A DNA stretch of 64,000 bases from positions 1,622,001 through 1,686,000 of the forward strand of contig NZ_AP018786.1 of the NCBI RefSeq assembly GCF_003609995.1, given 5' to 3'. Shown here one piece after another: positions 1 to 64,000 of this stretch (within the stretch, counting starts at the first letter, position 1; each line of letters opens with the position of its first letter). The notes under the pieces were generated by a model. The model was not told the DNA's origin. It did no database searches and saw nothing but the letters and a program-made list of their open reading frames with translations. The position numbers were made by a program, and so were the translations under genes. This stretch comes from Sutterella megalosphaeroides. GTDB lineage: Bacteria; Pseudomonadota; Gammaproteobacteria; Burkholderiales; Burkholderiaceae_F.

Positions 1-939
1 TCGTCGACCACCCCCTTGTCGCTCCTTCTCTTGGGCGAACTCTTGAATTCGATCCTCCCTGCGGGGGTCGTCAACATCATCACGGGTAAGGGCGCTACGA
101 CGGGTCAGGCCATGCTCGACCACCCGGGCTTTGCGAAGCTTGCCTTTACGGGTTCGACCGAGGTCGGGTACTCCGTTGCCGAAGCGGCCGCCAAGCGCCT
201 CATCCCCGCGACCCTCGAATTGGGCGGGAAGAGCGCCAACATCGTCTTCGACGACGCGCAGATGGATAAGGCCATCGAAGGCGCCCAGATCGGGATCCTC
301 TTCAACCAGGGTCAGGTCTGCTGCGCGGGCTCGCGCATTTTCGTCCAGGAAGGGATTTACGACGAGTTCGTGGCGAAACTCACCGAAGCCTTCCGGAAGG
401 TGAAGGTCGGCAACCCCATGGACATGTCGACCCAGATGGGGTCCCAAATCAACGAACGACAGCTTGAAAAGATCCTCAAGTACGTCGAAATCGGGAAGGA
501 AGAAGGGGCCGTCGTTTTGACGGGCGGCAAGCGCGCCGTCGTCCCCGGCCTCGAAAAGGGCGCCTTCATGGAGCCGACGCTCCTTGCGAACGTCACGAAT
601 GACATGCGCGTCGCTCAGGAAGAAATCTTCGGGCCGGTTGCTGTCGTGATCAAGTTCAAGACCGAAGACGAGGTCGTGCGCTTGGCGAACGAATCCGAAT
701 ACGGCTTGGGCGGCGCCGTGTGGACCCGCGACATCAACCGCGCGATGCGCGTCGCGCGCGGCGTTCGCACCGGTCGCATGTGGATCAACACTTACAACGA
801 ACTTCCCGCGCACGCCCCCTTCGGCGGCTACAAGAAGTCCGGCATCGGTCGTGAAACCCACAAGATGATGCTCGCCCACTACAGCCAGACGAAGAACATC
901 TACATGTCGCTTTCCGAAACGACGCGCGGGTTCTTCTGA
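1..939 (+). CDS. Aldehyde dehydrogenase (5'-truncated by the window edge)
   Basis: NAD(P)-dependent oxidation of an aldehyde to a carboxylate, in the cytoplasm. The frame is open from base 1, so the start lies outside the window; about 312 codons remain of the usual ~490-500. The catalytic Glu sits in LELGGKSANIVFDDA and the nucleophilic Cys in GQVCCAGSRIFVQ. The later signature EEIFGPVAVV and the C-terminal GGYKKSGIGRE are also present, so the visible part is intact. The CC before AGSR and the ending around NIYMSL resemble the AldB/ExaC-type acetaldehyde dehydrogenases, but the substrate cannot be fixed from this part. A terminator follows at 1032. Confidence 0.93.
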   Translation, partial: SSTTPLSLLLLGELLNSILPAGVVNIITGKGATTGQAMLDHPGFAKLAFTGSTEVGYSVAEAAAKRLIPATLELGGKSANIVFDDAQMDKAIEGAQIGILFNQGQVCCAGSRIFVQEGIYDEFVAKLTEAFRKVKVGNPMDMSTQMGSQINERQLEKILKYVEIGKEEGAVVLTGGKRAVVPGLEKGAFMEPTLLANVTNDMRVAQEEIFGPVAVVIKFKTEDEVVRLANESEYGLGGAVWTRDINRAMRVARGVRTGRMWINTYNELPAHAPFGGYKKSGIGRETHKMMLAHYSQTKNIYMSLSETTRGFF

Positions 940-1031
940 CGGGCAATCGTCGTCAACCTCGTACCGATCGCTTCGTCCCCACCCCCGGACCGGGCCCCGG
1001 GGGCTCACCGAGGACCGAAGCGATCACCCCG

Positions 1032-1062
1032 AAAAGCCGGCGGCTCAGCTTCCGGCTTTTTT
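1032..1062 (+). terminator. Intrinsic terminator after the aldehyde dehydrogenase
   Basis: A 9-bp stem AAAAGCCGG / CCGGCTTTT encloses an 11-base loop and runs into TTTTTTC. Confidence 0.8.
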
Positions 1063-1233
1063 CTTTGTTGATCCGAGCCGTACGTGAGAAAACGCGAATT
1101 CGAGGGACGCACCCGCTCGGCTGCGCCCCCTCGATCGACTTAGCCGAACATTGTCTACGTCAAAATTTCAGTCCTCCGAACGCCGATGCCGCTCCAAAAT
1201 CGGTTAGGATCGGGTTTTCCCCCATTTTGTCGG

Positions 1234-1258
1234 AAAAGACCGTAAGGTCGGTCTTTTT
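1234..1258 (+). promoter_or_regulatory. Terminator-like hairpin in the leader of the YczE-like gene
   Basis: AAAAGACCG and CGGTCTTTT form a 9-bp stem with a 6-base loop and a short T run. It ends about 35 bases before the TTG start at 1293. It could be an attenuator of that gene or simply a second terminator of upstream transcription. Confidence 0.4.
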
Positions 1259-1292
1259 CGACCTCCGAAAAACCCGACGAAAGGAACCCCTC

Positions 1293-1937
1293 TTGCTCAA
1301 GCGCATTTTCATCTTCGCACTCGGTCTCACGAGTCTCTCCCTCGGCATCGCCCTCATCACCAACGCCCACCTCGGTACGAGCTCCATTTCGTCCTTCGCC
1401 TACGTCCTCTCGATGGGGACGGGCCTCACGATGGGCCTCTTCGTCTTTCTCACAAACGTCTTTTTCTTCTGCGTGCAGACGGCGATCGACCCGACGCAGG
1501 TTCTGCTCAAAGCCGTGAAGCAGCTGCCGATCTGCGCCCTCTTCGGCCTTGTGATCGACGTCGCGATGAAGCTCACGACGGGACTCTCGGCGATGGCGGC
1601 GGGCTCCTGGTTTGCCAGGGCCGCGATGGTGCTTTGCGGATGCGTTTTCGTGGGCTTCGGCATTTCGGGGATGGTCTTTTCGCGCTTGGCCTACCTCCCG
1701 CCCGAAGGGGCGGTGCTTGCCGTCATGAAGCGCTGGGGCGGCTCCTTCGGGACGTTGCGCCTCGGCGTTGACGTCTTCATCGTGCTTTCCGCCGTTATCG
1801 CATCGCTGCTCTTTTTCGGCGAGATCCGCGGGCTTCGCGAAGGGACCGTCGCGGCCGCCCTCATTTCGGGCCCCACGGCGAAATTCTTCCTCCACGGGTG
1901 GGGGCGCTGGATGCCGCATCACGGCGTGATCGACTGA
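1293..1937 (+). CDS. YczE/YitT-like integral membrane protein
   Basis: A 214-residue inner-membrane protein of about five hydrophobic helices. The first helix carries the pattern LGIALITNAHLGTSSISS, which is typical of the YczE family, whose function is unknown. The frame is open further upstream, but TTG at 1293 is chosen because AAAGGAA lies 8-9 bases before it and the protein then begins directly at the first helix (LLKRIFIFALG). No partner gene is adjacent: the gene stands between two terminators and faces a convergent minus-strand gene. No catalytic motif is visible. Confidence 0.72.
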   Translation: MLKRIFIFALGLTSLSLGIALITNAHLGTSSISSFAYVLSMGTGLTMGLFVFLTNVFFFCVQTAIDPTQVLLKAVKQLPICALFGLVIDVAMKLTTGLSAMAAGSWFARAAMVLCGCVFVGFGISGMVFSRLAYLPPEGAVLAVMKRWGGSFGTLRLGVDVFIVLSAVIASLLFFGEIRGLREGTVAAALISGPTAKFFLHGWGRWMPHHGVID

Positions 1938-2003
1938 ACGATCGAGCGCAGAAGCAGAGCTCGCCGACCTGCGGTTCTCGGCCTCCGTTCGAGAGCCGAA
2001 ATT

Positions 2004-2033
2004 AAAAAAGGGACCCCGCAAGGTCCCTTTTTT
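2004..2033. terminator. Bidirectional terminator between convergent genes
   Basis: A strong stem AAAAAAGGGACC / GGTCCCTTTTTT with a 6-7-base loop has A and T runs on both sides, so it can stop transcription from both strands. Confidence 0.85.
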
Positions 2034-2068
2034 CTATTCCGGAGCAAGAGAAGCGGCCCCGCAACCGG

Positions 2069-2665
2069 TTATCCGTCGTACCCCGGCACGTCGAGCGCTT
2101 CGCCCAACACGCGGAAGTGACCCGCACCGAGGTAGTGAATCGTGCGCAGTTCCTTCGGGGCCTTGTCGTAGTCGACCCGCCCTTCGGACATCACGCGCTC
2201 GTCCGCCCAGACGCCGAGGCATTCGCCGAGGATGAGGTCATAGGGTTCCGAAACGGACGGCGCGGGCAGAACCTTGAAGAAGGCGTACGCAGCGCACCCG
2301 TCGACGAGCGGGACGGATTCGAACCCCGGAATCGTGAAGATCTCGGCACCGCTCTTTTCGAGCTTCTGCGGCTCGTCCGCCATCGAAACGGTCCCGAGCT
2401 TCATGACAACGTCCGCCAACTGGACCGTCGGTACGGAGAGCGCGAAGACGCCGCTCTTTTCAATGAGTTCGCGCGTGAAGTGCGGACCGTCCACGACGGC
2501 CGTCATGCGAAAGGGCGCGATGTTGAGCGGGCACACCCAGCTCGCGGGCATGACGTCCCCCTTACCTTCGTGGGCGGACGAAACGAAGGCCGTGCCCCCG
2601 AGGTTGAAGATGACATAACCCTTTTCGTCGGGGAGCTTTTTGAGGTTCGCTTCCGTCGAAATCAT
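2069..2665 (-). CDS. Flavin reductase-like (FMN-binding split-barrel) protein
   Basis: A 198-residue cytoplasmic protein of the flavin-reductase-like split-barrel fold, a family that binds FMN and often passes electrons to oxygenases or low-potential acceptors. The order of elements is typical: a substrate-entry segment MPASWVCPLNIAPFRMTAVV near residues 40-60, then HFTRELIEKSGVFALSVPT, then the core LILGECLGVWADERV. The start ATG at 2665 is set by GGAGG six bases upstream; a longer open frame lacks a ribosome site. It lies downstream of the LysR gene on the same strand, but 418 bases and a terminator separate them. The natural substrate cannot be inferred. Confidence 0.8.
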   Translation of the reverse strand: MISTEANLKKLPDEKGYVIFNLGGTAFVSSAHEGKGDVMPASWVCPLNIAPFRMTAVVDGPHFTRELIEKSGVFALSVPTVQLADVVMKLGTVSMADEPQKLEKSGAEIFTIPGFESVPLVDGCAAYAFFKVLPAPSVSEPYDLILGECLGVWADERVMSEGRVDYDKAPKELRTIHYLGAGHFRVLGEALDVPGYDG

Positions 2666-3083
2666 GTTTTTTCCTCCACTCTGCAAGGTGCGCTCTTCGA
2701 CGCGTCGAAATGCGCGTTCGTCGCACCCGCCGCCCGAGGAAGCGCGATTCGGTGCGAACACGCACGATCGGAATCCGCTCTCGGGCACGTATTTTCAGAT
2801 GGCTTCAAGGATACGACCAAAGTTTCCCGCCGTGAGCCCCTCTTTTTGTCACGATGTTACCGTTCTTTTGCTCGAATCCGCCGTTTCGCTCCAAAATCCC
2901 CGAAAAGGAGCGCTTTTGGAGTGAAAACACTTCCGGGGCACAACGCTGCGGGTTTGAGGACTCCGGTTGAGAGTATTTCTCAATAGGCTTCATAGCTCGC
3001 CAAACGCAAAAACCCGGGCAACTCCCCCGCGTTCGACACGCGGACGGGCTCCCCGGGTTTCAAGCGTCTCACGAGGACGACGC
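2666..3083. other. Intergenic region with LysR terminator
   Basis: 418 bases without a credible gene. A hairpin at 3006-3061 (AACCCGGG / CCCGGGTT arms) runs into a T run on the minus strand and should terminate the LysR gene. The rest presumably holds the promoter of the flavin-reductase-like gene; no clear -35/-10 pair was seen. Confidence 0.55.
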
Positions 3084-4046
3084 TCAGTACATCGCACGCG
3101 ACGCGCGGTTTGCGTACGCGCGGCAGTGGTCCATCCAGAGGCGCACTTCTTCGCAGAGGTACTTGTCGCGGTGGTGGCAGAAGGTGAGCTGACGCATGAA
3201 GCGGTCGGGCAATTCGAGGCGCGTGACGTACCGCCCGTAATAGGGGTCGGAAAGGACGCGGCTCGAAATGTAGGTGAGGCCGAGCCCCATCAGCACAGAG
3301 CGAAGGATAGCGTCAAAACTGTCAAGCTCCGTACTCACGCGCACCGAGGTGAGCTTCTGGCGAAGCTGCGTATCGAAGAAATTCCGCGAGGACGACCCCT
3401 CTTCGCGCAGAATCCAGCGCGCGTTCGAGAGTTCTTCGTAGGAGACGGGGCGGCCGGAAAGGGGATGCTCCTTCGGGGCGATCACGACCATTTCGTCTTC
3501 CATCCAGGATTCGGTCACGAGCTCGGAATGGCGAACGGGCCCTTCGACAAGCGCCGTATCGAGCTCAAAGCGCACGAGCTTTTCGGCAATGCGCTGCGTG
3601 TTGGCGATTTCGACGCTCGGAATCCAGCCGAGGCGGTCTTCGAAGCCGCGCAGGAGTTCCGCAATCATGAAGGTTCCGACCGTGCGGGTGCAGCCCACGC
3701 GGAACGAGGTCAAGCGTTTGCGATTCGAGAAGAGCGACGAGATGTCCTTCGCGCGCGCCACCATTTCGTCCGCCTGGGGCATGAGACGCCGCCCTTCGGC
3801 CGTGAGGAAGATGCGGCCGCGGTTGCGGTCGAAAAGGTGCACGCCCAGGCGCGCTTCCAATTCGCCGAGCGCCTGAGAGACGGCGCTCTTGCTCATGCTG
3901 AGGTCGCGCGAGGCGTTGCCGATGTTTTCCGCCTTGGCAATCGCAAGGAAGACCTGAAGTTGCCGAAGGGTGACGGAGAGTTGCGTGTCGTCGGCGCCGA
4001 GTGTGGTCATGGTGGTTCCGGGGTCGTTGTGTTGAGGGTCGAACAT
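3084..4046 (-). CDS. LysR-family transcriptional regulator
   Basis: A 320-residue regulator. The winged helix-turn-helix spans about residues 25-85 (LRQLQVFLAIAKAENIG, then MSKSAVSQALGELEARLG and the wing LFDRNRGRIFLTAEG). It is followed by a two-lobed effector domain of usual length. ATG at 4046 is preferred because AAGGAAA precedes it; an inner ATG at about 4009 begins closer to the DNA-binding domain and cannot be excluded. It is divergent from the TDT-family transporter at 4372 with 325 bases between, the common arrangement of a LysR protein and its target, so control of that transporter is a reasonable inference. The effector is unknown. Confidence 0.92.
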   Translation of the reverse strand: MFDPQHNDPGTTMTTLGADDTQLSVTLRQLQVFLAIAKAENIGNASRDLSMSKSAVSQALGELEARLGVHLFDRNRGRIFLTAEGRRLMPQADEMVARAKDISSLFSNRKRLTSFRVGCTRTVGTFMIAELLRGFEDRLGWIPSVEIANTQRIAEKLVRFELDTALVEGPVRHSELVTESWMEDEMVVIAPKEHPLSGRPVSYEELSNARWILREEGSSSRNFFDTQLRQKLTSVRVSTELDSFDAILRSVLMGLGLTYISSRVLSDPYYGRYVTRLELPDRFMRQLTFCHHRDKYLCEEVRLWMDHCRAYANRASRAMY

Positions 4047-4371
4047 GGGTTTCCTTTTTTCCGAGCCCGCTCGTCGGAGCGTCGCACGTCGAACGCCGTA
4101 CGCGGCCGTCGCGGGCCCGTCCCTTGGAAAACATGATACCCGTTTGGTTTTCACGGATAGGGAGGAATTTCCCGAGTAGCTTTCCCGAACGTGCCGCCAT
4201 TTCGTCCGTTCGAATCGTCGGACGTGCACGGTGTGTTCGGTTTTTCAGGACGAGTATTTTAGACTCAATCGACCTATTCGAACACAAACTCGGTAAAAAC
4301 GATTAGAATCGCCCCTTCGTTTCGTTCAATACGGTGGTGCCCCGCCCGAGGCCCGCCTCTTCGAGGAACCC
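4047..4371. other. Divergent promoter region, LysR gene / transporter gene
   Basis: 325 bases between divergent genes. A -10-like TTAGAAT precedes the transporter near 4302-4312, and the stretch from about 4250 is AT-richer than its surroundings. No single LysR box could be picked with confidence. Confidence 0.4.
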
Positions 4372-5334
4372 ATGCTTCGTACGTTTCATCATCGTTTCCG
4401 CGGTCTTCCCACCCCGATGGGCGGGCTCGCGCTCGGCATCGGCAGTCTCGGCTGGTGTATGGAAAACGCTCTGCCTTTGCACGGTTGGGGCCAGTTGACG
4501 GGGGCCTTCCTCGCGACCTTCCTCCTCGTACTTCTCGCCGGGCGCTTTCTTCTGCACGTCGACACGCTCTGGCGCGACCTGCAGCATCCCGTCGCGGGCT
4601 CCATCGTCCCGACCTTCGCAATGGCCTTGATGGTGATTTCGCGCGCGACCTTGGACGCCTTCCCCGTGTTTGCGGAAACGCTCTGGTGCGTCGCGGTGGT
4701 GCTTCATCTCGCGGCCCTCGTCTTCTTCCTCTGGTTCCGCTCGCAGGAAAACATCATGGGGAACATGGTCCCCTCGTGGTTCATTCCGCCCGTGGGGATC
4801 ATCGTGGCGGACGTGACGTTCCCGGGAGTGCCCGAGCTCCGGGGCATGGCGACCGTGCTCCTGACGATCGGCATGGCGAGCTACGCCGTGATGCTCCCCG
4901 TCATGATGTACCGCCTCATTTTCCACCCCGAGGTCCCCAACGCCGCGAAGCCCACGATCGCGATCATGGCGGCTCCGGCGTCCCTTTCGTTGGCGGGCTA
5001 CCTCACGGTCGTGAAAGAGCCCAATCTCCTGCTTGTTGCAGTTCTCCTCGGGATTGCGATTCTCATGACGGTGGCGATCTACTTCGCGTTCTGGCGGCTC
5101 TTGCGCCTTCAGTTTTCGCCGGGGTATGCGGCCTTCACCTTCCCGATGGCCATCGGTGCGACGGCGCTTTACAAAACCGCAAACCTCGTCGCGACCTACC
5201 CCGGGACGGAAAACTACGTCACGCAACTCCGTTTTCTCGCACACGTGGAGCTTGCGGTGGCGACCGTCGTGATCCTTTACGTCTTCGTTCTCTACATGAA
5301 GAACCTCAAGGCCTTCATGGCGCCTCCGGCGTAA
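4372..5334 (+). CDS. TDT-family (TehA/SLAC1-like) transporter
   Basis: A 320-residue polytopic inner-membrane protein with about ten hydrophobic helices, the size and layout of the tellurite-resistance/dicarboxylate transporter (TDT) family that includes TehA, Mae1, Ssu1 and plant SLAC1. Visible features are the opening segment TPMGGLALGIGSLGW, the loop PSWFIPPVGIIVADVTFPG, and a conserved Phe in a late helix (AAFTFPMAIGATALYK), where these channels gate anions. GAGGA precedes the ATG. Family members move anions such as sulfite, malate or chloride; the substrate here is unknown. It is probably regulated by the divergent LysR protein. A terminator follows at 5398. Confidence 0.85.
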   Translation: MLRTFHHRFRGLPTPMGGLALGIGSLGWCMENALPLHGWGQLTGAFLATFLLVLLAGRFLLHVDTLWRDLQHPVAGSIVPTFAMALMVISRATLDAFPVFAETLWCVAVVLHLAALVFFLWFRSQENIMGNMVPSWFIPPVGIIVADVTFPGVPELRGMATVLLTIGMASYAVMLPVMMYRLIFHPEVPNAAKPTIAIMAAPASLSLAGYLTVVKEPNLLLVAVLLGIAILMTVAIYFAFWRLLRLQFSPGYAAFTFPMAIGATALYKTANLVATYPGTENYVTQLRFLAHVELAVATVVILYVFVLYMKNLKAFMAPPA

Positions 5335-5397
5335 GAAGTACGACCTCCGACTTCCGGAAAAGGCTTCCCCGCATTGCGGGGAAAGTCATGAAGCAGG

Positions 5398-5426
5398 AAA
5401 GGCCGACGGGTGACCGTCGGCCTTTT
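5398..5426 (+). terminator. Terminator after the TDT transporter
   Basis: Stem GGCCGACGG / CCGTCGGCC, flanked by AAA and TTTT. Confidence 0.8.
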
Positions 5427-5490
5427 CACTCATTGAGCTGTACGACCTCGGAAGATCCGCGCTTCGCCGTACGACCTCGGCGGAAGTCCT

Positions 5491-7842
5491 TCAGCGCGAG
5501 CCGTCCAAAGCCGCATCCCGCGCGCTCGGCCCTTCGGCAGGGTTTGCGTCGTGCCGATCGAGCGCGCTCGCGGGGGTCGGCCCCGTCACGGGCAGCGGTT
5601 CCGATTCGGGGAGCTTCACGGAATTCGCAGGTGCGGAAGGAGCTTCCGTATCGGCCGTATCGGCGCCCGAGGCCGCATTCGCACCGCCCGTCGTTACGGC
5701 CGCCGTGTTCTTCGCCGCTTCGCGCTTCAAGGTATCCGCAATCACGGCTCCCGCCGTGAGACCGCTCGTCGCGGCCCAGCCGAGGTTCGTGCCCGGCACG
5801 GCCGCCTGCCCCAACGCACCGCGCGCGACTTCACCCGCAACCCACAAGCCTTCGATCGGGGCCCCTTCGGGCGTGATGGCTTGCAGTCGCCCGTTCGCGA
5901 TGAGCCCCCCTTGCGTCGTGGCGTAGCGGGGCTTTTCTTCGAGAATGTAGACCAAACCCGACAAACTCAAGGGGCTCGTCATGGCGGACGCGGGCCGACC
6001 GAAGTCATCGTCCTTTCCGTTCAGAACAAAGCCGTTGTAACGCGCGGCCGTTTCGGCGAGCGTCTCCGGGTCGACACCCGCACGGCGGGCGGCCTCTTCG
6101 AGCGTCGTGCCGCGCACGATGAGGGGCGCAAAGGCGGACTCGGAGACCGCGGGAGCGGCTTCGGTCGCCGTCGGAGCAGTAGCAGTTGCAACAGAACCGG
6201 CAACGCCATTCGAAGCTCCCTCTTCCGAAATCGTCGACTCGGCGTTCGATGGCGCGGTTTTGGCTTCGTTCGCGCGAATCCAGCCGTCGAGCGTCTCGCG
6301 CGTAAGACCTCGACCCTTCAGAGCCGCCGCAAACGACCCGAACGCCCCTTCGTCCATCACGAGAAAGAGCGACCCGCCCGCACGGTGCTGCGCGGCAAGG
6401 ATCGCATCGTCGGGCCCCGCTTCGTTCACGACACGCTCGCCCTCGCGGTTGACGAGAATCGACCCGAGGGGGAGCACCGCTTGGTTCGCGCGCTTAAGCG
6501 ACGCCCCCGTACCCGGAAGCACCTCAAGACCGTCCCAACGAACCGTCGCGGCGTTTCCCAAATCCCGCGCGGCACCCGCTTCGGCGCCGAGCACGAGACC
6601 GTCCCCGTCCGCCGAAACGACACCGCCGTAAAGCGCCGCAGAGAGCAATTCCTCGTTGGGATGCTTTCCGTTCTTGTCAATCGAGGCCGCAACCGCTTCT
6701 TCAATTGTCGCCCGATTCGCACCGTACCCGCCCGTCGCGAGCAGCACGGCTCGGGCGGAAACTTCGTACTCGACCCCGCGGCGGCCGTTCTTCGCCGTAA
6801 CGCCCGCGACACGCCCGTTCTCGATCCGAAGGCCCTCGACCTTGGTGCCCGTCAAAATCTCCGCACCGCTCTCTCCCGTCAGCGTTCTCAGCCGCTGCGC
6901 GTACTCGGGACAACCTCCGCGAAGTGTCAGTTCTCGAGGTGTTTCGCTTCCCTGCGGGCGCACGAGGCCCGACTGAGTATCGAATCGCACGCCGTGCGCG
7001 ATCAGCCAGTCGACGGCAAGCCCCGCATTTTCCGAGTAGAGCTTGACGGTGACGGGATCCGTCGATGCTCCGCCCCAGGTCAAGAGATCGCGCTCGAACT
7101 TTTCGGGCGTATCGTCGAGAATCCCGAGTTCGCGCTGCACGTGGGAGTCCGGCACCAGAAAGGCCCCCGTACACACGCCCGAAGCGCCCCCTGAAAAGTC
7201 CGCCTTTTCAAGGACCAGGACGGAAAGCCCCGCTTCGCGCGCCGCGACGGCTGCAATCATGCCGGCACTTCCCGCACCCACGACAACGAGGTCGACCGTT
7301 CGGGTTTCCTTGCGAATCTCAGTCGGAATCGGTACGGTCCTGCGCCACGCCTTGGGGTCCTCGCCCGCAGCCGTGAGGGCTTTTTCCACGGCCGCTACGA
7401 CGGCGCGGGACGTCAGCGTTGCGCCCGAAACGAGGTCCACGGCGGTCGACTGCTCTTCCACCATGCGCGAAGCCGTCATCGGCGCCGCTACGGCGCCCAC
7501 CCCCGGGGTTTCGCGGTTGGGACCGACCGAAATCATCGTGATTTCGCGGTCGGTAACGGTGACCGTCACGGGGACGGGTCCCATCATGCCTTGAGCTTCG
7601 GCCGTGTAGGTGCCGGGAACCAGGGCCTCGACACGCCCCGTAAGAAGCGCCAGACTCATAGCAATGCTCACCGCGAGCGTTGAGAGCGCGTGGGCACTCC
7701 CTCGGTCGGATACGCTCGCCCTCGGGCGCTTGAAGCGATTGAAACGTGTGAGGGGATCGAGATCGGGAGCGGTATCGGTATCGGGCAAGGGGCGGGAAAC
7801 GGCGGAAACGGAGCGCTTCCGTTCGGGTTGTCGGCTGAACAT
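5491..7842 (-). CDS. Exported FMN/FAD flavoprotein of the fumarate reductase family
   Basis: About 783 residues from ATG 7842; an alternative start at 7869 adds nine, and neither has a clear ribosome site. A hydrophobic segment (LSTLAVSIAMSLALLTG) suggests Sec export or a membrane anchor. Next comes a small FMN-binding domain with the covalent attachment motif SGAT in DLVSGATLTS, the site used by the flavin transferase ApbE. A full FAD domain follows, opening VDLVVVGAGSAGMIAAVAA. The family reduces enoate-like acceptors in the periplasm. Odd points: where canonical enzymes carry an Arg after the NE motif this has NEAGPDDA; the HHxMGG motif is replaced by ATTQGG; and two Ala/Thr/Ser-rich stretches (about 6120-6280 and the C-terminal 70 residues) look like flexible insertions. 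Substrate unknown. Confidence 0.85.
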   Translation of the reverse strand: MFSRQPERKRSVSAVSRPLPDTDTAPDLDPLTRFNRFKRPRASVSDRGSAHALSTLAVSIAMSLALLTGRVEALVPGTYTAEAQGMMGPVPVTVTVTDREITMISVGPNRETPGVGAVAAPMTASRMVEEQSTAVDLVSGATLTSRAVVAAVEKALTAAGEDPKAWRRTVPIPTEIRKETRTVDLVVVGAGSAGMIAAVAAREAGLSVLVLEKADFSGGASGVCTGAFLVPDSHVQRELGILDDTPEKFERDLLTWGGASTDPVTVKLYSENAGLAVDWLIAHGVRFDTQSGLVRPQGSETPRELTLRGGCPEYAQRLRTLTGESGAEILTGTKVEGLRIENGRVAGVTAKNGRRGVEYEVSARAVLLATGGYGANRATIEEAVAASIDKNGKHPNEELLSAALYGGVVSADGDGLVLGAEAGAARDLGNAATVRWDGLEVLPGTGASLKRANQAVLPLGSILVNREGERVVNEAGPDDAILAAQHRAGGSLFLVMDEGAFGSFAAALKGRGLTRETLDGWIRANEAKTAPSNAESTISEEGASNGVAGSVATATAPTATEAAPAVSESAFAPLIVRGTTLEEAARRAGVDPETLAETAARYNGFVLNGKDDDFGRPASAMTSPLSLSGLVYILEEKPRYATTQGGLIANGRLQAITPEGAPIEGLWVAGEVARGALGQAAVPGTNLGWAATSGLTAGAVIADTLKREAAKNTAAVTTGGANAASGADTADTEAPSAPANSVKLPESEPLPVTGPTPASALDRHDANPAEGPSARDAALDGSR

Positions 7843-8274
7843 GGTCGATGATGAGGTCTTGGGTCGCATGCGGGTGCCCGCCCTCAAGCGCCGATACGTG
7901 TCAAGCCGTATGTCGGGCACCGAGAGCGGTCCGAGCAACCCGTCGAAATTGTTGCTGTGTCGACCTATTCTGCGCCGCGCTCCCTTAAAAGTCCATTATT
8001 GCGAAAACGACCGCACGCAGACCTCTCGACGACCGTCCGACGACCGGCCGGAAAGGTTGCCTCCGACGATTCCTCCGAAGGGTCGCCCGACAACGACGAA
8101 GCCCCGCCCGACCGCAGAACTTGTCGGACGAGGCTTCGCGACCCCAAGGAATTCAGGTTGATTTCGGGCGCTGTTTCGGGCCTTGACGCGCGACTTCGTT
8201 CGAGATTCACCCGCCGTGTCGATCGGCCGATCGGGCGGTCGACGAACGGAGTCGTGCGCTTCAACCCTCTGCGA
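7843..8274. other. Intergenic region upstream of the FMN/FAD flavoprotein
   Basis: About 430 bases with no supportable gene. At 8088-8145 two complementary pairs interleave (CGACAA...TTGTCG and CGAAGCC...GGCTTCG), an order that would allow an H-type pseudoknot. No clear promoter was identified. Confidence 0.3.
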
Positions 8275-9816
8275 TCAGGCTTCCTTGTAACCCGTCGCGT
8301 ACTTGCCGGCCATGAAGCCCGAGGTGTGCGCAAAGCCGCAGGCGTTGCCGCCGCAGTAGAAGGCGCCGTGAACGCCCGCCACCGTTTCGCCCGCCGCGTA
8401 GAAGCCCCCGACGGGCTTCAGATCCCAGCCGAGCACTTCGAACTTTTCCGTGACGCGCACGCCGCCGCAGGAGAGGTTGTTCCACGGGAACATGCGGATC
8501 ATGTACCAGGGGCCTTCGGTGAGCTTCCACTGCTGGTCCTTGCGACCGAACTGGAGGTCGTTCTTCGTGTCGACCGCTTCGTTCCAGACGGCGATCTGCT
8601 TTTTGAGTCCGTTCAAATCGACGCCGCTCTTTTCGCAGAGTTCTTCAAGCGTGTCGCATTTCCAGAGGTTTTCGCCCTTCGCGAATTCGGCTTCGACGCG
8701 CTCGGCCGTCCAGGAGGGAAGACCCACGAGGGCGCCCAGCTGAATCTTCTGCAACGTACGGTCCCAGGTCGCCTTGTCGGCCAAGACGTAGTGGCAGCCG
8801 TCGGGATTGGCGGCAAGCTTGGGCGTCACATGGCAGATCCCTTCGAGTTCGGTGACGAAGCGTTCGCCCTTCTTGTTGACGAGGATGCCGCCCTGACCGG
8901 TGATGAACCACCAACGGCAGTAGGGGCCGTTGCGACCGTTGACGACGATCCCGCAGGGATAGCTCGCAATGTACTGCATGTGCGAGAGCGGCACGCCCGC
9001 GTCGCGCACGGCAATCCGGAGCGCTTCGCCGTCGTTCGAAGGGCCGCCGATCGCGACCCCCTTCCCTGCGACGCTCGGAACCCAGAAGTCGAGCGATTCG
9101 GGGGTTCCGGTGATGCCGCCCGTCGCGAGAATGACGGCCTTCTTCGCACGGCACGTGACCACCTTGTCGCCCTTGCCGCAAGCGACACCGACGATGCGAT
9201 TCGCCTTTTCGTCGTAGTAGATCTTCGAGAGACCCATGCCGTGATGAATTTTGAGACCGCGCTTTTCAAGAGCGGCGACGAGCACTTCGATGTAGTCGCG
9301 CCCCTTGAAGGACTCCTGTCGGTGGGCGCGCAGCTGACTGTGACCCGCGTACTTTTCGAGGTGATGGGGCTTCAAGCCGTTGTCTTCGAGCCAGTCAAAG
9401 GCTTCGCCCGAATGCTTCGCGAAGGCGTAGACGGGTTCCTTCAAAGACATGTGTTCGCCGTAAGCGATGATGTCGTTCGCAAAGGTTTCCCAGGTGTCCT
9501 TGCTGCCTTCCGGGTCGGCCTTCTGCATGCGGGAGCCCCAGGCGGTGAAAAGGCCGCCGCAGAGGTTCGTGGCGGTATGGAAGGGACTCATGCCTTTGTC
9601 GAAGATTTCAACCTTCGCACCCGCGTCGTGCGCCTGGCAGGCGGCCATCATACCGGCGCCCCCGCAGCCCAAAACGACAACATCCGTTTCCATGTCCCAC
9701 TTTGCGGGAAGTTCCGCCGAAGAGGACGCCGCACGCGCCGCGGGAACCGTCAGAGCGGCCGCGCCCGTCACCGCGGCCCCGAGGAAATGACGACGGGAAA
9801 GTTCGGTCTTGCTCAT
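8275..9816 (-). CDS. Tat-exported FAD reductase, flavin subunit of a split flavocytochrome c
   Basis: A 513-residue periplasmic flavoprotein. The N-terminus has the twin-arginine motif SRRHFLG and an Ala-rich h-region. The dinucleotide-binding motif VVVLGCGGAGMMAA follows near residue 45. It starts four bases after the tetraheme cytochrome gene, so the two are almost certainly co-translated and the cytochrome should supply its electrons. In Shewanella FccA the same two modules are fused. The canonical fumarate-reductase residues are not kept: the NExxTRD segment reads TELEGICH, the HxMGG segment reads NLSCGG, and the late HGxxR reads HGAFY. Fumarate is therefore unlikely; the residues resemble the situation in acceptor-divergent relatives such as urocanate reductase. 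Substrate not assigned. Confidence 0.9.
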   Translation of the reverse strand: MSKTELSRRHFLGAAVTGAAALTVPAARAASSSAELPAKWDMETDVVVLGCGGAGMMAACQAHDAGAKVEIFDKGMSPFHTATNLCGGLFTAWGSRMQKADPEGSKDTWETFANDIIAYGEHMSLKEPVYAFAKHSGEAFDWLEDNGLKPHHLEKYAGHSQLRAHRQESFKGRDYIEVLVAALEKRGLKIHHGMGLSKIYYDEKANRIVGVACGKGDKVVTCRAKKAVILATGGITGTPESLDFWVPSVAGKGVAIGGPSNDGEALRIAVRDAGVPLSHMQYIASYPCGIVVNGRNGPYCRWWFITGQGGILVNKKGERFVTELEGICHVTPKLAANPDGCHYVLADKATWDRTLQKIQLGALVGLPSWTAERVEAEFAKGENLWKCDTLEELCEKSGVDLNGLKKQIAVWNEAVDTKNDLQFGRKDQQWKLTEGPWYMIRMFPWNNLSCGGVRVTEKFEVLGWDLKPVGGFYAAGETVAGVHGAFYCGGNACGFAHTSGFMAGKYATGYKEA

Positions 9817-9820
9817 TTTG

Positions 9821-10168
9821 TTATTCCCCCTTCATCTTGATGTCGAACGTGTGGCAGTCGTTGCATTCGAAGCGAGGCTTCGCGTGCATGCTGTGACAGT
9901 CGGAGCAGTCGGGTTCGCCGCGGTGCGAGAAGTGAGGATTCGGATTCATCTTTTCGGTGCGCTTCGCGACCGCCGCATAGGATTCGTGGCAGGTAAGGCA
10001 CGTTTCCTTCGCCGGAGCCTTCATTTCACCGCCCTTGTGGCACGTGTCGCACGGAAGGCTCGCGTGGGGGCCGGCGGCCTTCATTTCCGCGGCCGACGCA
10101 GGAGCCGTCGCACCGACGGCAAGGAGTGCCGAAAGCGCCAGAGCGCCGAGAATGGACTTTTTCATCAT
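9821..10168 (-). CDS. Periplasmic tetraheme cytochrome c
   Basis: A 115-residue small cytochrome with a Sec signal peptide (KKSILGALALSALLAVG, cleaved near ASA-AE). It has four CxxCH sites: CDTCH, CLTCH, CSDCH and CNDCH. Size and heme number match the N-terminal heme domain of Shewanella fumarate reductase FccA and free small tetraheme cytochromes. It is the likely electron donor of the flavoprotein that follows four bases downstream. Two adjacent ATG codons compete; AGGAA about eight bases upstream favours the first. The 102-base gap before it carries four phased GGTAC repeats, so the cytochrome-reductase pair may have its own regulatory point inside the operon. Confidence 0.93.
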   Translation of the reverse strand: MMKKSILGALALSALLAVGATAPASAAEMKAAGPHASLPCDTCHKGGEMKAPAKETCLTCHESYAAVAKRTEKMNPNPHFSHRGEPDCSDCHSMHAKPRFECNDCHTFDIKMKGE

Positions 10169-10207
10169 GGCTGGATTCCTGGGATGGGTTGAGGGGCCCG
10201 GAGTCGG

Positions 10208-10242
10208 GGTACGACGGGGTACGTTGAGGTACAGAGAGGTAC
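10208..10242. repeat. Four GGTAC direct repeats with exact 10-bp phasing
   Basis: GGTAC occurs at 10208, 10218, 10228 and 10238, one helical turn apart. An imperfect 9/10-bp stem flanks the block (10194-10203 with 10246-10255). It lies between the TIM-barrel gene and the tetraheme cytochrome gene. Direct repeats on one face of the helix are typical of response-regulator sites. Confidence 0.6.
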
Positions 10243-10270
10243 GGTCTCCGAGCCCTTGGGGAAAAAGGGG

Positions 10271-11209
10271 TCAGTGTTCGCCCGCGGCGTTCAAGACGGC
10301 CACCATGTCTTCGAGGTACATGCGGGCGCGGTCGAGCGGGCTCATCGTGAGCGCGAGGTCGGCGTTGCAGGCTTCGATCGAAATCGGGAGTCCCGGGAGG
10401 TGCTTCAAAAGACCCGTCAGGTCCGCGGCGCCCGTGCCGGGCGAGAGGCGGTAGTTGCGGGCCTGGTAGAGGATCCCGTCCATGTCCTTCGGCACTTCTT
10501 TGGTGATGTCGCACATCTGGCAGTACTTGAGACATTCCTTCGGAAGGTTGTCGATGTCTTCGAACGAATTCTTCGCGCGGAAGAAGTGGATCGGATCGAC
10601 GAGAACGCCCGCGTTCGGACGGTTGACGCTCTTCATGATTTCGCCCGCACCCTTCACGGTGCTCACGTCGCACCAGGGCATCGGTTCGATCGAAAGCGAA
10701 AGCCCGTAGGGGTGTGCGATTTCGCAGAGTTCCGCGAAGTTGTCGGTCAAACGGTTGATGTCGGGGTCGTTGCCCGCGCAAAGGACGTCCGTCGCGCCGA
10801 GTCGGGCACCCGTTTCGAAGAAGGCCTTCCAGTTGACGGCGCGCGTGTCGGGCTTGATGCGGAGAATTTCAATGTCGAGCACCTTGACGCCCGTCGCCTT
10901 GAGGTTCGCTTCGACTTCGCGGATCATGGGCGTGTCGCCGATCATGTCCCACTGCGTTTCGGTGGGCGTTGCGGGAACGAGGCGAATCCCGACGTGACTG
11001 TAGCCCGCCTTGGCGGCGCAGAGAACTTGGTTCGCGGGCGAGACGTCGAGCACCGTGAGGGCCGCGAGCGAAATCGGACGCGGGAGTTTCAGGGGCTCGA
11101 ACGAGCGCGACTTGAGGTCGACGGGAACGACCTTGGCGTTGGCGGCGGAGGAAAGGCCGAGGGCGGCGGCGCCGAGCGCGGCGGAGCCGAGGAAATGACG
11201 ACGATTCAT
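10271..11209 (-). CDS. Tat-exported xylose isomerase-like TIM-barrel protein
   Basis: A 312-residue protein with a twin-arginine signal (NRRHFLGSAALGAAALG, cleavage after ANA) followed by a sugar phosphate isomerase/epimerase-type TIM barrel. Candidate metal-site residues are Glu in LSIEPMPWC, Asp in GVLVDPIHFFR, Asp in CQMCDITKE and the terminal Glu in ISIEACN, the arrangement used by this superfamily for a divalent metal. ATG at 11209 is chosen because AAAGGAG lies six bases before it. It is first in an apparent operon with the tetraheme cytochrome and FAD reductase. Export of such an enzyme is unusual; it may process a sugar-like or polyol compound related to the acceptor reduced by its partners. 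That role is inference. Confidence 0.82.
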   Translation of the reverse strand: MNRRHFLGSAALGAAALGLSSAANAKVVPVDLKSRSFEPLKLPRPISLAALTVLDVSPANQVLCAAKAGYSHVGIRLVPATPTETQWDMIGDTPMIREVEANLKATGVKVLDIEILRIKPDTRAVNWKAFFETGARLGATDVLCAGNDPDINRLTDNFAELCEIAHPYGLSLSIEPMPWCDVSTVKGAGEIMKSVNRPNAGVLVDPIHFFRAKNSFEDIDNLPKECLKYCQMCDITKEVPKDMDGILYQARNYRLSPGTGAADLTGLLKHLPGLPISIEACNADLALTMSPLDRARMYLEDMVAVLNAAGEH

Positions 11210-11358
11210 TGTCTTCTCCTTTGACATCGTGTCGGGGACGATCGGTGGTCGATCGCGGGTCGGTGGTCTTGGGTCGGGCGTTCGCGGCACGTTCAATTTT
11301 TTCGAACGCGCGTTTGCTCCGAACACTTTGCATGCTACCGACCCGCCTCTCGAACCCA

Positions 11359-11378
11359 ATACCTACCGCGGTAGGTAT
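11359..11378. promoter_or_regulatory. Perfect 20-bp palindrome upstream of the TIM barrel-cytochrome-reductase operon
   Basis: ATACCTACCGCGGTAGGTAT is a perfect inverted repeat 150 bases upstream of the operon's first ATG (minus strand), in the 348-base gap (11210-11557) after the neighbouring flavoprotein. It is a strong candidate operator. It shares the pattern CYTAC-N4-GTARG with a palindrome at 27283. Nothing else coding was seen in the gap. Confidence 0.55.
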
Positions 11379-11557
11379 CCGAAGGATGTGGCGGGAATCG
11401 CGGAGTTCCTTATCTTCTTCGTAATTCAGGTCTTTTTGTATGTTTTTCTTGAACTTCCCGTGTACGACGACGGGCGGGAAGACGGGCACCCGCAAGCACC
11501 CTCTTCCCGCCCGTTACGCGGATACGCATGTTCTTCGTGCGGTCTTCGCCGGTTTCT

Positions 11558-13186
11558 TTATCCCGCCTCCTTCAGTGAAGCCTTCACCGAAGCAGTCTCC
11601 GCCGCACTCGTCCCCGCAATCCGCCCGAAGACGAAGGTTTCCGTGAGGCCGTTTCCGCCCAGGCGGTCGCGACCGTGCAGGCCCCCGGTCGTTTCTCCCG
11701 CGGCGTAGAGCCCGAGGATCGGGCGCCCGCGCGTTGAAAGCACCCTCGCCTTCCCGTCGATCGCGATCCCGCCGCACGTAAAGTGCACGGACCACGTCTC
11801 CCGCCCGTAGAAAAACGGGGGCGACGTGAGAGGAACGCCTGAAAGCGGCCGCTCGAACGTGGAATCCCATCCCTTTCGGGCGTCCCAGTTCCAGCGTTCG
11901 ATGGTGGCGGAAAGGTTCGAAAGCGGCACGCCGATGGCGGCCGCCAGAGCTTCGATGCTCTGGGCTTCCCGAACGATCCCTTCCGCGAGCTTCACGCCCA
12001 AGGTGGCGCTCTTTTGGGTGCTCGCGTCCGAAATCGCCCAGAAGCTCCGACCTTCCGTCACGTGCAGCGCGTCGGCGAGCTCCCCGAAGGGAACGCCCTC
12101 GGAAACAAAGCGCTTCCCTTCGTCGTTCACCCAGATTTCGCCCCCGACGAAGTCGAGCAGTCGCCCGCCCGAATAGGGAATCACCTGGATGTGCCGCATG
12201 CCGACTTCTTTCGCTCCGACCGCGCGCGCCATGCGAATGCCGTCGCCGGTCGCGCCGTCAAAGAGAAACCCTCGGGGGTTGGCGGTCGTGGGATAGCGCG
12301 CGTCGAGCCTCGCGTCGTAGGTCATGCGCATGGCGACGTTCGCGGAAAAGCCGCCCGTCGCGAGCACCACGGCGGGAGCGACGAAGTCGACCGTCCGGGC
12401 GCCCTCTTTCGCGCTCTTCCTACGGGCGCGAACGCCCGTGACCTTGATGTCGGACGACGCCTTTTCCCCGCTGCGTGTGAGGAGTTCCAGGGCTTCGGTC
12501 GAATGAAAGAACCGCACGCCCAGGGTTTTGGCGCGCCCCGCAAGCGCCGTCACATAGTCGTAGCCCGCCGCGGGCGTACCCGTCGAAATGTTGCGGCTCG
12601 TCACCGCACCCACGGCGCGGTATAGGAGCGGCCTCCACTCGACCCCCATGCCCGCAAGCCACCGCACGGCCGATTCGCTCTCCTCCGCGAGAATCCGCGC
12701 GAGTTCGGGGTTCGATTCGCCCGCGCCCGCTTCGAGAATCTCCCGCACCATACGTTCGACGTCGGCATCGCGCTCGGCCGGGTTCGTTGCTTCGGGCTTC
12801 CTTCGCGCAATGGAAACCGAGCCCGACGAGTAAATCCCGTGCCCGCCCGTGATCGCGCCTTTTTCAAGGAGCACCACGCGTCGGGCGCCCGCTTCTCGGG
12901 CCGCGACCGCAGCCGAAAGCCCTGCGGTGCCCGAACCCACCACGACGACGTCGGCTTCGATCCTTTCCGTCGATTCGGCCGGATGGGATGCTTCGGTGAC
13001 GGGTGTGCTCTCGGATCCTTCAGCACTTGCCGCATTCGCGCTCGCACCCCAAAGCCCGGGGAACGCAGGCAGTGCCAGCCCAACGCCAAGCTTCGCCGTC
13101 CGTTCGCAGAAGGCGCGACGGGTCGTGCGGAGGTCGTTTGCGTCCGATTCGTGAGTTGCGTGGGTATTGTGGATTTCGTCCGTCAC
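11558..13186 (-). CDS. Tat-exported FAD-dependent reductase co-transcribed with a two-component system
   Basis: A 542-residue periplasmic flavoprotein of the flavocytochrome c/fumarate reductase family. It has a Tat signal (TRRAFCERTAKLGVG, cleavage near ANA-AS), then the FAD motif DVVVVGSGTAGLSAAVAA near residue 80 and the family C-terminus AAGETTGGLHGRDRLGG. His in VHFTCGG and Arg in HGRDR are retained. The segment that carries the catalytic Arg in fumarate reductases reads FVSEGVPFGE, and the IQAHP-like loop reads HIQVIP, so the substrate probably differs. Its ATG overlaps the stop of the response regulator by four bases, making it the third gene of a sensor kinase-regulator-reductase operon. 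This suggests that its substrate, or a related compound, is the signal. Confidence 0.9.
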   Translation of the reverse strand: MTDEIHNTHATHESDANDLRTTRRAFCERTAKLGVGLALPAFPGLWGASANAASAEGSESTPVTEASHPAESTERIEADVVVVGSGTAGLSAAVAAREAGARRVVLLEKGAITGGHGIYSSGSVSIARRKPEATNPAERDADVERMVREILEAGAGESNPELARILAEESESAVRWLAGMGVEWRPLLYRAVGAVTSRNISTGTPAAGYDYVTALAGRAKTLGVRFFHSTEALELLTRSGEKASSDIKVTGVRARRKSAKEGARTVDFVAPAVVLATGGFSANVAMRMTYDARLDARYPTTANPRGFLFDGATGDGIRMARAVGAKEVGMRHIQVIPYSGGRLLDFVGGEIWVNDEGKRFVSEGVPFGELADALHVTEGRSFWAISDASTQKSATLGVKLAEGIVREAQSIEALAAAIGVPLSNLSATIERWNWDARKGWDSTFERPLSGVPLTSPPFFYGRETWSVHFTCGGIAIDGKARVLSTRGRPILGLYAAGETTGGLHGRDRLGGNGLTETFVFGRIAGTSAAETASVKASLKEAG

Positions 13187-13830
13187 GCCCGTACCTCGTG
13201 CGTATCAAGGAGCTCCTCGGGGTCCGCGACGCCCGACTCGAGCACGAGCCGAAGGAGCTCCCGCTGCGAATGAACGCCGAACTTCGCGAAGGCGTTCGAG
13301 CGGTGCATCTTGATGGTGCTCACCTCAAGCCCGAGCGCTCGGGCGGTTTCTTTGATTTGTTCCCCCTTCAGGACGGAGCGCACCACGTCGCGTTCGCGCG
13401 GCGTCAGGTCCGCAAACGTTCGCTTCAGGGCGTCGACCGGGGCGCTCTCCAAAGCGGCCTGCATCGAAAGCGTCACGGCGCTCGAGACCTTCTGAACGAA
13501 CTCCAAGGGCTCAACGGGCTTTTCGAGAAAATCCACGGCTCCGTGCCGCACGGCGTGAACGGCCGTCGAAATCGTGCCGTGCGCGGAAAGGAAGAGTACG
13601 GGCAGCGTCGCCCCGCGCCGCTCCATCTCGGCCTGCACTTCAAGGCCCGTCATCCCGGGCATGCGCATGTCAAGCACCACGCACCCCGGGCCCGAGAGCG
13701 TATCGGTCTCAAGAAAGGTGCGGCCGTCGGGGTAATAACGAACATCCCAGCCCATGGTGGTGAGCAGAAGCTCGAACGAATCGGCGAGGGCCGCATCGTC
13801 GTCGACGATGCGAACGAGGGGTTTGGTCAT
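13183..13830 (-). CDS. Response regulator, FixJ/TtrR-like, LuxR-type output
   Basis: A 215-residue regulator. The receiver domain has the acidic pocket IVDDDAAL, the phosphoacceptor Asp in CVVLDMRMPGM and the conserved Lys in LEKPVEP. The output domain is LuxR-type (LTPRERDVVRSVLKG, then EVSTIKMHRSNAFAKFGV). ATG at 13830 has GGAGA upstream and overlaps the kinase stop by four bases; its own stop overlaps the reductase start by four bases, so all three genes are translationally coupled. Family members such as TtrR, FixJ and StyR activate promoters of respiratory or catabolic genes. Likely targets are its own operon and possibly the neighbouring cytochrome-reductase operon. Confidence 0.93.
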   Translation of the reverse strand: MTKPLVRIVDDDAALADSFELLLTTMGWDVRYYPDGRTFLETDTLSGPGCVVLDMRMPGMTGLEVQAEMERRGATLPVLFLSAHGTISTAVHAVRHGAVDFLEKPVEPLEFVQKVSSAVTLSMQAALESAPVDALKRTFADLTPRERDVVRSVLKGEQIKETARALGLEVSTIKMHRSNAFAKFGVHSQRELLRLVLESGVADPEELLDTHEVRA

Positions 13831-15860
13831 GAGGGGTCTCCGGTTTTTTGATTGTCGCGGGTTGTGGTGTTCGAATCGAAACTCTTGAAGCTCTCGCTGT
13901 TCTCGAAGCGCTCGACCCTGTCGAAGGTCACGGCCGCTTCGAGGCCGCATTCGGGGAGGCGCCGCAAGGCAAGCCGCGCTCCGTGCTCGTCGACGATGTT
14001 CCGTACGATGGCAAGCCCCAAGCCGAGGCCGTCCGCTTTGACGCTTTCGCTCACGCGTTTCAAGCGCTCGAACGCCTCGTCCGGGAGCCTCGGGCCGTTG
14101 TCGACGACGCGAACGCGCACGTCGCCTTCCGCGAGCTCCGGTGCTTGCGGGCCCGTTTCGAGCATCACCCGCACGCGCGGACCCGCGGGGTCCGTCGTCT
14201 GGGCGGAAGCTTCGAGCGCGTTTTTGATGAGGTTCAGGAAAAGAAGTTCGAGTTCGAGCGGATCGCCTTCGACGAGAATCGGGTGCCCCGCCGCGTCCGC
14301 GGGCGCATAGTCGGTTTCGATCCGCCCTTTTCGGCTCCGACGGGCGCCGGCCACAGCCGCTTCGAGCCGCTCGTAGAGGTCGACGGGTCGGGGCGAACGC
14401 TTTTCGCGCTTGGCGTAGGCGCGCACCCGATCGACGATCTCGGCGATGCGGCGCGCTTCCTTTTCGGCGCCCGAGGCCGCACGGGAAAGAACCAGGTCGA
14501 CGGCGTCGGTCGCATCCGCCGCGGGAGGAACGGCAATGGGATTCGGAGTCTTACCCTTCCCCGTCGAGCTTCCCGCAGCCAACTGCGCAAGCCGCATGCG
14601 AAGGACCGCCATGTAGTTGATGACGGACCCCACGGGCTGCTTCAATTCGTGCGCGATCATGGCGCAAAGCTGACTGATGGCGCCCATGCGTTCGAGCTCT
14701 CCGAGGCGAAGGCGCGCGGCGCGCTCCGCTTCTTCAAGACGAGCGCGTTCCGCCAACGCTTCGCGAAGCTCCCGCGTACGGACGTCGACCAGGCGCCGAA
14801 GCCGCCACTCGTGAAAGAGAATGAGCCCGAGCGCGATGACAATCGCAACCACGTACCACTTGAAGCGCCGCCAGAGCGCTTCGGGGGTCCAACTCTCCAA
14901 ATAGGCCCATTCGCCGAGGTGAAGGCTCCGCTCCAATTCGCGCACCGCATGAAAGTCGCTCGTCACCTGCCAGACGTACCGCCCGCCCGTCAAGGCGTCG
15001 GCGGGCTTCACGGGCGTCAAGAGCGCAATCGTCATGAGCCGGGCGAGCTCGGGATCGGTCCCGGGTAAGGCCCCTGCCACCCAGTCGGGGTAAAGCTTCG
15101 TCGAATGCCGACAGGCAAGAAGCTCGTCCGTGACGGGCGCGACCACTTTCAAAGCTCCCGGCTCCACGAGCCCGCGGGCTTCCGCGCGCTCCAGAGCGCA
15201 GGCAGGCAAAATCCCCACGTCGAAATTCCCGGCCAAGACGCTCGATACGACGTTCGGGACGCCGTACGTCATGAAGTGGACGTCCCCGAAGAAATCTTTC
15301 GAGTCGTAGCCCGCTTCCTGCACTTCCAGGCGGGCGGCGAGCCACCCGTCCAAGGCCGTGGGGAGCGTTGCGGCCGTGCGCTTACCCTTCAAGTCCGTCA
15401 ACGTCGTGATGTCGGAGCGGTCGCTTCGCACAACGAAAGCCGCCCCGACGGACTGCGCGGGGTTGACGGCGGCGGTAGATAGGCGCGTTGCAATCGGATG
15501 TGCGCCCGTCGCGTCGAGCACGCGACGAAAGTCGGCCGAGGGCGCAATGAAAAGGTCGGGCCGAACGCGGTCGATGTCGGAAAGAAGCGTGATGCTTGAA
15601 AGGCGCACCACGGAGACGCGCGCTCCCGGCACATGACGCTCGATCGCTTCGATCGTGGGGCGGAGCGTCGTCGAGGGAAAATCCGTTTCGCTCGACTCCA
15701 CGACGCCGATCAGAACGGTGCGCGTAGGCGTCCGCTCGGGTGGGGCGTCGGCAGCCGTATGGGTAGGTGTGGCGAGTACGCAGGCGACCCCCAGGAGTCC
15801 CACGACTCCCGTCAGCAGGGAACGTTTGCCCGGAACCTTCAAGCCGCTCGTTTTGCGCAT
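13827..15860 (-). CDS. TtrS-like sensor histidine kinase with periplasmic phosphonate-binding-like domain
   Basis: A 677-residue membrane sensor. The N-terminal signal/anchor (SLLTGVVGLLGVACVLA) is followed by a periplasmic solute-binding domain of the PhnD/TtrS type at about residues 45-310 (TVLIGVVESSETDFPSTTLR, LKGKRTAATLPTALDG). Then come a transmembrane helix (WYVVAIVIALGLILF), a coiled coil, the phosphoacceptor His in AMIAHELKQPVGS, and an ATPase domain with the N box NLIKNALEAS, a G1-like VDNGPRLPD and GLGLGLAI. TtrS senses tetrathionate; no tetrathionate reductase lies nearby, and the coupled gene is an FAD reductase, so an organic acceptor is a better guess for the ligand. ATG 15860 places the signal peptide at the N-terminus. 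Confidence 0.9.
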   Translation of the reverse strand: MRKTSGLKVPGKRSLLTGVVGLLGVACVLATPTHTAADAPPERTPTRTVLIGVVESSETDFPSTTLRPTIEAIERHVPGARVSVVRLSSITLLSDIDRVRPDLFIAPSADFRRVLDATGAHPIATRLSTAAVNPAQSVGAAFVVRSDRSDITTLTDLKGKRTAATLPTALDGWLAARLEVQEAGYDSKDFFGDVHFMTYGVPNVVSSVLAGNFDVGILPACALERAEARGLVEPGALKVVAPVTDELLACRHSTKLYPDWVAGALPGTDPELARLMTIALLTPVKPADALTGGRYVWQVTSDFHAVRELERSLHLGEWAYLESWTPEALWRRFKWYVVAIVIALGLILFHEWRLRRLVDVRTRELREALAERARLEEAERAARLRLGELERMGAISQLCAMIAHELKQPVGSVINYMAVLRMRLAQLAAGSSTGKGKTPNPIAVPPAADATDAVDLVLSRAASGAEKEARRIAEIVDRVRAYAKREKRSPRPVDLYERLEAAVAGARRSRKGRIETDYAPADAAGHPILVEGDPLELELLFLNLIKNALEASAQTTDPAGPRVRVMLETGPQAPELAEGDVRVRVVDNGPRLPDEAFERLKRVSESVKADGLGLGLAIVRNIVDEHGARLALRRLPECGLEAAVTFDRVERFENSESFKSFDSNTTTRDNQKTGDPS

Positions 15861-15945
15861 CGTCCAATCGTCACTTCGTAGAGGGGGTTGGTCGCCTCGA
15901 AGCTCGACACCGGAACGGGTACGCCCCATGAGGCTCGTTCATCCA

Positions 15946-15973
15946 ACTATACCGAAGGCGGCACGTGGTCGAA
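15946..15973 (-). promoter_or_regulatory. Candidate sigma-70 promoter of the kinase-regulator-reductase operon
   Basis: On the minus strand TTCGAC (15968-15973) and TATAGT (15946-15951) are 16 bases apart, about 85 bases before the kinase ATG. Confidence 0.45.
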
Positions 15974-16059
15974 CTCGACCTAGGACGAGAGGCCGAGCTT
16001 TGTTCGACCTTTCTCGCCCCGAATTTTCGGATGCGGACGGTCGGTCGTCCTGTTGCTTC

Positions 16060-16327
16060 TTGTACGTCGAAAATACAACAACGAAAACAGGTGCTCCATC
16101 TTACTTTACTCTACTGTAAATGGCCTATTTTTAAGAAATATCCAAAATGTGTTGCGTTTATACAACACACTGAAAACATATACGCAAAATAGCCCATTCA
16201 TGTTTATCAATGAGTTCCTGATTTGTCACCTTGTTGTAATAAAAACTTCTTGACGCATTTGCTATCGTGAATTCACTCGCTGCAACAGAAGCGAGGCACT
16301 TCAACTTTTCGGATAGGAAAATCCATC
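16060..16327. other. AT-rich porin promoter region
   Basis: The stretch of roughly 16060-16270 is markedly AT-rich compared with the flanking GC-rich genes. It contains the porin palindrome at 16151, the second shared element TGTTTATC at 16201 and a TTGACG at 16250. It carries the control region of the first porin; no gene is seen in it. Confidence 0.5.
16151..16166. promoter_or_regulatory. Porin-array palindrome GTTG-N8-CAAC, copy 1
   Basis: GTTGCGTTTATACAAC, with arms extending outwards to GTGTTG / CAACAC. It lies 177 bases before the first porin's ATG. The same motif precedes three other porin genes and one relic. Confidence 0.6.
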
Positions 16328-17484
16328 ATGAAGAAGACTCTTGCCGCTCTCGCCGTTCTCGGCGCTTTTGCCGGTACCGCTGCCGCCGCCGACGTGCACC
16401 TCTACGGTGTCGTCGACACGGGCCTTGCGTACACTACAAGAACACCGAACTCGCCACGTCCGAAGCCGCCCTCACGCACGGCAGCGAAAGCCAGTTCGCG
16501 ATGCAGTCGGGCTACAACTCCGGCTCCCCCTTCGGCCTCCGCGGCACGGAAGACCTCGGTAACGGCCTCAAGGTCGGCTTCAAGCTCGAAAACGGCTTCT
16601 CCTCCGACGACGGCAACTTCAAGTACGAAGACCGCCTCTTCGGCCGTGAAGCCAGCCTCTCGCTCATCAGCGAATTCGGCACGTTCTCCTTCGGTCGCAT
16701 GGGCGCCCTCGGCGCCGCTGCCGGTACGTACGACGTGGTCTACGCGATCGGCGACGCCTTCGACGGCGGCGACAACGACGTCTTCGGCATGCACTCGTCC
16801 TCCCGCTACGACAACATGGTGACCTACCAGTCGCCGAAGTTCGCCGGCGTCCAGGCCACGGCCCAGTACTCCTTCAAGCAGAACTCGGTTTCGGGCTCCG
16901 GTGATGAAGGCACCTCCAAGGTCGACCGCTACGCCGGTCTCGCCGTGACGGGCGAATTCGGTCCCCTCCAGACCGTCGCCGCTTACGAACTTACGAAGTA
17001 CGCCAACACGAAGGACGCTCACGACGAAACGCACGCCTTCTACCTCGGCGGCAACTATGACCTCCAGGTGATGAAGCTCTTCGCCATGGCCCAGTACACG
17101 AAGGCCGACAAAAACTTCGGCACCTTCGAAAACCCGCTCTCCGGCGCTCAGTTCGCCGGTACTGAAGGCATCGAAAAGGGCATCGACTCCTACGGCCTCC
17201 ACCTCGGTACGATCGTCCCCGTTGCCGGCGGCGACTTCACGGCTGCCGTCTACTACGTCGACGGTGAAACCGACACGCTCCGCAATGCTGATGGCCAAGG
17301 TTCCGCCGAAGCCACCTACCTCGGTCTCTCCGCCCGCTACGTCTACCCGCTCAGTAAGCGCACCTCCGTCTACGTGGGCGCGGGCTATGCTGAAGAAAAG
17401 GCCGACCTGAAGGATGAAGCCGGCAAGGAATCCTACACGAACAAGATCGGCCAGGCTTACGCTGGTATCACCCACACGTTCTAA
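16328..17484 (+). pseudogene. Porin 1, frameshifted near codon 36
   Basis: Outer-membrane trimeric beta-barrel porin of the Neisseria/Burkholderia type. It starts normally with the signal peptide MKKTLAALAVLGAFAGTAAA and first strand DVHLYGVVDTGLAYT. At 16433-16435 one base is missing relative to its paralogues (TAC AC- TAC AAG), and the rest of the porin (YKNTELATSEAALTHG onward, ending GITHTF) lies in the -1 frame up to 17484. Read as it stands, translation would leave the porin frame and stop near 16822. Apart from the lost base the gene looks intact, so the lesion is recent, is a reversible switch, or is a sequencing error. It keeps the porin-array palindrome and terminator. Confidence 0.85.
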
Positions 17485-17564
17485 TTCGAATAGCGCGTTG
17501 GGACACGTCGGATAGCGTGCAAGATTCGACAAACAAAGCAACGCGCGTTTGACATCGAACGTTG

Positions 17565-17602
17565 AAACCCCGCAGGAGCGATCGGCCTGCGGGGTTTTGT
17601 TT
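17565..17602 (+). terminator. Porin terminator, copy 1
   Basis: AAACCCCGCAGG and CCTGCGGGGTTT form a 12-bp stem around the loop AGCGATCGG and run into TTTTGTTTTT. Four near copies occur after other porins or relics. Confidence 0.85.
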
Positions 17603-17642
17603 TTCGCTCTCCATTCGATCTCCCCTCTTCCGTCCGACCGAC

Positions 17643-17658
17643 GTTGCGAAGACGCAAC
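17643..17658. promoter_or_regulatory. Porin-array palindrome, copy 2 (orphaned)
   Basis: GTTGCGAAGACGCAAC is followed at once by mid-porin coding sequence, so the promoter and N-terminal half have been deleted between it and the relic. Confidence 0.5.
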
Positions 17659-18107
17659 ATCCTCTATCTCGGCGGCAACTACGACCTCCACGTTATGAAG
17701 CTCTTCGCTCTCGCCCAGTACATTAAGGCAGGAAGGACCTGGGGTCGCTCGAAGACGCTTTCTCCGATCCCGATTTCGAGGGCACTCAAGGCATCGAAAA
17801 AGGCGTCGACTCGTACGGCTTTCATCTCGGGACAATCGTGCCCCTGGCTGCGGGCGACCTGACGGTCGGCGTCTACTACGCCGAGGGCGACACCTCCACG
17901 CTCCATAGCGCTTGGGGCCGCGGCTGGGCCGAAACCTCCTACGTCGGTCTTTCCGCCCGCTACGCTTATCCCTTGAGCAAGCGCACCTCGCTCTACGCGG
18001 GCGCGGGCTATGCCGAAGAAAAGATCGACCTCAAGAACGACGCCGGCACGAACCGCAACACGAACACGGTCGGTCAGGCGTACGCCGGCATCACCCACAC
18101 GTTCTGA
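17659..18107 (+). pseudogene. Porin 2 relic: C-terminal third only, also frameshifted
   Basis: Codons from LYLGGNYDLHVMKLFALAQY onward match the last ~150 residues of the neighbouring porins. At about 17733 a base is missing, and the frame continues as KDLGSLEDAFSDPDFEG, then YAEGDTSTLHS, and ends SKRTSLYAGAGYAEEK...GITHTF with the C-terminal Phe. There is no signal peptide or start. The upstream palindrome sits directly against the remnant, which marks a deletion junction near 17660. It is followed by the usual porin terminator. Confidence 0.85.
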
Positions 18108-18150
18108 TTCGGTCCGCGCATCGGACAGGCCCGGAGGGGCCTTCCAAACC

Positions 18151-18186
18151 AACCCCCGCAGGAGCGATCGGCCTGCGGGGGTTTTC
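18151..18186 (+). terminator. Porin terminator, copy 2
   Basis: AACCCCCGCAGG / CCTGCGGGGGTT with the same AGCGATCGG loop, after the porin 2 relic. Confidence 0.8.
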
Positions 18187-18227
18187 GCGTCTGTAAACTC
18201 TATCTGCGATTCCTGCCCGGGGGTGCC

Positions 18228-18243
18228 GTTGCGAAAACACAAC
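18228..18243. promoter_or_regulatory. Porin-array palindrome, copy 3
   Basis: GTTGCGAAAACACAAC, 182 bases before the ATG of porin 3. GTTTATCC follows at 18280, the same offset as in the other copies. The 302-base gap 18108-18409 holds only this control region and the preceding terminator. Confidence 0.6.
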
Positions 18244-18409
18244 ATTAGGCTTAACCCTAAAATCCATGGAAACTTTCCCGTTTATCCAGAGTCTTGATTT
18301 TTATGTACAGCTACTTCGTCGAAAAATACGAAGCCTTTTGCTAATTTTCAAAAAGCCGCTTGACTTCTCAATGCGGAGTTCGACTTCCACATTTTTCGGA
18401 AAACAGATC

Positions 18410-19564
18410 ATGAAAAAGACTCTTGCCGCTCTCGCCGTTCTCGGCGCTTTTGCCGGCTCCGCCGCTGCTGCCGATGTTACCGTCTATGGCGTCGTTGACA
18501 CCGGCCTTGCCTACACCTACGAAAACTCCGAACTCGGCGTGTCCGATACCGGCTTCACCGAAGGCACGAACGGCAGCGAAAACCAGTTCGGCATGCAGTC
18601 GGGCTACAACTCGTCCTCGCGCTTCGGCATCAAGGGCACGGAAGACCTCGGCAACGGCCTTAAGGTCGGTTTCAAGCTCGAAAACGGCTTCAGCTCCGAC
18701 GACGGCACGCTCGGCCAGAGCGGCCGCCTCTTCGGTCGTGAATCGAGCCTCTCCTTGATGAGCGAATTCGGCACGATCTCCTTCGGTCGCATGGGCGGTG
18801 TGGCTTCGTCCGCCGGCACCTACGACATCGTCTACTCGATCGCCGACTCCTTCGACGGCGGCGACAACGACGTCCTCGGTCTCAACATCTCCGACCGCTA
18901 CGACAACATGGTGACCTACCAGTCGCCGAAGTTCGCGGGCGTCCAGGGCACGGTTCAGTACTCCTTCAAGCAGGACAACAAGTCTGATACCGACACGGGC
19001 GACGAAGGCACCTCCAAGGTCAACCGCTACGCCTCGTTCGCTCTGACGGGCGACTTCGGCCCCCTCCAGATGGTCGGCGCCTACGAACTCACGAAGTACG
19101 CCAACACCGACAACCACGACGAAACGCATGCCTTCTACCTCGGCGGCAACTACGACTTCCAGGTTCTGAAGCTCTTCGCCATGGCCCAGTACACGAAGGC
19201 CGCCAAGGACTTCGGTACCCTTGAAGATCCGCTTTCCGTTATCGGCAACCTCGCCGGCACCGAAAAGGGCATCGACTCTTACGGTCTCCATCTCGGCACG
19301 ATCGTCCCCGCCTTCGGCGGCGACTTCACGGCTGCGGTCTACTACGTTGACGGCGAAACCGACACCATTGCGGACGTGCTTTCCGCCGACGCCACCTACC
19401 TCGGCGTCTCCGCCCGCTACGTCTACCCGCTCAGCAAGCGCACTTCCATCTACGCCGGTGCCGGCTATGCTGAAGAAAAGATCGACTCCAACGTCGGCCC
19501 CGTCAGCGCTACCGACAAGAACAAGCTCGGTCAGGCTTACGCCGGTATCACGCACACGTTCTAA
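18410..19564 (+). CDS. Porin 3, intact Gram-negative trimeric porin
   Basis: A 384-residue outer-membrane porin for passive diffusion of small hydrophilic solutes. The signal peptide MKKTLAALAVLGAFAGSAAA is cleaved before ADVTVYG. The 16-stranded barrel pattern, the constriction-loop signature FGRMGGVASSAGTYD and the terminal GITHTF (C-terminal Phe for BAM recognition) are all present. ATG at 18410 starts the signal peptide; the frame is open upstream but without any porin sequence. It is very similar to porin 4, with the main differences in loops near residues 45-60, 195-210 and 280-320, as expected for surface-exposed parts. Confidence 0.93.
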   Translation: MKKTLAALAVLGAFAGSAAAADVTVYGVVDTGLAYTYENSELGVSDTGFTEGTNGSENQFGMQSGYNSSSRFGIKGTEDLGNGLKVGFKLENGFSSDDGTLGQSGRLFGRESSLSLMSEFGTISFGRMGGVASSAGTYDIVYSIADSFDGGDNDVLGLNISDRYDNMVTYQSPKFAGVQGTVQYSFKQDNKSDTDTGDEGTSKVNRYASFALTGDFGPLQMVGAYELTKYANTDNHDETHAFYLGGNYDFQVLKLFAMAQYTKAAKDFGTLEDPLSVIGNLAGTEKGIDSYGLHLGTIVPAFGGDFTAAVYYVDGETDTIADVLSADATYLGVSARYVYPLSKRTSIYAGAGYAEEKIDSNVGPVSATDKNKLGQAYAGITHTF

Positions 19565-19644
19565 TTCGGACTGCGCGTCGGCACTCGTCGGATAGCGTGC
19601 AAGATCCGATGCGAACGCCGACACTCGTCTGAAAGCGAATATCG

Positions 19645-19682
19645 AACCCCCGCAGGAGCGATCGGCCTGCGGGGTTTTGTTT
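19645..19682 (+). terminator. Porin terminator, copy 3
   Basis: AACCCCCGCAGG / CCTGCGGGGTT with the shared AGCGATCGG loop, then TTTTGTTTT. Confidence 0.85.
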
Positions 19683-19721
19683 TGCCTATAAACCCGAATT
19701 CGACCCGTTCACTCTATTGCT

Positions 19722-19737
19722 GTTGCGTAAATGCAAC
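19722..19737. promoter_or_regulatory. Porin-array palindrome, copy 4
   Basis: GTTGCGTAAATGCAAC, 181 bases before the ATG of porin 4, with outer arms T and A extending the symmetry. GTTTATCC follows at 19774, and TTGACT at 19854 corresponds to TTGACT at 18360 before porin 3. The gap 19565-19902 has no other content. Confidence 0.6.
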
Positions 19738-19902
19738 ACCGAGCTCACTCTTCTTCATCCGAAACATTTTCCTGTTTATCCGTGACTTGTTATTGCATAG
19801 GCAGGAAACCCAACGAAATTGTCACTTCCTCTTGCTAATTTGGGAAAACCCGCTTGACTTCTGACGGCGGGCTTCGACTCCCCTAAATTTCGGATGCTTA
19901 TC

Positions 19903-21039
19903 ATGAAAAAGACTCTTGCCGCCCTCGCCGTCCTCGGCGCTTTTGCCGGTACCGCCGCTGCGGCCGACGTTAACCTCTACGGCATTATCGATACGGGCCT
20001 CGCCTACACCTACGACAAGGTGACCGACGGTGCGAAGGAAGACACCTTCGGGATGCAGTCGGGTTACAACTCGGCTTCCCGCTTCGGCCTTAAGGGCACC
20101 GAAGAGCTCGGAAACGGCCTTAAGGTGGGCTTCAAGCTCGAAAACGGCTTCACCTCCGACGACGGCAACTTCAAGTACGAAGACCGCCTCTTCGGCCGTG
20201 AAGCGAGCCTCTCGCTCATGAGCGAATTCGGCACGATCTCCTTCGGCCGCATGGGCGGCGTCGCTTCGTCCGCGGGTACGTACGACCTCGTCTACTCGAT
20301 CGCCGACTCCTTCGACGGCGGCGACAACGACGTCCTCGGCCTCCAGATTTCCGACCGCTACGACAACATGGTGACCTACCAGTCGCCGAAGTTCGCGGGC
20401 GTTCAGGGGACGGCCCAGTACTCCTTCAAGCAGAATTCGGTCTCCGGCGAAGGCACGGAAGGCACCTCCAAGGTCGACCGCTACGCGTCGCTCGCTCTGA
20501 CGGGCGACTTCGGGCCGCTGCAGCTGGTGGGCGCCTACGAACTCTCGAAGTACGCCAACACGGCCGACGAGCACGACGAAACGCACGCTTTCTACGTGGG
20601 CGGCAACTACGACCTCCAGGTCCTGAAGCTCTTCGCCCTCGCCCAGTACACGAAGGCGGGCAAGAACTTCGGTTCCTACTCCGACCTCCTCGGCGCCCTC
20701 GCTCCGACGGCCGAAGGCGACGAAAAGGGGATCGACAGCTACGGTCTCCACCTCGGTACGATCGTCCCGGTTCTCGGCGGCGACCTCACGGCCGGCGTCT
20801 ACTATGTCGACGGCGAAACCGACACCCTCACGAACGGCTCCGTCCAGGGCTCGGCCGACATGACCTATCTCGGCTTCTCCGCCCGCTACGCCTATCCCTT
20901 GAGCAAGCGCACGTCCGTCTACTTCGGTGCGGGCTACGCCGAAGAAAAGATCGATCCGTCGGCTTCCATCACGACCTTCGAGGACGAATACACGCACAAG
21001 ATCGGTCAGGCTTACGCCGGCATCACGCACAAGTTCTAA
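19903..21039 (+). CDS. Porin 4, intact Gram-negative trimeric porin
   Basis: A 378-residue outer-membrane porin with signal peptide MKKTLAALAVLGAFAGTAAA, mature start ADVNLYGIIDTGLAYTY, constriction-loop segment FGRMGGVASSAGTYDLVYSI, and terminal GITHKF. An in-frame ATG three codons upstream (19894) is an alternative start; the inner one matches the paralogues. Long stretches are nearly identical to porin 3, including the 3' untranslated sequence (TCGGATAGCGTGCAAGATCC), pointing to recent duplication or gene conversion. Followed by the shared terminator and then the TnpB element. Confidence 0.93.
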   Translation: MKKTLAALAVLGAFAGTAAAADVNLYGIIDTGLAYTYDKVTDGAKEDTFGMQSGYNSASRFGLKGTEELGNGLKVGFKLENGFTSDDGNFKYEDRLFGREASLSLMSEFGTISFGRMGGVASSAGTYDLVYSIADSFDGGDNDVLGLQISDRYDNMVTYQSPKFAGVQGTAQYSFKQNSVSGEGTEGTSKVDRYASLALTGDFGPLQLVGAYELSKYANTADEHDETHAFYVGGNYDLQVLKLFALAQYTKAGKNFGSYSDLLGALAPTAEGDEKGIDSYGLHLGTIVPVLGGDLTAGVYYVDGETDTLTNGSVQGSADMTYLGFSARYAYPLSKRTSVYFGAGYAEEKIDPSASITTFEDEYTHKIGQAYAGITHKF

Positions 21040-21119
21040 TTCGGGCCGTGCGTCGGCACTCGTCGGATAGCGTGCAAGATCCGACGCGAACGCCGACCCT
21101 CGTCTGAAAACGGACATCA

Positions 21120-21157
21120 AAACCCCGCAGGAGCGATCGGCCTGCGGGGTTTTGTTT
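21120..21157 (+). terminator. Porin terminator, copy 4
   Basis: AACCCCGCAGG / CCTGCGGGGTT with the AGCGATCGG loop, then TTTTGTTTTA. Confidence 0.85.
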
Positions 21158-21259
21158 TACGCCGAATTCGCAACGTCCGAATCCGACCCCACGACCTCAA
21201 GTGAGAGCGAAATGCGGGGACCCCCGAGCCTTTGAAATACCTTCGGTACAATTTCACCC

Positions 21260-22711
21260 ATGACCCAAGGACGCAAATTTTCCGCACGCTTCTCGAATGA
21301 CGCCTCCAGGTACGGCTACCTAACGTGGTCGGCCGCCCAGTCGTTCATTTACAACGAGAAGGTGCGCGAACAACGCTACTTCGACAGCCTCTACAGGCTG
21401 ATCGACGAGACGAAGCGGCACTGCCAGCCGATTCGTCCGGAGTGTTGCGTGGATCGTCCGCAGCCGGATCAGAAATACGCTCACCTTGTCGACTTCGAGG
21501 AGATGCCGTGGCTCCGCGAGGTGCCCTCGATGATCTACGGCATCGGCGCCTATCGGTTTTGTCAAGCGTCCCGGCGAATGCTCAGCGGGCTCGCCGGCCG
21601 TCCGAAGGTGCATCCGATCAAGGAGTCGGATCGCGTCTTGCAACTGACTCGAAAGTATTTCGCGATCGAGCCGCACACGCGCAAGGGGTGGTTCGTCCTG
21701 CAGTTCGGCTCCAAACAGAAGCCCGGCGGCAGCATCCTCTTCAAGGCGCATCGTGAATTCTTGATGCCCGCGATGGTCTTCGTGAAGCTCTCGGCTCGCG
21801 GGCTGTCGGTCTCCTTCTGTTATGAAGACCCCAAAGATCTCGAGTGCTTTCCCGAAACGGAAGAAGAGATCTCGGCACGTCTGATGCAATACACGAAGGA
21901 CGAGTTGCAGAAGAAGACGATCGGGGTGGACCGCGGCGTCGCGCGTCCCGTGCAGTCGAGCCACCGCGAGGCCCCCTACGGCCTTACGAAAAAGCAGCTC
22001 CAAAAAATTGCGAGTCGGGAACGCCATCGCAAGCGTCTGCAGCGCCGGCTTGCCAAGGCCAAAAAGGGGAGCAATAACCGTCGCAAAGTGAAGCGTCGTC
22101 TGGGGCGAACCTATCAGTACCAACGCAACGTCCTGGAGGACTTCGCTCATCAGACGAGCCATGCGCTCGTGTCGCTCGAAGACACCTGGCTTATCGTGCT
22201 CGAAGCGCTGAAGATCGACAATATGGTCAAACGTCCTGCTCCGGAGTACGACGAAGAAACCGGGCGACCGCTCAAGAACGGTGCTTCGGCGCATGCGGGC
22301 CTGGCAGAGTCCATTTTGAAGAGCGGCTGGGGGAAAGTCAGAACCTATTTGAGATACAAGGCCCTCAAGGCCGGAAAGCTTGTCCTTGAGGTCGACCCTA
22401 AGAACACCTCGCGTCGATGCCCCGTTTGCGGGCTTATAGATCCAAAGAACCGTCCCTCGCAGGCGGTCTTCCATTGTGTGCGATGCGGCTTTGAAGACAA
22501 CGCGGACCACGCCGCCGCGATCAACATTCGTGATCGCGGGATCGACATGCTTCTGTCGGGGCTCTACAAGCCGAAAACGAGGAAAAAGCTTCTTCGCACG
22601 AAGAAGGCGAAGCCGTCTTCGGTGAAGCTAGGCCCGGATCGGGCCGATGTAATGCCTGTGGAGCTGACGGCCCCCGACAAGACCGAGGTCTTGTCGGCAT
22701 GTCGGCGTTGA
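21260..22711 (+). CDS. tnpB: TnpB RNA-guided nuclease
   Basis: A 483-residue TnpB protein, the transposon ancestor of Cas12, which uses an RNA from its own right end to cut DNA at the donor site. The RuvC triad appears complete: Asp224 in IGVDRGVARP, Glu315 in LIVLEALKIDN and Asp416 in NADHAAAIN. A zinc finger with CPVCG (Cys387/390) and CVRCG (Cys406/409) lies between the last two. A basic helical stretch (RERHRKRLQRRLAKAKKG) follows the first Asp. Length is at the long end for TnpB, with about 50 residues after the last catalytic Asp. ATG at 21260 fits the first conserved residues; the ribosome site is weak. Confidence 0.9.
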   Translation: MTQGRKFSARFSNDASRYGYLTWSAAQSFIYNEKVREQRYFDSLYRLIDETKRHCQPIRPECCVDRPQPDQKYAHLVDFEEMPWLREVPSMIYGIGAYRFCQASRRMLSGLAGRPKVHPIKESDRVLQLTRKYFAIEPHTRKGWFVLQFGSKQKPGGSILFKAHREFLMPAMVFVKLSARGLSVSFCYEDPKDLECFPETEEEISARLMQYTKDELQKKTIGVDRGVARPVQSSHREAPYGLTKKQLQKIASRERHRKRLQRRLAKAKKGSNNRRKVKRRLGRTYQYQRNVLEDFAHQTSHALVSLEDTWLIVLEALKIDNMVKRPAPEYDEETGRPLKNGASAHAGLAESILKSGWGKVRTYLRYKALKAGKLVLEVDPKNTSRRCPVCGLIDPKNRPSQAVFHCVRCGFEDNADHAAAINIRDRGIDMLLSGLYKPKTRKKLLRTKKAKPSSVKLGPDRADVMPVELTAPDKTEVLSACRR

Positions 22712-22720
22712 ATCAGGAAG

Positions 22721-22740
22721 CCCCCGCATTCATGCGGGGG
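22721..22740 (+). other. Right-end hairpin of the TnpB element, likely end of its guide RNA scaffold
   Basis: CCCCCGCAT / ATGCGGGGG is a perfect 9-bp stem with a 2-base loop, ten bases after the tnpB stop. In related elements the guide (omega) RNA overlaps the 3' end of tnpB and this region, with the guide read from the flanking DNA; here the flank is porin-relic sequence. Confidence 0.5.
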
Positions 22741-22745
22741 TGGAT

Positions 22746-22799
22746 CACGCACAAGATCGGCAGGCGTACTACGGCATCACCCACGCGTCTGAATAGAGC
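22746..22799 (+). pseudogene. Porin relic: last ~17 codons of a porin, downstream of TnpB
   Basis: CACGCACAAGATCGG followed by CAGGCGTACTACGGCATCAC corresponds to the porin ending HKIGQAY-GITH, with one base lost after ATCGG and a changed final codon. It abuts the TnpB right end and is followed by a porin-type terminator. The 383-base gap 22712-23094 holds this relic, that terminator and the control region of porin 5. Confidence 0.7.
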
Positions 22800-22823
22800 C
22801 GCCTGTCGGACAATCCTCAAATT

Positions 22824-22859
22824 AAACCCCGAAGGAGAAATCGGCCTGCGGGGTTTTTG
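22824..22859 (+). terminator. Porin terminator, diverged copy 5 (belongs to the relic)
   Basis: AACCCCG / CGGGGTT with a loop related to the other four copies (GAAATCGGCC in place of GCGATCGGCC), then TTTTTGTTGT. Confidence 0.7.
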
Positions 22860-22922
22860 TTGTCGCCTCGCCTTCGGGATTCCGGCCATCGACCACGATT
22901 CCTCAACCGAGTTGACGGCCCC

Positions 22923-22938
22923 GTTGCAAACCCGCAAC
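22923..22938. promoter_or_regulatory. Porin-array palindrome, copy 5
   Basis: GTTGCAAACCCGCAAC, 172 bases before the ATG of porin 5. GTTTATCC follows at 22974. Confidence 0.55.
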
Positions 22939-23094
22939 AGCCGAGCAGTCCTGAAGGACAACCGCCCTCCCCTGTTTATCCGCGTATTCGCCTCGCAAAG
23001 ACACATCCCGCTGGCCGTAGCCGCACGCCTTTGGTACCGTTCTTCTAAAGTCCGCCCTGCGGACGCTTCCCTCACTCGTTTCTCCTTCCTCATC

Positions 23095-24300
23095 ATGAAA
23101 AAGACTTCCGCCGCTCTCGCGGTTTTCACCGCCCTCACCGCCCTCACCTCTCTCTCGGGCGCTGCGTCCGCCGCCGACGTCTCGGTCTACGGCGTCGTCG
23201 ACACCGGGCTTCTCTACACGTCCCGCAACGTCATCCTCGCCGCCGAAACGAATCCGGACGCGTTCACGGGCGGGCGCGTGCACGGTTTTGAAATGCAGTC
23301 GGGCTACAACGCGAGCTCCCGCATCGGTCTCAAGGGCTCGGAAGACCTCGGCAACGGCCTCAAGGCGAGCTTCGTCCTTGAAAACGGGCTCTTCACGGAC
23401 GACGGTTCGATGAAGTACGACCGGCTCTTCGGACGCGAAGCCCTGCTCGGCCTTTCGGGCGAATTCGGAACGGTTGCGTTCGGGCGCACCGGGGGCGTTG
23501 CGTCCGCCGCGGGATCGTTCGACCTCGTCTACCTGACCGCGGACGCCTTCGACGGCGGCGACAACCTCGTTTTCGGCATGCAGGCCTCGGACCGCTACGA
23601 CAATACGGCTACCTACCAAACGCCGAAGTTCGCGGGCCTCCGGGGTACGGTGCAGTATTCCTTTAAGACGGATTCTCTCGATGGCGAAGGCACCGAAGGC
23701 ACCTCCAAGGCCGACCGCTACGCCTCGATCGCCGTGACGGGCGACTTCGGTCCGCTTCAGTGGGTCGGCGCCTACGAACTCACGAAGTACGCCAACACCG
23801 ACCGCGCCGACGACACGAACGCCGTCTACCTCGGCGGCAACTACGATGCGGGCTTTGCCAAAGTCTTCCTGCTCGCCCAGTACACGGATGCGGGGAAGAG
23901 CTTTGCGAGCTTCGTGAACGCTCTGGAACCCGACGCGGCCGCGGGCTTTGCGGGCGCCGAGCACGGGTTCGACAGTTGGGGGTTGCACGTCGGCGCGATC
24001 GTTCCCGTGGCAGGCGGCGACCTGACGGCGGGCGTCTACTATGTCGACGGTGAAACGGCCGCGGTCGACTACATCGACTACACGAACAAACAGGATCTCA
24101 CCTATCTCGGTCTTTCGGCGCGCTACGTCTATCCCCTGAGCAAGCGCACGTCCCTCTACGCGGGCGCAGGTTGGGCGCGTGAAGAAGTCACGTCGACCTT
24201 CAGTCTCACCCCCGGGGGGCGCCCCACGCCTTCTTACCGGCTTCCGACTGACAAAAACACCTACACTCAAGCGTACGCGGGCGTAACCCACACGTTCTGA
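23095..24300 (+). CDS. Porin 5, intact and more divergent
   Basis: A 401-residue outer-membrane porin. The signal peptide (MKKTSAALAVFTALTALTSL...) is longer than in porins 1-4 and is cleaved near SAA-ADVSVYG. The constriction segment reads FGRTGGVASAAGSFD, and the protein ends GVTHTF. Loops near residues 45-60 and 365-385 (rich in Pro, Gly and Arg) are unlike those of porins 3 and 4, and codon-level identity to them is lower, so this is an older paralogue. The start is fixed by the signal peptide. It probably heads a two-gene transcript with porin 6, since no terminator or palindrome lies in the 67-base gap. Confidence 0.92.
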   Translation: MKKTSAALAVFTALTALTSLSGAASAADVSVYGVVDTGLLYTSRNVILAAETNPDAFTGGRVHGFEMQSGYNASSRIGLKGSEDLGNGLKASFVLENGLFTDDGSMKYDRLFGREALLGLSGEFGTVAFGRTGGVASAAGSFDLVYLTADAFDGGDNLVFGMQASDRYDNTATYQTPKFAGLRGTVQYSFKTDSLDGEGTEGTSKADRYASIAVTGDFGPLQWVGAYELTKYANTDRADDTNAVYLGGNYDAGFAKVFLLAQYTDAGKSFASFVNALEPDAAAGFAGAEHGFDSWGLHVGAIVPVAGGDLTAGVYYVDGETAAVDYIDYTNKQDLTYLGLSARYVYPLSKRTSLYAGAGWAREEVTSTFSLTPGGRPTPSYRLPTDKNTYTQAYAGVTHTF

Positions 24301-24367
24301 GACGTCGCACTCTCTTTGAACCTCGAACCCGGGCCCAAATCTACCCTCCGGTCAGGATATCCTCACC

Positions 24368-25528
24368 ATGCAAAAGCATCTTCTCCAACTCGCAATTCTC
24401 GGCGCCTTCTCGGTTGCCGGGGCGGCCTCCGCGGCCGACATTTCGGTTTACAGCATTGTCGATACGGGTATCGCCTACACGTCGAAAGACATTCGTTTCG
24501 GCTCGTCCGAAGCCGTACTCACGCACGGCAACGAAAAAAGCTTTTCAATGCAATCGGGCTACAACGAAGCGTCGCGCTTCGGTCTCAAGGGCTCGGAAAC
24601 GCTCGGCAACGGCCTCACCGCAGGCTTCAAGCTTGAAAACGGCTTTTCGTCCGACGACGGCGCGATGCGGTACGACGATCGGCTCTTCGGACGCGAGGCG
24701 GCCCTTTTCCTCTCGGGCGACTTCGGTACCGTCGCATTCGGCCGCATGGGCGGGGTCGCCTCCTCCGCGGGCACGTACGACCTCGTCTACGCGATTGCGG
24801 ACGCCTTTGACGGCGGCGACAACGACGTCTTCGGTCTTCAGGCTTCGGACCGTTACGACAACACGGCGACCTACCAAACGCCGAAGTTCTCGGGGCTGCA
24901 GGCCACGCTTCAATACGCCTTCAAAACGGACGGAGTGAAGGGCGAGGGTACCGAAGGTACCTCGAAAGCAGACCGTTACGCCTCGGCCGCCCTGACGGGC
25001 GACTTCGGTCCCCTGCAGTGGGTCGGCGCCTACGAACTCACGAAGTACGCCAACACCGACCGCCACGAGGATACCCACATTTTCTATGCGGGCGGCAACT
25101 ACGACTTCGGGGTTGCTCGTGTTTTTGCACTCGCGCAGTACGCGAAGGCGTCGAAGAGCTTCGCCACCTTCGAAAACGCCTTTGCCGACGAAGTCGCGAG
25201 CGGAGTTCCCGGGGCCGAGAAAGGCATCGACGGCTTCGGGGCGCACCTCGGCACGATCGTTCCCCTCTTCGGAGGCGACCTGACGGCTGCGGCCTACTAT
25301 GCCGAGGGCGAAAGCGAAACGCTCGGGTACGATTTCTACGCGGTTCAAGGCGACTTCTCGTACCTCGGGTTTTCGGCCCGCTACGTCTATCCTTTGAGCA
25401 AGCGCACGTCGCTTTACGCCGGGGCGGGCCTCGCGCGTGAAAAGTCGACCGCCAACACGGATTACGGCGCCTACTCGGATACGAACCGCTACACCCAGGC
25501 GTACGCGGGTCTCACGCACCGCTTCTGA
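24368..25528 (+). CDS. Porin 6, intact, closest to porin 5
   Basis: A 386-residue outer-membrane porin. The signal peptide MQKHLLQLAILGAFSVAGAA differs from the MKKT type of the others; the mature start is ADISVYSIVDTG. The constriction segment FGRMGGVASSAGTYDLVYAI and the Phe C-terminus (GLTHRF) are present. AGGA lies about ten bases before the ATG. It lacks the upstream palindrome found before the other porins and lies 67 bases after porin 5, so it is most simply read as the second gene of that transcript. A different, unrelated terminator follows. Confidence 0.92.
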   Translation: MQKHLLQLAILGAFSVAGAASAADISVYSIVDTGIAYTSKDIRFGSSEAVLTHGNEKSFSMQSGYNEASRFGLKGSETLGNGLTAGFKLENGFSSDDGAMRYDDRLFGREAALFLSGDFGTVAFGRMGGVASSAGTYDLVYAIADAFDGGDNDVFGLQASDRYDNTATYQTPKFSGLQATLQYAFKTDGVKGEGTEGTSKADRYASAALTGDFGPLQWVGAYELTKYANTDRHEDTHIFYAGGNYDFGVARVFALAQYAKASKSFATFENAFADEVASGVPGAEKGIDGFGAHLGTIVPLFGGDLTAAAYYAEGESETLGYDFYAVQGDFSYLGFSARYVYPLSKRTSLYAGAGLAREKSTANTDYGAYSDTNRYTQAYAGLTHRF

Positions 25529-25559
25529 GCAACGCGTTACCCTCGTCGTCATTCTTTCG

Positions 25560-25592
25560 CCCCGCCGCTCGGACCCGAGCCGCGGGGTTTTT
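25560..25592 (+). terminator. Terminator after porin 6
   Basis: CCCCGC-CGCTCGG and CGAGC-CGCGGGG pair, followed by TTTTT. Confidence 0.8.
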
Positions 25593-25630
25593 CGTCGCAC
25601 CGAAGGGCGGCCCACGGGAGGACAACAACG

Positions 25631-25664
25631 AAAAAAGGGCCGACACCCGAGAGGAATCGGCCCC
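25631..25664 (-). terminator. Terminator of the FAD reductase at 25696
   Basis: On the minus strand GGGGCCGA...TCGGCCC is followed by TTTTTT, just after the reductase stop. Confidence 0.75.
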
Positions 25665-25695
25665 AAAGGAGGAGAAATTATGATTTCGAAGGAGC

Positions 25696-27192
25696 TCAGG
25701 CCTTCACGGCTTCCTTCGCGGCGTTTTCACCGGCGATCTGGCCGAAGACGAAGCAGTCGAGCACGGCATTGCCACCCACGCGATTCGTGCCGTGGATGCC
25801 GCCCGTGATTTCGCCCGCGGCGTAGAGACGCGGAATCACGGCGCCCGTCCAATCGAGGCACTGAGCCTTCGTGTTGGTGTTGAGACCGCCCATCGTGTGG
25901 TGCACGGTCATGCCGGTGTAGCAGGCCCAGAAGGGACCCTTTTCGATCTTCTTCGTGAGGTTGACGGCGGTCTTGTTGAAGTCCTCGTCCTTCTTCGCGT
26001 CGACGAAGCCGTTGTAGCGCTTGATCGTCGCTTCGAGACCGTCGGGGTCGACGCCCATCTTCTCGGCGAGTTCGCGAATGGTCGGAGCGGACCAGGCTTC
26101 GTTGATCTTTTCGCCTTCGTGAATCGCCTTGCGGTTCACTTCGTCGTAGCTCATGAAGTTTTCGTTGTCGCAAACCGTGTAGGCATAGCGTTCGGGCGTG
26201 CCCAAAACGGCGTCGCGAATGACGTCGCGGCGTTCGCCTTCGTTCACGATACGGTTGCCGCGCTTGTCGACGTAGATCGAGCCGTTCACGTTGAAGTTGA
26301 GAAGAAGCTTCATCTTCTTGCCGGCGGGAGCGCCCGGGGTGGACTGAATGAAGTCCATGCCGACCAAGTAGCCGCCCACGCGCACGGCCGCCATTGCGAC
26401 CTGACCCGACATGGAGGGAAGGTTGTCGGTGCCGAGGCCCTTCACACGCGGATCGTGGAGTTCGCGCAGATAGGTGTTCGCACCGAACCCGCCCGCGGCG
26501 AGCACCACGGCGCGCGTCGCACGGATGTAGCGCGTTTCGCCCTTCGAATTCTTCACCTGCACGCCGAGGACATCGCCTTCGAAGCCCCCTTCGCGGATGA
26601 TTTCGACGACGTCCATGCCGGTCTTCACTTCAACGCCCAAGTCCTTCGCGGCCTTGGCGAGCACCGTGCCGTAACCCTGGCCCTTCGGAAGAGCCGGAAC
26701 GTGGGAGCGCGGATAAAGAGCGCCGAAAATCTGGATGACGTTGTCCTTGAACTTCATGCCGAGGCTTTCGAGCCACGTGATCGCGCCGTAGGCGTTTTCG
26801 CAGAGCACGCGAACGCGTTCGGGATCGCCGCGGAAGTCGCCCGCAGCGAGCGTCTGCTTCATGTGGTTTTCGGGCGAATCCTTGATGCCCTGCTTGGGCT
26901 GACGCACGGGGTCGGCGGCGTTGATGAAGCCCTGAGAAAGGAGCGTGTTGCCGCCCGCAAAGGCGAGCTTTTCAAGGACGACGATCTTCTTGGCACCCGT
27001 CTGCGCGGCCTTGACGGCGGCGGCCATGCCCGCACCGCCCGCACCGACCACCACCACTTCGTAGGTATCGGTCCACTTGACGCCGTCGGCGGACTTGGCG
27101 GAAGCGACGCTCGAGGCGCCCATCGCGGCGAGGGCGGCGCCGCCGAGACCGACGCTCTTCAAAAGACTGCGGCGGGAAAGTTCCTTGCTCAT
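25696..27192 (-). CDS. Tat-exported FAD reductase, the one closest to canonical fumarate reductase
   Basis: A 498-residue periplasmic flavoprotein. Tat signal SRRSLLKSVGLGG, cleaved near ASA-KS; FAD motif EVVVVGAGGAGMAAAVKAA near residue 45. Of the five paralogues here it keeps most fumarate-reductase active-site features: the NExxxRD segment as NEGERRD, HHTMGG with both His, and HGTNRVGG with the Arg. The loop that usually reads IQAHP is FIQSTP, so one substrate-binding His is lost. AAAGGAGA six bases upstream fixes ATG 27192. No cytochrome gene is adjacent, so electrons must come from an unlinked donor. The neighbouring TtrS/TtrR-like pair at 28490-31403 could control it. Confidence 0.9.
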   Translation of the reverse strand: MSKELSRRSLLKSVGLGGAALAAMGASSVASAKSADGVKWTDTYEVVVVGAGGAGMAAAVKAAQTGAKKIVVLEKLAFAGGNTLLSQGFINAADPVRQPKQGIKDSPENHMKQTLAAGDFRGDPERVRVLCENAYGAITWLESLGMKFKDNVIQIFGALYPRSHVPALPKGQGYGTVLAKAAKDLGVEVKTGMDVVEIIREGGFEGDVLGVQVKNSKGETRYIRATRAVVLAAGGFGANTYLRELHDPRVKGLGTDNLPSMSGQVAMAAVRVGGYLVGMDFIQSTPGAPAGKKMKLLLNFNVNGSIYVDKRGNRIVNEGERRDVIRDAVLGTPERYAYTVCDNENFMSYDEVNRKAIHEGEKINEAWSAPTIRELAEKMGVDPDGLEATIKRYNGFVDAKKDEDFNKTAVNLTKKIEKGPFWACYTGMTVHHTMGGLNTNTKAQCLDWTGAVIPRLYAAGEITGGIHGTNRVGGNAVLDCFVFGQIAGENAAKEAVKA

Positions 27193-27282
27193 GAAAATCT
27201 CCTTTGGATTGGTCGTGCGAAGCGTTGCGTTCGTACCGTTCGCTTCGCTCGCGTTTCGTTCAGGATTCATTTTCCGCAGAGG

Positions 27283-27296
27283 CTTACGCGCGTAAG
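27283..27296. promoter_or_regulatory. Perfect 14-bp palindrome upstream of the FAD reductase
   Basis: CTTACGCGCGTAAG lies 91 bases before the reductase ATG, in the 330-base gap 27193-27522 that holds nothing else recognisable apart from a small GTCCCG/CGGGAC hairpin near 27461. It matches the CYTAC-N4-GTARG pattern of the palindrome at 11359-11378. Confidence 0.5.
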
Positions 27297-27522
27297 AGTC
27301 TTTTTTCTCCGTTCGTGGTCGAAAAAGGGATCGGTGAAAACCCGCCCCCTACCCGCTCCGGACGCTTCCCGGATGCGAGGTGCCGTCGGCCGCCCGTCCG
27401 GAGCTGCACGGTTTGCGCTCGTGTTGTTCGCCCGTTGCTCGCCCGTTGCGTAAGCCGTGCGTCCCGTTCCCGGGACTTGCGCTCCGCTACGCCGTACGTT
27501 GCTCGGTGCGTCGCTTCGTCTG

Positions 27523-28284
27523 TCAGGCCCCGATCGGGCTCGGGATCACGTAAAAGAGCACCGCAAAGAATTGGAGCGCCGTGCCCGCAAGGACGAACAC
27601 GTGCCAGATGGCATGGTTGAAGGGGAGCTTCTCCCAGAGGTAAAAGACCACCCCTGCGCTGTAGGCTACGCCCCCGCCCGCAAGGAGCGCGAGCCCGCCC
27701 CAGGGGAGAGCCTCCACGAGGGGCTTCAGAACGAAAATCACGCACCAGCCGAGCCCGAGGTAGAGGAGACAATTGATCCAGTCGGCGGCCTTCATGAGGA
27801 AGGGTTGGAAGATCGCTCCCGCAAGCGCGATCCCCCAGACGACGAAAAAGAGCGCCCAGCCGGTGACGCCCCCGAGCGTGATGAGGCAAAAAGGCGTGTA
27901 GGAGCCCGCGATGAGAAGGTAGATCGCGCTGTGGTCGAAAATCTGCAGAATGCGCTTTGCGCGTCGATTCGGAATCGCGTGGTAGAGGGTCGAGACGAGG
28001 TAGAGAATCACCATGGTCGCGCCGAACAAGGCGGAACTCGCAATGACGACCGCGCTCTTTCCCGTCGCGACCGCCTCGACGACCATAACGACCAAGCCCG
28101 CAATCGAAAGGAGCGCCGCCAAACCGTGCGTCACGGCATTCGCGGTCTCTTCGCCGCGACTGTAGACGGGAAGGTGCACGCCGCGGCGCTGCTTGGCGGA
28201 TCGGCTCGAAGGAGCGTATTCCGCCCGCGGGGTCTCGCTATTCCCGTTCCCTGCTTTCGTTTCTCTTCGGGCAACATCCGTCAT
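27523..28284 (-). CDS. Hemolysin III family (PAQR-like) membrane protein
   Basis: A 253-residue inner-membrane protein of the YqfA/hemolysin III branch of the PAQR family, with seven predicted helices. Family metal-site motifs are visible: NAVTHGLAAL in the first helix, SxxYHAIPNR after the third (STLYHAI), DHSAIYLLIAGSYTP next, and the final PFNHAIWHVFVLAG, giving the usual set of His and Asp. Its role in bacteria is not well defined (membrane lipid homeostasis has been proposed for relatives); hemolysis should not be assumed. ATG 28284 follows GGAG by eight bases and gives an extended polar N-terminus of about 45 residues, longer than usual. Confidence 0.88.
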   Translation of the reverse strand: MTDVARRETKAGNGNSETPRAEYAPSSRSAKQRRGVHLPVYSRGEETANAVTHGLAALLSIAGLVVMVVEAVATGKSAVVIASSALFGATMVILYLVSTLYHAIPNRRAKRILQIFDHSAIYLLIAGSYTPFCLITLGGVTGWALFFVVWGIALAGAIFQPFLMKAADWINCLLYLGLGWCVIFVLKPLVEALPWGGLALLAGGGVAYSAGVVFYLWEKLPFNHAIWHVFVLAGTALQFFAVLFYVIPSPIGA

Positions 28285-28489
28285 GCTTCTCGCTCCGTCG
28301 TGTTTCGTTCTTCGGTGTATCCGAAGGAAGTGTGACGCACGGATTAGCCGCAAAACGGCAGTAGGATTACGGGTTAACCCCTATTTTCGTTTCCGACGAG
28401 GCAAAAGACGCAACGGAATGTTGCCTGGGGCGCGGATTTTGCAGGCGCCTCGCGCAGGCGCGGCGTGCGACCCGACGACCCCAAGCGGA

Positions 28490-29209
28490 TCACGCCTCGG
28501 GAAAGCGCTTCCGGAGCGCGTCGCGAATGTCGGGAAGAATTGCTTCGAGGGCTTCCCCCGAATGGACGTTGAATTTGCGGTAGAGCTTTGCGCGATGCCC
28601 TTCGACCGTTCGGACGGATACGCCCGTACGCTCCGAAATCTGGGCGTCGGTGAGCGCCTTGTGGATGTAGACGAGGATTCGGACCTCGTGTTCGGAGAGA
28701 CTATCCGCTCCCTCGACGATCCGTTCTTCGCGGGTGCCGAGCCGACGAAGGCGGTCGCGATGGAGTCCCCGATCGATCGCGGCGATGAGTTCGTCTTCGT
28801 CGACGGGTTTCATCAGAAAGTCGAGCGCTCCCGCCTTGAGACTCGAAACCGCCACGTGCACGTCCGCGTAACCCGTAAGGAAAATGACAGGGAGACCGCG
28901 CCCGAGTTCGGCGAGGCGGTTTTGCAGTTCGAGCCCGCTCATCCCCGGCATCCGCACGTCGAGCACGAGACACCCCGGGCGTTCTTCGCGGGCTTCTTCG
29001 GGGTCCGCGAGGAAGGCGTCGGCGCTCGGCCAGTCGGCGACCTGAAAACCTTCGATTTCGAGCATCGTCTTCAAGGAGCGCCGTACGGCCTCGTCGTCGT
29101 CAACGATGCGAACGAGCGATGCGGCGCGTTCCTGCTCGCGTCGGTCGGAAAAGTCCGCGTCGAAAAGCGGTTTCAAAAGCTCGGGCGTGAGCGGTGCGGA
29201 AGCGGGCAT
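28490..29209 (-). CDS. Response regulator, FixJ/TtrR-like
   Basis: A 239-residue regulator with a receiver domain (acidic pocket IVDDDEAV, phosphoacceptor in CLVLDVRMPGM, Lys in LMKPVDE) and a LuxR-type helix-turn-helix (SEHEVRILVYIHKALTDAQI, then SVRTVEGHRAKLYRKF). The first ~30 residues are an extension ahead of the receiver. GGAGG lies eleven bases before ATG 29209. It follows the cognate kinase gene by 121 bases. By family its targets are likely respiratory promoters; the palindrome before the FAD reductase at 27192 is a candidate site. Confidence 0.92.
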   Translation of the reverse strand: MPASAPLTPELLKPLFDADFSDRREQERAASLVRIVDDDEAVRRSLKTMLEIEGFQVADWPSADAFLADPEEAREERPGCLVLDVRMPGMSGLELQNRLAELGRGLPVIFLTGYADVHVAVSSLKAGALDFLMKPVDEDELIAAIDRGLHRDRLRRLGTREERIVEGADSLSEHEVRILVYIHKALTDAQISERTGVSVRTVEGHRAKLYRKFNVHSGEALEAILPDIRDALRKRFPEA

Positions 29210-29330
29210 GGGGGGTCGGTCCTCCGGGCTTGATGTCGTCGGAAGGGGAAGTGTAACGATTCGGGGGGCGTTTGGAAAAGGACGGACGGTCACGAACGGT
29301 CACGTCCGTTTGCTTTCCCGAGCTTTCCTT

Positions 29331-31403
29331 TCATCGGGCCCCGCCCTCGAAGGCCGGAAAGTCGATCGTCACCCGCACGCCGCCCTCCTTCGGTGCTTCG
29401 AACCGAATCGACGCACGGTGCACTTCGGCAATCGACTTGCAAAGGAGGAGCCCCAGACCGAGACCGCGCTCCTTGGTGGTCGCAAGGGGCTCGGAAAGTT
29501 CCGCGAGTTGAGCCTCCGTCAGACGCGCACCGCCGTTTCGAACGACGAGGCGAAGAACGGCGCCTTCGGGCGCGTTCGCCTCGCTCGTTTCCGTCGTTTC
29601 TTTCGCTTCCTGCCCTTCGTTCGTTTCGTTCGGCTCTCGGACGTCTTCCCCCTCCGGGCGCCCGATCGAGACCTCAATCGGTTCGGAAAGGCCCGCGGCC
29701 GACAACGCCTCTTCGGCGTTTTTGAAGAGATTCATGAGAAGAACGCGCAGCTCCACCCCGTCCCCCGCAACGAGAAGGCGTTGCCCCGGAGGCGTTGCGC
29801 CCGCGACGACCACGTCGCGCTTCAAGCGGCGCGACTCCGTCATCTCGCGTCGCACGTCCTCGACGAGCGCCGCGAGGTCGACGGGCTTCGACCGGTCGGC
29901 ACCTTCTTTGGCGTAGCTTCTCACCCGCTCGATGATGCTCGTCGCGAGTTTCAGTTGCTCCGTCAATTCTTTGAGGCACCGGTCCGCCAACGGTTTGTCG
30001 ACCGTCTCGCGCGCCATGAGTTTCCCGAGCGATCGGGCGCTGTAGCGCATCGCGGACAGGGGTTGCACGAATTCGTGCGCGAAGACGGAGGACAACTTCC
30101 CGATCATCCCGACCCGCTCCAAGCGCGTGAGTTTTTCGCTCGTCGTGCGGGCGAGTTCGCTCGCCTCCTTTTCGCGCCGCAAAGCGCGCGCCAAGGCCGC
30201 CGTGCGCTTCGCGACGAGCCGCTCCAGGCGCCACGCATGGAGCGCCCAAAGAAGGAGCCCCGCGAGAAAGAGCATCATGACGGGCCAATAGGTCGCCACG
30301 ACCCGCTCGACCGTCCAGTCCCGCAGATACGCGTACGGCCCGATACGAAGGCGCTTGAAGACGTCGTTCACGCGCTCGAAGTCGGTGGCAAAGGAAATCG
30401 TGTAACCCCCTTGCGTGTCCTCGGGCGCGAGCGCCAAAAGGGCCGTGGCCATGTGGCGCGTGATGACGGCGGGGGTGTGGTTTGAAACCGCGAAAGTCCA
30501 CCCCGGGTAGAGATCCGTCGAAAAGGCGCAGCCGAGGCGCTTTCCCGCGGGCGTTTCCTGTTGGTTCACGACCTTGAATTTCCCCTTCCACGCGGGGTTT
30601 TTCGCAACGAGCGCTTCGGGCATGCAGGCGCGCAACAAACCCACGTCGCCCGTACCGTCCAAAACGGCCTCCAAAACGGCCTTCGGGCGATTGTGCGTAA
30701 AGACCACGGACGAGAAGAACGTGTCGGGATCGAACCCCGCCGCGGCAATCGCCCCGAGGTTCGACTGATAGGTCATGAAATTCGCCGCGTCCGTTGAAAA
30801 AGCGCGCTTTCCTTTGAGGCTCGCGAGGTCGGTGATGTCCGAACGGTCGGCACGCGCGACCATGACGCCCGCAACGCACTGATTGGGGTCGGGCATCTGC
30901 GCGAGAACGAGCGTGCCGATGTCGCGAACACCGTAGCGCTGCAGTTCGACGTAAAGCCCCGAGCTCGCGAGGAAAAACTCCACCTCGTGACGCGCCACCG
31001 CGGCCTTGAGGCGCGCGGAGGAGTCGTAGGGGACCGCCACGATGTCAAGCCCCGTCGTCGCGCGCTTGAGGTAGTTGATGAGGTCCTCCTGAATGTTGTC
31101 GAGCGTCGGCCCGTAGGAGGATTCCTGCTCGAACTGCAACACGCCCACCCGAACCCGCGTTCCCGGAGGCGGATCGGGCGGGAGCTCCTTGTCGATGACG
31201 GGGGAAAGGACGGAGGATTCGGCTGCGGCAACGGGCACCGAGCCCGCAGCCGCCTCGAGGCCGAGGACGAGAGCGATGGCAACGCCGAGAGCGGACCTTT
31301 CGAAAGGCTTGAAGCGCCGGAAGAGAAAGCCCGCTCCGTCCGCTCGGGAACCGTACGCGTTGTTGTTCGTGCGGTTCGTGTGTTTCTCCGTGCGCTTCAT
31401 CAT
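29331..31403 (-). CDS. TtrS-like sensor histidine kinase
   Basis: A 690-residue membrane sensor, second of its kind in the window. After a basic N-terminus comes a hydrophobic segment (SALGVAIALVLGLEAAAG). A periplasmic phosphonate/TtrS-type binding domain follows (RVRVGVLQFEQESSYGPTLD, DLASLKGKRAFSTDAANFM), then a helix VMMLFLAGLLLWAL and a coiled coil. The His box is SVFAHEFVQPLSAM and the N box NLFKNAEEAL; the ATP lid ends ERGLGLGLLLCKSI. A Glu/Thr/Asn-rich stretch is inserted in the ATPase domain (about 29570-29655). Two ATGs are adjacent (31403, 31400); GAGG lies just upstream. It lies 29 bases after the unknown 263-residue gene. Confidence 0.9.
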   Translation of the reverse strand: MMKRTEKHTNRTNNNAYGSRADGAGFLFRRFKPFERSALGVAIALVLGLEAAAGSVPVAAAESSVLSPVIDKELPPDPPPGTRVRVGVLQFEQESSYGPTLDNIQEDLINYLKRATTGLDIVAVPYDSSARLKAAVARHEVEFFLASSGLYVELQRYGVRDIGTLVLAQMPDPNQCVAGVMVARADRSDITDLASLKGKRAFSTDAANFMTYQSNLGAIAAAGFDPDTFFSSVVFTHNRPKAVLEAVLDGTGDVGLLRACMPEALVAKNPAWKGKFKVVNQQETPAGKRLGCAFSTDLYPGWTFAVSNHTPAVITRHMATALLALAPEDTQGGYTISFATDFERVNDVFKRLRIGPYAYLRDWTVERVVATYWPVMMLFLAGLLLWALHAWRLERLVAKRTAALARALRREKEASELARTTSEKLTRLERVGMIGKLSSVFAHEFVQPLSAMRYSARSLGKLMARETVDKPLADRCLKELTEQLKLATSIIERVRSYAKEGADRSKPVDLAALVEDVRREMTESRRLKRDVVVAGATPPGQRLLVAGDGVELRVLLMNLFKNAEEALSAAGLSEPIEVSIGRPEGEDVREPNETNEGQEAKETTETSEANAPEGAVLRLVVRNGGARLTEAQLAELSEPLATTKERGLGLGLLLCKSIAEVHRASIRFEAPKEGGVRVTIDFPAFEGGAR

Positions 31404-31432
31404 CCGCCCTCGTATTCGTTTTCGGGAAGAGA

Positions 31433-32224
31433 TCAGCCGAAAGCGATCTTGAGCGTTTGAATCTCTTCGGGGAAGGCGACACCCGGAGAGAGCGTCACGT
31501 CGAACGCTTCGTCGGCGCTCACGCGCAGGCTCGTGTTCGGGCGAACGGGGTTCCCCGTTTCGAGGATGTAGCCCGAGAGGTTCCGGAGAAACTCGCGCAC
31601 TTCGTAGGCGCCGCGCTTCGAGTCGATGATTTCGAGTTCCGGAAGCCCGAAGCGGTTGAAGCCCGCCGTGTAGCCGTTCGTGCCCCCCGCTTCGCTTTGG
31701 CGCCAGACGCCCGTGAAGATCACGTTGTGAACGGGAAAGCTTCGCCCGTCCGTCATCACCTGCGCACCGTTTCGGTAACCTTCGGGGGTAAGGAGCGTAT
31801 TCGTCGTGTCGATCGCCGCCACGCCTTCCTGCAAAGCGAGGCTCGCCACCACCCGCACGAAGTCGCGGGCACTCTGAAGAACGAACGCTTCCGGGGAAAG
31901 GAGCGACGTCACTTCGAGGTGCGCAAGGTGGTTTGCGGCGGCGTCCGCAGCCCCCGTCCATTCGCGATTGTTCTTCGCAACGACTTCGGCGTCGGGGTCC
32001 TTCCCTTCCACGAAGCGCAGAATGAAGTGGGCTTTGTTGAGGGCCACCACGATCCCCCGGTCGCTTTTCAAAACGACCTCGGGCGCCTCGCCCCAGTCCG
32101 CCTCGAAGTCGGCGAGAAAAGCGACGGGATTCCAGGTCGCAAAGCTCAAAAGGACGCGGCCTTCGAGACCCACTTTGCCGTTTTCGCTCGTTTCGGGGGT
32201 TGCGGTGCGGGCGGTTTCGGTCAT
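31433..32224 (-). CDS. Unrecognised 263-residue cytoplasmic protein, first gene before the sensor kinase
   Basis: I do not recognise the family. The protein has no signal peptide or membrane helix, and is a mix of short hydrophobic strands and acidic segments (VLLSFATWNPVAFLADFEAD, IVVALNKAHFILRFVEG). AGAGGAAA precedes ATG 32224 and the codon use matches the neighbours, so it is a real gene. A TATAAT-type -10 lies about 120 bases upstream, and the sensor kinase gene follows after 29 bases, suggesting one transcript: unknown protein, kinase, regulator. It may be an accessory of the signalling pair or unrelated. Confidence 0.7.
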   Translation of the reverse strand: MTETARTATPETSENGKVGLEGRVLLSFATWNPVAFLADFEADWGEAPEVVLKSDRGIVVALNKAHFILRFVEGKDPDAEVVAKNNREWTGAADAAANHLAHLEVTSLLSPEAFVLQSARDFVRVVASLALQEGVAAIDTTNTLLTPEGYRNGAQVMTDGRSFPVHNVIFTGVWRQSEAGGTNGYTAGFNRFGLPELEIIDSKRGAYEVREFLRNLSGYILETGNPVRPNTSLRVSADEAFDVTLSPGVAFPEEIQTLKIAFG

Positions 32225-32343
32225 GATTTCCTCTTTTTCATTTCGGCTGGACGACCGCACGCCGAAAAGCCTTCGTATCCCCGACACCCGGTCGGGGCAT
32301 CAGAGGGGTGTCGAAAGGATCGGGCGGTCGCTCTCGGACCGGA

Positions 32344-32349
32344 CATTAT
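32344..32349 (-). promoter_or_regulatory. TATAAT -10 element of the 263-residue gene / kinase / regulator unit
   Basis: Minus-strand TATAAT, with a weak -35. It lies about 120 bases before ATG 32224. Confidence 0.4.
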
Positions 32350-32907
32350 AGGGAATTCGGCTTAGACGCGATTCCGAGGGAGCGCTTCCGGGGGTGAGAA
32401 GCGACGCGGATCCGACTTTTTTCGGAGTTTTTTTCAGCGTCGCTCTTACGCATCCTCACTCGAGCTCGCTGACCGTCCGATACCGCAACCGGCGCACCCC
32501 GCCCGCTTCCGCCTTCGCCTGAGCCGAAGGCGATCCGATCGAACACCTCGTCCGCAATCTCGCCCTCGGGCGTACTCATACAATCCCCGGAAATTTTCCG
32601 TCCAAAAACGTCAACATGTGGCAGAAAACAAACGGTCAATCCGACGGCATGGCGGTTCCTCCGCAATGCTTGGATGGGCTGATGGTTTGAAGGTCCGAAA
32701 ATGAGGTTCTTCGTCGAGCGCTGTACGCACCGCGGGCGGCGAACGCAGCAAAAGCAACGAACGCGGCGGGCCCGATCCCTGCCGATTCGTACCGTCGGAT
32801 GCTACGAAGTTCTCACGCGGCTGAGGCACGCCTTAGTCCCTGTGCGCTTTTCGCCCGTCCGTCTCGTACAATTGAACGCAGACTCATTCCTGCAGCGAGC
32901 ACACACC
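32350..32907. other. Intergenic region before the QseB-like regulator
   Basis: About 560 bases with no credible gene. TACAAT at 32867-32872 is a -10 candidate for the QseB-like gene, 36 bases before its ATG. Confidence 0.35.
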
Positions 32908-33582
32908 ATGCGCATTCTCCTCGTTGAAGACGACGCAATGATCGGCGACGCGGCCGAGGCCGCCCTTCGCGACTTGACCCACGTCGTCGACCGTGCGACG
33001 GACGGCCTTACGGCGCTCACGCTCGCCGCCACGACCGAGTACCAGCTCGTACTCCTTGACTTGGGACTCCCGAAGCTCGACGGCATGGAGGTGCTCTCGA
33101 AACTGCGCGCCCGAAGCGACGTTCCCGTCATCATTCTCACCGCCCGCGACGCGCTCGAAGACCGTCTGCGAGGGCTCGACGCCGGGGCGGACGATTACCT
33201 CGTGAAACCCTTTCACATGTCGGAACTCATGGCCCGCGTGCGCGCCCTGATGCGTCGCCGAAACGGAACGGTCATGCAGGGCCCCGGCAACGGCGTCGTG
33301 ACGCTTGACGAAGAAACGAAGACCGCCCGCACGAAGGACGGTAAAACCGTGACGCTCTCGCGCCGCGAGTACGCTCTGCTTTCGGCCCTCCTCGCGCGCC
33401 CGGGCGCCATTCTCTCCCGCAGGACCCTTGAGGAACGGATCTACACCTCGGGCGAAGAGCCCGAAAGCAACGCGATCGAATTCCTGATCCACAGCCTCCG
33501 AAAGAAATTGGGCACGGATACCGTGAAAAACGTCCGAGGTCTCGGCTGGCGCGTGGCGCCTCGCGACGCGGATGCGTCCTGA
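32908..33582 (+). CDS. OmpR-family response regulator, QseB/PmrA-like
   Basis: A 224-residue regulator. Receiver: ILLVEDDAMIG at the very N-terminus, phosphoacceptor in LVLLDLGLPKLDG, conserved Thr/Ala in IILTARD, Lys in YLVKPFHMSEL. Winged-helix output domain: LSRREYALLSALLARPGAILSR, then SNAIEFLIHSLRKKLG and the wing VRGLGWRV. ATG 32908 is set by the receiver start; the open frame extends upstream without homology and the ribosome site is weak. It forms a two-component pair with the kinase gene 22 bases downstream. Relatives respond to membrane stress, metals or host signals; the signal here is unknown. Confidence 0.94.
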   Translation: MRILLVEDDAMIGDAAEAALRDLTHVVDRATDGLTALTLAATTEYQLVLLDLGLPKLDGMEVLSKLRARSDVPVIILTARDALEDRLRGLDAGADDYLVKPFHMSELMARVRALMRRRNGTVMQGPGNGVVTLDEETKTARTKDGKTVTLSRREYALLSALLARPGAILSRRTLEERIYTSGEEPESNAIEFLIHSLRKKLGTDTVKNVRGLGWRVAPRDADAS

Positions 33583-33604
33583 TTTTCCCGATCGTGAGGG
33601 ATTT

Positions 33605-35401
33605 ATGAGTAAGGACCTTCAGCACGGCGCCAACGCCCGCCGCACCGGAGGGTTGCGCCGGTGCTTCGCGCGGCTTTTGGAGAAGTCGTCCGGAGCGCTC
33701 GCAGGGCTCGCTCGATTCGTCCGTGCAACGCCCGGCCGGCAGAGCGTTGAAGCCTGTGACCGAAAGCAGCCGACGGACTTCCTGCCTCGACGCCCGGTGG
33801 GCAATCCGTCTTTCAGAACGCGCGTCTTCCGTGCGAGCGCCGCGGCGACTCTGGCCTTCACGGTCGTGACGGGCGCCGTGCTCTTTTACTACGCATACGA
33901 AGAGGCGGCCGAGCATCAGGACGACACCCTTGAAGAGGTTTCCGGGGTGCTCGCGCGCTTCGTGATTTCGGGAAACGGCGCGAAGGCCGCGAAGTGGCCT
34001 TTGGATGCCGCGTTCGTCTTCTCGATGGACGACGACGATCTGGAGGACGTTTATGAAATCGAACGGAACGACCCCGCGTCGCGGATCCCCGCGGGGACGC
34101 CCGTACTCGTTCATACGTTGCACCACGGCGGGGCGGGCGTCCCCGTCGTCTTTCGCGTCGACATTCGGCCGGGGCTCCAGACCCTTCCGATCGACGGGGT
34201 CGACTACCGCATGCACGTGAGGACCCTTCGCGGCGGCACCCACATCGCGGTCGCCCAACGCACGAACGAACTTCTTGAGAACGCCGCGATCGCCGCGCTC
34301 TGGGTGGTGCTTCCGATCGTCACGTCGGGCGTGGTGATCGCGCTTCTGACGGGGCTTCTCTTTTATCGACTCCTTCTTCCCGTCGAGGCCGCGGCGCGCA
34401 CCTTGAATGCACGCCGAGCAGACGATCTGTCGCCGCTTGTAACGGAAGGGCTTCCCGCGGAAGTGCTCCCGATGGCCCGAAGCTTCAACGGGTTGCTTGC
34501 GCGCGTGACGGAACTGCGCGAGCGCGAAGCGCGATTCGTCGCGGATGCCGCGCACGAATTGCGTACGCCCCTGGCGGCGCTTCTCCTTCGTATCGAGCGG
34601 CTCGCGGAATCCGAAACCATTCGGACGCTCTCGCCCGAAACCCGAGCTGAGGTCGATCGCCTTACGGCCGCAACCGAACGGCTCGTGCGGATGGTGAATC
34701 AGTTGTTGGCGCTCAAACGCGCGGAAGTCGAAGCCGCGCAAAGCCGACAGGCGCCGCAAGCAACGAACACTTCAAACACGTCGACCGCTTCGGCCGCTTC
34801 GAACGATTCCGGTTCCGCCCAATCTCTACGCGCACCGCTTGACGAAACCGTGGGCCCGGTCGTCGAAGCCCTCTGGGATGAGGTGGAAAAGAAACGAATC
34901 GACCTCGAAGTGACGGGCCTCGACGATCTCGAGATCGACGGCCGTTTCCCCGCCGCCGCGATGCCCGCGGACGCGCTCCACGGAATGCTGAGAAATCTCT
35001 TGGAAAACGCCGTACGCTACACGCCCGAGGGCGGGCGGATCACGATCGACCTCGCGCTTGGGAACGATGCAAACCCGAACGACGACACTCACGCCCTCCT
35101 TCGCGTCTCCGACACGGGCCCGGGGATCCCCGAAGCGGAGCGCTCGCGCGTGTTCGATCCCTTCTATCGCGTGCTCGGAACGGGGGTCGACGGAACGGGC
35201 CTGGGCCTTGCGATCGTGAAGACGATCGCCGGGAAATACGGCGTGAAGGTGACGCTCTCGGACGCAGCCGTTTCCACCGGCTCGACCGACGGTACCGACA
35301 AGGCCGCCGACGGCGCCGCATCCTCTCCCGTCCGCTCGGGGCCGGGGCTCTGCGTCACGCTCCTTCTGCCGCTTGCGTCGAATCCAACTGAATCCGCCTG
35401 A
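33605..35401 (+). CDS. QseC/PmrB-like sensor histidine kinase
   Basis: A 598-residue inner-membrane kinase, partner of the regulator just upstream. An N-terminal cytoplasmic stretch of about 75 residues is longer than usual. Helix 1 is ATLAFTVVTGAVLFYYAY, followed by a periplasmic sensor region of ~130 residues with an acidic cluster (DDDDLEDVYEIE). Helix 2 is ALWVVLPIVTSGVVIALLTG. Next come HAMP, the His box FVADAAHELRTPLAALLLRIE, the N box LRNLLENAVRYTPEGG, a G1 motif (VSDTGPGIPEAE) and G2 (GTGLGLAIVKTIA). The acidic periplasmic cluster recalls Mg2+/Fe3+-sensing kinases such as PhoQ or PmrB, an inference only. GAGGG before ATG 33605 decides the start. Confidence 0.93.
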   Translation: MSKDLQHGANARRTGGLRRCFARLLEKSSGALAGLARFVRATPGRQSVEACDRKQPTDFLPRRPVGNPSFRTRVFRASAAATLAFTVVTGAVLFYYAYEEAAEHQDDTLEEVSGVLARFVISGNGAKAAKWPLDAAFVFSMDDDDLEDVYEIERNDPASRIPAGTPVLVHTLHHGGAGVPVVFRVDIRPGLQTLPIDGVDYRMHVRTLRGGTHIAVAQRTNELLENAAIAALWVVLPIVTSGVVIALLTGLLFYRLLLPVEAAARTLNARRADDLSPLVTEGLPAEVLPMARSFNGLLARVTELREREARFVADAAHELRTPLAALLLRIERLAESETIRTLSPETRAEVDRLTAATERLVRMVNQLLALKRAEVEAAQSRQAPQATNTSNTSTASAASNDSGSAQSLRAPLDETVGPVVEALWDEVEKKRIDLEVTGLDDLEIDGRFPAAAMPADALHGMLRNLLENAVRYTPEGGRITIDLALGNDANPNDDTHALLRVSDTGPGIPEAERSRVFDPFYRVLGTGVDGTGLGLAIVKTIAGKYGVKVTLSDAAVSTGSTDGTDKAADGAASSPVRSGPGLCVTLLLPLASNPTESA

Positions 35402-35439
35402 GACAAAACCCAAGCGATACACACGGTTACATTCTCCGC

Positions 35440-35467
35440 CTTGAACCGAGGCTTTTAAGCTCCATAT
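35440..35467 (+). promoter_or_regulatory. Likely sigma-32 (RpoH) promoter of hsp20
   Basis: CTTGAAC at 35440-35446 and CTCCATAT from 35460 are 13 bases apart, close to the heat-shock consensus CTTGAAA / CCCCATNT. The transcript would begin near 35475, giving a leader of about 170 bases. Confidence 0.65.
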
Positions 35468-35540
35468 AGGAAGTAAGGAAAGAGAGAAACGCCGAGTACC
35501 GCAGGCTTGCGGCACTGCGCTTTTCCCGGTTATTCCCGCG

Positions 35541-35640
35541 GGCGCTTCGAGCGCGGCACCGGTACTTCGTGCCGGCAGCTCGTGCCGGACGTGAGCCGTC
35601 CGGACGCTCGAAGGCGCCTCCCGGGGAATTTCGGAGGAAT
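35541..35640 (+). promoter_or_regulatory. Structured hsp20 leader, candidate RNA thermometer
   Basis: 35541-35553 (GGCGCTTCGAGCG) pairs with 35605-35618, enclosing two smaller hairpins (CCGGTAC/GTGCCGG and CCGGACG/CGTCCGG). Beyond it CCTCC at 35617-35621 can pair with the ribosome-binding site GGAGG at 35633-35637 across an 11-base loop. Such masking of the ribosome site is typical of heat-sensing leaders of small heat-shock genes. Confidence 0.5.
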
Positions 35641-35645
35641 GTGTT

Positions 35646-36119
35646 ATGTTGTTCCCGACTCTCTATCGCGAAAATCTCTTTGACGGTCTCGATCCTTTCG
35701 ATCGGATGATGAACGGCACGAACGGCTGGGGGCTCGAATTCCCGACCGAAAAGCGCGATCCGCTTTTCGGCAAGCACGCCGCGCGCGTGATGCGCACCGA
35801 CATCCGCGAAACGAAGACGGGGTACGAGCTTGACATCGATCTGCCGGGCTTCAAGAAGGAGGACGTCACGGCAGAACTCAAGGACGGCTACCTCACGATC
35901 TCCGCCTCGAAGTCGCTCGAACGCAAGGGTGACGAAAAAGAACACGGTCATTACCTGCGCCGCGAACGCTACGAGGGCTCCTGCTCGCGGAGTTTCTACG
36001 TGGGCGAGGCCGTCACGGAAGACGACGTGAAAGCGAAGTTCGAGGACGGGATCCTCAAGATCTCGCTCCCGAAGAAGGAAGCCGTTCAAGCTCAAAAGCG
36101 CACGATCGCAATTGAATAA
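35646..36119 (+). CDS. Hsp20 small heat-shock protein
   Basis: A 157-residue ATP-independent holdase chaperone that binds unfolding proteins in the cytoplasm. The alpha-crystallin domain spans about residues 50-145: RTDIRETKTGYELDIDLPGF, then LTISASKS, YLRRERYEGSCSRSFYV and the closing FEDGILKISLPK. The C-terminal I-x-I-like motif appears as TIAIE. GGAGGA nine bases before the ATG is the ribosome site and can be masked by an upstream CCTCC. A likely sigma-32 promoter lies about 200 bases upstream. It stands alone between terminators. Confidence 0.95.
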   Translation: MLFPTLYRENLFDGLDPFDRMMNGTNGWGLEFPTEKRDPLFGKHAARVMRTDIRETKTGYELDIDLPGFKKEDVTAELKDGYLTISASKSLERKGDEKEHGHYLRRERYEGSCSRSFYVGEAVTEDDVKAKFEDGILKISLPKKEAVQAQKRTIAIE

Positions 36120-36161
36120 CGGGGCGAGACGCCTGCACAAGCGGGCGTCCCTTCCACCGCC

Positions 36162-36198
36162 GCCCGCTCGGGGATTCGCTTGCCCGGGCGGGCTTTTT
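36162..36198 (+). terminator. Terminator after hsp20
   Basis: GCCCGC / GCGGGC, with an inner CGGG/CCCG pairing, followed by TTTTT. Confidence 0.75.
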
Positions 36199-36334
36199 CG
36201 TTTTCGAATTCGGGCGGTAGAATACCCGTTCGTCGCCGCAAGCGATCCCAGAAGCGTCGGAAGAAAAGCTGAACGCGTCCGACGCCCCAACGCACCGGGG
36301 CACGCTGCCCCGGGCTCTCCTACGGAGGAATTTC

Positions 36335-36919
36335 ATGACTCGACACGCTCTCTTCATCGACGCGGGCTGCACCTTCGGGCACTCGCAGGGCGGGCTCTCG
36401 CACGCTTTCGTCGACCTCGGTCGTCGTACGCTCGAATCGCTCGGTTGGACGACCGACGTCACCCGCATCGACGACGGCTGGGTCGTCGAAGACGAGGTCC
36501 GCAAAATTCTCGCCGCCCGCCTGATCGTGATCCAGACCCCGGGCTGGTGGATGAGCACGCCCTGGAAGCTCAAAAAGTACCAGGACGAAGTCTTCGTCAT
36601 GCCCGAACTCTGCGGCGGCGACGGTCGCAGCCGCCACGATCCCTCGAAGCTCTACGGCTCGGGCGGTTTCCTCACCGACAAGCACTACCTCCTTTCCTCG
36701 ACCTGGAACGCGCCCCTCGAAGCGTTCGAGGACCCGAAGCAGTTCTTCGGCGGCGTCAGCATCGACGGCGTTTTCCTGCCGCTCCATCGCACGATGGCCT
36801 TCCTCGGCTTGAAGGCGTTGCCCTCCTTCATGGCGAACGACGTCATCAAGAACCCGCAGATCGACGCCGACATGAAGCGCTTCGTCGCGCACCTCGAAGG
36901 GGCGGTGAAGGACCTCTGA
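36335..36919 (+). CDS. MdaB-like NADPH quinone reductase
   Basis: A 194-residue flavodoxin-fold protein of the modulator of drug activity B family, FAD-dependent two-electron quinone reductases that protect against semiquinone radicals. Visible motifs are LFIDAGCTFGHSQGGLSHAF at the N-terminus (phosphate-binding loop), IVIQTPGWWMSTPWKLKKYQ at about residues 63-82, a flavin-contacting TSTWNAP-type segment (LLSSTWNAPLEAF), and a late LPLHRTMAFLGLKALPSF. GGAGGA precedes the ATG. Monocistronic by its terminators. Length is normal for the family. Confidence 0.88.
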   Translation: MTRHALFIDAGCTFGHSQGGLSHAFVDLGRRTLESLGWTTDVTRIDDGWVVEDEVRKILAARLIVIQTPGWWMSTPWKLKKYQDEVFVMPELCGGDGRSRHDPSKLYGSGGFLTDKHYLLSSTWNAPLEAFEDPKQFFGGVSIDGVFLPLHRTMAFLGLKALPSFMANDVIKNPQIDADMKRFVAHLEGAVKDL

Positions 36920-36951
36920 TCGGGTTTTGATCGAACTCGGGTTCATACGCG

Positions 36952-36989
36952 AAACGCCCCCGGAAGCCTTCGGGCCGCCGGGGGCGTTT
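36952..36989. terminator. Bidirectional terminator between mdaB-like gene and autotransporter
   Basis: AAACGCCCCCGG / CCGGGGGCGTTT, a 12-bp stem with a 14-base loop between convergent genes. Confidence 0.8.
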
Positions 36990-37069
36990 GTTCGTTTCCC
37001 GCCTCCTGCGTTTTTGCGCCGACCGTATCCCGGCCGGCACGCAAAGCAACACGCAGAGAGCTCGGAGCC

Positions 37070-40000
37070 TTAGAAGTTCCAGCGAATCCCTACGTTCCCC
37101 GCATATTCGCGGGTGTAGTCGTCGCCTTCTTCGCGGGAGAGTTGAGCCCAGAAGACCGTGTTCGTCCCCAGGGCCTTCGTGACGCCGAGCCCGTAGTAGA
37201 AGCGCGTTCCGAGAATGTCGGCCTCATAGTGCGCGTCGTTGACGTTGATCGTCTCTTCGCCCAAGAACTCGTGGTTGACGCCGAACTTCCCGTAGAACTC
37301 GAGGTCGCGCTTTCCGTCGAGCATCGACGTGTACCCGAACGTCACCCCCACACGGCCGGTAAGGCTGTCGGTATTCGACTGCTCGAGCACCATGCCGTTG
37401 TCAAGCACGAAGCGTTCGCCCCGAATCGCGTAATAGGAGAGCTGTGCGGAAGGTTCCGCAAACCAGCTGCCTTTGTCACCCCAACGCCAGGCGAAACCCG
37501 TTTCGGCGGAGGCACCCCACGCCGTGGTCGAATAACTCCCCTTGTAGGCGGTCGCACCGTCGGCCATCACGCCGTCGAGGTCCTGATCGTACCAGTCGAA
37601 GGAGGCCGTCAGGTCAAGGTACGCACCGAGCTCTCCCGGGTTCGTGTGCGTTGCGTAGAACGTCACGCCCGCCCCCTGCCCGTCGGTATCGACGTCCGTA
37701 CGGCCCTTGCCTTCGCCGTTCGAATCCAGGAACCGCACGAGCGCACCCGCGGTCCAATCGGAGGCACCGAGCTTCGTGTCCGCCCCGAACATCAAGGTCG
37801 AGGTTTCCGCATCGTAGGCCGACCCCCCGACGCCCGTGAGCCGATCCCTCGTCGCGGTCACGCGCGCCCAAACCCCGTGCTCGCCGCCGTAACGAATGTC
37901 GCCGAGACGTTCGCGCAACGTATCGAGGTGCGCGAGATACTGAGCGATCTGCAAGCCGAAACTCGCCACCGAGGCCGTGTCGTCGGCCGTCGGGGAGGTC
38001 TCGTCGGTCTTGCGGAGGTAGTAGTACACATCGTTCGCTTCAGCGAAGTAGGCGTCGCCGTACTCGTTTTCGGGGTCGCTCAGGAAGTACTCCGAGAGCG
38101 CCTCGCTCAGATTCCCCGTCGTGTCCTCGTACGCGGCGAGTTCGTAGAGAAACGCCCCGGCCTCGGCGCGTCGCCCGACGATCGGGTTCTCCGAGAGCTC
38201 GAGCCGGAGATTGTGTTCGGGCGTCGAATCAAGAACCAGGATCTTCGAGCGCTCGGCAAGTTGCACTCCGGTCGATGCGACTTCGAGCATCGCGTAGGGC
38301 TTGTTCGCATCCACCGACCCGAACACCGTGATGAAGCCGCCTTCGTTGGCGACGTCATCCGTTTCGCCGAGATTCACGTCCAAGCGGAAAATACCCGCGT
38401 GTTCCTTATCCTCAAGCGAAACGCCCGAGAAATGACGGATGTCGAGTACGTGGCTCCCGAAGCCCGGCAACACACCGCTTCCCGGCGGAACGACGGTTTC
38501 GTCGTGATTCGCGAGGATGATGCGCGCCCCGTCCGAGAGGTTGAGATGCGTGACCTTCGAATTTCCCGTGACGTCCCAGAAGGATCCTTGCCCGAAAGAG
38601 AGATTCATGTCCTCCATCCAGAGACCGGCGTACTGGGAGAAAAGTGCGTCGATCTCCTCCTGCGTCATGTCTTCGTAGAGGTCGACGTGCGTCGCCCCGC
38701 GCAGAAAGCTGCCCTCGTTGAAGTTTGCTCGAAGCGCGGCGTTGTTGGCGGTAACCCACAGATCGCCCGTGAGCCGAAGGTGTTTTCCCGTCTCGGGCGT
38801 GAGGTCCACCTCCGAATCCCACATGCCGTTGTCGACCACCACCGCATAGGCGGGCGAAGCCGACGCGTCGTTCGTATCGAGCCGCACGGCGCTCACGACG
38901 GTGTTGCCCGTGAGCGCGATCGAATGGTCGCGCCAGTAAAATCCGTAGATCGTCTCGGCGTTCGCTTTGAGGTCGACCGTCACGTCACCGAGATTCATTT
39001 CCTCACCGTAGTTGTTGACACCGTAGATACCGTAGACCGTATCGATGTCCTTCGACGGCAGCGAAGCGGTGACGCTTACCCGGCCGGCGTGCAAAGAACC
39101 GTGGTTGCGAATGTCGATGCCGCCCGCATAGAAAGCGCTCCCGACGTTCGTCACATTCGCGGTCACGGCGGGCGCGGCAAAGCTCGATCCGTCGAGAAGC
39201 AACGCTTCGGCGTTGCCGAGTTCAAGCATCTTCGTTCCGTCGTACGCACGATCGTCGGAAGACCAAACGGGTTGAATCGTCGCATTGCCGCCGTCTATGG
39301 AAATCACGACGTCCTTCGCCACGTTGAAGCTCATCCCGATCCGGTCGTCGTTGCTGCCCGAAGCCTGCAGACCGACGCCGAAGAGCCCGAAGGCCTCGGC
39401 GCTTTCTATTGGGTGCCATGATCCAACCGCCGAGCACGCCGTTGCGGCCGCTCACGGTAATGTCAACGTTGCCGGCCACGCTCGCCGCGGCGATCCCGGT
39501 GACGACACCGCCCTGCAGCAGGTACGAGGTGTTGATACGCTTGAGGCTGCTTTCGCTGCCGCCGCCGCGGCGGTCGTCGAAAACGGTCCAGCCATAGCGT
39601 TGCTGCCACGTCGGGTACGAGCCGTCGTCGGGAACCGGTCGGCGCTCTTGGGCCGACTGACTGTCCATGTTGATGAGGTTGATGTCAAGATCGCCCCCGA
39701 TGTGAATCTCGCCGAGCCCGATGGCGATACCGGCGGTGAAATCCCCGACGTCCGTGGCTTTCCGGTGGTTGACGTCGCCCGAAATGTCAAGGCCGGCATT
39801 GACGGTAAGCGAAGGATGACCTGTCCAGGCCCCGGTACGGTCGGTCGAAGTTCTGGCAACGAGAATCCCGGCATGGGGATTGTTCGTCATGTCGATGGCG
39901 AGGGTTTTCGCCTCTTTCAAATCGATCGTCACGTCGCCGGGATATTCGCCGTAGGCACTGCTTGAATAATTGACGAGCCCGATCGTCGCGTCGCGGAAGT

Positions 40001-40220
40001 CGCCGTGCGCGAGCGGACTCCTGAGCACGGCGTTTTCGAGCGTGATCGAGGTCGAACCCGAGTGATCGGCACCTTCGACCCACACGTGGAAGTTCTCCCA
40101 GGATCCCGGAAGGTCAATCCATTCCTCGTCGGTGAGTGCGAAAGCCGGCGACGAGAGAGCGACAACCATCGCAAGGACCAGTGGCCGAATGCAGTCGTTC
40201 GTTCGATTGAGTGCGGTCAT
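37070..40220 (-). pseudogene. Autotransporter adhesin-like gene, interrupted by a frameshift
   Basis: A type V secreted protein. ATG 40220 follows GGAGGA by seven bases and opens a Sec signal peptide (PLVLAMVVALSSPAFA). The passenger is a repetitive beta-helix with pieces such as VTIDLKEAKTLAIDM and AGNVDITVSGRNGVLGGW. At about 39400-39425 the frame changes by +1: GGW is followed in the other frame by EAFGLFGVGLQASGSNDDR. The second frame runs to the stop at 37070, through the rest of the passenger and an autotransporter barrel of about 280 residues ending VGIRWNF (C-terminal Phe). Joined, the product would be about 1,050 residues. Unless the shift is a sequencing error or is bypassed, the passenger fragment cannot reach the surface. 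Confidence 0.82.
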
Positions 40221-40783
40221 ACCAAATCCTCCGTTGATAACGAGACGTTTTGGTTTTTTAAGGATCCTCCGAAGGCTGTGAAATTCCGGATCACATAGTC
40301 TCCCGCAGGGACCCACCGTCTTCATCATCGCTCCCCATGCGTTCGGTCGCCAACCTTTCTACCTACATGGTTTTCCCTTGGTGCCCCTCCGACGCCCCGA
40401 CTTCGCCTTCTCCTCCCGGCCTTGCAAAGCTCACACCGAAAGCCCCTCCCGGAAAACCTGCGGGCCTTCCGGGGACATACGATGCCGACGGTACGGGTGG
40501 TAGAACTCGATTACGGGAGCTTGTAGTTGTAGGTGACGCCCGCGTCAACGAGCACGTCGTTCCGGTTGTCGCTCTTGCGAAGATCCGGAAAGGAGGAGCA
40601 CAGGATGCCGGAAAAAGACGCGCGCTCGCAGGCGCCCCGCGCGCTTGTCCGGAAAATCCCGCCCCTGCCCGACGTCCTATAATCGCGCAAATCTACGACT
40701 GCGTTTTGCTCCCGACGACTTCTCCGGGAAGACGTCGCCTTCATACCGCATTTCTCGTTCATCCCATACTTGGAGACCCTCCC
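40221..40783. other. Intergenic region with autotransporter promoter and a possible outer-membrane protein remnant
   Basis: About 560 bases. On the minus strand a short open stretch ends at 40511 with DNRNDVLVDAGVTYNYKLP before a TAA, which resembles the last strand of an outer-membrane barrel but has no upstream gene body. On the plus strand CTATAAT near 40678 is a -10 candidate for the small membrane protein gene. No complete gene is supported. Confidence 0.3.
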
Positions 40784-41236
40784 GTGAGCCGCCTCTACAC
40801 GATCCTCCTTCTTTTTGCCACACTCGTTCTTTGGGGGACGGGCCTCTCGCGCCTTGCGCCCTACCTCGAGTCGTCCGCGCTTCTCAAAGACGCTCTCCCC
40901 GCCTTCGCGGGCCTTGCCGCGCTCGCGGGGCTCGTCGCGAAGGGCGTTCTCACGAGCCGCGTGCCGCTCGAAGAACGGCACCCGCTCAATTCGGCCCTGG
41001 CGCTTACGATGCTCTTTTCGATCGTCGTTGCCTATGCGGACCTCTTCTTTCTCGAAGGGCGCGTCTTTGACGTGCTCCTTGACGCGCTCGGGCTCGCGTT
41101 TTACGCCTCGGGCGATTCGAAATTCGACGTCACGATCGGAACCGCCTTCGGGATTTTGCACCCCGTCCTCTTTACGATTGCCGCCGTCGCGGCACTCCTC
41201 GGTTTTTTCGCGAAGACGAGTACCCGCAAGCACTGA
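40784..41236 (+). CDS. Unrecognised small membrane protein (150 residues)
   Basis: Not recognised as a named family. GTG at 40784 is preceded by GGAGA and opens directly into a first helix (YTILLLFATLVLWGTG). Three more helices follow: DALPAFAGLAALAGLVAKGVL, ALALTMLFSIVVAYADLFF and FGILHPVLFTIAAVAALLGFF, so four in all. A polar loop between helices 3 and 4 holds GDSKFDVTIG. The frame extends about 450 bases upstream of this GTG but that part has non-coding character. A terminator follows. No partner is adjacent. Confidence 0.6.
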   Translation: MSRLYTILLLFATLVLWGTGLSRLAPYLESSALLKDALPAFAGLAALAGLVAKGVLTSRVPLEERHPLNSALALTMLFSIVVAYADLFFLEGRVFDVLLDALGLAFYASGDSKFDVTIGTAFGILHPVLFTIAAVAALLGFFAKTSTRKH

Positions 41237-41299
41237 CGGGGCCGAACCCCGAGCGACTCGACCGCCCGCCCCCCCGACGGCTCGAAAGTCACCGAAAAC

Positions 41300-41343
41300 C
41301 GATCCTGCTCGGCTCGTCGGTCGGCGAGCGCGGGATCGTTTTT
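41300..41343 (+). terminator. Terminator after the small membrane protein gene
   Basis: CGATCC-TGCTCG pairs imperfectly with CGAGCG-GGGATCG and is followed by TTTTT. Confidence 0.65.
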
Positions 41344-41551
41344 CGTTTGGACTTTACGTTTCCCCTCGTCCCCGGCCTTTTCCCCGCGCGACCTCGCATG
41401 GTCCTCGCCTGGTCCTCGGACGATCGCCCGCCCGAAAGACCGTTCGGTTTACCCGACCGATTTTTCGTTCCCACGGGGTCCCGTTCGCTCCGAAAAGTTC
41501 GAATTCACACCCAGTCCCCGGATACGGGCGTCCCGCGATGATGTAATTTTT

Positions 41552-41580
41552 TTGACATCGCCGAGACTGTATTTTTTATA
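41552..41580 (+). promoter_or_regulatory. Strong sigma-70 promoter upstream of the TetR gene
   Basis: TTGACA at 41552-41557 and TTTATA at 41575-41580 are 17 bases apart in an AT-rich stretch. The transcript start near 41587 leaves a ~190-base leader to the TetR start. The rest of the 543-base gap 41237-41779 holds the terminator above and no gene that I can support. Confidence 0.6.
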
Positions 41581-41779
41581 AAGATCCGCAGACTCGCGCA
41601 AAGAAATGTATCCGTGTGCAACAACCCCGTCGATGCCGCGTCGAGCCTTTTCTAAGATTCGCGTATGACAGCCGCGTTCGGCGCAAGCGAACGATTTTTG
41701 ACGGAATGCCCGCCCCGAACGCTCGATCTAGAAGAACTCTCCTGCAAACGACGTGAAGTCGCTTTCGCAAAACAACATC

Positions 41780-42511
41780 ATGATCGACTCTTCCAGCGAT
41801 ACCTTACCGAAGCCCATCACGGGGGTGCGTCGCCGCATGACACCCGCCGAACGTCGCGATCAGCTTCTGGCGTGCGCGCGCAAACTCGTTGAGAAAAACG
41901 GCTTTCAAGCCTTGTCCTTGAACGACGTCGCCCGAGCGGCGGGCGTGGCGCGAGCGCTTGCCTACCACTACTTTCCGAACCGGCGCGAACTGATCGACGC
42001 GCTCCTCATGCTTGAGTACAAGACGTTTATGGAGCGCCTGACGCCGCCCGAGGGTCTCTCGATGGAGGAGCAGTTCGAATACCTGCAACATCGGCTCTCG
42101 GAAACGTTCTTTTCCGAAAAGCCCCGTCTCACGTTGCAGATCTTCGACGTGCAGGACTTTCAGGACATTTCGACGGGGGCCTTCGAAAAGCACCTCAATT
42201 CCGCGGTCGCTCTTTACACCCGCGTTCTGAAGCTTGACTCGGAGCCTATGGTGCGCATCGTTATCGGCGCCTATTTCAAGTTTGCGCGTGCCTACTTGCA
42301 CGGAATCGTTGTGAAACAAGCAACGACGGCTCTGCGAAAGGAACGGCTCGAACGCGTGCAGGTCTACCTGCGCGACCGACTCCTTTGCGCGGTTACGGGA
42401 ATTTCCGACGACGACCTGAAGCCCGAATCGCTTGAAGTGATCTGCTTCTGGCGCGCATACGCAAAGCGCGTCTGCGGCAAGACCGTCACCGTGCCCGAGT
42501 GCGCCGACTGA
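41780..42511 (+). CDS. TetR/AcrR-family transcriptional regulator
   Basis: A 243-residue repressor-type regulator. The DNA-binding domain is at about residues 20-65: RRDQLLACARKLVEKNGFQA, then LNDVARAAGVARALAYHYF with the recognition helix. A mostly helical ligand domain follows, without a recognisable subfamily. The start is uncertain: ATG 41780 is used here; an in-frame GTG at 41753 is possible, and neither has a good ribosome site. No divergent or downstream transporter is adjacent (queF follows after a hairpin), so the target is not evident. Confidence 0.88.
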   Translation: MIDSSSDTLPKPITGVRRRMTPAERRDQLLACARKLVEKNGFQALSLNDVARAAGVARALAYHYFPNRRELIDALLMLEYKTFMERLTPPEGLSMEEQFEYLQHRLSETFFSEKPRLTLQIFDVQDFQDISTGAFEKHLNSAVALYTRVLKLDSEPMVRIVIGAYFKFARAYLHGIVVKQATTALRKERLERVQVYLRDRLLCAVTGISDDDLKPESLEVICFWRAYAKRVCGKTVTVPECAD

Positions 42512-42600
42512 CCGTTCCGACGGAGCGTTTGAGATTCGCACGGCCGCGCACGTGTGCATTGACCGCGCGTTTCCGTCTACAATTCCGCACGATTCCTCGT

Positions 42601-42639
42601 CGAGCCGGTTCCGACCCGCGCGTCGGACCGGCTCGATTT
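42601..42639 (+). terminator. Long hairpin between the TetR gene and queF
   Basis: CGAGCCGG-TCCGAC pairs with GTCGGA-CCGGCTCG (14 bp, one bulge) and is followed by ATTTTC. It ends 23 bases before the queF start, so it may act as terminator of the upstream gene or as a leader element of queF. Confidence 0.6.
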
Positions 42640-42661
42640 TCTTCATACGCATTGCTTAGTC

Positions 42662-43501
42662 ATGACTCACACCCCCGTTCTCATGCCCGAACCCGAGGGT
42701 ACGCTCCTCGGCAAGTCGACCGTCTATTCGAGCAGCTACGATCCCGCCCTTTTGCAGCCGATTCCCCGCGCGCTCGGGCGCAATGCCGTCGGGAAGTCCG
42801 ACTTCCGCGGCACGGACGTCTGGGGCCTTTACGAAGTGACATGGTTGAACGAACACGGGATGCCGCAGGTGGCGGTGGGCGAACTTCTCGTTCCCGCGAC
42901 CACGCCTTGCATCGTCGAGTCGAAGTCCCTGAAGCTCTACGTCGGAAGCTTCACGCAGACGCGTTTTTCTTCGATCGAGGCCGTGGCGGAAACGATGTCG
43001 AAGGACATCTCGGCGGCCGCGGGCGGCCCCTGCGTCATGACGCTTCGGGACCTCGCCGATTGGGAGGGCGCGGTCGAACGGATGCCGGGGCTGCTGCTTG
43101 AGGCCGAAATTCTCGACCTCGCCCCCGTCGACTACGAAGTGAATCCGACGTTGCTCGAGGTCGTTGAAGGCGAAGTCGCAGAAGAGACGCTTTCGTCGAA
43201 CCTCTTGCGCTCGCTTTGTCCCGTGACGGGCCAGCCCGACCACGCCTCCCTCACGATCCGCTACAAGGGCCCGAAGATCGCGCACCGGTCGCTTCTCGCC
43301 TACATCGTCTCCTACCGCGAACACCGGGGCTTTCACGAGCAGTGCGTCGAGCAGATCTACACGGACCTCTCGCGCCTTGCGGACTTCGAATTCCTGGAGG
43401 TATATGCGTGCTTCACGCGCCGCGGCGGGATCGACATTTCGCCCTTCCGCTCCTCGCGCGACGACCATCCCGCGCACGTGATCCGAGCGCAGCGCCAGTA
43501 A
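42662..43501 (+). CDS. queF: NADPH-dependent 7-cyano-7-deazaguanine reductase, QueF (long form)
   Basis: Reduces preQ0 to preQ1 in queuosine tRNA modification, in the cytoplasm. The 279-residue length is that of the two-domain, E. coli-type enzyme. The QueF motif ESKSLKLYVGSFTQTRF spans residues 86-102. The catalytic Cys is Cys186 in LLRSLCPVTGQPD and the catalytic Asp is Asp193. The NADPH/substrate region continues as RYKGPKIAHRSLLAYIVSYR and GFHEQCVEQI. ATG 42662 matches the family N-terminus (LGKSTVYSSSYDPALL soon after). No other queuosine gene is adjacent. Confidence 0.96.
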   Translation: MTHTPVLMPEPEGTLLGKSTVYSSSYDPALLQPIPRALGRNAVGKSDFRGTDVWGLYEVTWLNEHGMPQVAVGELLVPATTPCIVESKSLKLYVGSFTQTRFSSIEAVAETMSKDISAAAGGPCVMTLRDLADWEGAVERMPGLLLEAEILDLAPVDYEVNPTLLEVVEGEVAEETLSSNLLRSLCPVTGQPDHASLTIRYKGPKIAHRSLLAYIVSYREHRGFHEQCVEQIYTDLSRLADFEFLEVYACFTRRGGIDISPFRSSRDDHPAHVIRAQRQ

Positions 43502-43552
43502 GAAACGCGAGGCACGGAAGAACGCTCTTCCGCGTCAGCCCGCGCCTCCGAT

Positions 43553-43598
43553 AAAACGGGGCCCCGGCACGTTCGTCGTGCCGAGGCCCCGTTTTTTT
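43553..43598. terminator. Bidirectional terminator after queF
   Basis: AAAACGGGGCC-CGGCAC / GTGCCG-GGCCCCGTTTT, followed by T8 on the plus strand and with an A run on the other side. The genes on either side converge. Confidence 0.9.
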
Positions 43599-43621
43599 TG
43601 AGGCCCTGAAGTCCGTCGCGC

Positions 43622-44329
43622 TCAGCGCCCCGGCACCCGCAGACGCTTCTCGAGCACCATCTGTACGCCCGTAAGCACCGTGCAGATCGCGAGATACAAA
43701 ACCGCCGCTTCCGCGTAGAGCCAGAAGGGTTCGTACGTACGCGCCGCAATCTGCTGCGCCGTCATGAACATTTCCGTCACCGTGATGGAAGAGGCGAGCG
43801 ACGTATCCTTCACGAGCGAGACGAGCGTATTCATGAGGGCGGGCGTCGCCGAGCGCATCGCCTGCGGGAGCACGATCAATCGCAGGATCTTCGCTTCCGT
43901 GAGCCCCAAGGAACGCCCCGCCGCCCACTGCCCGCGCGGCACCCCTTCGATCGCACCGCGCAGGATTTCCGAGGCGTAGGCGCCGACGTTGAGCGCGAAG
44001 ACCGCAATCGCCGCGGGGACGGGGTCGATGAGAATGTCAAGGCTAGGTAGCCCGAAGAACACCACGAAGAGCTGCACCAACAGGGGCGTCCCGCGAACAA
44101 GCCACACGTAGACGCTTGCAACGGTCGAGAGGACCGGCACCGCCTTGAAGCGCACGATCGCCGCGGCAAGCGCGATCGCAAGCCCCAGCACGAAACTCGC
44201 CGCCGTAATGGGGATCGTGAGTTCGACGATCGGGGGGAGCAACTCCCAAAAGGAATTCGCAAGGAGCTCCGCGAGCGCCGGAGCGCGCTCGGGGAGAAGG
44301 TGGGCGTAGGTTTGAAGGAGTTCGTTCAT
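43622..44329 (-). CDS. Polar amino-acid ABC transporter permease (HisM/YecS type)
   Basis: A 235-residue inner-membrane subunit with about five helices. The N-terminal signature LLPPIVELTIPITAASFVLGL is followed by the family motif VYVWLVRGTPLLVQLFVVFFGLP. The ATPase-coupling EAA loop is GVPRGQWAAGRSLGLTEAKI. By family it imports polar amino acids or cystine together with the binding protein gene upstream (44466), from which it is separated by 136 bases and a hairpin. No ATP-binding subunit gene lies in the neighbourhood. Confidence 0.92.
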   Translation of the reverse strand: MNELLQTYAHLLPERAPALAELLANSFWELLPPIVELTIPITAASFVLGLAIALAAAIVRFKAVPVLSTVASVYVWLVRGTPLLVQLFVVFFGLPSLDILIDPVPAAIAVFALNVGAYASEILRGAIEGVPRGQWAAGRSLGLTEAKILRLIVLPQAMRSATPALMNTLVSLVKDTSLASSITVTEMFMTAQQIAARTYEPFWLYAEAAVLYLAICTVLTGVQMVLEKRLRVPGR

Positions 44330-44406
44330 GGCGGAGCTCTTCGAAGATGGAACAAGGGACGGGCGGGAAAGAGGAAAGTGGACAACGAATCGAACCGGAC
44401 GGAGCG

Positions 44407-44434
44407 GACGCCGGGGATCAGGATCCTCGGCGTT
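44407..44434 (-). terminator. Hairpin between binding-protein and permease genes
   Basis: ACGCCG-GGATC / GATCC-CGGCGT without a T run. It may stabilise the upstream message end and so raise the ratio of binding protein to permease. Confidence 0.45.
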
Positions 44435-44465
44435 CGCTCACACTCGACTCCATCGCGATTCGCCG

Positions 44466-45269
44466 TCAGATGCCGGGCGTCGCGTCGACGCCGAGGAACT
44501 TGACGGAGAGCTTCGCGAGCGTGCCGTCCGCCTTGAGTTCCTCGATCGCGCGGGAGAAGGCGGCGGCGAGTTCCGCGTCCTTCTTGCGAAAGAGCCCGGC
44601 GGCTTCCGAGCCTTCCGTCGTGCGGGCAACGGCCTTCAAGGGGGCCTTGCCGTGAGTCTTCATGTAGTCGACGAAGGCGATTTCGGAGTTGACCGTCGCA
44701 TCCGCGCGACGGGAGGCGACGAGCTGGAAAGCAAGGCTCCCCTCCTTCACGGGCACGAGCGTCGCGCCCTTCTCGCGAACGAGGTCCGTCCAGTTGGCGG
44801 TCAAAACGCCCGCGGCGCGTTTGCCGGAAAGGTTGTCGAAGGAGACGATCCCCACGTTGTCCGTGCGAACGACAAGTACGCCGCGCTCGACCATGTAGCT
44901 TTTCGTCAACGCGTACTTCGCGCGCCGGGGTTCCGTCGGAACCACCTGGTTGAAGACCGCGTCGAAGCGCCCCGCATCGAGCCCCGCAATGAGCGAATCC
45001 CAAGGAGCGGTCGTGAATTCGATCGCGATCCCGAGCTTCGCGGCCGCGGCGCGCGCCACTTCGACGTCAAAGCCCGTGAGCTTGCCGCCTGCGATGTAGG
45101 AGAAAGGCGCGTAGAGGCCTTCCGTGCCGACCCGGATACTCTCGGGAAGGTTCGCGGCACGGGCTTCCCCCGTGGCCCCAAAAAAGAGTGCGGGGACGGC
45201 GGCGACGGCCAAGAGAGCGGCGGCAGCGCGACCGAAGGTGCGGCGGGAGAGGGTGTTGGAAGTCGTCAT
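44466..45269 (-). CDS. Amino-acid ABC transporter substrate-binding protein with a Tat-type signal
   Basis: A 267-residue periplasmic binding protein (SBP_bac_3 family, cystine/polar amino-acid type). The signal region contains the twin-arginine motif SRRTFGRAAAALLAVAAV, unusual because most relatives use Sec; cleavage is likely at ARA-AN. The mature part has RVGTEGLYAPFSYIAGGKLTG, the family signature GFDVEVARAAAAKLG, and FDAVFNQVVPTEPRR. The late YMKTHGKAPLKAV and ending LSVKFLGVDATPGI match the family. GAGGA lies eight bases before ATG 45269. Works with the permease downstream. Confidence 0.92.
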   Translation of the reverse strand: MTTSNTLSRRTFGRAAAALLAVAAVPALFFGATGEARAANLPESIRVGTEGLYAPFSYIAGGKLTGFDVEVARAAAAKLGIAIEFTTAPWDSLIAGLDAGRFDAVFNQVVPTEPRRAKYALTKSYMVERGVLVVRTDNVGIVSFDNLSGKRAAGVLTANWTDLVREKGATLVPVKEGSLAFQLVASRRADATVNSEIAFVDYMKTHGKAPLKAVARTTEGSEAAGLFRKKDAELAAAFSRAIEELKADGTLAKLSVKFLGVDATPGI

Positions 45270-45305
45270 GGCAAGGGTCCTCGTGGAATATGAAGGGTGT
45301 CGAGG

Positions 45306-45368
45306 CTCGCAGAAGTCCGGAAAACCGAAAAACAAAAAAAGCACCGAACTCCTGCGAGCGGTGCTTTC
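45306..45368 (-). promoter_or_regulatory. Candidate attenuator in the leader of the binding-protein gene
   Basis: On the minus strand AAAGCACCG / CGGTGCTTT is followed by a T7 run (45334-45367), a complete intrinsic terminator about 65 bases before the ATG. Its loop CTCGCAGGAGT is complementary over 11 positions (one G-U) to ACTTCTGCGAG just downstream (45306-45316). Either it ends an upstream minus-strand transcript or it regulates the importer. Confidence 0.45.
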
Positions 45369-45999
45369 ATTTCGGTTTCAAGAGCTCGTCGAGCGTGCGG
45401 ATCCCCGTGGGGGACCCTCGACTCGGGAGCTCCGAACTCGGTCTTACGTCGAACTCGGTTCGAACGCGGGGAGCGCCGTCGCAGAATCTGCATGACGGCG
45501 ACAACAGGCGCTCGGATTCGTGACGCTCGGGGCGTTGCGAAGAAGGTTCGACATGATGTTTGGAAAGGCGTGTAAATGGGTGATTACCGAATACCTGACG
45601 AATTCTATCGGGATAACCCGTACGTTGCCTCGTACAAAAGTAGTAGTCTGCGTATCGGTTTGCAACGCATCGTTCCGTATTGACGGCTAAAATCAAACAA
45701 CATGTTCGGAATTACCAAACATGAATGCGTTGACATATCTGATCAATATCTCCTTTCCTGCACGCGTTTTCAATGCGACCGAACCCCTACGGGAAGCATC
45801 CCACTTCGGGTCTACATAGTGTCTACGGGGTACGACAACCCCCGGTCCGCAAATGTCGGACTTCTAGGCACTTTCCTTAGGATATGCGCTCGAACCGAAA
45901 GCGCATACTTCAAACAAGCGCACGGGCTCGGGGCCCCGCGGCTTGGCCGTCGGAACACCGGGAAATCACACTGCTCGGGCGCAAACAAGGAGGAAAGTT
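45369..45999. other. Long non-coding region between importer and FAD reductase
   Basis: About 630 bases, AT-richer than average between 45550 and 45760. It contains GTACG-N6-CGTAC at 45620-45635, CATGTT-N11-AACATG at 45701-45723 and TTGACA at 45730. A short minus-strand open frame (45367-45696) has no coding character. The region should hold divergent promoters, possibly with a small RNA reading into the terminator at 45334. Confidence 0.4.
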
Positions 46000-47514
46000 A
46001 TGTCCACTCAGATTTCTCGTCGCCATCTGCTCGGTTCCGCTCTCGCGGGCGGCGCCGCCGTCGTTGCTTCGCCGTTGATGGCCGCCCCTGTTCCGCAGAA
46101 ATGGGACGAAACGGTCGACGTTCTGATCATCGGGTCGGGCTTTGCGGGTCTTGCCGCCGCCATCGAAGCGAAGAAGGCGGGCGCGGACGTGCTCGTCGTT
46201 GAAAAGATGGCCGCCTTCGGCGGGAACTCCATCATCAACGGCGGCATCCTGACCGCCACGGGTTGCCCGCAGCAGAAGATGCACAAGATCGAAGACTCGG
46301 TCGACCTTCTCGAAAAGGACATTCTCGTTGCCGGCCTCTACATGAACGACCCGAAGAAGGTGCGCGTCCTCGCCGAACACGCGCTTTCGAACTACGAATG
46401 GACCGTCAAGGAATTGGGCGTCGAATATCTGCCCGATGCGATCGGGCAGGAAGGCGGCCACTCCGTGCCGCGTTACGTGACGACCAAGAACGGTTCGGGC
46501 TCGGCCATCGTCACGAAGGAACTCGACAAGTGCAAGGAACTCGGCGTGAAGCTTCGCAACCGTTGCTACGTCGAACACATCATCCGTGACGAAAAGGGCG
46601 TCGTGCAGGGTCTGCAGGTCCGCGAAGGCTATCGCTTCCCGAAGAAGGACTCGGGCAAAACCAAGTTCATCAAGGCGACGAAGGGCGTCATTCTCTGCTA
46701 CGGCGGGTTCGCCGCGGACGTGAAATTCCGCATGTACCAGGACCCGAAGCTGAACGAAACGCTCGACACGACGAACCAGCCGGGGGCGACCTCTGAAATG
46801 TGGCGTGAAACCGCCGCTATTGGATGCCTGCAGGTTCAGGCCGACTGGATTCAGTGCGGCCCGTGGGGGAACCCCAAGGAAAAAGGCATGGGGATCGGCT
46901 GGCAGTTCAATCAGACGGCCGCCGCCGAGTACGGCATTTGGGTAAACTCCGAGGGAAACCGCTTTGTCAACGAACTCGCCAATCGCAAGGTTCGCGCCGA
47001 CGCAATCATGGTCGAGCAGGCGGGCGGCAAGAAGTGCTACGCCATTTGCAATGAGCCTAATTGTACTCCCTTCAAGAAACAGCGCCCGGGCTTCCAGGAT
47101 CGCATGCTTGAGATGAAGATTCTCGACAAGTACGACACGCTTGAAGCGCTTGCGAAGGGCTCGGGCATCCCGTACGAGAACCTTAAGAAGACGGTCGACG
47201 CCTTCAACGAAGCCGTGAAGTCGAAAAACGATCCGCAGCTTGGTCGTTACATCAACAACGACCAGGTTCCGATGGTCGAAGGCCCCTGGTACATCGCCGA
47301 ATGCCAGCCGAAGGTGCACCACTGCATGGGCGGAGTCATGACCGACATGGAATGCCGCGTCATCGACGTTCAGACCGACGAACCGATCCCGCACCTCTAC
47401 GCTGCGGGTGAAGCCGCGGGCGGCGTGCACGGTGCCGTGCGTCTCGGCTCGGTCGCCATTCTCGACTGCCTCGTCTTCGGGCGCATCGCGGGCCAGACGG
47501 CCGCCAAGGCCTGA
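46000..47514 (+). CDS. Tat-exported FAD-dependent reductase (flavocytochrome c family)
   Basis: A 504-residue periplasmic flavoprotein. Tat signal ISRRHLLGSALAGGA; FAD motif DVLIIGSGFAGLAAAIEAKK near residue 40. The Arg-bearing segment is kept as NELANRK, HHCMGG keeps both His, and the late motif is HGAVRLG with the Arg. Two changes stand out: the loop usually ending AHP reads DWIQCGPWG, and an extra segment NEPNCTPFKKQRP is present. The strong AAGGAGG seven bases before ATG 46000 sets the start. Single-gene unit ending in a terminator; no cytochrome is adjacent. It probably reduces an organic acceptor with electrons from a shared periplasmic donor. Confidence 0.9.
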   Translation: MSTQISRRHLLGSALAGGAAVVASPLMAAPVPQKWDETVDVLIIGSGFAGLAAAIEAKKAGADVLVVEKMAAFGGNSIINGGILTATGCPQQKMHKIEDSVDLLEKDILVAGLYMNDPKKVRVLAEHALSNYEWTVKELGVEYLPDAIGQEGGHSVPRYVTTKNGSGSAIVTKELDKCKELGVKLRNRCYVEHIIRDEKGVVQGLQVREGYRFPKKDSGKTKFIKATKGVILCYGGFAADVKFRMYQDPKLNETLDTTNQPGATSEMWRETAAIGCLQVQADWIQCGPWGNPKEKGMGIGWQFNQTAAAEYGIWVNSEGNRFVNELANRKVRADAIMVEQAGGKKCYAICNEPNCTPFKKQRPGFQDRMLEMKILDKYDTLEALAKGSGIPYENLKKTVDAFNEAVKSKNDPQLGRYINNDQVPMVEGPWYIAECQPKVHHCMGGVMTDMECRVIDVQTDEPIPHLYAAGEAAGGVHGAVRLGSVAILDCLVFGRIAGQTAAKA

Positions 47515-47578
47515 CCTACGTCTCCTCATCTCCTCGGCATCCCTCGTAGGTTGGTCAGTTAGTTGAGGGATGCCACTC

Positions 47579-47614
47579 AAAAGCCGGCGACAGTGATGTT
47601 CGCCGGCTTTTTTT
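47579..47614. terminator. Bidirectional terminator after the FAD reductase
   Basis: AAAAGCCGGCGA / TCGCCGGCTTTT plus further T; convergent with the carbonic anhydrase gene. A second stem GGCATCCCTC / GAGGGATGCC lies just before it (47537-47573). Confidence 0.85.
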
Positions 47615-47629
47615 GATTGGGGTTGAGGG

Positions 47630-48355
47630 TTAATTTTCCGCGGTCCCCGCCGCCTTCCCTTCTTCAACAAGCCCCGTAAAGAGCCCCGTCGGCGAACACG
47701 CTTCGCACCGGCCGCTTTCGGAAAAGTGCCAGCTCGGCACGAAGTCTTCGCGCTGCGCGTCCCAGACGAGCAGGTTCCCGTCGTGCATGTCGTAGTAGAG
47801 GGCGTGAAGTTTCAGCGACCCTTCCGTCACGCGCTTCTTGATCCAGGGGTAAGAGAGGAGATTTTCGATCGAAAGCAGAATCGCCGCCTCCTCGCACCGA
47901 CGACTGCGATCCGCATCGGTCGCGTCGGCCTCGACGTGCGAGAGGTCGTGGAGAACGGGACGGGCGTGCTCGAGCCAGCCGGCAATGTAGTCTTCGTCCG
48001 CCACGGCTTCGGGATGCATGAGCCCGTGAATACCGCCGCAGTTCGAGTGGCCCATCACAATCACGTGCTCGACTTCGAGGTGCTTGACGCCGTACTCCAC
48101 CGCCGCCATGACGGCGTCGGCCCGTGCAGCTTCGCCGCAGGCGGGAACGAGTGCCGCGACGTTGCGCACGACGAAAAGGTCCCCCGGTCGGCAACCCGTG
48201 AGGAGCGCGGGGTCGACCCGACTGTCGCAGCACGCGACCACCAACGTTCGGGGATTCTGGCCCGACTTGAGCGTTTCGAAGAATTCGGCTTCCCGCAGCA
48301 GATAGTCTTCGCGGAAGTTGCGGAAGCCCTCAATGAGTTCGTGAAAGTTCGTCAT
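47630..48355 (-). CDS. can: Beta-class carbonic anhydrase
   Basis: Interconverts CO2 and bicarbonate in the cytoplasm, supplying bicarbonate for carboxylations. A 241-residue protein with the zinc ligands Cys42, Asp44, His103 and Cys106 (motifs ACCDSRVDP and MGHSNCGG); Arg46 completes the Asp-Arg dyad of the active site. The conserved GDLFVVRNVA follows the first motif. The C-terminal 25 residues contain an extra Cys pair (RCEACS) not typical of the family. ATG 48355 fits the usual N-terminus. No cyanate or CO2-concentrating genes are adjacent. Confidence 0.94.
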   Translation of the reverse strand: MTNFHELIEGFRNFREDYLLREAEFFETLKSGQNPRTLVVACCDSRVDPALLTGCRPGDLFVVRNVAALVPACGEAARADAVMAAVEYGVKHLEVEHVIVMGHSNCGGIHGLMHPEAVADEDYIAGWLEHARPVLHDLSHVEADATDADRSRRCEEAAILLSIENLLSYPWIKKRVTEGSLKLHALYYDMHDGNLLVWDAQREDFVPSWHFSESGRCEACSPTGLFTGLVEEGKAAGTAEN

Positions 48356-48837
48356 GTTGTCGTTGTTCGTAGGAGCGGTTCCCGCCCGGAGGGATTCGGG
48401 GAAACACGGAGACGGAATATAGCGCTTTCGTCGCTCGTTTGCCGATACCTCGGGCGAGTCTCACGCCCGCGCATGCACGTTCCCGCTGCTTCCGAGAGGA
48501 TCGGGCAGGCTCCGTCGCAAGCGTTTTTCCGACCTCGTCGCGGCTGCGGCGACCCGCCGCACCTTCTTGGTGAAGCAAAACCTCCGCACCATCTGTTGAG
48601 CCCCCCTCCAAAACGCCGAAAACGGGCTTTTGCCCGGTCCGAGCACGACGGGCCCTCCCTGCAGCCCGACCGCTCGAAGCGATCACGGTCGATATAATCG
48701 GGCAAGCTTTTGCGCATCCTGCCTCTTTTCTTCGCCCGGGCGCCGCGGGAGAATATTCGGCAACAGACAAGAGTTCCCCAAGGCGACTCGGGGTCTTCGC
48801 CCGCGGGTCGCCCTTTCTTCTTTGGAGACGAACAACC
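48356..48837. other. Intergenic region before the AraC-family gene
   Basis: 482 bases between divergent genes with no supportable gene. TATAAT at 48693-48698 on the plus strand is a -10 candidate for the AraC gene, but no good -35 precedes it. Confidence 0.4.
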
Positions 48838-49986
48838 ATGTCCGAAAGAACGCTTCCGTACGGTTCCTCGGCGACACCCTCCCCGACCGACGCGCAAGCC
48901 ATCGACGCTTATCGGAGTTTCGGCACGCTCCGATCTTCCGCGAACGGTGCGAGTCTTGCTCCCGAAGGGGACAAACGACCCCTTCCGCAGCTCGTTCCGG
49001 CGGAAAACCTCATGGCCGAGCGCGAACGCGCGGCCCGCACGTCGGCTTTGCTCGACGAATTGGCCGCCCTGTTGGGCCGGCTCGTCCTCAAAGGCGGCTC
49101 CTACTCGACGACGATTCCGGACCTGACGATCACGGTGCGCGACCACCTGAACGAGAGCGCCTGCGCGGTCTACGACCGTGCTATCGGTCTCATGGTGAGC
49201 GGTCGGAAATGCTCCGTTATCGGGAACCGCCGCTACGAATACGGGCGCGGCGACATTCTCATCACGACGGTTGATATGCCGGCCCTCTGGCAGGTCCTCG
49301 AAGCCTCCGAAGCCCGCCCCTTCATGGCGGTCTCCGTTCGACTCTCGGAAGAAATCTTGCGCGACCTCACGAGCTCCGTTGAGGTCTCCTCGGATTCCGC
49401 CGAGGCCGCCCGCGAGGAAAAGACGGACGACCTTACCGATGAGAATGTCATCCCCGACACCGACACCGCGCACGTGGCCGCTGCGAGCCTCACCGTCACG
49501 CCGCCCGAAATGGTGGACGCGTACCTGCGACTCGTGAAACTCCTCGAGGCGCCCGAAGAAGAACGTCGTGAAATCGCACCGCTTCTCATTCGCGAAATTC
49601 ACTATCGCGCCCTGAAGAGCGCCTCGGGTCCCGCCCTCGTGCAGCTCTTTTCGCGCGACTCGCGTGCGAACCGCATCTCGCGCGCGGTCGAATGGTTGCG
49701 GGAAAACTTCCGCGAACCCCTGTCCGTTACGGAGCTCGCCGACAAGGTGCACATGGCGCCTTCGACCTTCCACCGGCACTTCAAGGCCGTTACGAGCCTC
49801 TCGCCCTTGCAGTACCACAAGCGCCTGCGCCTTCACGAAGCGCGCCGCCTCATGATGGTCGAGCACGTCGACGCCGCTTCCGCGGGCTTCGCCGTCGGAT
49901 ACATGAGTCCGACTCAGTTCTCCCGCGAATACAAGCGCCTCTTCGGGGCGCCCCCGAAGCGGAGCCTCGAGCAGCGACCCGAGTGA
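48838..49986 (+). CDS. AraC-family transcriptional regulator
   Basis: A 382-residue regulator. The N-terminal half is an AraC-type cupin ligand domain (GGSYSTTIPDLTITVRDHL, ALWQVLEASEARPFMAVSVR), preceded by a ~65-residue polar extension. A charged, low-complexity linker lies near residues 190-215. The C-terminal double helix-turn-helix contains LSVTELADKVHMAPSTFHRH and SAGFAVGYMSPTQFSREYKR. GGAGA precedes the ATG. The domain order and the phrase EIHYRAL fit the YqhC-like branch. It sits 412 bases upstream of the M20 hydrolase gene, a possible target. Confidence 0.92.
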   Translation: MSERTLPYGSSATPSPTDAQAIDAYRSFGTLRSSANGASLAPEGDKRPLPQLVPAENLMAERERAARTSALLDELAALLGRLVLKGGSYSTTIPDLTITVRDHLNESACAVYDRAIGLMVSGRKCSVIGNRRYEYGRGDILITTVDMPALWQVLEASEARPFMAVSVRLSEEILRDLTSSVEVSSDSAEAAREEKTDDLTDENVIPDTDTAHVAAASLTVTPPEMVDAYLRLVKLLEAPEEERREIAPLLIREIHYRALKSASGPALVQLFSRDSRANRISRAVEWLRENFREPLSVTELADKVHMAPSTFHRHFKAVTSLSPLQYHKRLRLHEARRLMMVEHVDAASAGFAVGYMSPTQFSREYKRLFGAPPKRSLEQRPE

Positions 49987-50013
49987 GATCCAATCCCGGA
50001 TCACGCAATGCCA

Positions 50014-50046
50014 AGCACCCGACCTCGTTGGAGATCGGGCGCTTTT
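50014..50046 (+). terminator. Terminator after the AraC-family gene
   Basis: AGCACCCGA / TCGGGCGCT, with one mismatch, then TTTTG. The remaining 350 bases to 50398 contain no gene, only GC-rich short repeats such as CGGGCTTT / CGGGCCTTT near 50167-50210. Confidence 0.6.
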
Positions 50047-50398
50047 GTTCGCAGGCGTTCTTCGTACCGGTTGTTCCCGACGACGGTCCTAGCCTCAAGC
50101 CGGAGCTGCCGGCACCAATTGTAGCGGGCAAGGGGTTCGGGCTCCCGCCCGATTTTCGCCTTAGCCGGCCCGTTCGGGCTTTTCAGACCGTCCGGGCCTT
50201 TCGGGCCGTTCTGACTCTTTCGCCTTCGCCCTTCGTTGATCTTCCGCCGCCCGTCTGCGCACTTTGCGGTAGGACCGTCGGGCCTCCTCCCTATACGATC
50301 GAAAGACACACTTCAATGTCCCGGGGAGAAGCAGACGGCTCTGCCCGCAACCCTGCTCTCCATCCCCTACGCCTTCTTCGCTCGAAAAGGAGACTTCC

Positions 50399-51655
50399 AT
50401 GACCGCTTCTTCCGACTGCACTTCTTGCGATACGCCCTCTTCCAAGCCCGACGACGCCGCTCGCTTCGCGATCGACCCCGCGATCCTCGCGCGTGCGGAG
50501 GAGCTCGCGCGCTTCCGACGCGACATTCACGCGCATCCCGAGCTCGGATTCGAGACGCACCGCACCGTCGCGAAAGTGCGTGAGGTTCTGCTTGCCGCGG
50601 GCATTCCGGAAACGGCGCTCGACACGACGAGTCTTGAGGGGGCGCTCTTCGTGCGGCTCGAAGGCAAGGGCGAAGGCCCCGTCGTCGCGCTTCGCGCCGA
50701 CATGGACGCCCTTCCGATGACGGACCTCGGAACGAATCCCTGGAAGAGCACGGTCGACGGGCGCGCGCACGCGTGCGGCCACGACGGTCACACGACGTGG
50801 CTTCTGGGGGCCCTTTTGCGACTCCATGAACTGCGTGACACCTGGTCGGGGCGCGTGATCGGCATTTTCCAGCCCTCGGAAGAAATCGGCAACGGCGCCG
50901 AAAGCGTCGTAAAAACGGGGATCTTCGAGCGCGAAGGGATTCGCGAAATCTACGGCGCGCACGACGAACCGTCGATTCCCGTCGGAAAGTTTGGCGTCAA
51001 AACGGGGCCGCTCCAAGCCGCGGCCGACTTTTTCTACCTCACCGTGAAGGGCAAGGGCTGCCACGGCGGGCGCCCGCACATGGGCATCGACCCGATTCCC
51101 GTCGCGGCGCAGTTGGTTGCGAACCTTCAGACGATCGTCGCCCGGAAGGTGAACCCCGTCGAAAACGCCGTGGTGTCGATCTGCTCGCTCAATGCCGGGC
51201 GCTTCGAAGCTCCGAACGTCGTTCCCCCCGAAGCAACCCTCTCCGGGACGGTTCGAACGTTCTCCCACGAAGTACGCGCCCAAGTCGAATCGGAAATCCG
51301 CACGATGACAAAAGGCATCTGCGAAGCGAACGGCTGCGGGTACGAGGTCCGCTACGACCGCCTGGCGTCCCCCGTCATCAACCACCCCGTCACCACGGAC
51401 GCGGTGCGCGAAGTCGTCGCGAAAGTGTGCGGCGAAGAAGCGGTCGTTCCCAACTACCCCGTCACGATGGGGGGCGAAGACTTCTCCGAATACCAGAAGG
51501 TCGTGCCCGGCACGATGATCCGCGTCGGCATGGCGGACGATGAGCACACGGTGTCTCTGCATCACCCGAGCTTCGACTTCAACGATCGGCTCACTCCGAT
51601 CGTCGCGACCGTCTTCGTCGAGACGGCGCTGGCGCGACTGAAGGCCTTGGCCTGA
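50399..51655 (+). CDS. M20-family amidohydrolase (hippurate hydrolase/IAA-amino acid hydrolase type)
   Basis: A 418-residue cytoplasmic metallohydrolase that cleaves N-acyl amino acids or related amides. Family landmarks in order: FRRDIHAHPELGFETHRT, ALRADMDALPM, HACGHDGHTTWLLGA (metal His), the catalytic Glu pair in FQPSEEIGNGAE, the dimerisation/lid domain with CHGGRPHMGIDPI, and the final metal His in SLHHPSFDFND. AAGGAGA stands seven bases before the ATG. The segment EIYGAHDEPS departs from the usual GLH-P, replacing one conserved His context. Transcribed alone; the upstream AraC protein may regulate it. Confidence 0.92.
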   Translation: MTASSDCTSCDTPSSKPDDAARFAIDPAILARAEELARFRRDIHAHPELGFETHRTVAKVREVLLAAGIPETALDTTSLEGALFVRLEGKGEGPVVALRADMDALPMTDLGTNPWKSTVDGRAHACGHDGHTTWLLGALLRLHELRDTWSGRVIGIFQPSEEIGNGAESVVKTGIFEREGIREIYGAHDEPSIPVGKFGVKTGPLQAAADFFYLTVKGKGCHGGRPHMGIDPIPVAAQLVANLQTIVARKVNPVENAVVSICSLNAGRFEAPNVVPPEATLSGTVRTFSHEVRAQVESEIRTMTKGICEANGCGYEVRYDRLASPVINHPVTTDAVREVVAKVCGEEAVVPNYPVTMGGEDFSEYQKVVPGTMIRVGMADDEHTVSLHHPSFDFNDRLTPIVATVFVETALARLKALA

Positions 51656-51687
51656 GACGGACGACAACGCGCTGTTTCCGATCCCGT

Positions 51688-51716
51688 CCCCGGAGGCCCG
51701 CCCCTCCGGGGCTTTT
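51688..51716 (+). terminator. Terminator after the M20 hydrolase
   Basis: CCCCGGAGG / CCTCCGGGG then CTTTTCG. The rest of the 324-base gap to 51979 carries only promoter-like TATTGT/TACTAT sequences near 51867-51885. Confidence 0.75.
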
Positions 51717-51979
51717 CGTTTTCTTTTCCTTCGAACGCCGTTCGAGCTCCCTCCGATCGCCCTTCCCGAGCCGGAGAGCCGCATCCTCGGGAATCTCCCT
51801 CACCGCGAACGCGCTAATGCGCGCGCACGGCACGCGTCCCGAAGTCCCCGAAGCGCGCCCGCCGTGCTATTGTCGCTACTATTCGCGCTCCCCTGCGAGC
51901 GCCGCCACATGCGTTCGCTCGGGCCGCACGCAAGCCGAGCCCCGGACGCACACCACTGCCCCGGAGGAATTTCACCATC

Positions 51980-54100
51980 ATGAGTTTGTCCCACATCATG
52001 AAGCCCCGCGCCGTCGCCGTCGTCGGCGCGTCGACCCGTCCGCACACGATCGGCAACGACATCCTGAAGCGCCTCCTCGAGTACGGTTTCTGCGATCCCG
52101 TCTATCCCGTGAACCCCAAGGGCGGCACGATCGAGGGGCTCACCGTTTATGAACGCGTCGCGGACCTGCCCGACGGGGTGGATCTCGCGATCGTCGTCGT
52201 CAATTCGAGCTTCGTCCTGTCGGTCGTCGACGACTGCCACGCGAAGGGCATCAAGGGTCTCGTCGTGATTTCCGCAGGCTTCAAGGAAACGGGCCCCGAA
52301 GGGGCCGCGCTCGAAGCGACGCTCGCTGAAAAGGTGCGCGGCTACGGCATGCGCTTGGTCGGCCCCAACTGCCTCGGCGTCGTGAACACGCACCCCGCGG
52401 TGCGTCTCGACGGGTGCTTCGCCGAGAGCCTTCCCGAACGCGGTCACATCGGGTTCGTGAGCCAGTCGGGCGCCTTGGGGGGCGGGATTCTCAATATCCT
52501 TCGCGACCTCAACCTCGGTTTCGCGCAGTTCGTCTCGATCGGCAACCAGGCGGACGTCGACGCCGAAGACGCGCTCGAATATTGGGAAAACGAAGAGGAC
52601 GTCACGCAGATTCTCCTTTACATGGAGTCGATCCGCGACCCGAAGAACTTCCGCAAGCTCGCCTCCCGCATTTCGAAGAAAAAGCCCGTGCTCGCCTTGA
52701 AGGCAGGTCGCAGCGCCGCGGGCGCTTCGGCCGCCTCTTCGCACACGGGGTCGCTTGCGGGCGCCGACCGTGCGGCGGACGCTCTCCTGAAGCAGTCGGG
52801 GGTCATTCGTGAGAAAACGCTTCGCGACCTTTTCTCAAGCGCGAAGGTCTTCGCCACGTCTCCCATCCCGAAGGGCGACCGCGTGGCGATCGTCACGAAT
52901 TCGGGCGGCCCCGGGATTATGGCTACGGACGCCGTGAGCGAATACGGTATGCGCATGGCGGAACTCTCCGACGAAACGAAGGCACATCTGCGCTCGTTCC
53001 TCCCGGCCGCCGCCTCCGTCAAGAACCCCGTCGACATGATCGCTTCCGCCCCGATCGAACACTACAAGGCGACCGTCGAAGCGGTGCTCGCCGATCCGGG
53101 CGTCGACATGGTGATGGTGATCTACCTCCCGTTCCTCGGGCTCAAGGATACGGACGTCGCGCAGGCGCTTTGCGACATCAAGCGCGCGCACCCCGAAAAG
53201 CCGATCGTGGGCGTTTTCATGACGAAGAGCGAATTCTTCTCGGGGTTGGCCGACTCGGAACCCGAGATGCCCTTTTACATGTACGCGGAAGAAGCGGCCG
53301 AAGCCTTGGAGCGCCTCAACCGTCAGCGCCTCTGGGTTGAAAAGCCCGCGGGGGTCGAGCCCGCCTTCGAAGTCGACCGCGCCGCCGCCCGCAAGCTCTT
53401 CGCCAAAGCGAAGGCCGAGGGGCGTGCCGAACTCACCACGCGCGAAAGCATCGACGTTCTCGCCGCCTACGGCATTCGCACCTGCGGCGCGGGCTTTGCG
53501 AAGTCCGAAGAAGAAGCCGTCGCGATCGCGAACCGCATCGGCTACCCCGTCGTCATGAAGATGACCTCGAAGACCACCTCCCACAAGACGGACGTGGGCG
53601 GGGTGCGCGTCAACATCGGCTCCGAAACGGCGCTGCGCGTCGAGTACCGCGACCTCATGATGCGCCTTGAAAAGCTCGGTCTCTTGGACGGGCTCGAAGG
53701 CGTTCTCATCCAGGAAATGGTGAAGGGCACGCGCGAACTCGTCTGCGGCATCGCCACCGACCCGCAGTACGGTCCCATGATGATGTTCGGTCTCGGGGGC
53801 GTTTTCGTGGAAACCTTGAAGGACGTCACCTTCCGCTTGGCGCCTTTGACCGACATCGACGCCTCCGAAATGGTGCGCTCGGTCAAGGCCTTCAAGCTCC
53901 TCGAAGGCGCCCGCGGCACGACCCCCGCTCAGATCGACAAGGTTGAAGAGACGCTCCTGCGTCTCTCGCAACTCGTCACCGACTTCCCCTTCGTCGACGA
54001 GCTCGACATCAATCCCCTGATGATCTCGGAAAAGACGGGTGAGCCGATTGCGGTCGACGGTCGCATGAAGATGCGCCTCGACGAAGTCCGCCTCGACTGA
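51980..54100 (+). CDS. ADP-forming acyl-CoA synthetase, fused alpha-beta subunits
   Basis: A 706-residue cytoplasmic enzyme of the NDP-forming acyl-CoA synthetase superfamily, interconverting acyl-CoA plus ADP and Pi with the free acid plus ATP. It has a CoA-binding Rossmann domain (PRAVAVVGASTRPHTIGN), a succinyl-CoA-ligase-like domain with the phosphorylated His (His255 in ASSHTGSLAG), and a C-terminal ATP-grasp domain (TRESIDVLAAYGIRTCGAG, KTDVGGVRVNI, ELDINPLMIS). No acetyltransferase (Pat-type) domain follows the ATP-grasp, so it is the synthetase form. It may conserve energy from acyl-CoA in fermentation. GGAGGA lies about eleven bases before the ATG. Confidence 0.92.
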   Translation: MSLSHIMKPRAVAVVGASTRPHTIGNDILKRLLEYGFCDPVYPVNPKGGTIEGLTVYERVADLPDGVDLAIVVVNSSFVLSVVDDCHAKGIKGLVVISAGFKETGPEGAALEATLAEKVRGYGMRLVGPNCLGVVNTHPAVRLDGCFAESLPERGHIGFVSQSGALGGGILNILRDLNLGFAQFVSIGNQADVDAEDALEYWENEEDVTQILLYMESIRDPKNFRKLASRISKKKPVLALKAGRSAAGASAASSHTGSLAGADRAADALLKQSGVIREKTLRDLFSSAKVFATSPIPKGDRVAIVTNSGGPGIMATDAVSEYGMRMAELSDETKAHLRSFLPAAASVKNPVDMIASAPIEHYKATVEAVLADPGVDMVMVIYLPFLGLKDTDVAQALCDIKRAHPEKPIVGVFMTKSEFFSGLADSEPEMPFYMYAEEAAEALERLNRQRLWVEKPAGVEPAFEVDRAAARKLFAKAKAEGRAELTTRESIDVLAAYGIRTCGAGFAKSEEEAVAIANRIGYPVVMKMTSKTTSHKTDVGGVRVNIGSETALRVEYRDLMMRLEKLGLLDGLEGVLIQEMVKGTRELVCGIATDPQYGPMMMFGLGGVFVETLKDVTFRLAPLTDIDASEMVRSVKAFKLLEGARGTTPAQIDKVEETLLRLSQLVTDFPFVDELDINPLMISEKTGEPIAVDGRMKMRLDEVRLD

Positions 54101-54166
54101 CACGGGCGCCGCGGGACGCTCGAAAAGAACGTCTCGCCTGCGCTTTTCCTCTCAACGAACCGCAAC

Positions 54167-54194
54167 GGGCGAAAGTCTTTCGGGCTTTCGCCCG
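54167..54194 (+). terminator. Terminator-like hairpin after the acyl-CoA synthetase
   Basis: CGGGCGAAAG / CTTTCGCCCG with an 8-base loop; only a weak T stretch follows (GGCTTTTCGG). Confidence 0.6.
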
Positions 54195-54367
54195 TCGGCT
54201 TTTCGGCGTCTCCCCGAAGGGCTCCCGACACGCCTCCCCACGCATTTTTCGAAATTAACCCTAGTAAAAACCCCAACTCCCTCCGTTTGTCGTTATACTC
54301 GCCCTCGCGCGACGCCCGAGCCCTTCGGCTCCGAAAGTACGTCGCACGCCCATTTCCGGAGGACCCC

Positions 54368-55114
54368 ATGCCGACACGCAGCTGCCGCGACCGAACGACA
54401 ACTCGCGCATCGAATTGTTCGATTCCCCCCACGAGTCCGACGCTTTCGGTCTTTTCGACGCACCCGCGTGCGCGCCTTTTCCAACGCACCCAACGCACCC
54501 GCCGTACCGCCGGGGTCGCCTCCCTCCTGACAGCAGGCTTCGTCGCGGCGCTTTCGCTCGCGGTCGCCCTTCCCGTCTCCGCCCGCACGAACGTACCGCG
54601 CTCCTGTGCCGACTGCCGATTCATCCGCAGCGAATCGGGTTTTCTCACCTGCATCGAGCGCTGTCTCGCGGGCGACGTCTGGTGCGGCGAAGACCGCATG
54701 ACGCTCGCGCGCTGGGAAGGCTGGAAATTCAACCAGTCGCGCACCGTCGCACGACGCGAGAGCGAAAACGATTTCGAGGCCCTCTTCGGCGAACGCCGTC
54801 ACGGGGTGCTCGAAGTGAAGCTCCACAACGGCAAGCCCGCCGTCGCATTTGCGATTCCCGAACTCGTTTTTCCGCTGCACGACCCGACCGTCACCATACG
54901 GGTCGAGGGTGAGAAGACCCGCACCTACCGGGGCGAGCGCTGGTCGGACAACATCCTGATCGTGACCGACCCCGAGCTCGTTCGCGCCTTCCGGCGCGGC
55001 TGCCGCGTGCGCGTCTCGACCGTCCCCTTCGGGCACGAGCGCGTCGACCTGCAGTTCGACCTCGCGGGCTTTCGCGATGCGGCGGACGTGGTCTTCGGCG
55101 GGAAGGCTCCGTAA
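54368..55114 (+). CDS. Unrecognised exported protein with a Cys cluster (248 residues)
   Basis: I do not recognise the family. ATG 54368 has GGAGGA five bases upstream. A long basic N-terminus precedes a hydrophobic signal (GVASLLTAGFVAALSLAVAL) with a likely cleavage at VSA-RT, near residue 70. Right after it lies a compact Cys cluster: CADC, C in FLTC, IERC and WCGE, six Cys within about 32 residues but no CxxCH heme site, so disulfides or metal binding are possible. The C-terminal half is beta-rich (ELVFPLHDPTVTIRVEGEK, VDLQFDLAGFRDAADVVF), somewhat like periplasmic IalB-type beta-sandwich proteins. A TATACT lies about 70 bases upstream. Confidence 0.7.
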   Translation: MPTRSCRDRTTTRASNCSIPPTSPTLSVFSTHPRARLFQRTQRTRRTAGVASLLTAGFVAALSLAVALPVSARTNVPRSCADCRFIRSESGFLTCIERCLAGDVWCGEDRMTLARWEGWKFNQSRTVARRESENDFEALFGERRHGVLEVKLHNGKPAVAFAIPELVFPLHDPTVTIRVEGEKTRTYRGERWSDNILIVTDPELVRAFRRGCRVRVSTVPFGHERVDLQFDLAGFRDAADVVFGGKAP

Positions 55115-55146
55115 TCGGGCACCCGCATTTCCGATTCAAACAAAGT

Positions 55147-55190
55147 AAAGCGGCGCAACGGGCTTCGACCTCCGTTGCGCCGCTTTGTTT
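55147..55190 (+). terminator. Terminator after the exported Cys-cluster protein
   Basis: AAAGCGGCGCAACGG / CCGTTGCGCCGCTTT, a perfect 15-bp stem with a 10-base loop. Confidence 0.85.
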
Positions 55191-55786
55191 CCGAGTCTCC
55201 CGACGAGACTCAAGACCGGCAGAGAAAGCGCACGGCGGGTTTCGCGGGAGAAGGGATACGCAGATCCCCGAAAACGGCGAAAGCCCGCGGTACGTGCGGG
55301 CTTTCCGTAATGTGTTCGATCGCTTCGTTCTTCTTCGTGCGTTGCGTTTTCCTCGGAGCTTTCGTCGACGACGGCGTCGTCAAAAGCGCGGATGGAGAAA
55401 CGTCAGCAGGAAGAAAGGTGCACCGACCGAGCCCGCTCGACCTCAAACGTCGAGCGGCTAAATCGGCCGGGGAGAGTCCGACGATCGAGCGTCGGATTCA
55501 TGGTGACGGAAGGGGCGGCGGGTACCGAAGACCCGACTTGCGCCCGGATGAGAAGCGTAGTCATACGACTACTCTACCCGAAGTGCGGCCGCGCGACCTC
55601 GGGCGTCCGACCTAGGGGCTATCCCGAAAGCCGACGGCAAAGCGACGTGCGGACTCGGGTGCTCGCACAGCACGCATGTCAAGCCTTTGCGATTTTCCGG
55701 CTTTCGGTCCCGAAACCCGCTTTGTTAGAATGAACCCGAGGGCATCCGGTCGACCCGACACCGGTCCCGCTTTCGGAGGGACTCCC
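55191..55786. other. Intergenic region
   Basis: About 600 bases. A 10-bp hairpin (GAAAGCCCGC / GCGGGCTTTC) lies at 55279-55305, and TTAGAAT near 55725 is a -10 candidate for the next gene. A minus-strand open frame at 55210-55446 has a basic stretch (KAPRKTQRTKK) but no ribosome site or recognisable fold, so it is not called. Confidence 0.35.
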
Positions 55787-56398
55787 ATGTTCGACCCCAA
55801 TCGCTTTCAGCTTTTCGATGCCGCACGAACGTTGACGCTCACGATCGGCCCCGTTTCACGCTCCGACGTGCTCGCGGACTTTCCCGCCGAGCTCATCGTG
55901 TCGGACGACGTGCTCGCCGCGCGTCTCGGGGTCGAACCCGTGCCGCCTTCCGTCATCACCGCCCGCATCCCCGAGCTGAAGGCGCTCGACGAAGAGTCGG
56001 TGAGGCGCCTGTGGGTGAACCCCGTTCCCACGTCGGACGGGCGTACGGTGTTCGTGTCGCCCGTCGACGCTCTGCCCGACACCGGGGACGCGGCGGACTG
56101 GGGGTTGCGCTCCGCGGGCTTTCTCGTTTCGGACCCGGCGGTCCTCGGCGACTGGGTGGAAGAGAATTACGCTTCGGACGACATCGCGGCCGCCCTCTCG
56201 CACTTTCTCTCGATCGACCTGCTGCGGTCCGAGTCGGCCGTCCGTTTGACGGAAACCGCCACGGGGAACGTGCTGGCCCTCTGGCCCGTTCGAAACGACA
56301 ACCCCTTGAAGGCCTTCGCCCGCGCGACCGAAAGCTATCCCGAGGTGCGCTACGACGACGAAGACTTCGAATTCCGACTGATCGAGCCCGGGCACTGA
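55787..56398 (+). CDS. Unrecognised 203-residue cytoplasmic protein
   Basis: Not recognised. ATG 55787 has GGAGG seven bases upstream and the codon use matches the neighbourhood, so it is a real gene. The protein is acidic, without signal peptide or membrane helix. Features visible are an N-terminal FDAARTLTLTIGPVSRSDVL, a central VRRLWVNPVPTSDGRTVFVS and a C-terminal ESYPEVRYDDEDFEFRLIEP rich in Asp and Glu. Nothing in the context (unknown exported protein upstream, ZIP transporter downstream) suggests a role. Confidence 0.65.
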   Translation: MFDPNRFQLFDAARTLTLTIGPVSRSDVLADFPAELIVSDDVLAARLGVEPVPPSVITARIPELKALDEESVRRLWVNPVPTSDGRTVFVSPVDALPDTGDAADWGLRSAGFLVSDPAVLGDWVEENYASDDIAAALSHFLSIDLLRSESAVRLTETATGNVLALWPVRNDNPLKAFARATESYPEVRYDDEDFEFRLIEPGH

Positions 56399-56569
56399 GT
56401 CGGCTTCGAATCCGTTTCGAGAATTCCGCTCCGCCTTCTCCCGGTCACTTCCCGGCCGCGCCGTCTATCATTTCGCCTCCGCTTCGTCCCCTCGTCCTCG
56501 AAACGACGACGGAAGCCGAATGCTTTCCACCCATCGCGCCCCCGTTTTGCTCGCTATCGGGCTATACTT

Positions 56570-56593
56570 CTCAATTGAGAATTACTATCATTT
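56570..56593. promoter_or_regulatory. Fur box before the ZIP transporter gene
   Basis: Read on the minus strand the site is AATGATAGTAATTCTCAATT, close to the Fur consensus (repeats of GATAAT). It lies just downstream of a TATACT -10 (56563-56568) and 12 bases before the ATG, where bound Fur would block transcription. Confidence 0.6.
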
Positions 56594-56604
56594 AGGAACC
56601 CCTC

Positions 56605-57429
56605 ATGGATCTCACCGCTCTTCTTCCCGACTTGGACGGAAGCAATCCCTTCACGTATGCCCTCTTCGGGACGCTTTTCACGTTTCTGTGCACCATGCTC
56701 GGTGCCGCCACCGTTTTCCTCACGACGAAGAAAAGCTCCGCGCGTCTTGAGACCGTGTCGCTCGGCTTTGCCGCGGGGGTCATGATCGCCGCTTCCGTCT
56801 GGAGTCTTTTGATTCCGGGAATGGAGGCGGCCGAAGCCGCGGGGCACACTCCGTGGCTCGTCGCCTCGGCGGGACTTTTCGGCGGGGCGCTCTTTCTGAA
56901 GCTCCTCGACTCCACGATGCCGCACCTTCACTTCGGGAGCAACGAGCCCGAAGGGCCGAAGACGAAGTTGCGTCGTGCGCAGCTTTTGTTCCTCGCGATC
57001 ACGCTTCACAATCTTCCGGAAGGGGGTTCCGTCGGGCTCACCACGGGCGTAGCCGCGCTCGCGGGCGAACCCGAAGCCATGGCGAGCGCCCTGGTGCTCG
57101 CACTCGGTATCGGGATTCAGAACATCCCGGAAGGTGCGGCGGTGTCGCTGCCGATGGCGCAGCAGGGGATGAGCCGCACGAAGGCCTTTCTCTTCGGGAC
57201 GCTCTCGGGCCTCGTGGAGCCCATCGCCGCGCTGATCGTCGTTGCGGGTCTGGGCTTTTTCGCTCCCGCCATGCCCTTCCTTCTTGCCGCAGCGGCGGGC
57301 GCGATGCTCTACGTCGTCGTTGAAGAACTCATTCCCGCCTGCCACTTGTCGGAGCACGCCGACCTCGGCACCTTTGCCGTGATCGCAGGGTTCACCGTGA
57401 TGATGGCGCTCGATACGGCACTGGCTTGA
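56605..57429 (+). CDS. ZIP-family divalent metal transporter (ZupT/GufA-like)
   Basis: A 274-residue inner-membrane importer of divalent cations with eight predicted helices. The transport site is visible in helices 4 and 5: LHNLPEGGSVG and GIQNIPEGAAVS. The second has Gln where ZupT has His, as in the GufA branch. The loop between helices 3 and 4 is short and carries the metal-binding-type HLHFG. With a Fur box over the promoter, iron (possibly also zinc or manganese) is the likely cargo. The ATG lies right after AGGAACCCCTC. Monocistronic. Confidence 0.9.
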   Translation: MDLTALLPDLDGSNPFTYALFGTLFTFLCTMLGAATVFLTTKKSSARLETVSLGFAAGVMIAASVWSLLIPGMEAAEAAGHTPWLVASAGLFGGALFLKLLDSTMPHLHFGSNEPEGPKTKLRRAQLLFLAITLHNLPEGGSVGLTTGVAALAGEPEAMASALVLALGIGIQNIPEGAAVSLPMAQQGMSRTKAFLFGTLSGLVEPIAALIVVAGLGFFAPAMPFLLAAAAGAMLYVVVEELIPACHLSEHADLGTFAVIAGFTVMMALDTALA

Positions 57430-57502
57430 GTGCCGGCTTGAGTTTGAGACTCGGAAAGAAGAACGGGCGCCCTCCTCTTCTTTCCTTCGAGGTCTTCGCT
57501 GG

Positions 57503-57541
57503 AATCCCCTTCGGGCGGTCGGTCCGGAGGGGATTTTTTTC
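57503..57541 (+). terminator. Terminator after the ZIP transporter
   Basis: AATCCCCT / AGGGGATT followed by seven T. Confidence 0.8.
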
Positions 57542-58104
57542 GTCGGACTCGATTCGTACGAGTTCGGCGGGTTCGGGTGAGAGCGCAGCCGGAACCCTAC
57601 GTTTCACGGACCCTCGACGTCCCGGCGGCTGCGACTTCGCGAAATGATCAGCAGAGGTCCAGCGGGCGGCGAAAGCCCCGGGAATCGGGAGCTTCGACAC
57701 CCTTCGCATTTTGTACTACGTTATTTTCCCGACGGGCCCTTTCCGGGAGTCGGGGTTCGAACCGCGAAAGAAAACCCGCCTCGCGGCCCGTCCGTTAGCG
57801 ACAAGGGGATGTTGGAGTTGGGTTTGAGGCCGGCCGGCGGGCTTCGTTGGAAACGCAATACAAACATCGATACTTATGTTCAAAAGCTAGAGCCGAAAAA
57901 CGGGTTGACCGGTCCGCGCAGCTCGACTTTTCGGGGTGGCGATCGGCGGGGAGGCTCGTGGGGAGGTTCCGGCGAGAGGCCGGCAGAGGGACGGTCGCCG
58001 CGAAAATCGCCCTATTCTGGGGCGGCGGCGCGGGCGGGGATGCGGAAACGGTGCGGACGAAAGAAAGCGCGCAGGTCCGAGCAATTTGGGCTGCGCGCGC
58101 AGGA
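57542..58104. other. Intergenic region without recognised content
   Basis: About 560 bases. Open frames here lack ribosome sites and family resemblance. A CTGCGCGCGCAG palindrome lies just beyond the stop of the minus-strand gene (58088-58099). Nothing else could be identified. Confidence 0.35.
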
Positions 58105-58416
58105 TCAATAGCCGTTCTGAACCCAGTTGTTGTATTCTTCGACGGCTCTGTTCGCCTTGTCGCGGGCTTCTTCGGCCGCCTCAATCGCTCGACGGGCGTC
58201 GTATTCGGCGTTCTCCATGTATTCCTCGGCTTTTCGAACGTATTCCTCCACTTCGTTGCGGTAGCGTTCGGCCTCGTATCGGTTGTTCCCGTAGGGTTTC
58301 GACGGCGGAAACTCGCTGAATTCAGGATAGTAATACCCGGGGAGGTTGGAGCCGCCCGCGACGTACGCCTGAGCGCAGAGCGGCGCGAGGCAGAGGAGAA
58401 GTGCAAAGGTGCGCAT
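58105..58416 (-). CDS. Small exported coiled-coil protein (103 residues)
   Basis: Not recognised by family. It starts with a clean Sec signal peptide (MRTFALLLCLAPLCAQA) cleaved before YVAGG. A Pro/Tyr-rich linker (LPGYYYPEFSEFPPSKPYG) follows. The last ~55 residues are highly charged heptad-like helix: EAERYRNEVEEYVRKAEEYM, then ARRAIEAAEEARDKANRAVE. It may be a small periplasmic or lipid-associated structural protein, but there is no lipobox. The ribosome site before ATG 58416 is weak. Confidence 0.65.
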   Translation of the reverse strand: MRTFALLLCLAPLCAQAYVAGGSNLPGYYYPEFSEFPPSKPYGNNRYEAERYRNEVEEYVRKAEEYMENAEYDARRAIEAAEEARDKANRAVEEYNNWVQNGY

Positions 58417-58578
58417 GATGAGGGTCTCGTGAGTTGACGTTTGAGTTGATCTTTGAGTCGATGCTCGGGTCGGCCTCTTTCGCCAACCCGCGGATCTTTC
58501 GGAAAGTATAGAGAGCCCCTCCCGAAGCGTCGGGGCCGGACCGAGCCCACCCGAAACACGCGTCCCACAGGCGCATGA

Positions 58579-58617
58579 AAAAACTCCGCGACGACCCGCA
58601 GCCGTCACGGAGTTTCT
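58579..58617 (-). terminator. Terminator of the aminotransferase gene
   Basis: On the minus strand AAACTCCG / CGGAGTTT followed by TTTT. It has an A/T run on both sides. Confidence 0.75.
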
Positions 58618-58645
58618 TTCATTTCAAAGTGCGGAGAATGAACCG

Positions 58646-59842
58646 TCAGCGGTCCGCCAACACCTTCGCGAAGGCCTTCGCCGCGTAGTCGACGTTCTTC
58701 GTGGTGAGGCCCGCAACGCAAATGCGCCCGTTCTCAACGCCGTAGACCGCGAACTCTTCGCGCAGGCGCACCATTTCGGCCTTGGTGAGACCCGAGTAGG
58801 AGAACATCCCCTTCTGACGAAGGACAAAGGAGAGGTCCGCCCCGTGGGCCTTACCCGCTTCGGCGAACGCGACGCGCATCGCGAGAATGCGTTCGCGGGC
58901 GCTCTCGACTTCGCTCTTCCAGAGGGCAAAGAGCTCGGAGTCGTTCAGGACTTCCGCCACGATCGCACCCCCGTAAGCGGGCGGGTTCGAGTATTCGCTG
59001 CGAACGAGCGCTTTCAGAATCGAGCGGATCGTTTCGGCTTCCTCCGCGTTCGACGCAACGACGTGGAGCGCCCCGGCGCGTTCGCCGTAGAGACCGAAAT
59101 TCTTCGAGGACGACGTGGCCGCGAGGAAATTGATCCCCGACCGCGCGAAAAGACGCAGGGCCGCCGGGTCTTCGTCGAGCCCTTCGCCGAAGCCCTGGTA
59201 GGCCATGTCGAGGAAGGGCACCAGGTTCCCCTGTTCGACCACCTCAAGAATACCCTTCCATTGTTCGATCGTGAGGTCGATCCCCGTCGGGTTGTGGCAG
59301 CAGGCGTGGAGCACCACGAGCGTCTTTTCGGGCAAAGCCTTCAGGTCTTCGATCAAGCCCGCGTAGTCGAGCGACTCCTTTTCGGCGTCGTAGTAACGGT
59401 ACTTCGCAACGCCGAGGCGCGCCTCGTCGAGAATCGCGATGTGATTTCCCCAGGTGGGGTTCGAGACGACGGCGCGCGTGAGGCCGAGGTACTCGTGCGC
59501 GAAGGCGCTCCCCAACTGAAGGCCCCCCGTGCCGCCCAAGGTCTGAACGGTCGCGATGCGGGCGTGGTCCGTCGAATCGCCGAAGACGAGCGTCTTCACG
59601 GCCGCGTTGAAATCGGGATTCCCCTCCATGGGACCGTAAGCGTGGGGGCGCTTGCGCGCAAGGAGTCGCTTCTCGGCTTCGGCCACGGACCGGAAAAGCG
59701 GCACCTCGCCCGAGTCGTCGAGGTACATCCCGACCGAGAGATTCACCTTTTCGGGACGCGGGTCCGCACGGTAGGCGCTCGAAATCCCCAGAATGGGATC
59801 GTCGGGTTTGGGTTCGAGATTCGAAAAGAGATTCGTGACCAT
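58646..59842 (-). CDS. Aspartate/aromatic amino-acid aminotransferase
   Basis: A PLP enzyme of class I (AspC/TyrB type) that transfers amino groups between aspartate or aromatic amino acids and 2-oxoglutarate, in the cytoplasm. 398 residues, the usual length. Landmarks: VNLSVGMYLDDSGEVPL at the N-terminus, the PLP-contact NPTWGNH, HACCHNPTGIDL, the Asp/Tyr pair in PFLDMAYQGFGEG, and the Schiff-base Lys247 in TSSSKNFGLYGERAG. The C-terminal substrate Arg is in ENGRICVAGL. AAGGA lies eight bases before ATG 59842. AspC and TyrB cannot be told apart by eye. Confidence 0.94.
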   Translation of the reverse strand: MVTNLFSNLEPKPDDPILGISSAYRADPRPEKVNLSVGMYLDDSGEVPLFRSVAEAEKRLLARKRPHAYGPMEGNPDFNAAVKTLVFGDSTDHARIATVQTLGGTGGLQLGSAFAHEYLGLTRAVVSNPTWGNHIAILDEARLGVAKYRYYDAEKESLDYAGLIEDLKALPEKTLVVLHACCHNPTGIDLTIEQWKGILEVVEQGNLVPFLDMAYQGFGEGLDEDPAALRLFARSGINFLAATSSSKNFGLYGERAGALHVVASNAEEAETIRSILKALVRSEYSNPPAYGGAIVAEVLNDSELFALWKSEVESARERILAMRVAFAEAGKAHGADLSFVLRQKGMFSYSGLTKAEMVRLREEFAVYGVENGRICVAGLTTKNVDYAAKAFAKVLADR

Positions 59843-60136
59843 GGGGCTCGTCCTTCGGGCGCTCGGGCTTGTAAAACAACGAGGACCGCGACCCGAGCCG
59901 TCGTCGGTCCCGAATTCCGGTCCGCTTGGGGCGAACGGAATCTTCTTCTTTCAAGGATAGAGGACCTTTCCTTCGGCCGCCTTAAGAAAAACGCCTAGTG
60001 CGCCGCTTTTCGGCCCGATTTTCGGGCTTTTTCGCGATTTCACCTCCTCAAAACGTCCTACCCGCGCGAACGGTTTGCGCGCTCCAACGGAACAGCCTTT
60101 TCCCCATCGCCCTCCTCTCGAGCGCTTCCCTCAGTC

Positions 60137-60180
60137 AAAAAAACGGGACCGTCGTCCGAGGGTCGGACGAGAGGTCCCGG
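60137..60180 (-). terminator. Terminator downstream of the amidohydrolase
   Basis: On the minus strand CGGGACC-TCGTCCGA / TCGGACGA-GGTCCCG is followed by a run of seven T. Confidence 0.75.
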
Positions 60181-60391
60181 TGGGTCCGCGGCGGCGTTCT
60201 CCTTGAGGCGCGAAAGGAGACCCGTGAGTCATCTTTCACCGCCGAACGGCGCCGAGCGAACCCGAATCTTCTTTCCCGATCGGCCCGAAGACCCTTCGGG
60301 AAAGAAGCGAGAAAACTGTCGGCCTGTCAAAGTCGGGAAGCAACCGGACGCCCGGCACTTCGCGAAAAACGTCAACACCGCGAGCGGTATT

Positions 60392-60504
60392 CCCGAGGGA
60401 GAGAGCCCAGGCCGGAAACCCTCTCCCTCGGGGCTCGGAAGTCGGTGTTGCGCGTTGCGGGGTATCCCGAGGGAGCGGCTCAGGCCGGAATCCGCTCCCT
60501 CGGG
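60392..60504. repeat. Two tandem hairpins with compensatory stem differences
   Basis: Unit 1 pairs CCCGAGGGAGAG (60392-60403) with CTCTCCCTCGGG (60421-60432). Unit 2 pairs CCCGAGGGAGCGG (60466-60478) with CCGCTCCCTCGGG (60492-60504). The stems differ at their inner ends but each is perfectly paired, both loops contain CAGGCCGGAA, and both units are followed by GCTCGGAAG. Confidence 0.7.
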
Positions 60505-60549
60505 GCTCGGAAGCTTGAAAGCTTGTTTCGAAAAATCCTCAGTCGAAGC

Positions 60550-62247
60550 TCAGTCGAAATTCACGTCGGCCTCGCCTTCCGTATTCCAGACGATGCGCCC
60601 GCCCGTCATGGTGAGAACGGCGCGCGTACCGGCAATGCGGTCGGCGAGCTCCCCGGCAGGGAGCGCAAAGAGGTCCGTGTCGCAGACGACGAGGTCGGCG
60701 AGGTACCCGGGGAGAAGCCGCCCCTTCGTCTGCTCTTCGAAGCTCGCGAAGGCGCTGCCCGTCGTGTAGGCGTCGATGGCGTCGGCCACCGTCACGCACT
60801 CTTCGGGGTGCCAGGGGGCGGCGTTCCCTTCAAAGCGCGTGCGGGTGACGGCGCTCGCCAGGTTCTGCCAGGGGTTCAGGTCTTCGACGGGGCTGTCGGT
60901 GCCGTAGGAAACGGGGATCCCGATCTCGTTCATCGTGCGGAAGGCGTAGCTCGTCGCGGCGAGTTCGGGCCCGACGCGATCCTCGACGATCGTCGTATCG
61001 TACTGAAGGAAGATGGGTTGCACGTGAGCGAGAATCGAGCGGCGGGCCATGCGTTCAAGCAACGCCCGGTCCGTGATCTGCACGTGCACGATCCCGAGAC
61101 GCGCGGGGTTCGAGCCCGCACCCGCGTTTTCCGTCGTGTGCGCTTCGTAGGCGTCGATCACGCGTTCGATCGCACCGTCCCCGATCGCGTGGATGGTCGT
61201 CTGGAGACCCGCCGCCACAGCGCGGTCGACGAGCGCCGAGAGTTCCGCGGGGGTGAGAGTCGCAATGCCCGAGGTCGTCGGGTCGTCGCGGTAGGGGGCG
61301 CGCAGCAGTGCCGTGCGGGCGCCCAGGGAGCCGTCGACGAAGAGCTTCAGGGGGCCGACCCGGTTCATCCGGTTCCCGGTCGCCCCCGCCGCATCCCCCG
61401 TGCGAAGGCCCGAAACGAGGAAGTTCTCGAGGAGCTCCGGCGTCATGAAGCACATCTGGTGATTGACGCGCAGGGTGGGAAGCTCGGAGAGGACCGTATC
61501 GTAGTCTTCGAGCGTCGCCCGCCAATTGTCCCCCTGGACGTCCATCGTATGAACGCTCGTCACGCCCGAAGCGGCCGCGTGACGAAGCGCCGCACGGAGG
61601 TGCCGGCGCCGGGCCGCACGGTCCACGGGCGGAATCGCCGCGTAGATCTGCGCGAGCGCGTTTTCGGCGAAGATCCCGTTGGGTTCGCCCGCTTCGTCGT
61701 GCCCGATGTCGCCGCCCGCGTTCGGGACCGTGTCGCGGGTGATGCCGGCAGCGCGCATGGCGACCGTATTCGCTACCGCCACGTGACCGCACGTGCGCTC
61801 AAGAACGAGCCCCACGTCGGGCGCAACCGCATCGAGGTCCGACGCAAGCGGCATGCGCGCGACGTCTGTGAAGAAGTCGTGATTCCAGCCGCGCCCGTGG
61901 AGGACCGTTCCCGGAGCGGCCGGGTGCGCCTCAATGTAGGCGCGGATCGTCTCGAGCATTTCTTCGAGGCTGCGCACGCGTTGCAGATCGATTTCGTCGA
62001 GCGTGCGGCCCGCCGACATCAGGTGGCAGTGACTGTCGTTGAAGCCCGGGATCACGAGACGCCCTCGGGCGTCGATCGTGCGGGTGCCTTCCGGGGCGGC
62101 GCGGCGCAGGGCCTCGGCGGGACCCACGGCGCGGATCGTATCCCCGACGATGAGGATCGCTTCCTCGAACCGGTTCGTGTCCGCATAGACGCGGGCGTTC
62201 TCAATCAGGGTGGCCACGGGGGCGCTGTGGGTGTTCGTGTGTTCCAT
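60550..62247 (-). CDS. Amidohydrolase, YtcJ-like (amidohydrolase_3 family)
   Basis: A 565-residue metal-dependent hydrolase of the family that includes N-substituted formamide deformylase and YtcJ. The first metal motif is HCH in PGFNDSHCHLMSAGRTLDE; later landmarks are GRGWNHDFF, LFVDGSLGARTALLR, the second His in TTIHAIGDGAIERVIDAYE and the final Asp in SYGTDSPVEDLNPW. No signal peptide, so cytoplasmic. ATG 62247 is preferred over one three codons upstream because AGGA stands eight bases before it. It follows the permease gene by 82 bases on the same strand, suggesting that the permease imports its amide or N-acyl substrate. Confidence 0.88.
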   Translation of the reverse strand: MEHTNTHSAPVATLIENARVYADTNRFEEAILIVGDTIRAVGPAEALRRAAPEGTRTIDARGRLVIPGFNDSHCHLMSAGRTLDEIDLQRVRSLEEMLETIRAYIEAHPAAPGTVLHGRGWNHDFFTDVARMPLASDLDAVAPDVGLVLERTCGHVAVANTVAMRAAGITRDTVPNAGGDIGHDEAGEPNGIFAENALAQIYAAIPPVDRAARRRHLRAALRHAAASGVTSVHTMDVQGDNWRATLEDYDTVLSELPTLRVNHQMCFMTPELLENFLVSGLRTGDAAGATGNRMNRVGPLKLFVDGSLGARTALLRAPYRDDPTTSGIATLTPAELSALVDRAVAAGLQTTIHAIGDGAIERVIDAYEAHTTENAGAGSNPARLGIVHVQITDRALLERMARRSILAHVQPIFLQYDTTIVEDRVGPELAATSYAFRTMNEIGIPVSYGTDSPVEDLNPWQNLASAVTRTRFEGNAAPWHPEECVTVADAIDAYTTGSAFASFEEQTKGRLLPGYLADLVVCDTDLFALPAGELADRIAGTRAVLTMTGGRIVWNTEGEADVNFD

Positions 62248-62329
62248 GATCGTCATTCCTAAATTCACAATTCGCTTTCGGTGAGCGCGCCGGTGCGCGC
62301 TCGGAAGTTGTCTTTTCGGGGGCAGTCCG

Positions 62330-63721
62330 TCAGTCGTCGGCGGCGAGGACCGGCCGGGCCGAGCTCGTCTCGGTGCGGCGGCGGGCCGCTTCTTCGGAGG
62401 ACTTTTCAAAGAAGACCTTGAAGATCACGAGCGCAATCGCCGGAACGATGAGGTTCAGCATCGCGGTGAAGGGGTCTTCGAGGAGGGTCGAAACGAGGAG
62501 CCCGACCATCACGGCGATCACGGCCCAGATGAGGTACGGATAGAGCCAGACCTTGTAGGGGCGTTCCATCGTGGGGTAGCGACGACGCAGAACAATCACG
62601 GCGTAGAACGTAAGACCGTTGAAGATGATCCCCGAGACCGCGACAAGGCTCGTCAGCCCCCCGAGGTCGCGCATGAAGACAAGACCGATCGAGATGGCGG
62701 CGGAAGCGAGAAGCGCGTTCACCGGAGTACGGAAGTTGCCGTGCAGCGTGCCGAGCGCTCGCACCATCGCGCCGTCGCGCGCCATCGCGTAGTAGACGCG
62801 GGGGAAGACCATCACGCAGCCGTTCAGGGAATTGAAGATCGCGAGAATCATCGCCGCGGCGACCACGGTGCCGCCGAACGTGCCGAAGAGGACGTTCGCC
62901 GCTTCGCGACCGAGGTAGTAGTCGCCCCCTTCGATCATGGCGCGAATCGTTTCGTAGGGCAAAACGCGGAAGATCGAGTAATTGAAGAGGACGTAAAGGA
63001 GCGTGACGCCGACGATCGAGAGAATGATCGCCAAGGGGAGCGTACGGCGCGGGTTCTTGATTTCTTCCGCGATGCTGTTCAAGTTCGTCCAGCCTTCGTA
63101 GGCCCAGAGGGTCGCGACGACCGCAAAGGCCACGGTGGAAAGGAGCGTCCCGACGGAGGGAAGTTCTTCGGGCATCGTGAGAATCGGCGTTTCAACGTCG
63201 CCGAGAATGAACCCCGCACCGAGAATCACCGCGATCGGAAGGAGCTTCAGAACCATGAAGACATTCTGGACGGCCGCACCCAAGCGCACGCCCCGGATGT
63301 TCACAAGCGTCAGAAGCAGGATCGTGCCTGCGGCAAGGAACTTTTGCGCCCAGGGCCCCATCGGAAAAACGGTCGAGAGGGCCGCGGCAAAAGCGACGGC
63401 GAGCGCCGCAATCGACGCGGAAGCGGAAAGGACGAAGCTCGAAAAGCCGCTCACAAAGGCCGTCCGTTCGCCGTAGGCTTCGCGAAGGTACACGTACGAG
63501 CCGCCGGCCTTGGGCATCATCGCGCCCAATTCCGCGTAGCAAACGCCGCTCATGAGCGTGATCAAACCGCCCGCGATCCAAACGAGAAGAGCGAGCCCCA
63601 AGTTCATGCCCGAACGCTCGAGCACGATCCCGCCGATATAGAAGATCCCCGAGCCGATCATGATGCCCGCGAGGACCGATATGCCTCCGAAGAGGCCGAT
63701 TTCACGACGAAGTTCCGTCAT
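62330..63721 (-). CDS. APC-superfamily amino-acid permease
   Basis: A 463-residue inner-membrane transporter with twelve predicted helices, L-type/SteT-like branch. The substrate-binding unwound segment of helix 1 is LAGIMIGSGIFYIGG, and helix 6 carries FAVVATLWAYEGWTNLNSIA. The loop EIKNPRRTLPLAI follows, as in the family. Members exchange or import amino acids, often Ser, Thr or aromatic ones. GGAGA seven bases upstream supports ATG 63721. Likely first gene of an operon with the amidohydrolase. A terminator-like hairpin lies 20 bases upstream of the start. Confidence 0.9.
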   Translation of the reverse strand: MTELRREIGLFGGISVLAGIMIGSGIFYIGGIVLERSGMNLGLALLVWIAGGLITLMSGVCYAELGAMMPKAGGSYVYLREAYGERTAFVSGFSSFVLSASASIAALAVAFAAALSTVFPMGPWAQKFLAAGTILLLTLVNIRGVRLGAAVQNVFMVLKLLPIAVILGAGFILGDVETPILTMPEELPSVGTLLSTVAFAVVATLWAYEGWTNLNSIAEEIKNPRRTLPLAIILSIVGVTLLYVLFNYSIFRVLPYETIRAMIEGGDYYLGREAANVLFGTFGGTVVAAAMILAIFNSLNGCVMVFPRVYYAMARDGAMVRALGTLHGNFRTPVNALLASAAISIGLVFMRDLGGLTSLVAVSGIIFNGLTFYAVIVLRRRYPTMERPYKVWLYPYLIWAVIAVMVGLLVSTLLEDPFTAMLNLIVPAIALVIFKVFFEKSSEEAARRRTETSSARPVLAADD

Positions 63722-63740
63722 GGTGAGTCTCCGAAAGATG

Positions 63741-63777
63741 AAAAAAAAGAAGCTGCATCGCGTATCGATGCAACTTC
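63741..63777 (-). terminator. Terminator or attenuator just upstream of the permease gene
   Basis: On the minus strand GAAG-TGCATCG / CGATGCA-CTTC followed by eight T. It ends only 20 bases before the permease ATG, so it either ends an upstream gene or attenuates the operon. Confidence 0.65.
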
Positions 63778-64000
63778 TTCTCCTTTCGGAGGCCGAAGGA
63801 CCGCGTCTCGGGCGGATTCCGGCTGCAGGGTCGATGCGACAAACGCCCTGCCGGAACCCTCGATGGCGGTTTCGGCCGCCCTCCCGGAGGCACACTCCGA
63901 GAAAGCGAGCGTCGTCGCGATCGATAGCTCCTCCAAAAGCCCCTGCGGACTTTCGGGAGTCGCGGAAGTATTTCTCCCGCGCCCAACGCCCGACCGACGC
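63778..64000. other. Window end, upstream of the permease
   Basis: About 220 bases. Short minus-strand open frames run through it (for instance from 63936, preceded by GGAGG-like sequence) but none is recognisable. It may hold the promoter and leader of the permease operon or the end of a gene outside the window. Confidence 0.3.

Follow-up and report, generated by a model that had tools for sequence, protein, structure and literature searches.

A lineage-specific tandem array of porin genes in Sutterella megalosphaeroides and a palindrome that recurs upstream of outer-membrane protein genes

Anatomy of the porin array

Within the window (the whole 64,000-nucleotide stretch of S. megalosphaeroides DNA that was analysed), a 9.4 kb segment at 16151-25528 carries seven porin loci, all on the + strand: four intact genes (p3-p6), a frame-broken gene (p1), a C-terminal relic and a 45-bp relic beside tnpB. 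An earlier note on this DNA had arrived at the same seven loci, with four intact, one frame-broken and two relics, in its reasoning, and the "six genes" of its title is the wrong number. The features are as follows.

16151-16166, +: palindrome GTTGCGTTTATACAAC upstream of porin 1, 177 nt before its ATG
16328-17484, +: porin 1 (p1), signal peptide intact, frame broken at about 16433-16438, then open to the natural stop
17485-17607, +: p1 3' untranslated region and terminator hairpin, the hairpin starting at 17568
17643-17658, +: palindrome GTTGCGAAGACGCAAC, with truncated relic 2 now beginning only 4 nt away
17663-18107, +: porin relic 2, which keeps only the C-terminal third (codon ~230 onward) and has another frame change near 17733
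18228-18243, +: palindrome GTTGCGAAAACACAAC, 182 nt ahead of the p3 start
18410-19564, +: porin 3 (p3), intact, 384 aa
19565-19687, +: p3 3' untranslated region and terminator
19722-19737, +: palindrome GTTGCGTAAATGCAAC, 181 nt ahead of the p4 start
19903-21039, +: porin 4 (p4), intact, 378 aa
21040-21162, +: p4 3' untranslated region and terminator
21260-22711, +: tnpB, intact-looking, with OrfB_IS605 and Cas12f1-like TNB domains
22721-22749, +: presumed right end of the tnpB element, a hairpin then GATCAC, its position inferred from one relative (L012)
22750-22795, +: porin relic 5 (45 bp), what small deletions have left of the last ~15 codons, directly next to the tnpB right end
22824-22866, +: terminator of relic 5
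22923-22938, +: palindrome GTTGCAAACCCGCAAC, 172 nt ahead of the p5 start
23095-24300, +: porin 5 (p5), intact, 401 aa
24368-25528, +: porin 6 (p6), intact, 386 aa, starting 67 nt after p5

The upstream and 3' elements that had been described as shared are real. The palindrome, GTTG-N8-CAAC, is present at five array positions (16151, 17643, 18228, 19722 and 22923), 172-182 nt ahead of four porin starts (p1, p3, p4 and p5) and at relic 2, and the terminator hairpin CCCCGCAGGAGCGATCGGCCTGCGGGG has four exact copies genome-wide, all of them within the array, together with a diverged fifth at 22824; a terminator copy also follows relic 2, at 18151. Rfam gave no match within the array. Because p6 follows p5 after so short a gap and has no palindrome of its own, the two genes are probably co-transcribed.

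The Pfam family Porin_4 matches the products of p3-p6, as well as the open part of p1, with 131-158 bits, against a curated cut-off of 27 bits, and with E values of 6e-38 (the open part of p1) to 5e-46; Porin_4 and Porin_1 were the only Pfam families found at E values up to 0.001. By sequence, p4 resembles Omp32 of Comamonas acidovorans (PDB 1e54, 2fgq; E 1.8e-19) at ~26% identity, with the loops of the array proteins diverged, above all L6, L7 and L8. An AlphaFold model of p4 (pLDDT 89) has 16 strands once the L1 hairpin is merged, a long L3 constriction loop with a helix at 130-134, and a C-terminal F, and its predicted fold is like that of the 16-strand general porins Omp32, BpsOmp38 of Burkholderia pseudomallei and Neisseria PorB. 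The array proteins are 16-strand porins of the Omp32/BpsOmp38/PorB type.

The break in p1, where the first frame runs from the ATG to about 16435 and homology resumes in another frame from 16438, could instead be an error of sequencing or assembly, in which case the array would hold five intact genes. It is a single small indel in a gene that is otherwise open to its stop, and only two genus-conserved residues (90% level) are altered in p1, both in common with p3 and p4. The break lies outside a homopolymer, however, and p1 carries 13 private changes at columns that are invariant in the other four copies, as against 6 in p3 and 4 in p4, which is consistent with relaxed constraint. We consider an error unlikely.

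Origin and divergence of the copies

In a porin comparison covering 11 other Sutterella species, with one genome per species, the five near-full copies formed one clade (100/99 support) apart from 21 porins of other species. The flavoprotein on the right flank has orthologues in nine species, 83-87% identical over the part that matches, and the 13-15 kb on the corresponding side contain no porin. On the left flank, the kinase/regulator/flavoprotein block has relatives in five species, where the stretches read were likewise free of porins. Since no porin accompanies the flanking genes in up to nine other species, the array is lineage-specific. A fixed module joining porins to the flanking flavoprotein and sensor kinase was rejected, as orthologous flanks are without porins and these neighbours are missing from most porin loci of other species. 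Tandem porins, broken or truncated, also occur in three other species (L067, L079 and L064), and a single genome of Sutterella or its relatives can carry as many as two dozen porin genes. A search of genome contigs for related porins returned Sutterella species and one distant Bordetella.

The copies are 68-81% identical at the nucleotide level and the longest exact run in common is 53 bp, so that the "near-identical core segments" of the earlier note were an overstatement. With dS values of 0.4-0.9 between them, the copies are, by this sequence measure, old. The differing loops it described are borne out: external loops are 49% identical against 74% for the barrel strands, with pN/pS of 0.65 in the outer loops and 0.36 in the strands. 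The repeated duplication and loss that it proposed likewise stand, given the single clade of copies, the relics and the absence of the locus at the flanks in other species.

On the observed anatomy, the single clade, the absence of porins beside the flanking genes elsewhere and the loop-biased divergence, we read the locus as a tandem array, particular to this lineage, of general porins of the Omp32/PorB type whose repertoire evolves by birth and death, with a probability of roughly 77%. Each founding unit would have been a complete cistron, with a palindromic operator and leader ahead of the porin gene and a 3' untranslated region and terminator behind it. Duplication presumably took place by unequal recombination between direct repeats, which would have generated both whole-unit copies and deletion relics, while small lesions and the tnpB insertion would have degraded some copies. 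The surviving genes would then have diverged mainly in their external loops to give a set of parallel pores, which may differ in solute preference, and a single regulator binding TGTTGY-N6-RCAACA would control the array porins and other outer-membrane genes. So understood, the array shows both the growth and the decay of porin repertoires.

A different history would have ongoing conversion keeping the copies alike, the single clade then reflecting homogenisation and not recent duplication. Porins of this clade cluster species-wise in several species, and a silent-site fragment test gave GENECONV-like fragments for p1/p4 (global P 0.0045) and p3/p5 (P 0.03). The branching order of p1, p3 and p4 varies from segment to segment, and the 3' untranslated regions of p3 and p4 are identical at 105/115 positions though silent sites in the two genes are ~35% different. 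Yet these signals come from copies as divergent as described above, without any longer identical tract; the 3' region could be kept for its function, and p1 may simply drift. We find homogenisation by ongoing conversion quite unlikely, and have moderate confidence, from the silent-site pattern, that conversion acted among the copies in the past, as an old process only. The gene conversion invoked earlier thus survives as an ancient process, on the two P values, and fails as a recent one, for want of a long identical tract.

Two known porin loci are comparable with the array. The porin-like Ehrlichia Omp-1/P28 cluster is, as here, a tandem set of outer-membrane porin paralogues in which individual lineages have gained and lost copies (PMC7789307); the Sutterella array is much smaller, has different flanks and includes several copies with their own palindrome and terminator, and its Pfam matches are to Porin_4/Porin_1. 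Brucella omp2a/omp2b, too, are linked porin paralogues that differ in their loops and bear traces of gene conversion, and form an inverted pair, 82-100% identical, for which conversion has been shown across strains (PMC7050475), whereas the Sutterella copies are direct repeats with lower identity and weak, old conversion signals.

A palindrome upstream of outer-membrane protein genes

The palindrome is associated with outer-membrane protein genes, and recurs with the same 8-nt spacer upstream of porins across Sutterella. In 68 upstream regions of porin genes, a spacer of 8 occurred 11 times outside the array (shuffle mean 0.43) and spacers of 4-7 and 9-10 not once. In three genomes of a second genus, 12 of all 21 strict sites lie before porins, at 134-281 nt from the start, with another 3 before autotransporter-like genes and 2 before an OmpA-like gene. 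The strict form is absent from 6/12 Sutterella genomes, and the regulator may therefore not act on all porins.

An undescribed regulator may dock at the palindrome, which probably serves as the operator of an outer-membrane regulon shared across the family. We put at even odds the fuller proposal that TGTTGY-N6-RCAACA marks an undescribed regulon of the whole family, Sutterella as well as related genera, with a single regulator setting which porins and autotransporters make up the outer membrane and with tandem porin arrays as stacks of identically wired cassettes under its control. In the literature searched we found no description of the palindrome or of Sutterella porins. The palindrome core, TTGC(G/A)-N4-(T/C)GCAA, resembles the NnrR consensus of NnrR/FNR-type boxes (ctTTGcgnnnncgCAAag; PMC1274295), and its half-sites are spaced by one helical turn; the flanking bases (G...C, T...A) and the target genes are different. 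Three CRP/FNR proteins of the source genome were examined (an FNR whose helix is of the TTGAT type, a CRP-like protein and an odd one), and no matching regulator emerged. The odd protein is missing from two genomes that carry palindrome sites, and a CRP-like protein encoded beside one palindrome (L118) was rejected as the regulator on its absence from the site-carrying genomes G011 and G007.

The palindromes could also be transcription terminators or RNA hairpins. Three genome sites lie in hairpins followed by T-runs (L053/L036, L060 and L061/L033); in the source genome, the non-array sites L034, which is T-rich, and L036 precede T-runs and could be terminators, and L033 is inside a longer hairpin. 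We accordingly rejected the view that all genome-wide matches to the short palindrome are operators, and only sites upstream of outer-membrane genes were used, because several matches are T-run hairpins or lie within coding sequence. The array palindromes, however, are without a T-run and have the true terminators, of different sequence, just upstream. The spacer is fixed at 8, the inner positions vary on one side only with no compensation, and relic 2 retains its palindrome without a leader; together with the placement ahead of porin starts in the second genus, this makes a terminator or hairpin role improbable. Sutterella and related bacteria are common in the gut, and an operator conserved in this way would offer a handle on how gut Burkholderiales choose the pores and surface proteins that they display.

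Variation within the array and the tnpB element

The earlier note saw here a locus that generates variation, and the array might indeed be an active generator of phase or antigenic variation, with copies that recombine or switch frame within a population. Its most divergent parts are external loops, some silent-site evidence points to old conversion, and frame-broken copies are present. This claim is not supported by what we found: there is no simple-sequence tract at the p1 frame break or elsewhere in the array, no inverted repeat of at least 40 bp and no recombinase seen within it, so that neither the repeats for slipped-strand switching nor those for inversion are in place, and the dS values and short identical runs point the same way. 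Nor is there a layout of silent donors around a single expression site, since at least three copies have their own full upstream region and terminator; in Anaplasma msp2-like cassette systems one locus is expressed and silent donors leave recent identical tracts, whereas p1, p3 and p4 each have a palindrome and terminator. Active variation at the locus is very improbable.

The tnpB gene carries the OrfB_IS605 and TNB domains that place it in the IS200/IS605 group, with no tnpA seen adjoining it. Comparison with relatives 40-48% identical yielded neither a left end nor a target motif for the element. Its presumed guide would start with 12 nt identical to the p4 3' end; the weakly founded idea that the element cleaves sister porins and in this way favours array turnover is extremely improbable. 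The element is single-copy at the DNA level, and similar tnpB elements in viral contigs are only distant relatives.

Organization of the porin array

All seven porin loci that the earlier note had described are present on the + strand, and the four intact copies (p3-p6) together with the open part of the frame-broken copy (p1) match Porin_4, with Omp32, BpsOmp38 and PorB as the nearest solved structures both by sequence and by predicted fold.

Porin loci of the array and copies of its palindrome
p1, + strand: signal peptide intact; frame change between ~16433 and 16438; open thereafter to the natural stop
17663-18107, + strand: relic, C-terminal third only, starting 4 nt past a palindrome, with a second frame change
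p3, + strand: intact, 384 codons
p4, + strand: intact, 378 codons
p5, + strand: intact, 401 codons
p6, + strand: intact, 386 codons
22750-22795, + strand: relic, ~15 codons left, abutting the right end of the tnpB element
16151, 17643, 18228, 19722, 22923: array copies of the palindrome GTTG-N8-CAAC

Because the downstream frame of p1 is without a signal peptide, it cannot make an exported porin. The gap from p5 to p6 is 67 nt, and p6, which has no palindrome, is probably on the same transcript as p5. The tnpB gene between p4 and p5, whose protein carries OrfB_IS605 and TNB domains, is the sole copy in the genome at the DNA level. For the element (21260-22770) no left end was found; the right end appears to be at 22749, so that porin 3'-end sequence would form the start of the presumed guide part of its RNA, and the first 12 nt of this guide match the 3' end of p4. 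Two flavoprotein/response regulator/sensor kinase blocks bracket the array (11558-15929 and 25696-31961), the left-hand kinase bearing a phosphonate-type periplasmic binding domain; similar blocks occur without porins in other species.

A palindrome ahead of outer-membrane genes

The part of the array that deserves follow-up is the palindrome, which precedes the start codons of p1, p3, p4 and p5 by 172-182 nt. When the regions upstream of 68 Sutterella porins, taken from this genome and others but not from the array, were searched, a spacer of 8 was found 11 times (0.43 in the shuffled control) and spacers of 4-7 and 9-10 never. Twelve Sutterella genomes contain 17 sites of the strict form, TGTTGY-N6-RCAACA, compared with 3 matches to the reversed control, and at least nine of the 17 sit upstream of porins by coordinates. 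Conservation of the GTTG/CAAC letters is built into these searches, but neither the gene association nor the spacing rule is. One site in S. wadsworthensis lies ahead of a gene with an ESPR/autotransporter start. In the genome that harbours the window, a T-run follows a few of the sites, which may be terminators.

In another genus of the family, the sites are paired, ~1.5 kb apart, and the paired-site regions that we read (L147, L148, L150, L151) hold porins in tandem, with a site 140-248 nt ahead of every start. Strict sites in three genomes of this genus lie upstream of porins in 12/21 cases, the remainder, with genes named by inspection, being autotransporter-like (3/21), OmpA-like (2/21), a sodium-solute-type symporter (1/21), an FMN-binding-like flavoprotein (1/21) or given no gene (2/21). 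In all, at least two genera of the family carry the palindrome upstream of genes for porins and for autotransporter-like and OmpA-like proteins (sites including L146-L165). Two orphan palindromes in the other genus (L146 3454, L149 2040) lie ~110-125 bp past a porin 3' end with no recognisable porin after them, and are perhaps relics of lost porin copies.

The palindrome core resembles the NnrR box, ctTTGcgnnnncgCAAag (PMC1274295), which provides a lead only. Among three CRP/FNR proteins examined, the first, an FNR, has a recognition helix of the TTGAT type and the second is CRP-like; the third was rejected as the palindrome regulator, being absent from two genomes that carry sites. Searches of the open-access literature with several notations of the motif gave no hit, a weak negative given that notation varies and most subscription papers fall outside their scope.

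Old divergence and probable old exchange between the copies

Array copies share 68-81% nucleotide identity pairwise, with dS of 0.39-0.89 and dN/dS of 0.29-0.45. The gene-conversion test proposed in the earlier note, which we ran as our own GENECONV-like permutation test on silent codons, gave moderate evidence of old exchange in codons 98-214 of p1/p4 (global P 0.0045) and codons 195-268 of p3/p5 (P 0.03), and segment-by-segment counts favoured different copy pairings in different segments. Two caveats apply: p1, as a pseudogene, may be drifting, and tests of this kind are less reliable under codon bias. Neither the silent-site test, nor the segment counts, nor a shared-run search gave evidence of recent exchange, the longest exact run common to any two copies being 53 bp. 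The 3' untranslated regions of p3 (19565-19687) and p4 (21040-21162) are identical at 105/115 positions (91%), while silent sites differ by ~35%; this likeness could stem from conversion of the tract or from conservation of a 3'-end RNA element.

Mapped onto the p4 model, outer loops except L3 are 49% identical across copies versus 74% for barrel strands, with pN/pS of 0.65 versus 0.36 and up to ~1 in L8. Such loop-biased divergence is as expected for surface-exposed loops, and alone shows neither immune nor phage selection.

Within the array we saw no noteworthy simple-sequence tract, no recombinase apart from the tnpB gene and no inverted repeats of at least 40 bp. Unlike in a silent-cassette system, p1, p3 and p4 each possess their own palindrome and their own terminator. 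Of the proposal that the locus generates surface or permeability variation, what survives is old duplication, loss and probably some old conversion; anything beyond those is unsupported.

Lineage history

A tree of 72 porins places the five near-full array genes in a single clade (support 100/99), within which p5 groups with p6 and p3 with (p4,p1). No porin was found within 13-15 kb on the corresponding side of the right-hand flavoprotein orthologue in nine other species, nor in the stretches read around relatives of the left-hand kinase/regulator/flavoprotein block in five species, where the kinase relatives are 47-50% identical; the array is accordingly lineage-specific. Elsewhere in the genus porins also stand in tandem twos and threes, some including broken copies, so array growth and decay is a habit of Sutterella and not unique here. 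The array itself is a fresh example of an already known kind. The genome, a single contig of 2.73 Mb in which the window occupies bases 1622001-1686000, has about two dozen porin matches, compared with 5 to 22 in 11 other species searched. Broken or truncated tandem porin copies were seen in three other Sutterella species (L067 8512-9684, L079 7483-8634 and L064 6439-6603).

Follow-up and report, generated by a model that had tools for sequence, protein, structure and literature searches.

The question raised by this locus is what a short palindrome, GTTG-N8-CAAC, does in front of a run of porin genes. An earlier note on the 64-kb window (the whole stretch of Sutterella megalosphaeroides DNA that was analysed) had listed five copies and proposed that they are sites for a dimeric repressor or activator.

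A conserved dyad in the window promoters

All five copies are present where they had been listed (Table 1), against a mean of 0.81 in 100 dinucleotide shuffles of the window, one of which reached 5. From the start of the motif to the ATG we measured 177, 182, 181 and 172 bases for porins A, B, C and D, in agreement with the proposed range of 172-182. The copy at 17643 had been taken for an orphan; in fact it fronts the truncated remnant of a porin gene that follows directly after the site. The arms are fixed, as had been described, but the inner bases are not free: Y..R is favoured next to the arms, and A/T in mid-spacer.

Table 1. Dyad sites, porin genes and second conserved boxes in the window.
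Feature	Position	Strand	Remarks
Dyad site, porin A	16151..16166	.	GTTGCGTTTATACAAC; extended TGTGTTG...CAACACA; held-out score 27.4, reached by 0/300 shuffles
Second conserved box, porin A promoter	16202..16208	+	GTTTATC; about 45 bp from dyad centre
Porin A, frameshifted	16328..17484	+	Porin_4 match split across two frames, 16346-16441 and 16486-17403
Dyad site before truncated porin remnant	17643..17658	.	Porin C-terminal match at 17802-18023
Porin remnant, 3' part only	17659..18107	+	Promoter and 5' half deleted
Dyad site, porin B	18228..18243	.	Held-out score 18.5, reached by 0/300 shuffles
Second conserved box, porin B promoter	18280..18286	+	GTTTATC
Porin B (Porin_4)	18410..19564	+	Pfam PF13609, E 5.1e-46
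Dyad site, porin C	19722..19737	.	Exact TGTTGC-N6-GCAACA; held-out score 17.9, reached by 0/300 shuffles
Second conserved box, porin C promoter	19774..19780	+	GTTTATC
Porin C (Porin_4)	19903..21039	+	Porin_4 match
Dyad site, porin D	22923..22938	.	Weakest copy; held-out score 1.4, reached by 112/300 shuffles
Second conserved box, porin D promoter	22974..22980	+	GTTTATC
Porin D (Porin_4)	23095..24300	+	Porin_4 match
Porin E	24368..25528	+	67 bases after porin D; no dyad site of its own

Even conservation over the whole promoter had been named as an outcome that would speak against the palindrome. The four window promoters are conserved in the arms and in a second box, GTTTATC, which is invariant in 4/4, and not evenly. 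A CTGTTTATCC box that we considered as a general -10 element was dropped; among the 24 porins of this genome it is present only in the window cluster.

The porin sites were also scored with a matrix built without the entire window cluster, and compared with 300 shuffles. The held-out scores of sites A, B and C, and of all five sites at unlinked porins elsewhere in the genome, were reached by none of the shuffles; the site of porin D is weak when taken alone.

Sites elsewhere in the genome

Random occurrence throughout the genome, the other outcome named as counting against the palindrome, does not apply to the longer motif. The bare core is only mildly enriched (45 copies vs 31 for the reversed pattern), and the longer motif clearly so: with at most one mismatch, GTGTTGN8CAACAC occurs 15 times genome-wide and its control once. 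The longer form in this genome, AGTGTTGY-N6-RCAACACT, also precedes the five unlinked porins; the 24-bp site of porin 1377239 reads TAGTGTTGTGTAATCGCAACACTT. In total, 9 of the 24 porins carry a site (porin D weakly), as does the remnant, and FAD_binding_2 flavoproteins or other enzymes share a cassette with most of the porins that lack one. Within 365 kb, 14 sites score at least 14, and 10 of these front porins if the remnant is counted; three non-porin sites in this genome, at 1729952, 2236469 and 2071786, have no clear envelope target.

Recurrence in relatives and in other orders

In related genomes, 12 of 65 porin upstream regions (7 genomes; one region, L148, is shortened by a contig end) score at least 14, where 0.25 would be expected, and the remaining 53 fall below that score. 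A further 20 porin upstream regions, in G003, G005 and G010, contain one that reaches 14. The earlier note had suggested building a motif from the porin promoters of relatives, and unseeded palindromic expectation maximization (EM) recovers the same dyad: AgTGTTGCgtatacGCAACAcT in 15 porin upstream regions of G004 and G012 (log-likelihood 71 vs 32-34 for shuffles) and TTTGTTGCAaattTGCAACAAA in 32 regions of G007-G009 (74 vs 36-41). In G001 and G009 the motif found by unseeded EM drifts to TTTGTGRC half-sites, with GTGAC on one side.

Across Burkholderiales we examined 69 of approximately 114 exact TGTTGC-N6-GCAACA sites outside our own genome (the total was summed by hand). A Porin_4 gene lies downstream at 15 of the 69, 13 called by HMM and two (L241, L317) by Pfam; it does so at 12/33 sites with at least four A/T among the six central bases, and at 3/36 sites with other centres. 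Other sites front genes for FadL (L222), OmpA (L302), an OmpA-like barrel (L247), Gcw_chp (L303), a TonB plug protein (L320), MlaD (L319) and PBP1A (L249). From other gammaproteobacterial orders we examined 28 of approximately 71 sites (again a hand sum), 20 of them chosen for AT-rich centres; Porin_4 follows at 10/25 AT-centred sites, and genes for MlaA and an OMP_b-brl protein also lie behind such sites. The site is therefore old: Burkholderiales and other gammaproteobacterial orders alike have it before outer-membrane genes, porins among them.

We note that the exact palindrome outnumbers its reversed control 114 to 21 inside Burkholderiales and 71 to 17 outside (hand sums). Because this excess is similar in the two sets, raw counts alone show nothing, and our argument rests instead on gene association and on the register with the -10 element.

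Position relative to promoters

Among 25 porin promoters outside Sutterella, the dyad lies at a fixed register of about 69-70 bp from the -10 element, which 0 of 5000 shifts match. In the 15 Burkholderiales promoters the -10 element is at +69 (within 1) from the dyad (0/5000 shifts), and the 10 from other gammaproteobacterial orders independently give +69 again (28/5000). This register places the dyad centre near -80/-82 from the inferred start. Four promoters of other outer-membrane genes (L245, L295, L296, L300) have predicted starts at +60/61, with the dyad near -61, two helical turns closer. At the porin genes of Burkholderiales and of the other orders, the dyad and the sigma-70 promoter downstream of it are separated by a constant, helically phased distance, as in class I activation. 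In Sutterellaceae, no fixed -10 register was found over 22 sites (2537/5000 shifts), and the distance from site to ATG ranges from 134 to 496 bases. Inspection of the window promoters by eye found no sigma-54 arrangement.

A probable operator of a dimeric regulator

We believe that these observations are best explained by an operator. The site has dyad symmetry, conserved arms, fixed spacing and independent half-sites, and the earlier proposal of a dimeric repressor or activator is supported by arms that vary independently, by genome-wide enrichment of the longer motif and by conservation focused on the arms. TGTTGC-N6-GCAACA, in the longer form given above for this genome, would be bound as an operator by a homodimeric transcription factor, and this factor would control general, stand-alone porins together with other outer-membrane genes. 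Bound upstream of the promoter, the dimer would contact RNA polymerase in the class I style and so activate transcription; binding, contact and activation are what we infer from the site data. We favour an activator rather than a repressor, given that outside Sutterella the -35 element is preceded by the dyad at fixed class I-like positions. Since -80/-82 and -61 are positions from which class I activators contact RNA polymerase, activation is the most likely role of the protein. To the reading as a whole, in which a homodimer bound at this operator regulates a set of outer-membrane genes, probably as a class I-type activator, we assign a probability of roughly 0.7.

Alternative explanations

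Complementary arms in a long 5' leader, followed in several copies by runs of T, could also form an RNA hairpin acting as an attenuator, stability element or terminator. The compensatory changes that a hairpin would leave were not found: pairing between the arms is 0.854, against 0.863 when arms are re-dealt among sites, and 4291 of 5000 re-dealings reach the observed value. Since the arms do not covary, a hairpin is not supported. In addition, C stands opposite A at the inner pair in 5 of 24 Sutterellaceae sites, inferred promoters outside Sutterella lie downstream of the dyad, and the window porin units already have GC-rich terminators of their own, all of which makes the hairpin highly improbable. 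Shared ancestry alone, with no function, has in its favour that porins A-D are tandem paralogues whose terminators and start regions are near-identical, yet in the cluster the arms do not vary although most of the promoter sequence does. The same site stands before unlinked porins in this genome, in other genera and in other orders, where the remaining promoter is unrelated; this recurrence across orders contradicts descent alone, which we regard as the least probable of the readings.

If the site is an operator, a neighbouring protein might be its specific binder. A FixJ/NarL-type response regulator is encoded next door, at 13183-13950; the gene for its kinase and porin A are divergent and have the dyad site between them. 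Around the five unlinked site-bearing porins, however, no homologue of the regulator or kinase was found among the genes called in the surrounding 15-19.5 kb, and porins 1815593, 1334447 and 2178013 have such neighbours yet lack the site. We therefore rejected this regulator as the general binder, and its role as the specific binder here is very improbable. A protein of the CRP/FNR family is unlikely, though less so: the half-site length, the N6 spacer (a 5-6-5 geometry, GTTGC-N6-GCAAC) and the class I-like positions would all fit. Against it, the four cNMP-domain proteins of this genome include no obvious order-wide regulator. By its sequence, one of them is a canonical FNR, with the recognition helix ETVSR, which we take to imply the site TTGAT-N4-ATCAA; two divergent members adjoin flavoprotein genes, and the fourth has no Pfam match. 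The sites themselves read TGTTGC-N6-GCAACA and TTGC-N6-GCAA, unlike the CRP site TGTGA-N6-TCACA and the FNR site TTGAT-N4-ATCAA. For CRP and FNR this agrees with the earlier note, in which the palindrome was not recognised as a CRP, FNR, Fur or NtrC box.

A candidate regulator

Among the proteins considered, NtrX, known in Bordetella as PlrR, is the best candidate for the activator. This response regulator, which belongs to the NtrYX system, might act at sigma-70 promoters through its Fis-type HTH; we offer this identification tentatively. The candidate NtrX of this genome is a REC+HTH_8 protein (G000:189382-190098) without an AAA+ domain. The arms and spacing share the TGT-N12-ACA geometry of the TyrR box, the site of another Fis-type HTH protein. 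A match to NtrX is present in 118 of 120 Burkholderiales genomes, many of these matches spanning the receiver domain only and so not all proven NtrX, and ERTHLYRK, the recognition helix, is unchanged in 18/18 readable proteins (20 genomes tried, our own included). The available portions of published reports place the envelope under NtrYX control in R. sphaeroides, list an ntrX candidate essential gene in H. seropedicae and describe phosphorylated PlrR as essential in Bordetella. The alphaproteobacterial sites that they give use the same words, CAA..TTG, as in CAACACCGTTG.

Several observations weigh against NtrX. The published sites, as far as the available text gives them, have the opposite arm order and closer arms (CAAN2-5TTG) or read GCAN9TGC, whereas our arms are TTGC..GCAA with N6, in reverse order. 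No site is present at the ntrYX genes of this genome (the best score within 12 kb around plrR is 7.8); the recognition helix is unchanged in G001 and G009, where the motif drifts; and three genomes of genus g11, in the same family, have an NtrX-like protein without an exact site. Over the 120 genomes, the presence or absence of NtrX has no discriminating value, given a match in nearly all of them. One genome, G010 (79% complete), has no NtrX match at 1e-30 and 0/9 porin upstream regions scoring at least 14, but some NtrX-bearing genomes are also low.

It is possible, if still doubtful, that Beta- and Gammaproteobacteria use this dyad as their NtrX/PlrR box. A sigma-54-independent NtrX bound there would activate, from class I positions, a core regulon of outer-membrane genes (those for general porins, OmpA, FadL, Mla and PBP1A). 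If true, this would account for the essential or near-essential status of NtrX in some Burkholderiales, and the missing regulator of porins in non-enteric bacteria would be NtrX.

Comparison with known systems

To our knowledge, most of what is understood about the control of major porins comes from enteric bacteria, where OmpR is the regulator. In the PubMed Central subset that we searched, we found no description of the motif and no relevant Sutterella porin regulon. A dyad conserved, in a defined position, at porin and other outer-membrane promoters of Burkholderiales and of other gammaproteobacterial orders offers an immediate bait for finding its regulator. It also makes directly testable whether there is a conserved outer-membrane regulon, and this may be what NtrYX, a system that is often essential, is for.

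OmpR exerts global control over the major porins of enterobacteria from tandem direct repeats upstream of the genes; the upstream control of major porins is alike, whereas the site here is an N6 dyad. Class I CRP-dependent promoters have, upstream of a sigma-70 promoter, a 5-6-5 dyad with TGTGA arms near -61 and -82. These positions and this architecture are matched here, but the arms are GTTGC and the genome has no identified canonical CRP. The TyrR box, TGTAAA-N6-TTTACA, serves aromatic amino acid genes through a Fis-type HTH at sigma-70 promoters; it has the same 6-6-6 geometry and differs in arm sequence and function. The Zur_D site of Desulfovibrio, ATGCAAC-N3-GTTGCAT, at a zinc uptake operon (PMC545781, available in part), shares the words GCAAC and GTTGC but has reversed arms, an N3 spacer and a zinc uptake target.

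For NtrX itself, the available portions of two papers give CAAN2-5TTG as the site in Sinorhizobium and Brucella (PMC9223101) and propose GCAN9TGC in Rhodobacter (PMC7240162; the word "porin" does not occur in it). As far as these sources go, their NtrX sites differ from the dyad described here in arm order and spacing, and in having as targets dcw, ntrY and cell-cycle genes where we see no site at ntrYX; they resemble it in the half-site words CAAC/GTTG, in the envelope targets in Rhodobacter, and in a Fis-type HTH regulator of the kind that may bind the Sutterella sites.

Dyad copies and porin units in the window

The palindrome GTTG-N8-CAAC, which an earlier note had pointed out before four porins, is a conserved predicted operator of outer-membrane genes, and the finding holds up and extends further than first reported. 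A pattern search of the window located five copies, all at the positions named in that note, against a mean of 0.81 in dinucleotide shuffles, 1 of 100 of which reached five; the measured distances of four copies from the start codons of porins A to D are indeed 172-182 bases. Neither the dyad arms nor a second box (GTTTATC, some 45 bp beyond the dyad) varies across the cluster, while most promoter positions outside these elements differ. The fifth copy, previously considered an orphan, is instead the scar of another porin unit, because the sequence directly downstream is a porin 3' half whose promoter and 5' half are lost.

Aligned together, the porin units have a near-identical terminator and start region in common, as tandem duplicates do. 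The repeated terminator is likely a recombination substrate as well as a record of tandem duplication. The stretch just 3' of the TnpB-type gene suggests that a further porin unit was truncated there. Flavoprotein cassettes comparable to those flanking the cluster, with their own porins, are present elsewhere in the host genome.

Table. Features of the porin cluster and their window positions
Feature	Position	Description
Dyad copies before porins A to D	16151, 18228, 19722, 22923
Dyad copy before the porin remnant	17643
Porin A	16328-17484	Frameshift within the first 50 codons; Porin_4 match resumes in another frame
Porin remnant	17659-18107	Truncated porin
Porin terminators	17568-17598, about 18153, 19647, 21123, 22826	Near-identical terminator CCCCGCAGGAGCGATCGGCCTGCGGGG, closing each porin unit
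TnpB-type gene	21260-22711	OrfB_IS605 and Cas12f1-like TNB domain; between porin C terminator and porin D promoter
Stretch just 3' of the TnpB-type gene	22748-22860	Short stretch like the last porin codons, then a porin terminator copy
Flanking genes	11558-15929, 25696-31403	FAD_binding_2 flavoprotein genes and histidine kinase/response regulator pairs

Distribution across the host genome

The host genome (2.73 Mb, one contig) encodes 24 Porin_4 porins (frameshifted porin A taken as one), plus one partial match, the remnant. Genome-wide, the bare core is common (45 occurrences vs 31 for the reversed pattern), whereas the longer form GTGTTGN8CAACAC, allowing at most 1 mismatch, is nonrandom (15 vs 1). 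AGTGTTGY-N6-RCAACACT or a close variant precedes five porins distant from the window, 176 to 459 bases 5' of the ATG. Upstreams were scored with matrices that omitted the tested member or, for window porins, the entire cluster. For 8 of the 24 porins the site was reached by none of 300 shuffles; porin D has the core with a chance-like score (112 of 300 shuffles reach it), and the scan found no site upstream of the remaining 15. Most of these 15 adjoin either FAD_binding_2 flavoproteins, in many cases joined by a LysR gene or by a kinase with a regulator, or other enzymes. The five unlinked porins that carry the site are stand-alone genes; the site is therefore a mark of general porins, not of cassette porins. 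Strong intergenic copies without a porin lie at 2236469 and 1729952 (loci L035 and L034), one 3' of a Sel1-type gene without a clear downstream gene, the other 82 bases before a GNAT acetyltransferase.

Conservation in relatives and other orders

With a matrix built from ten host-genome sites, 12 of 65 porin upstreams in seven related genomes scored at least 14, against 0.25 expected (20 shuffle sets); most upstreams in these relatives score lower, and 1 of 20 further upstreams in G003, G005 and G010 reaches 14. Unseeded palindromic EM returned AgTGTTGCgtatacGCAACAcT from 15 upstreams of G004, of the same genus as the host, and G012 (log-likelihood 71.3 vs 31.8-33.8 shuffled), TTTGTTGCAaattTGCAACAAA from 32 upstreams of G007-G009 (73.6 vs 35.8-41.0), and a drifted tTTGTGgCGAatTCGcCACAAa from G001 (52.7 vs 31.7-34.5); on G007 and G008 alone it found no such motif.

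We searched 120 Burkholderiales genomes for exact TGTTGC-N6-GCAACA, and a class-wide sample of 140 genomes. By hand sums, exact sites exceed the reversed control alike inside Burkholderiales (114 vs 21) and outside (71 vs 17), so that counts alone prove nothing. With one locus taken from each genome, 9 of the 29 non-own loci among the first 30 have a porin directly 3' of the site. The gene-association count took in 69 non-own Burkholderiales sites: a profile search found a porin at most 600 bases downstream of 13 (10 of the 33 whose centres are AT-rich and 3 of the other 36), and Pfam added two (L241, L317), giving 15 of 69. Further sites precede FadL, OmpA, an OmpA-like barrel, Gcw_chp, a TonB-dependent receptor, MlaD and PBP1A. 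Recurring site-fronted signal-peptide proteins, which had no Pfam match where scanned (L245, L246, L296) and resemble these by eye elsewhere (L295 and L300 are like L245/L296, L299 like L246), are probably outer-membrane proteins. The link with porins reappears beyond Burkholderiales: of 25 AT-centred sites there, 10 precede Porin_4 genes, and MlaA and an OMP_b-brl protein follow one site each.

Nature of the site and its putative binding protein

An RNA stem should have own arms that pair better than right arms re-dealt among sites. The site is read as acting as double-stranded DNA, because its arms pair no better than re-dealt ones (0.854 observed vs 0.863) and C stands opposite A in 5 of 24 sites.

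The regulator must occur across Burkholderiales and parts of other orders. CRP/FNR-family proteins of the host genome comprise one FNR, which we take to read TTGAT-N4-ATCAA, and divergent proteins, of which two adjoin flavoprotein genes. Sequence identifies its five Fis-type HTH proteins as NtrC, Fis, a pair of sigma-54-type activators and one short NtrX/PlrR-type receiver-HTH regulator. This NtrX leads the candidates for the site-binding protein but is less likely than not to be it. Published work places Rhodobacter envelope genes under NtrYX control and reports DUF4390/PlrP, the companion of the NtrX system, in beta- and gammaproteobacteria; however, published NtrX sites have the opposite arm order to the dyad, a search of the host ntrYX found no site, and the motif has drifted in G001 and G009 although the NtrX recognition helix is unchanged there. 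Betaproteobacterial NtrX is reported to be without the AAA+ domain, so that it could not act as a sigma-54 activator; homologues bearing an AAA-like insert also occur among the sampled genomes. Receiver and HTH are separated by a long insert in the NtrX homologues of G001 and G009 (L341, L340), which reach 540 residues in total with the recognition helix unchanged.

Position on promoters

For 15 porin promoters from Burkholderiales, the spacing between the dyad centre and the best -10-like hexamer is 69 bp (±1 base), matched by 0 of 5000 random shifts; 10 from other orders have the same 69-bp optimum (28 of 5000), and the pooled register is matched by 0 of 5000. A fixed -10 register was looked for in Sutterellaceae and not seen (2537 of 5000 shifts as good). 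In the 25 promoters with the 69-bp register, the dyad would lie near -80/-82. Four outer-membrane promoters with good -35/-10 boxes (L245, L295, L296, L300) have predicted starts at +60/61, which places the dyad near -61, 21 bp or two helical turns from the other placement; at two more (L247, L298) the predicted start, +49, agrees with neither. Additional TGTTGC half-sites 3' of the dyad are in excess (24 vs 7.1 expected; maximum 15 in 200 shuffles), and several gamma porins have one overlapping the presumed -35.

The conserved dyad makes porin control outside the enterics directly testable. Its predicted binding protein is, judging from where the dyad sits on promoters outside Sutterella, probably an activator; in CRP-type activation, both dyad placements correspond to class I positions.
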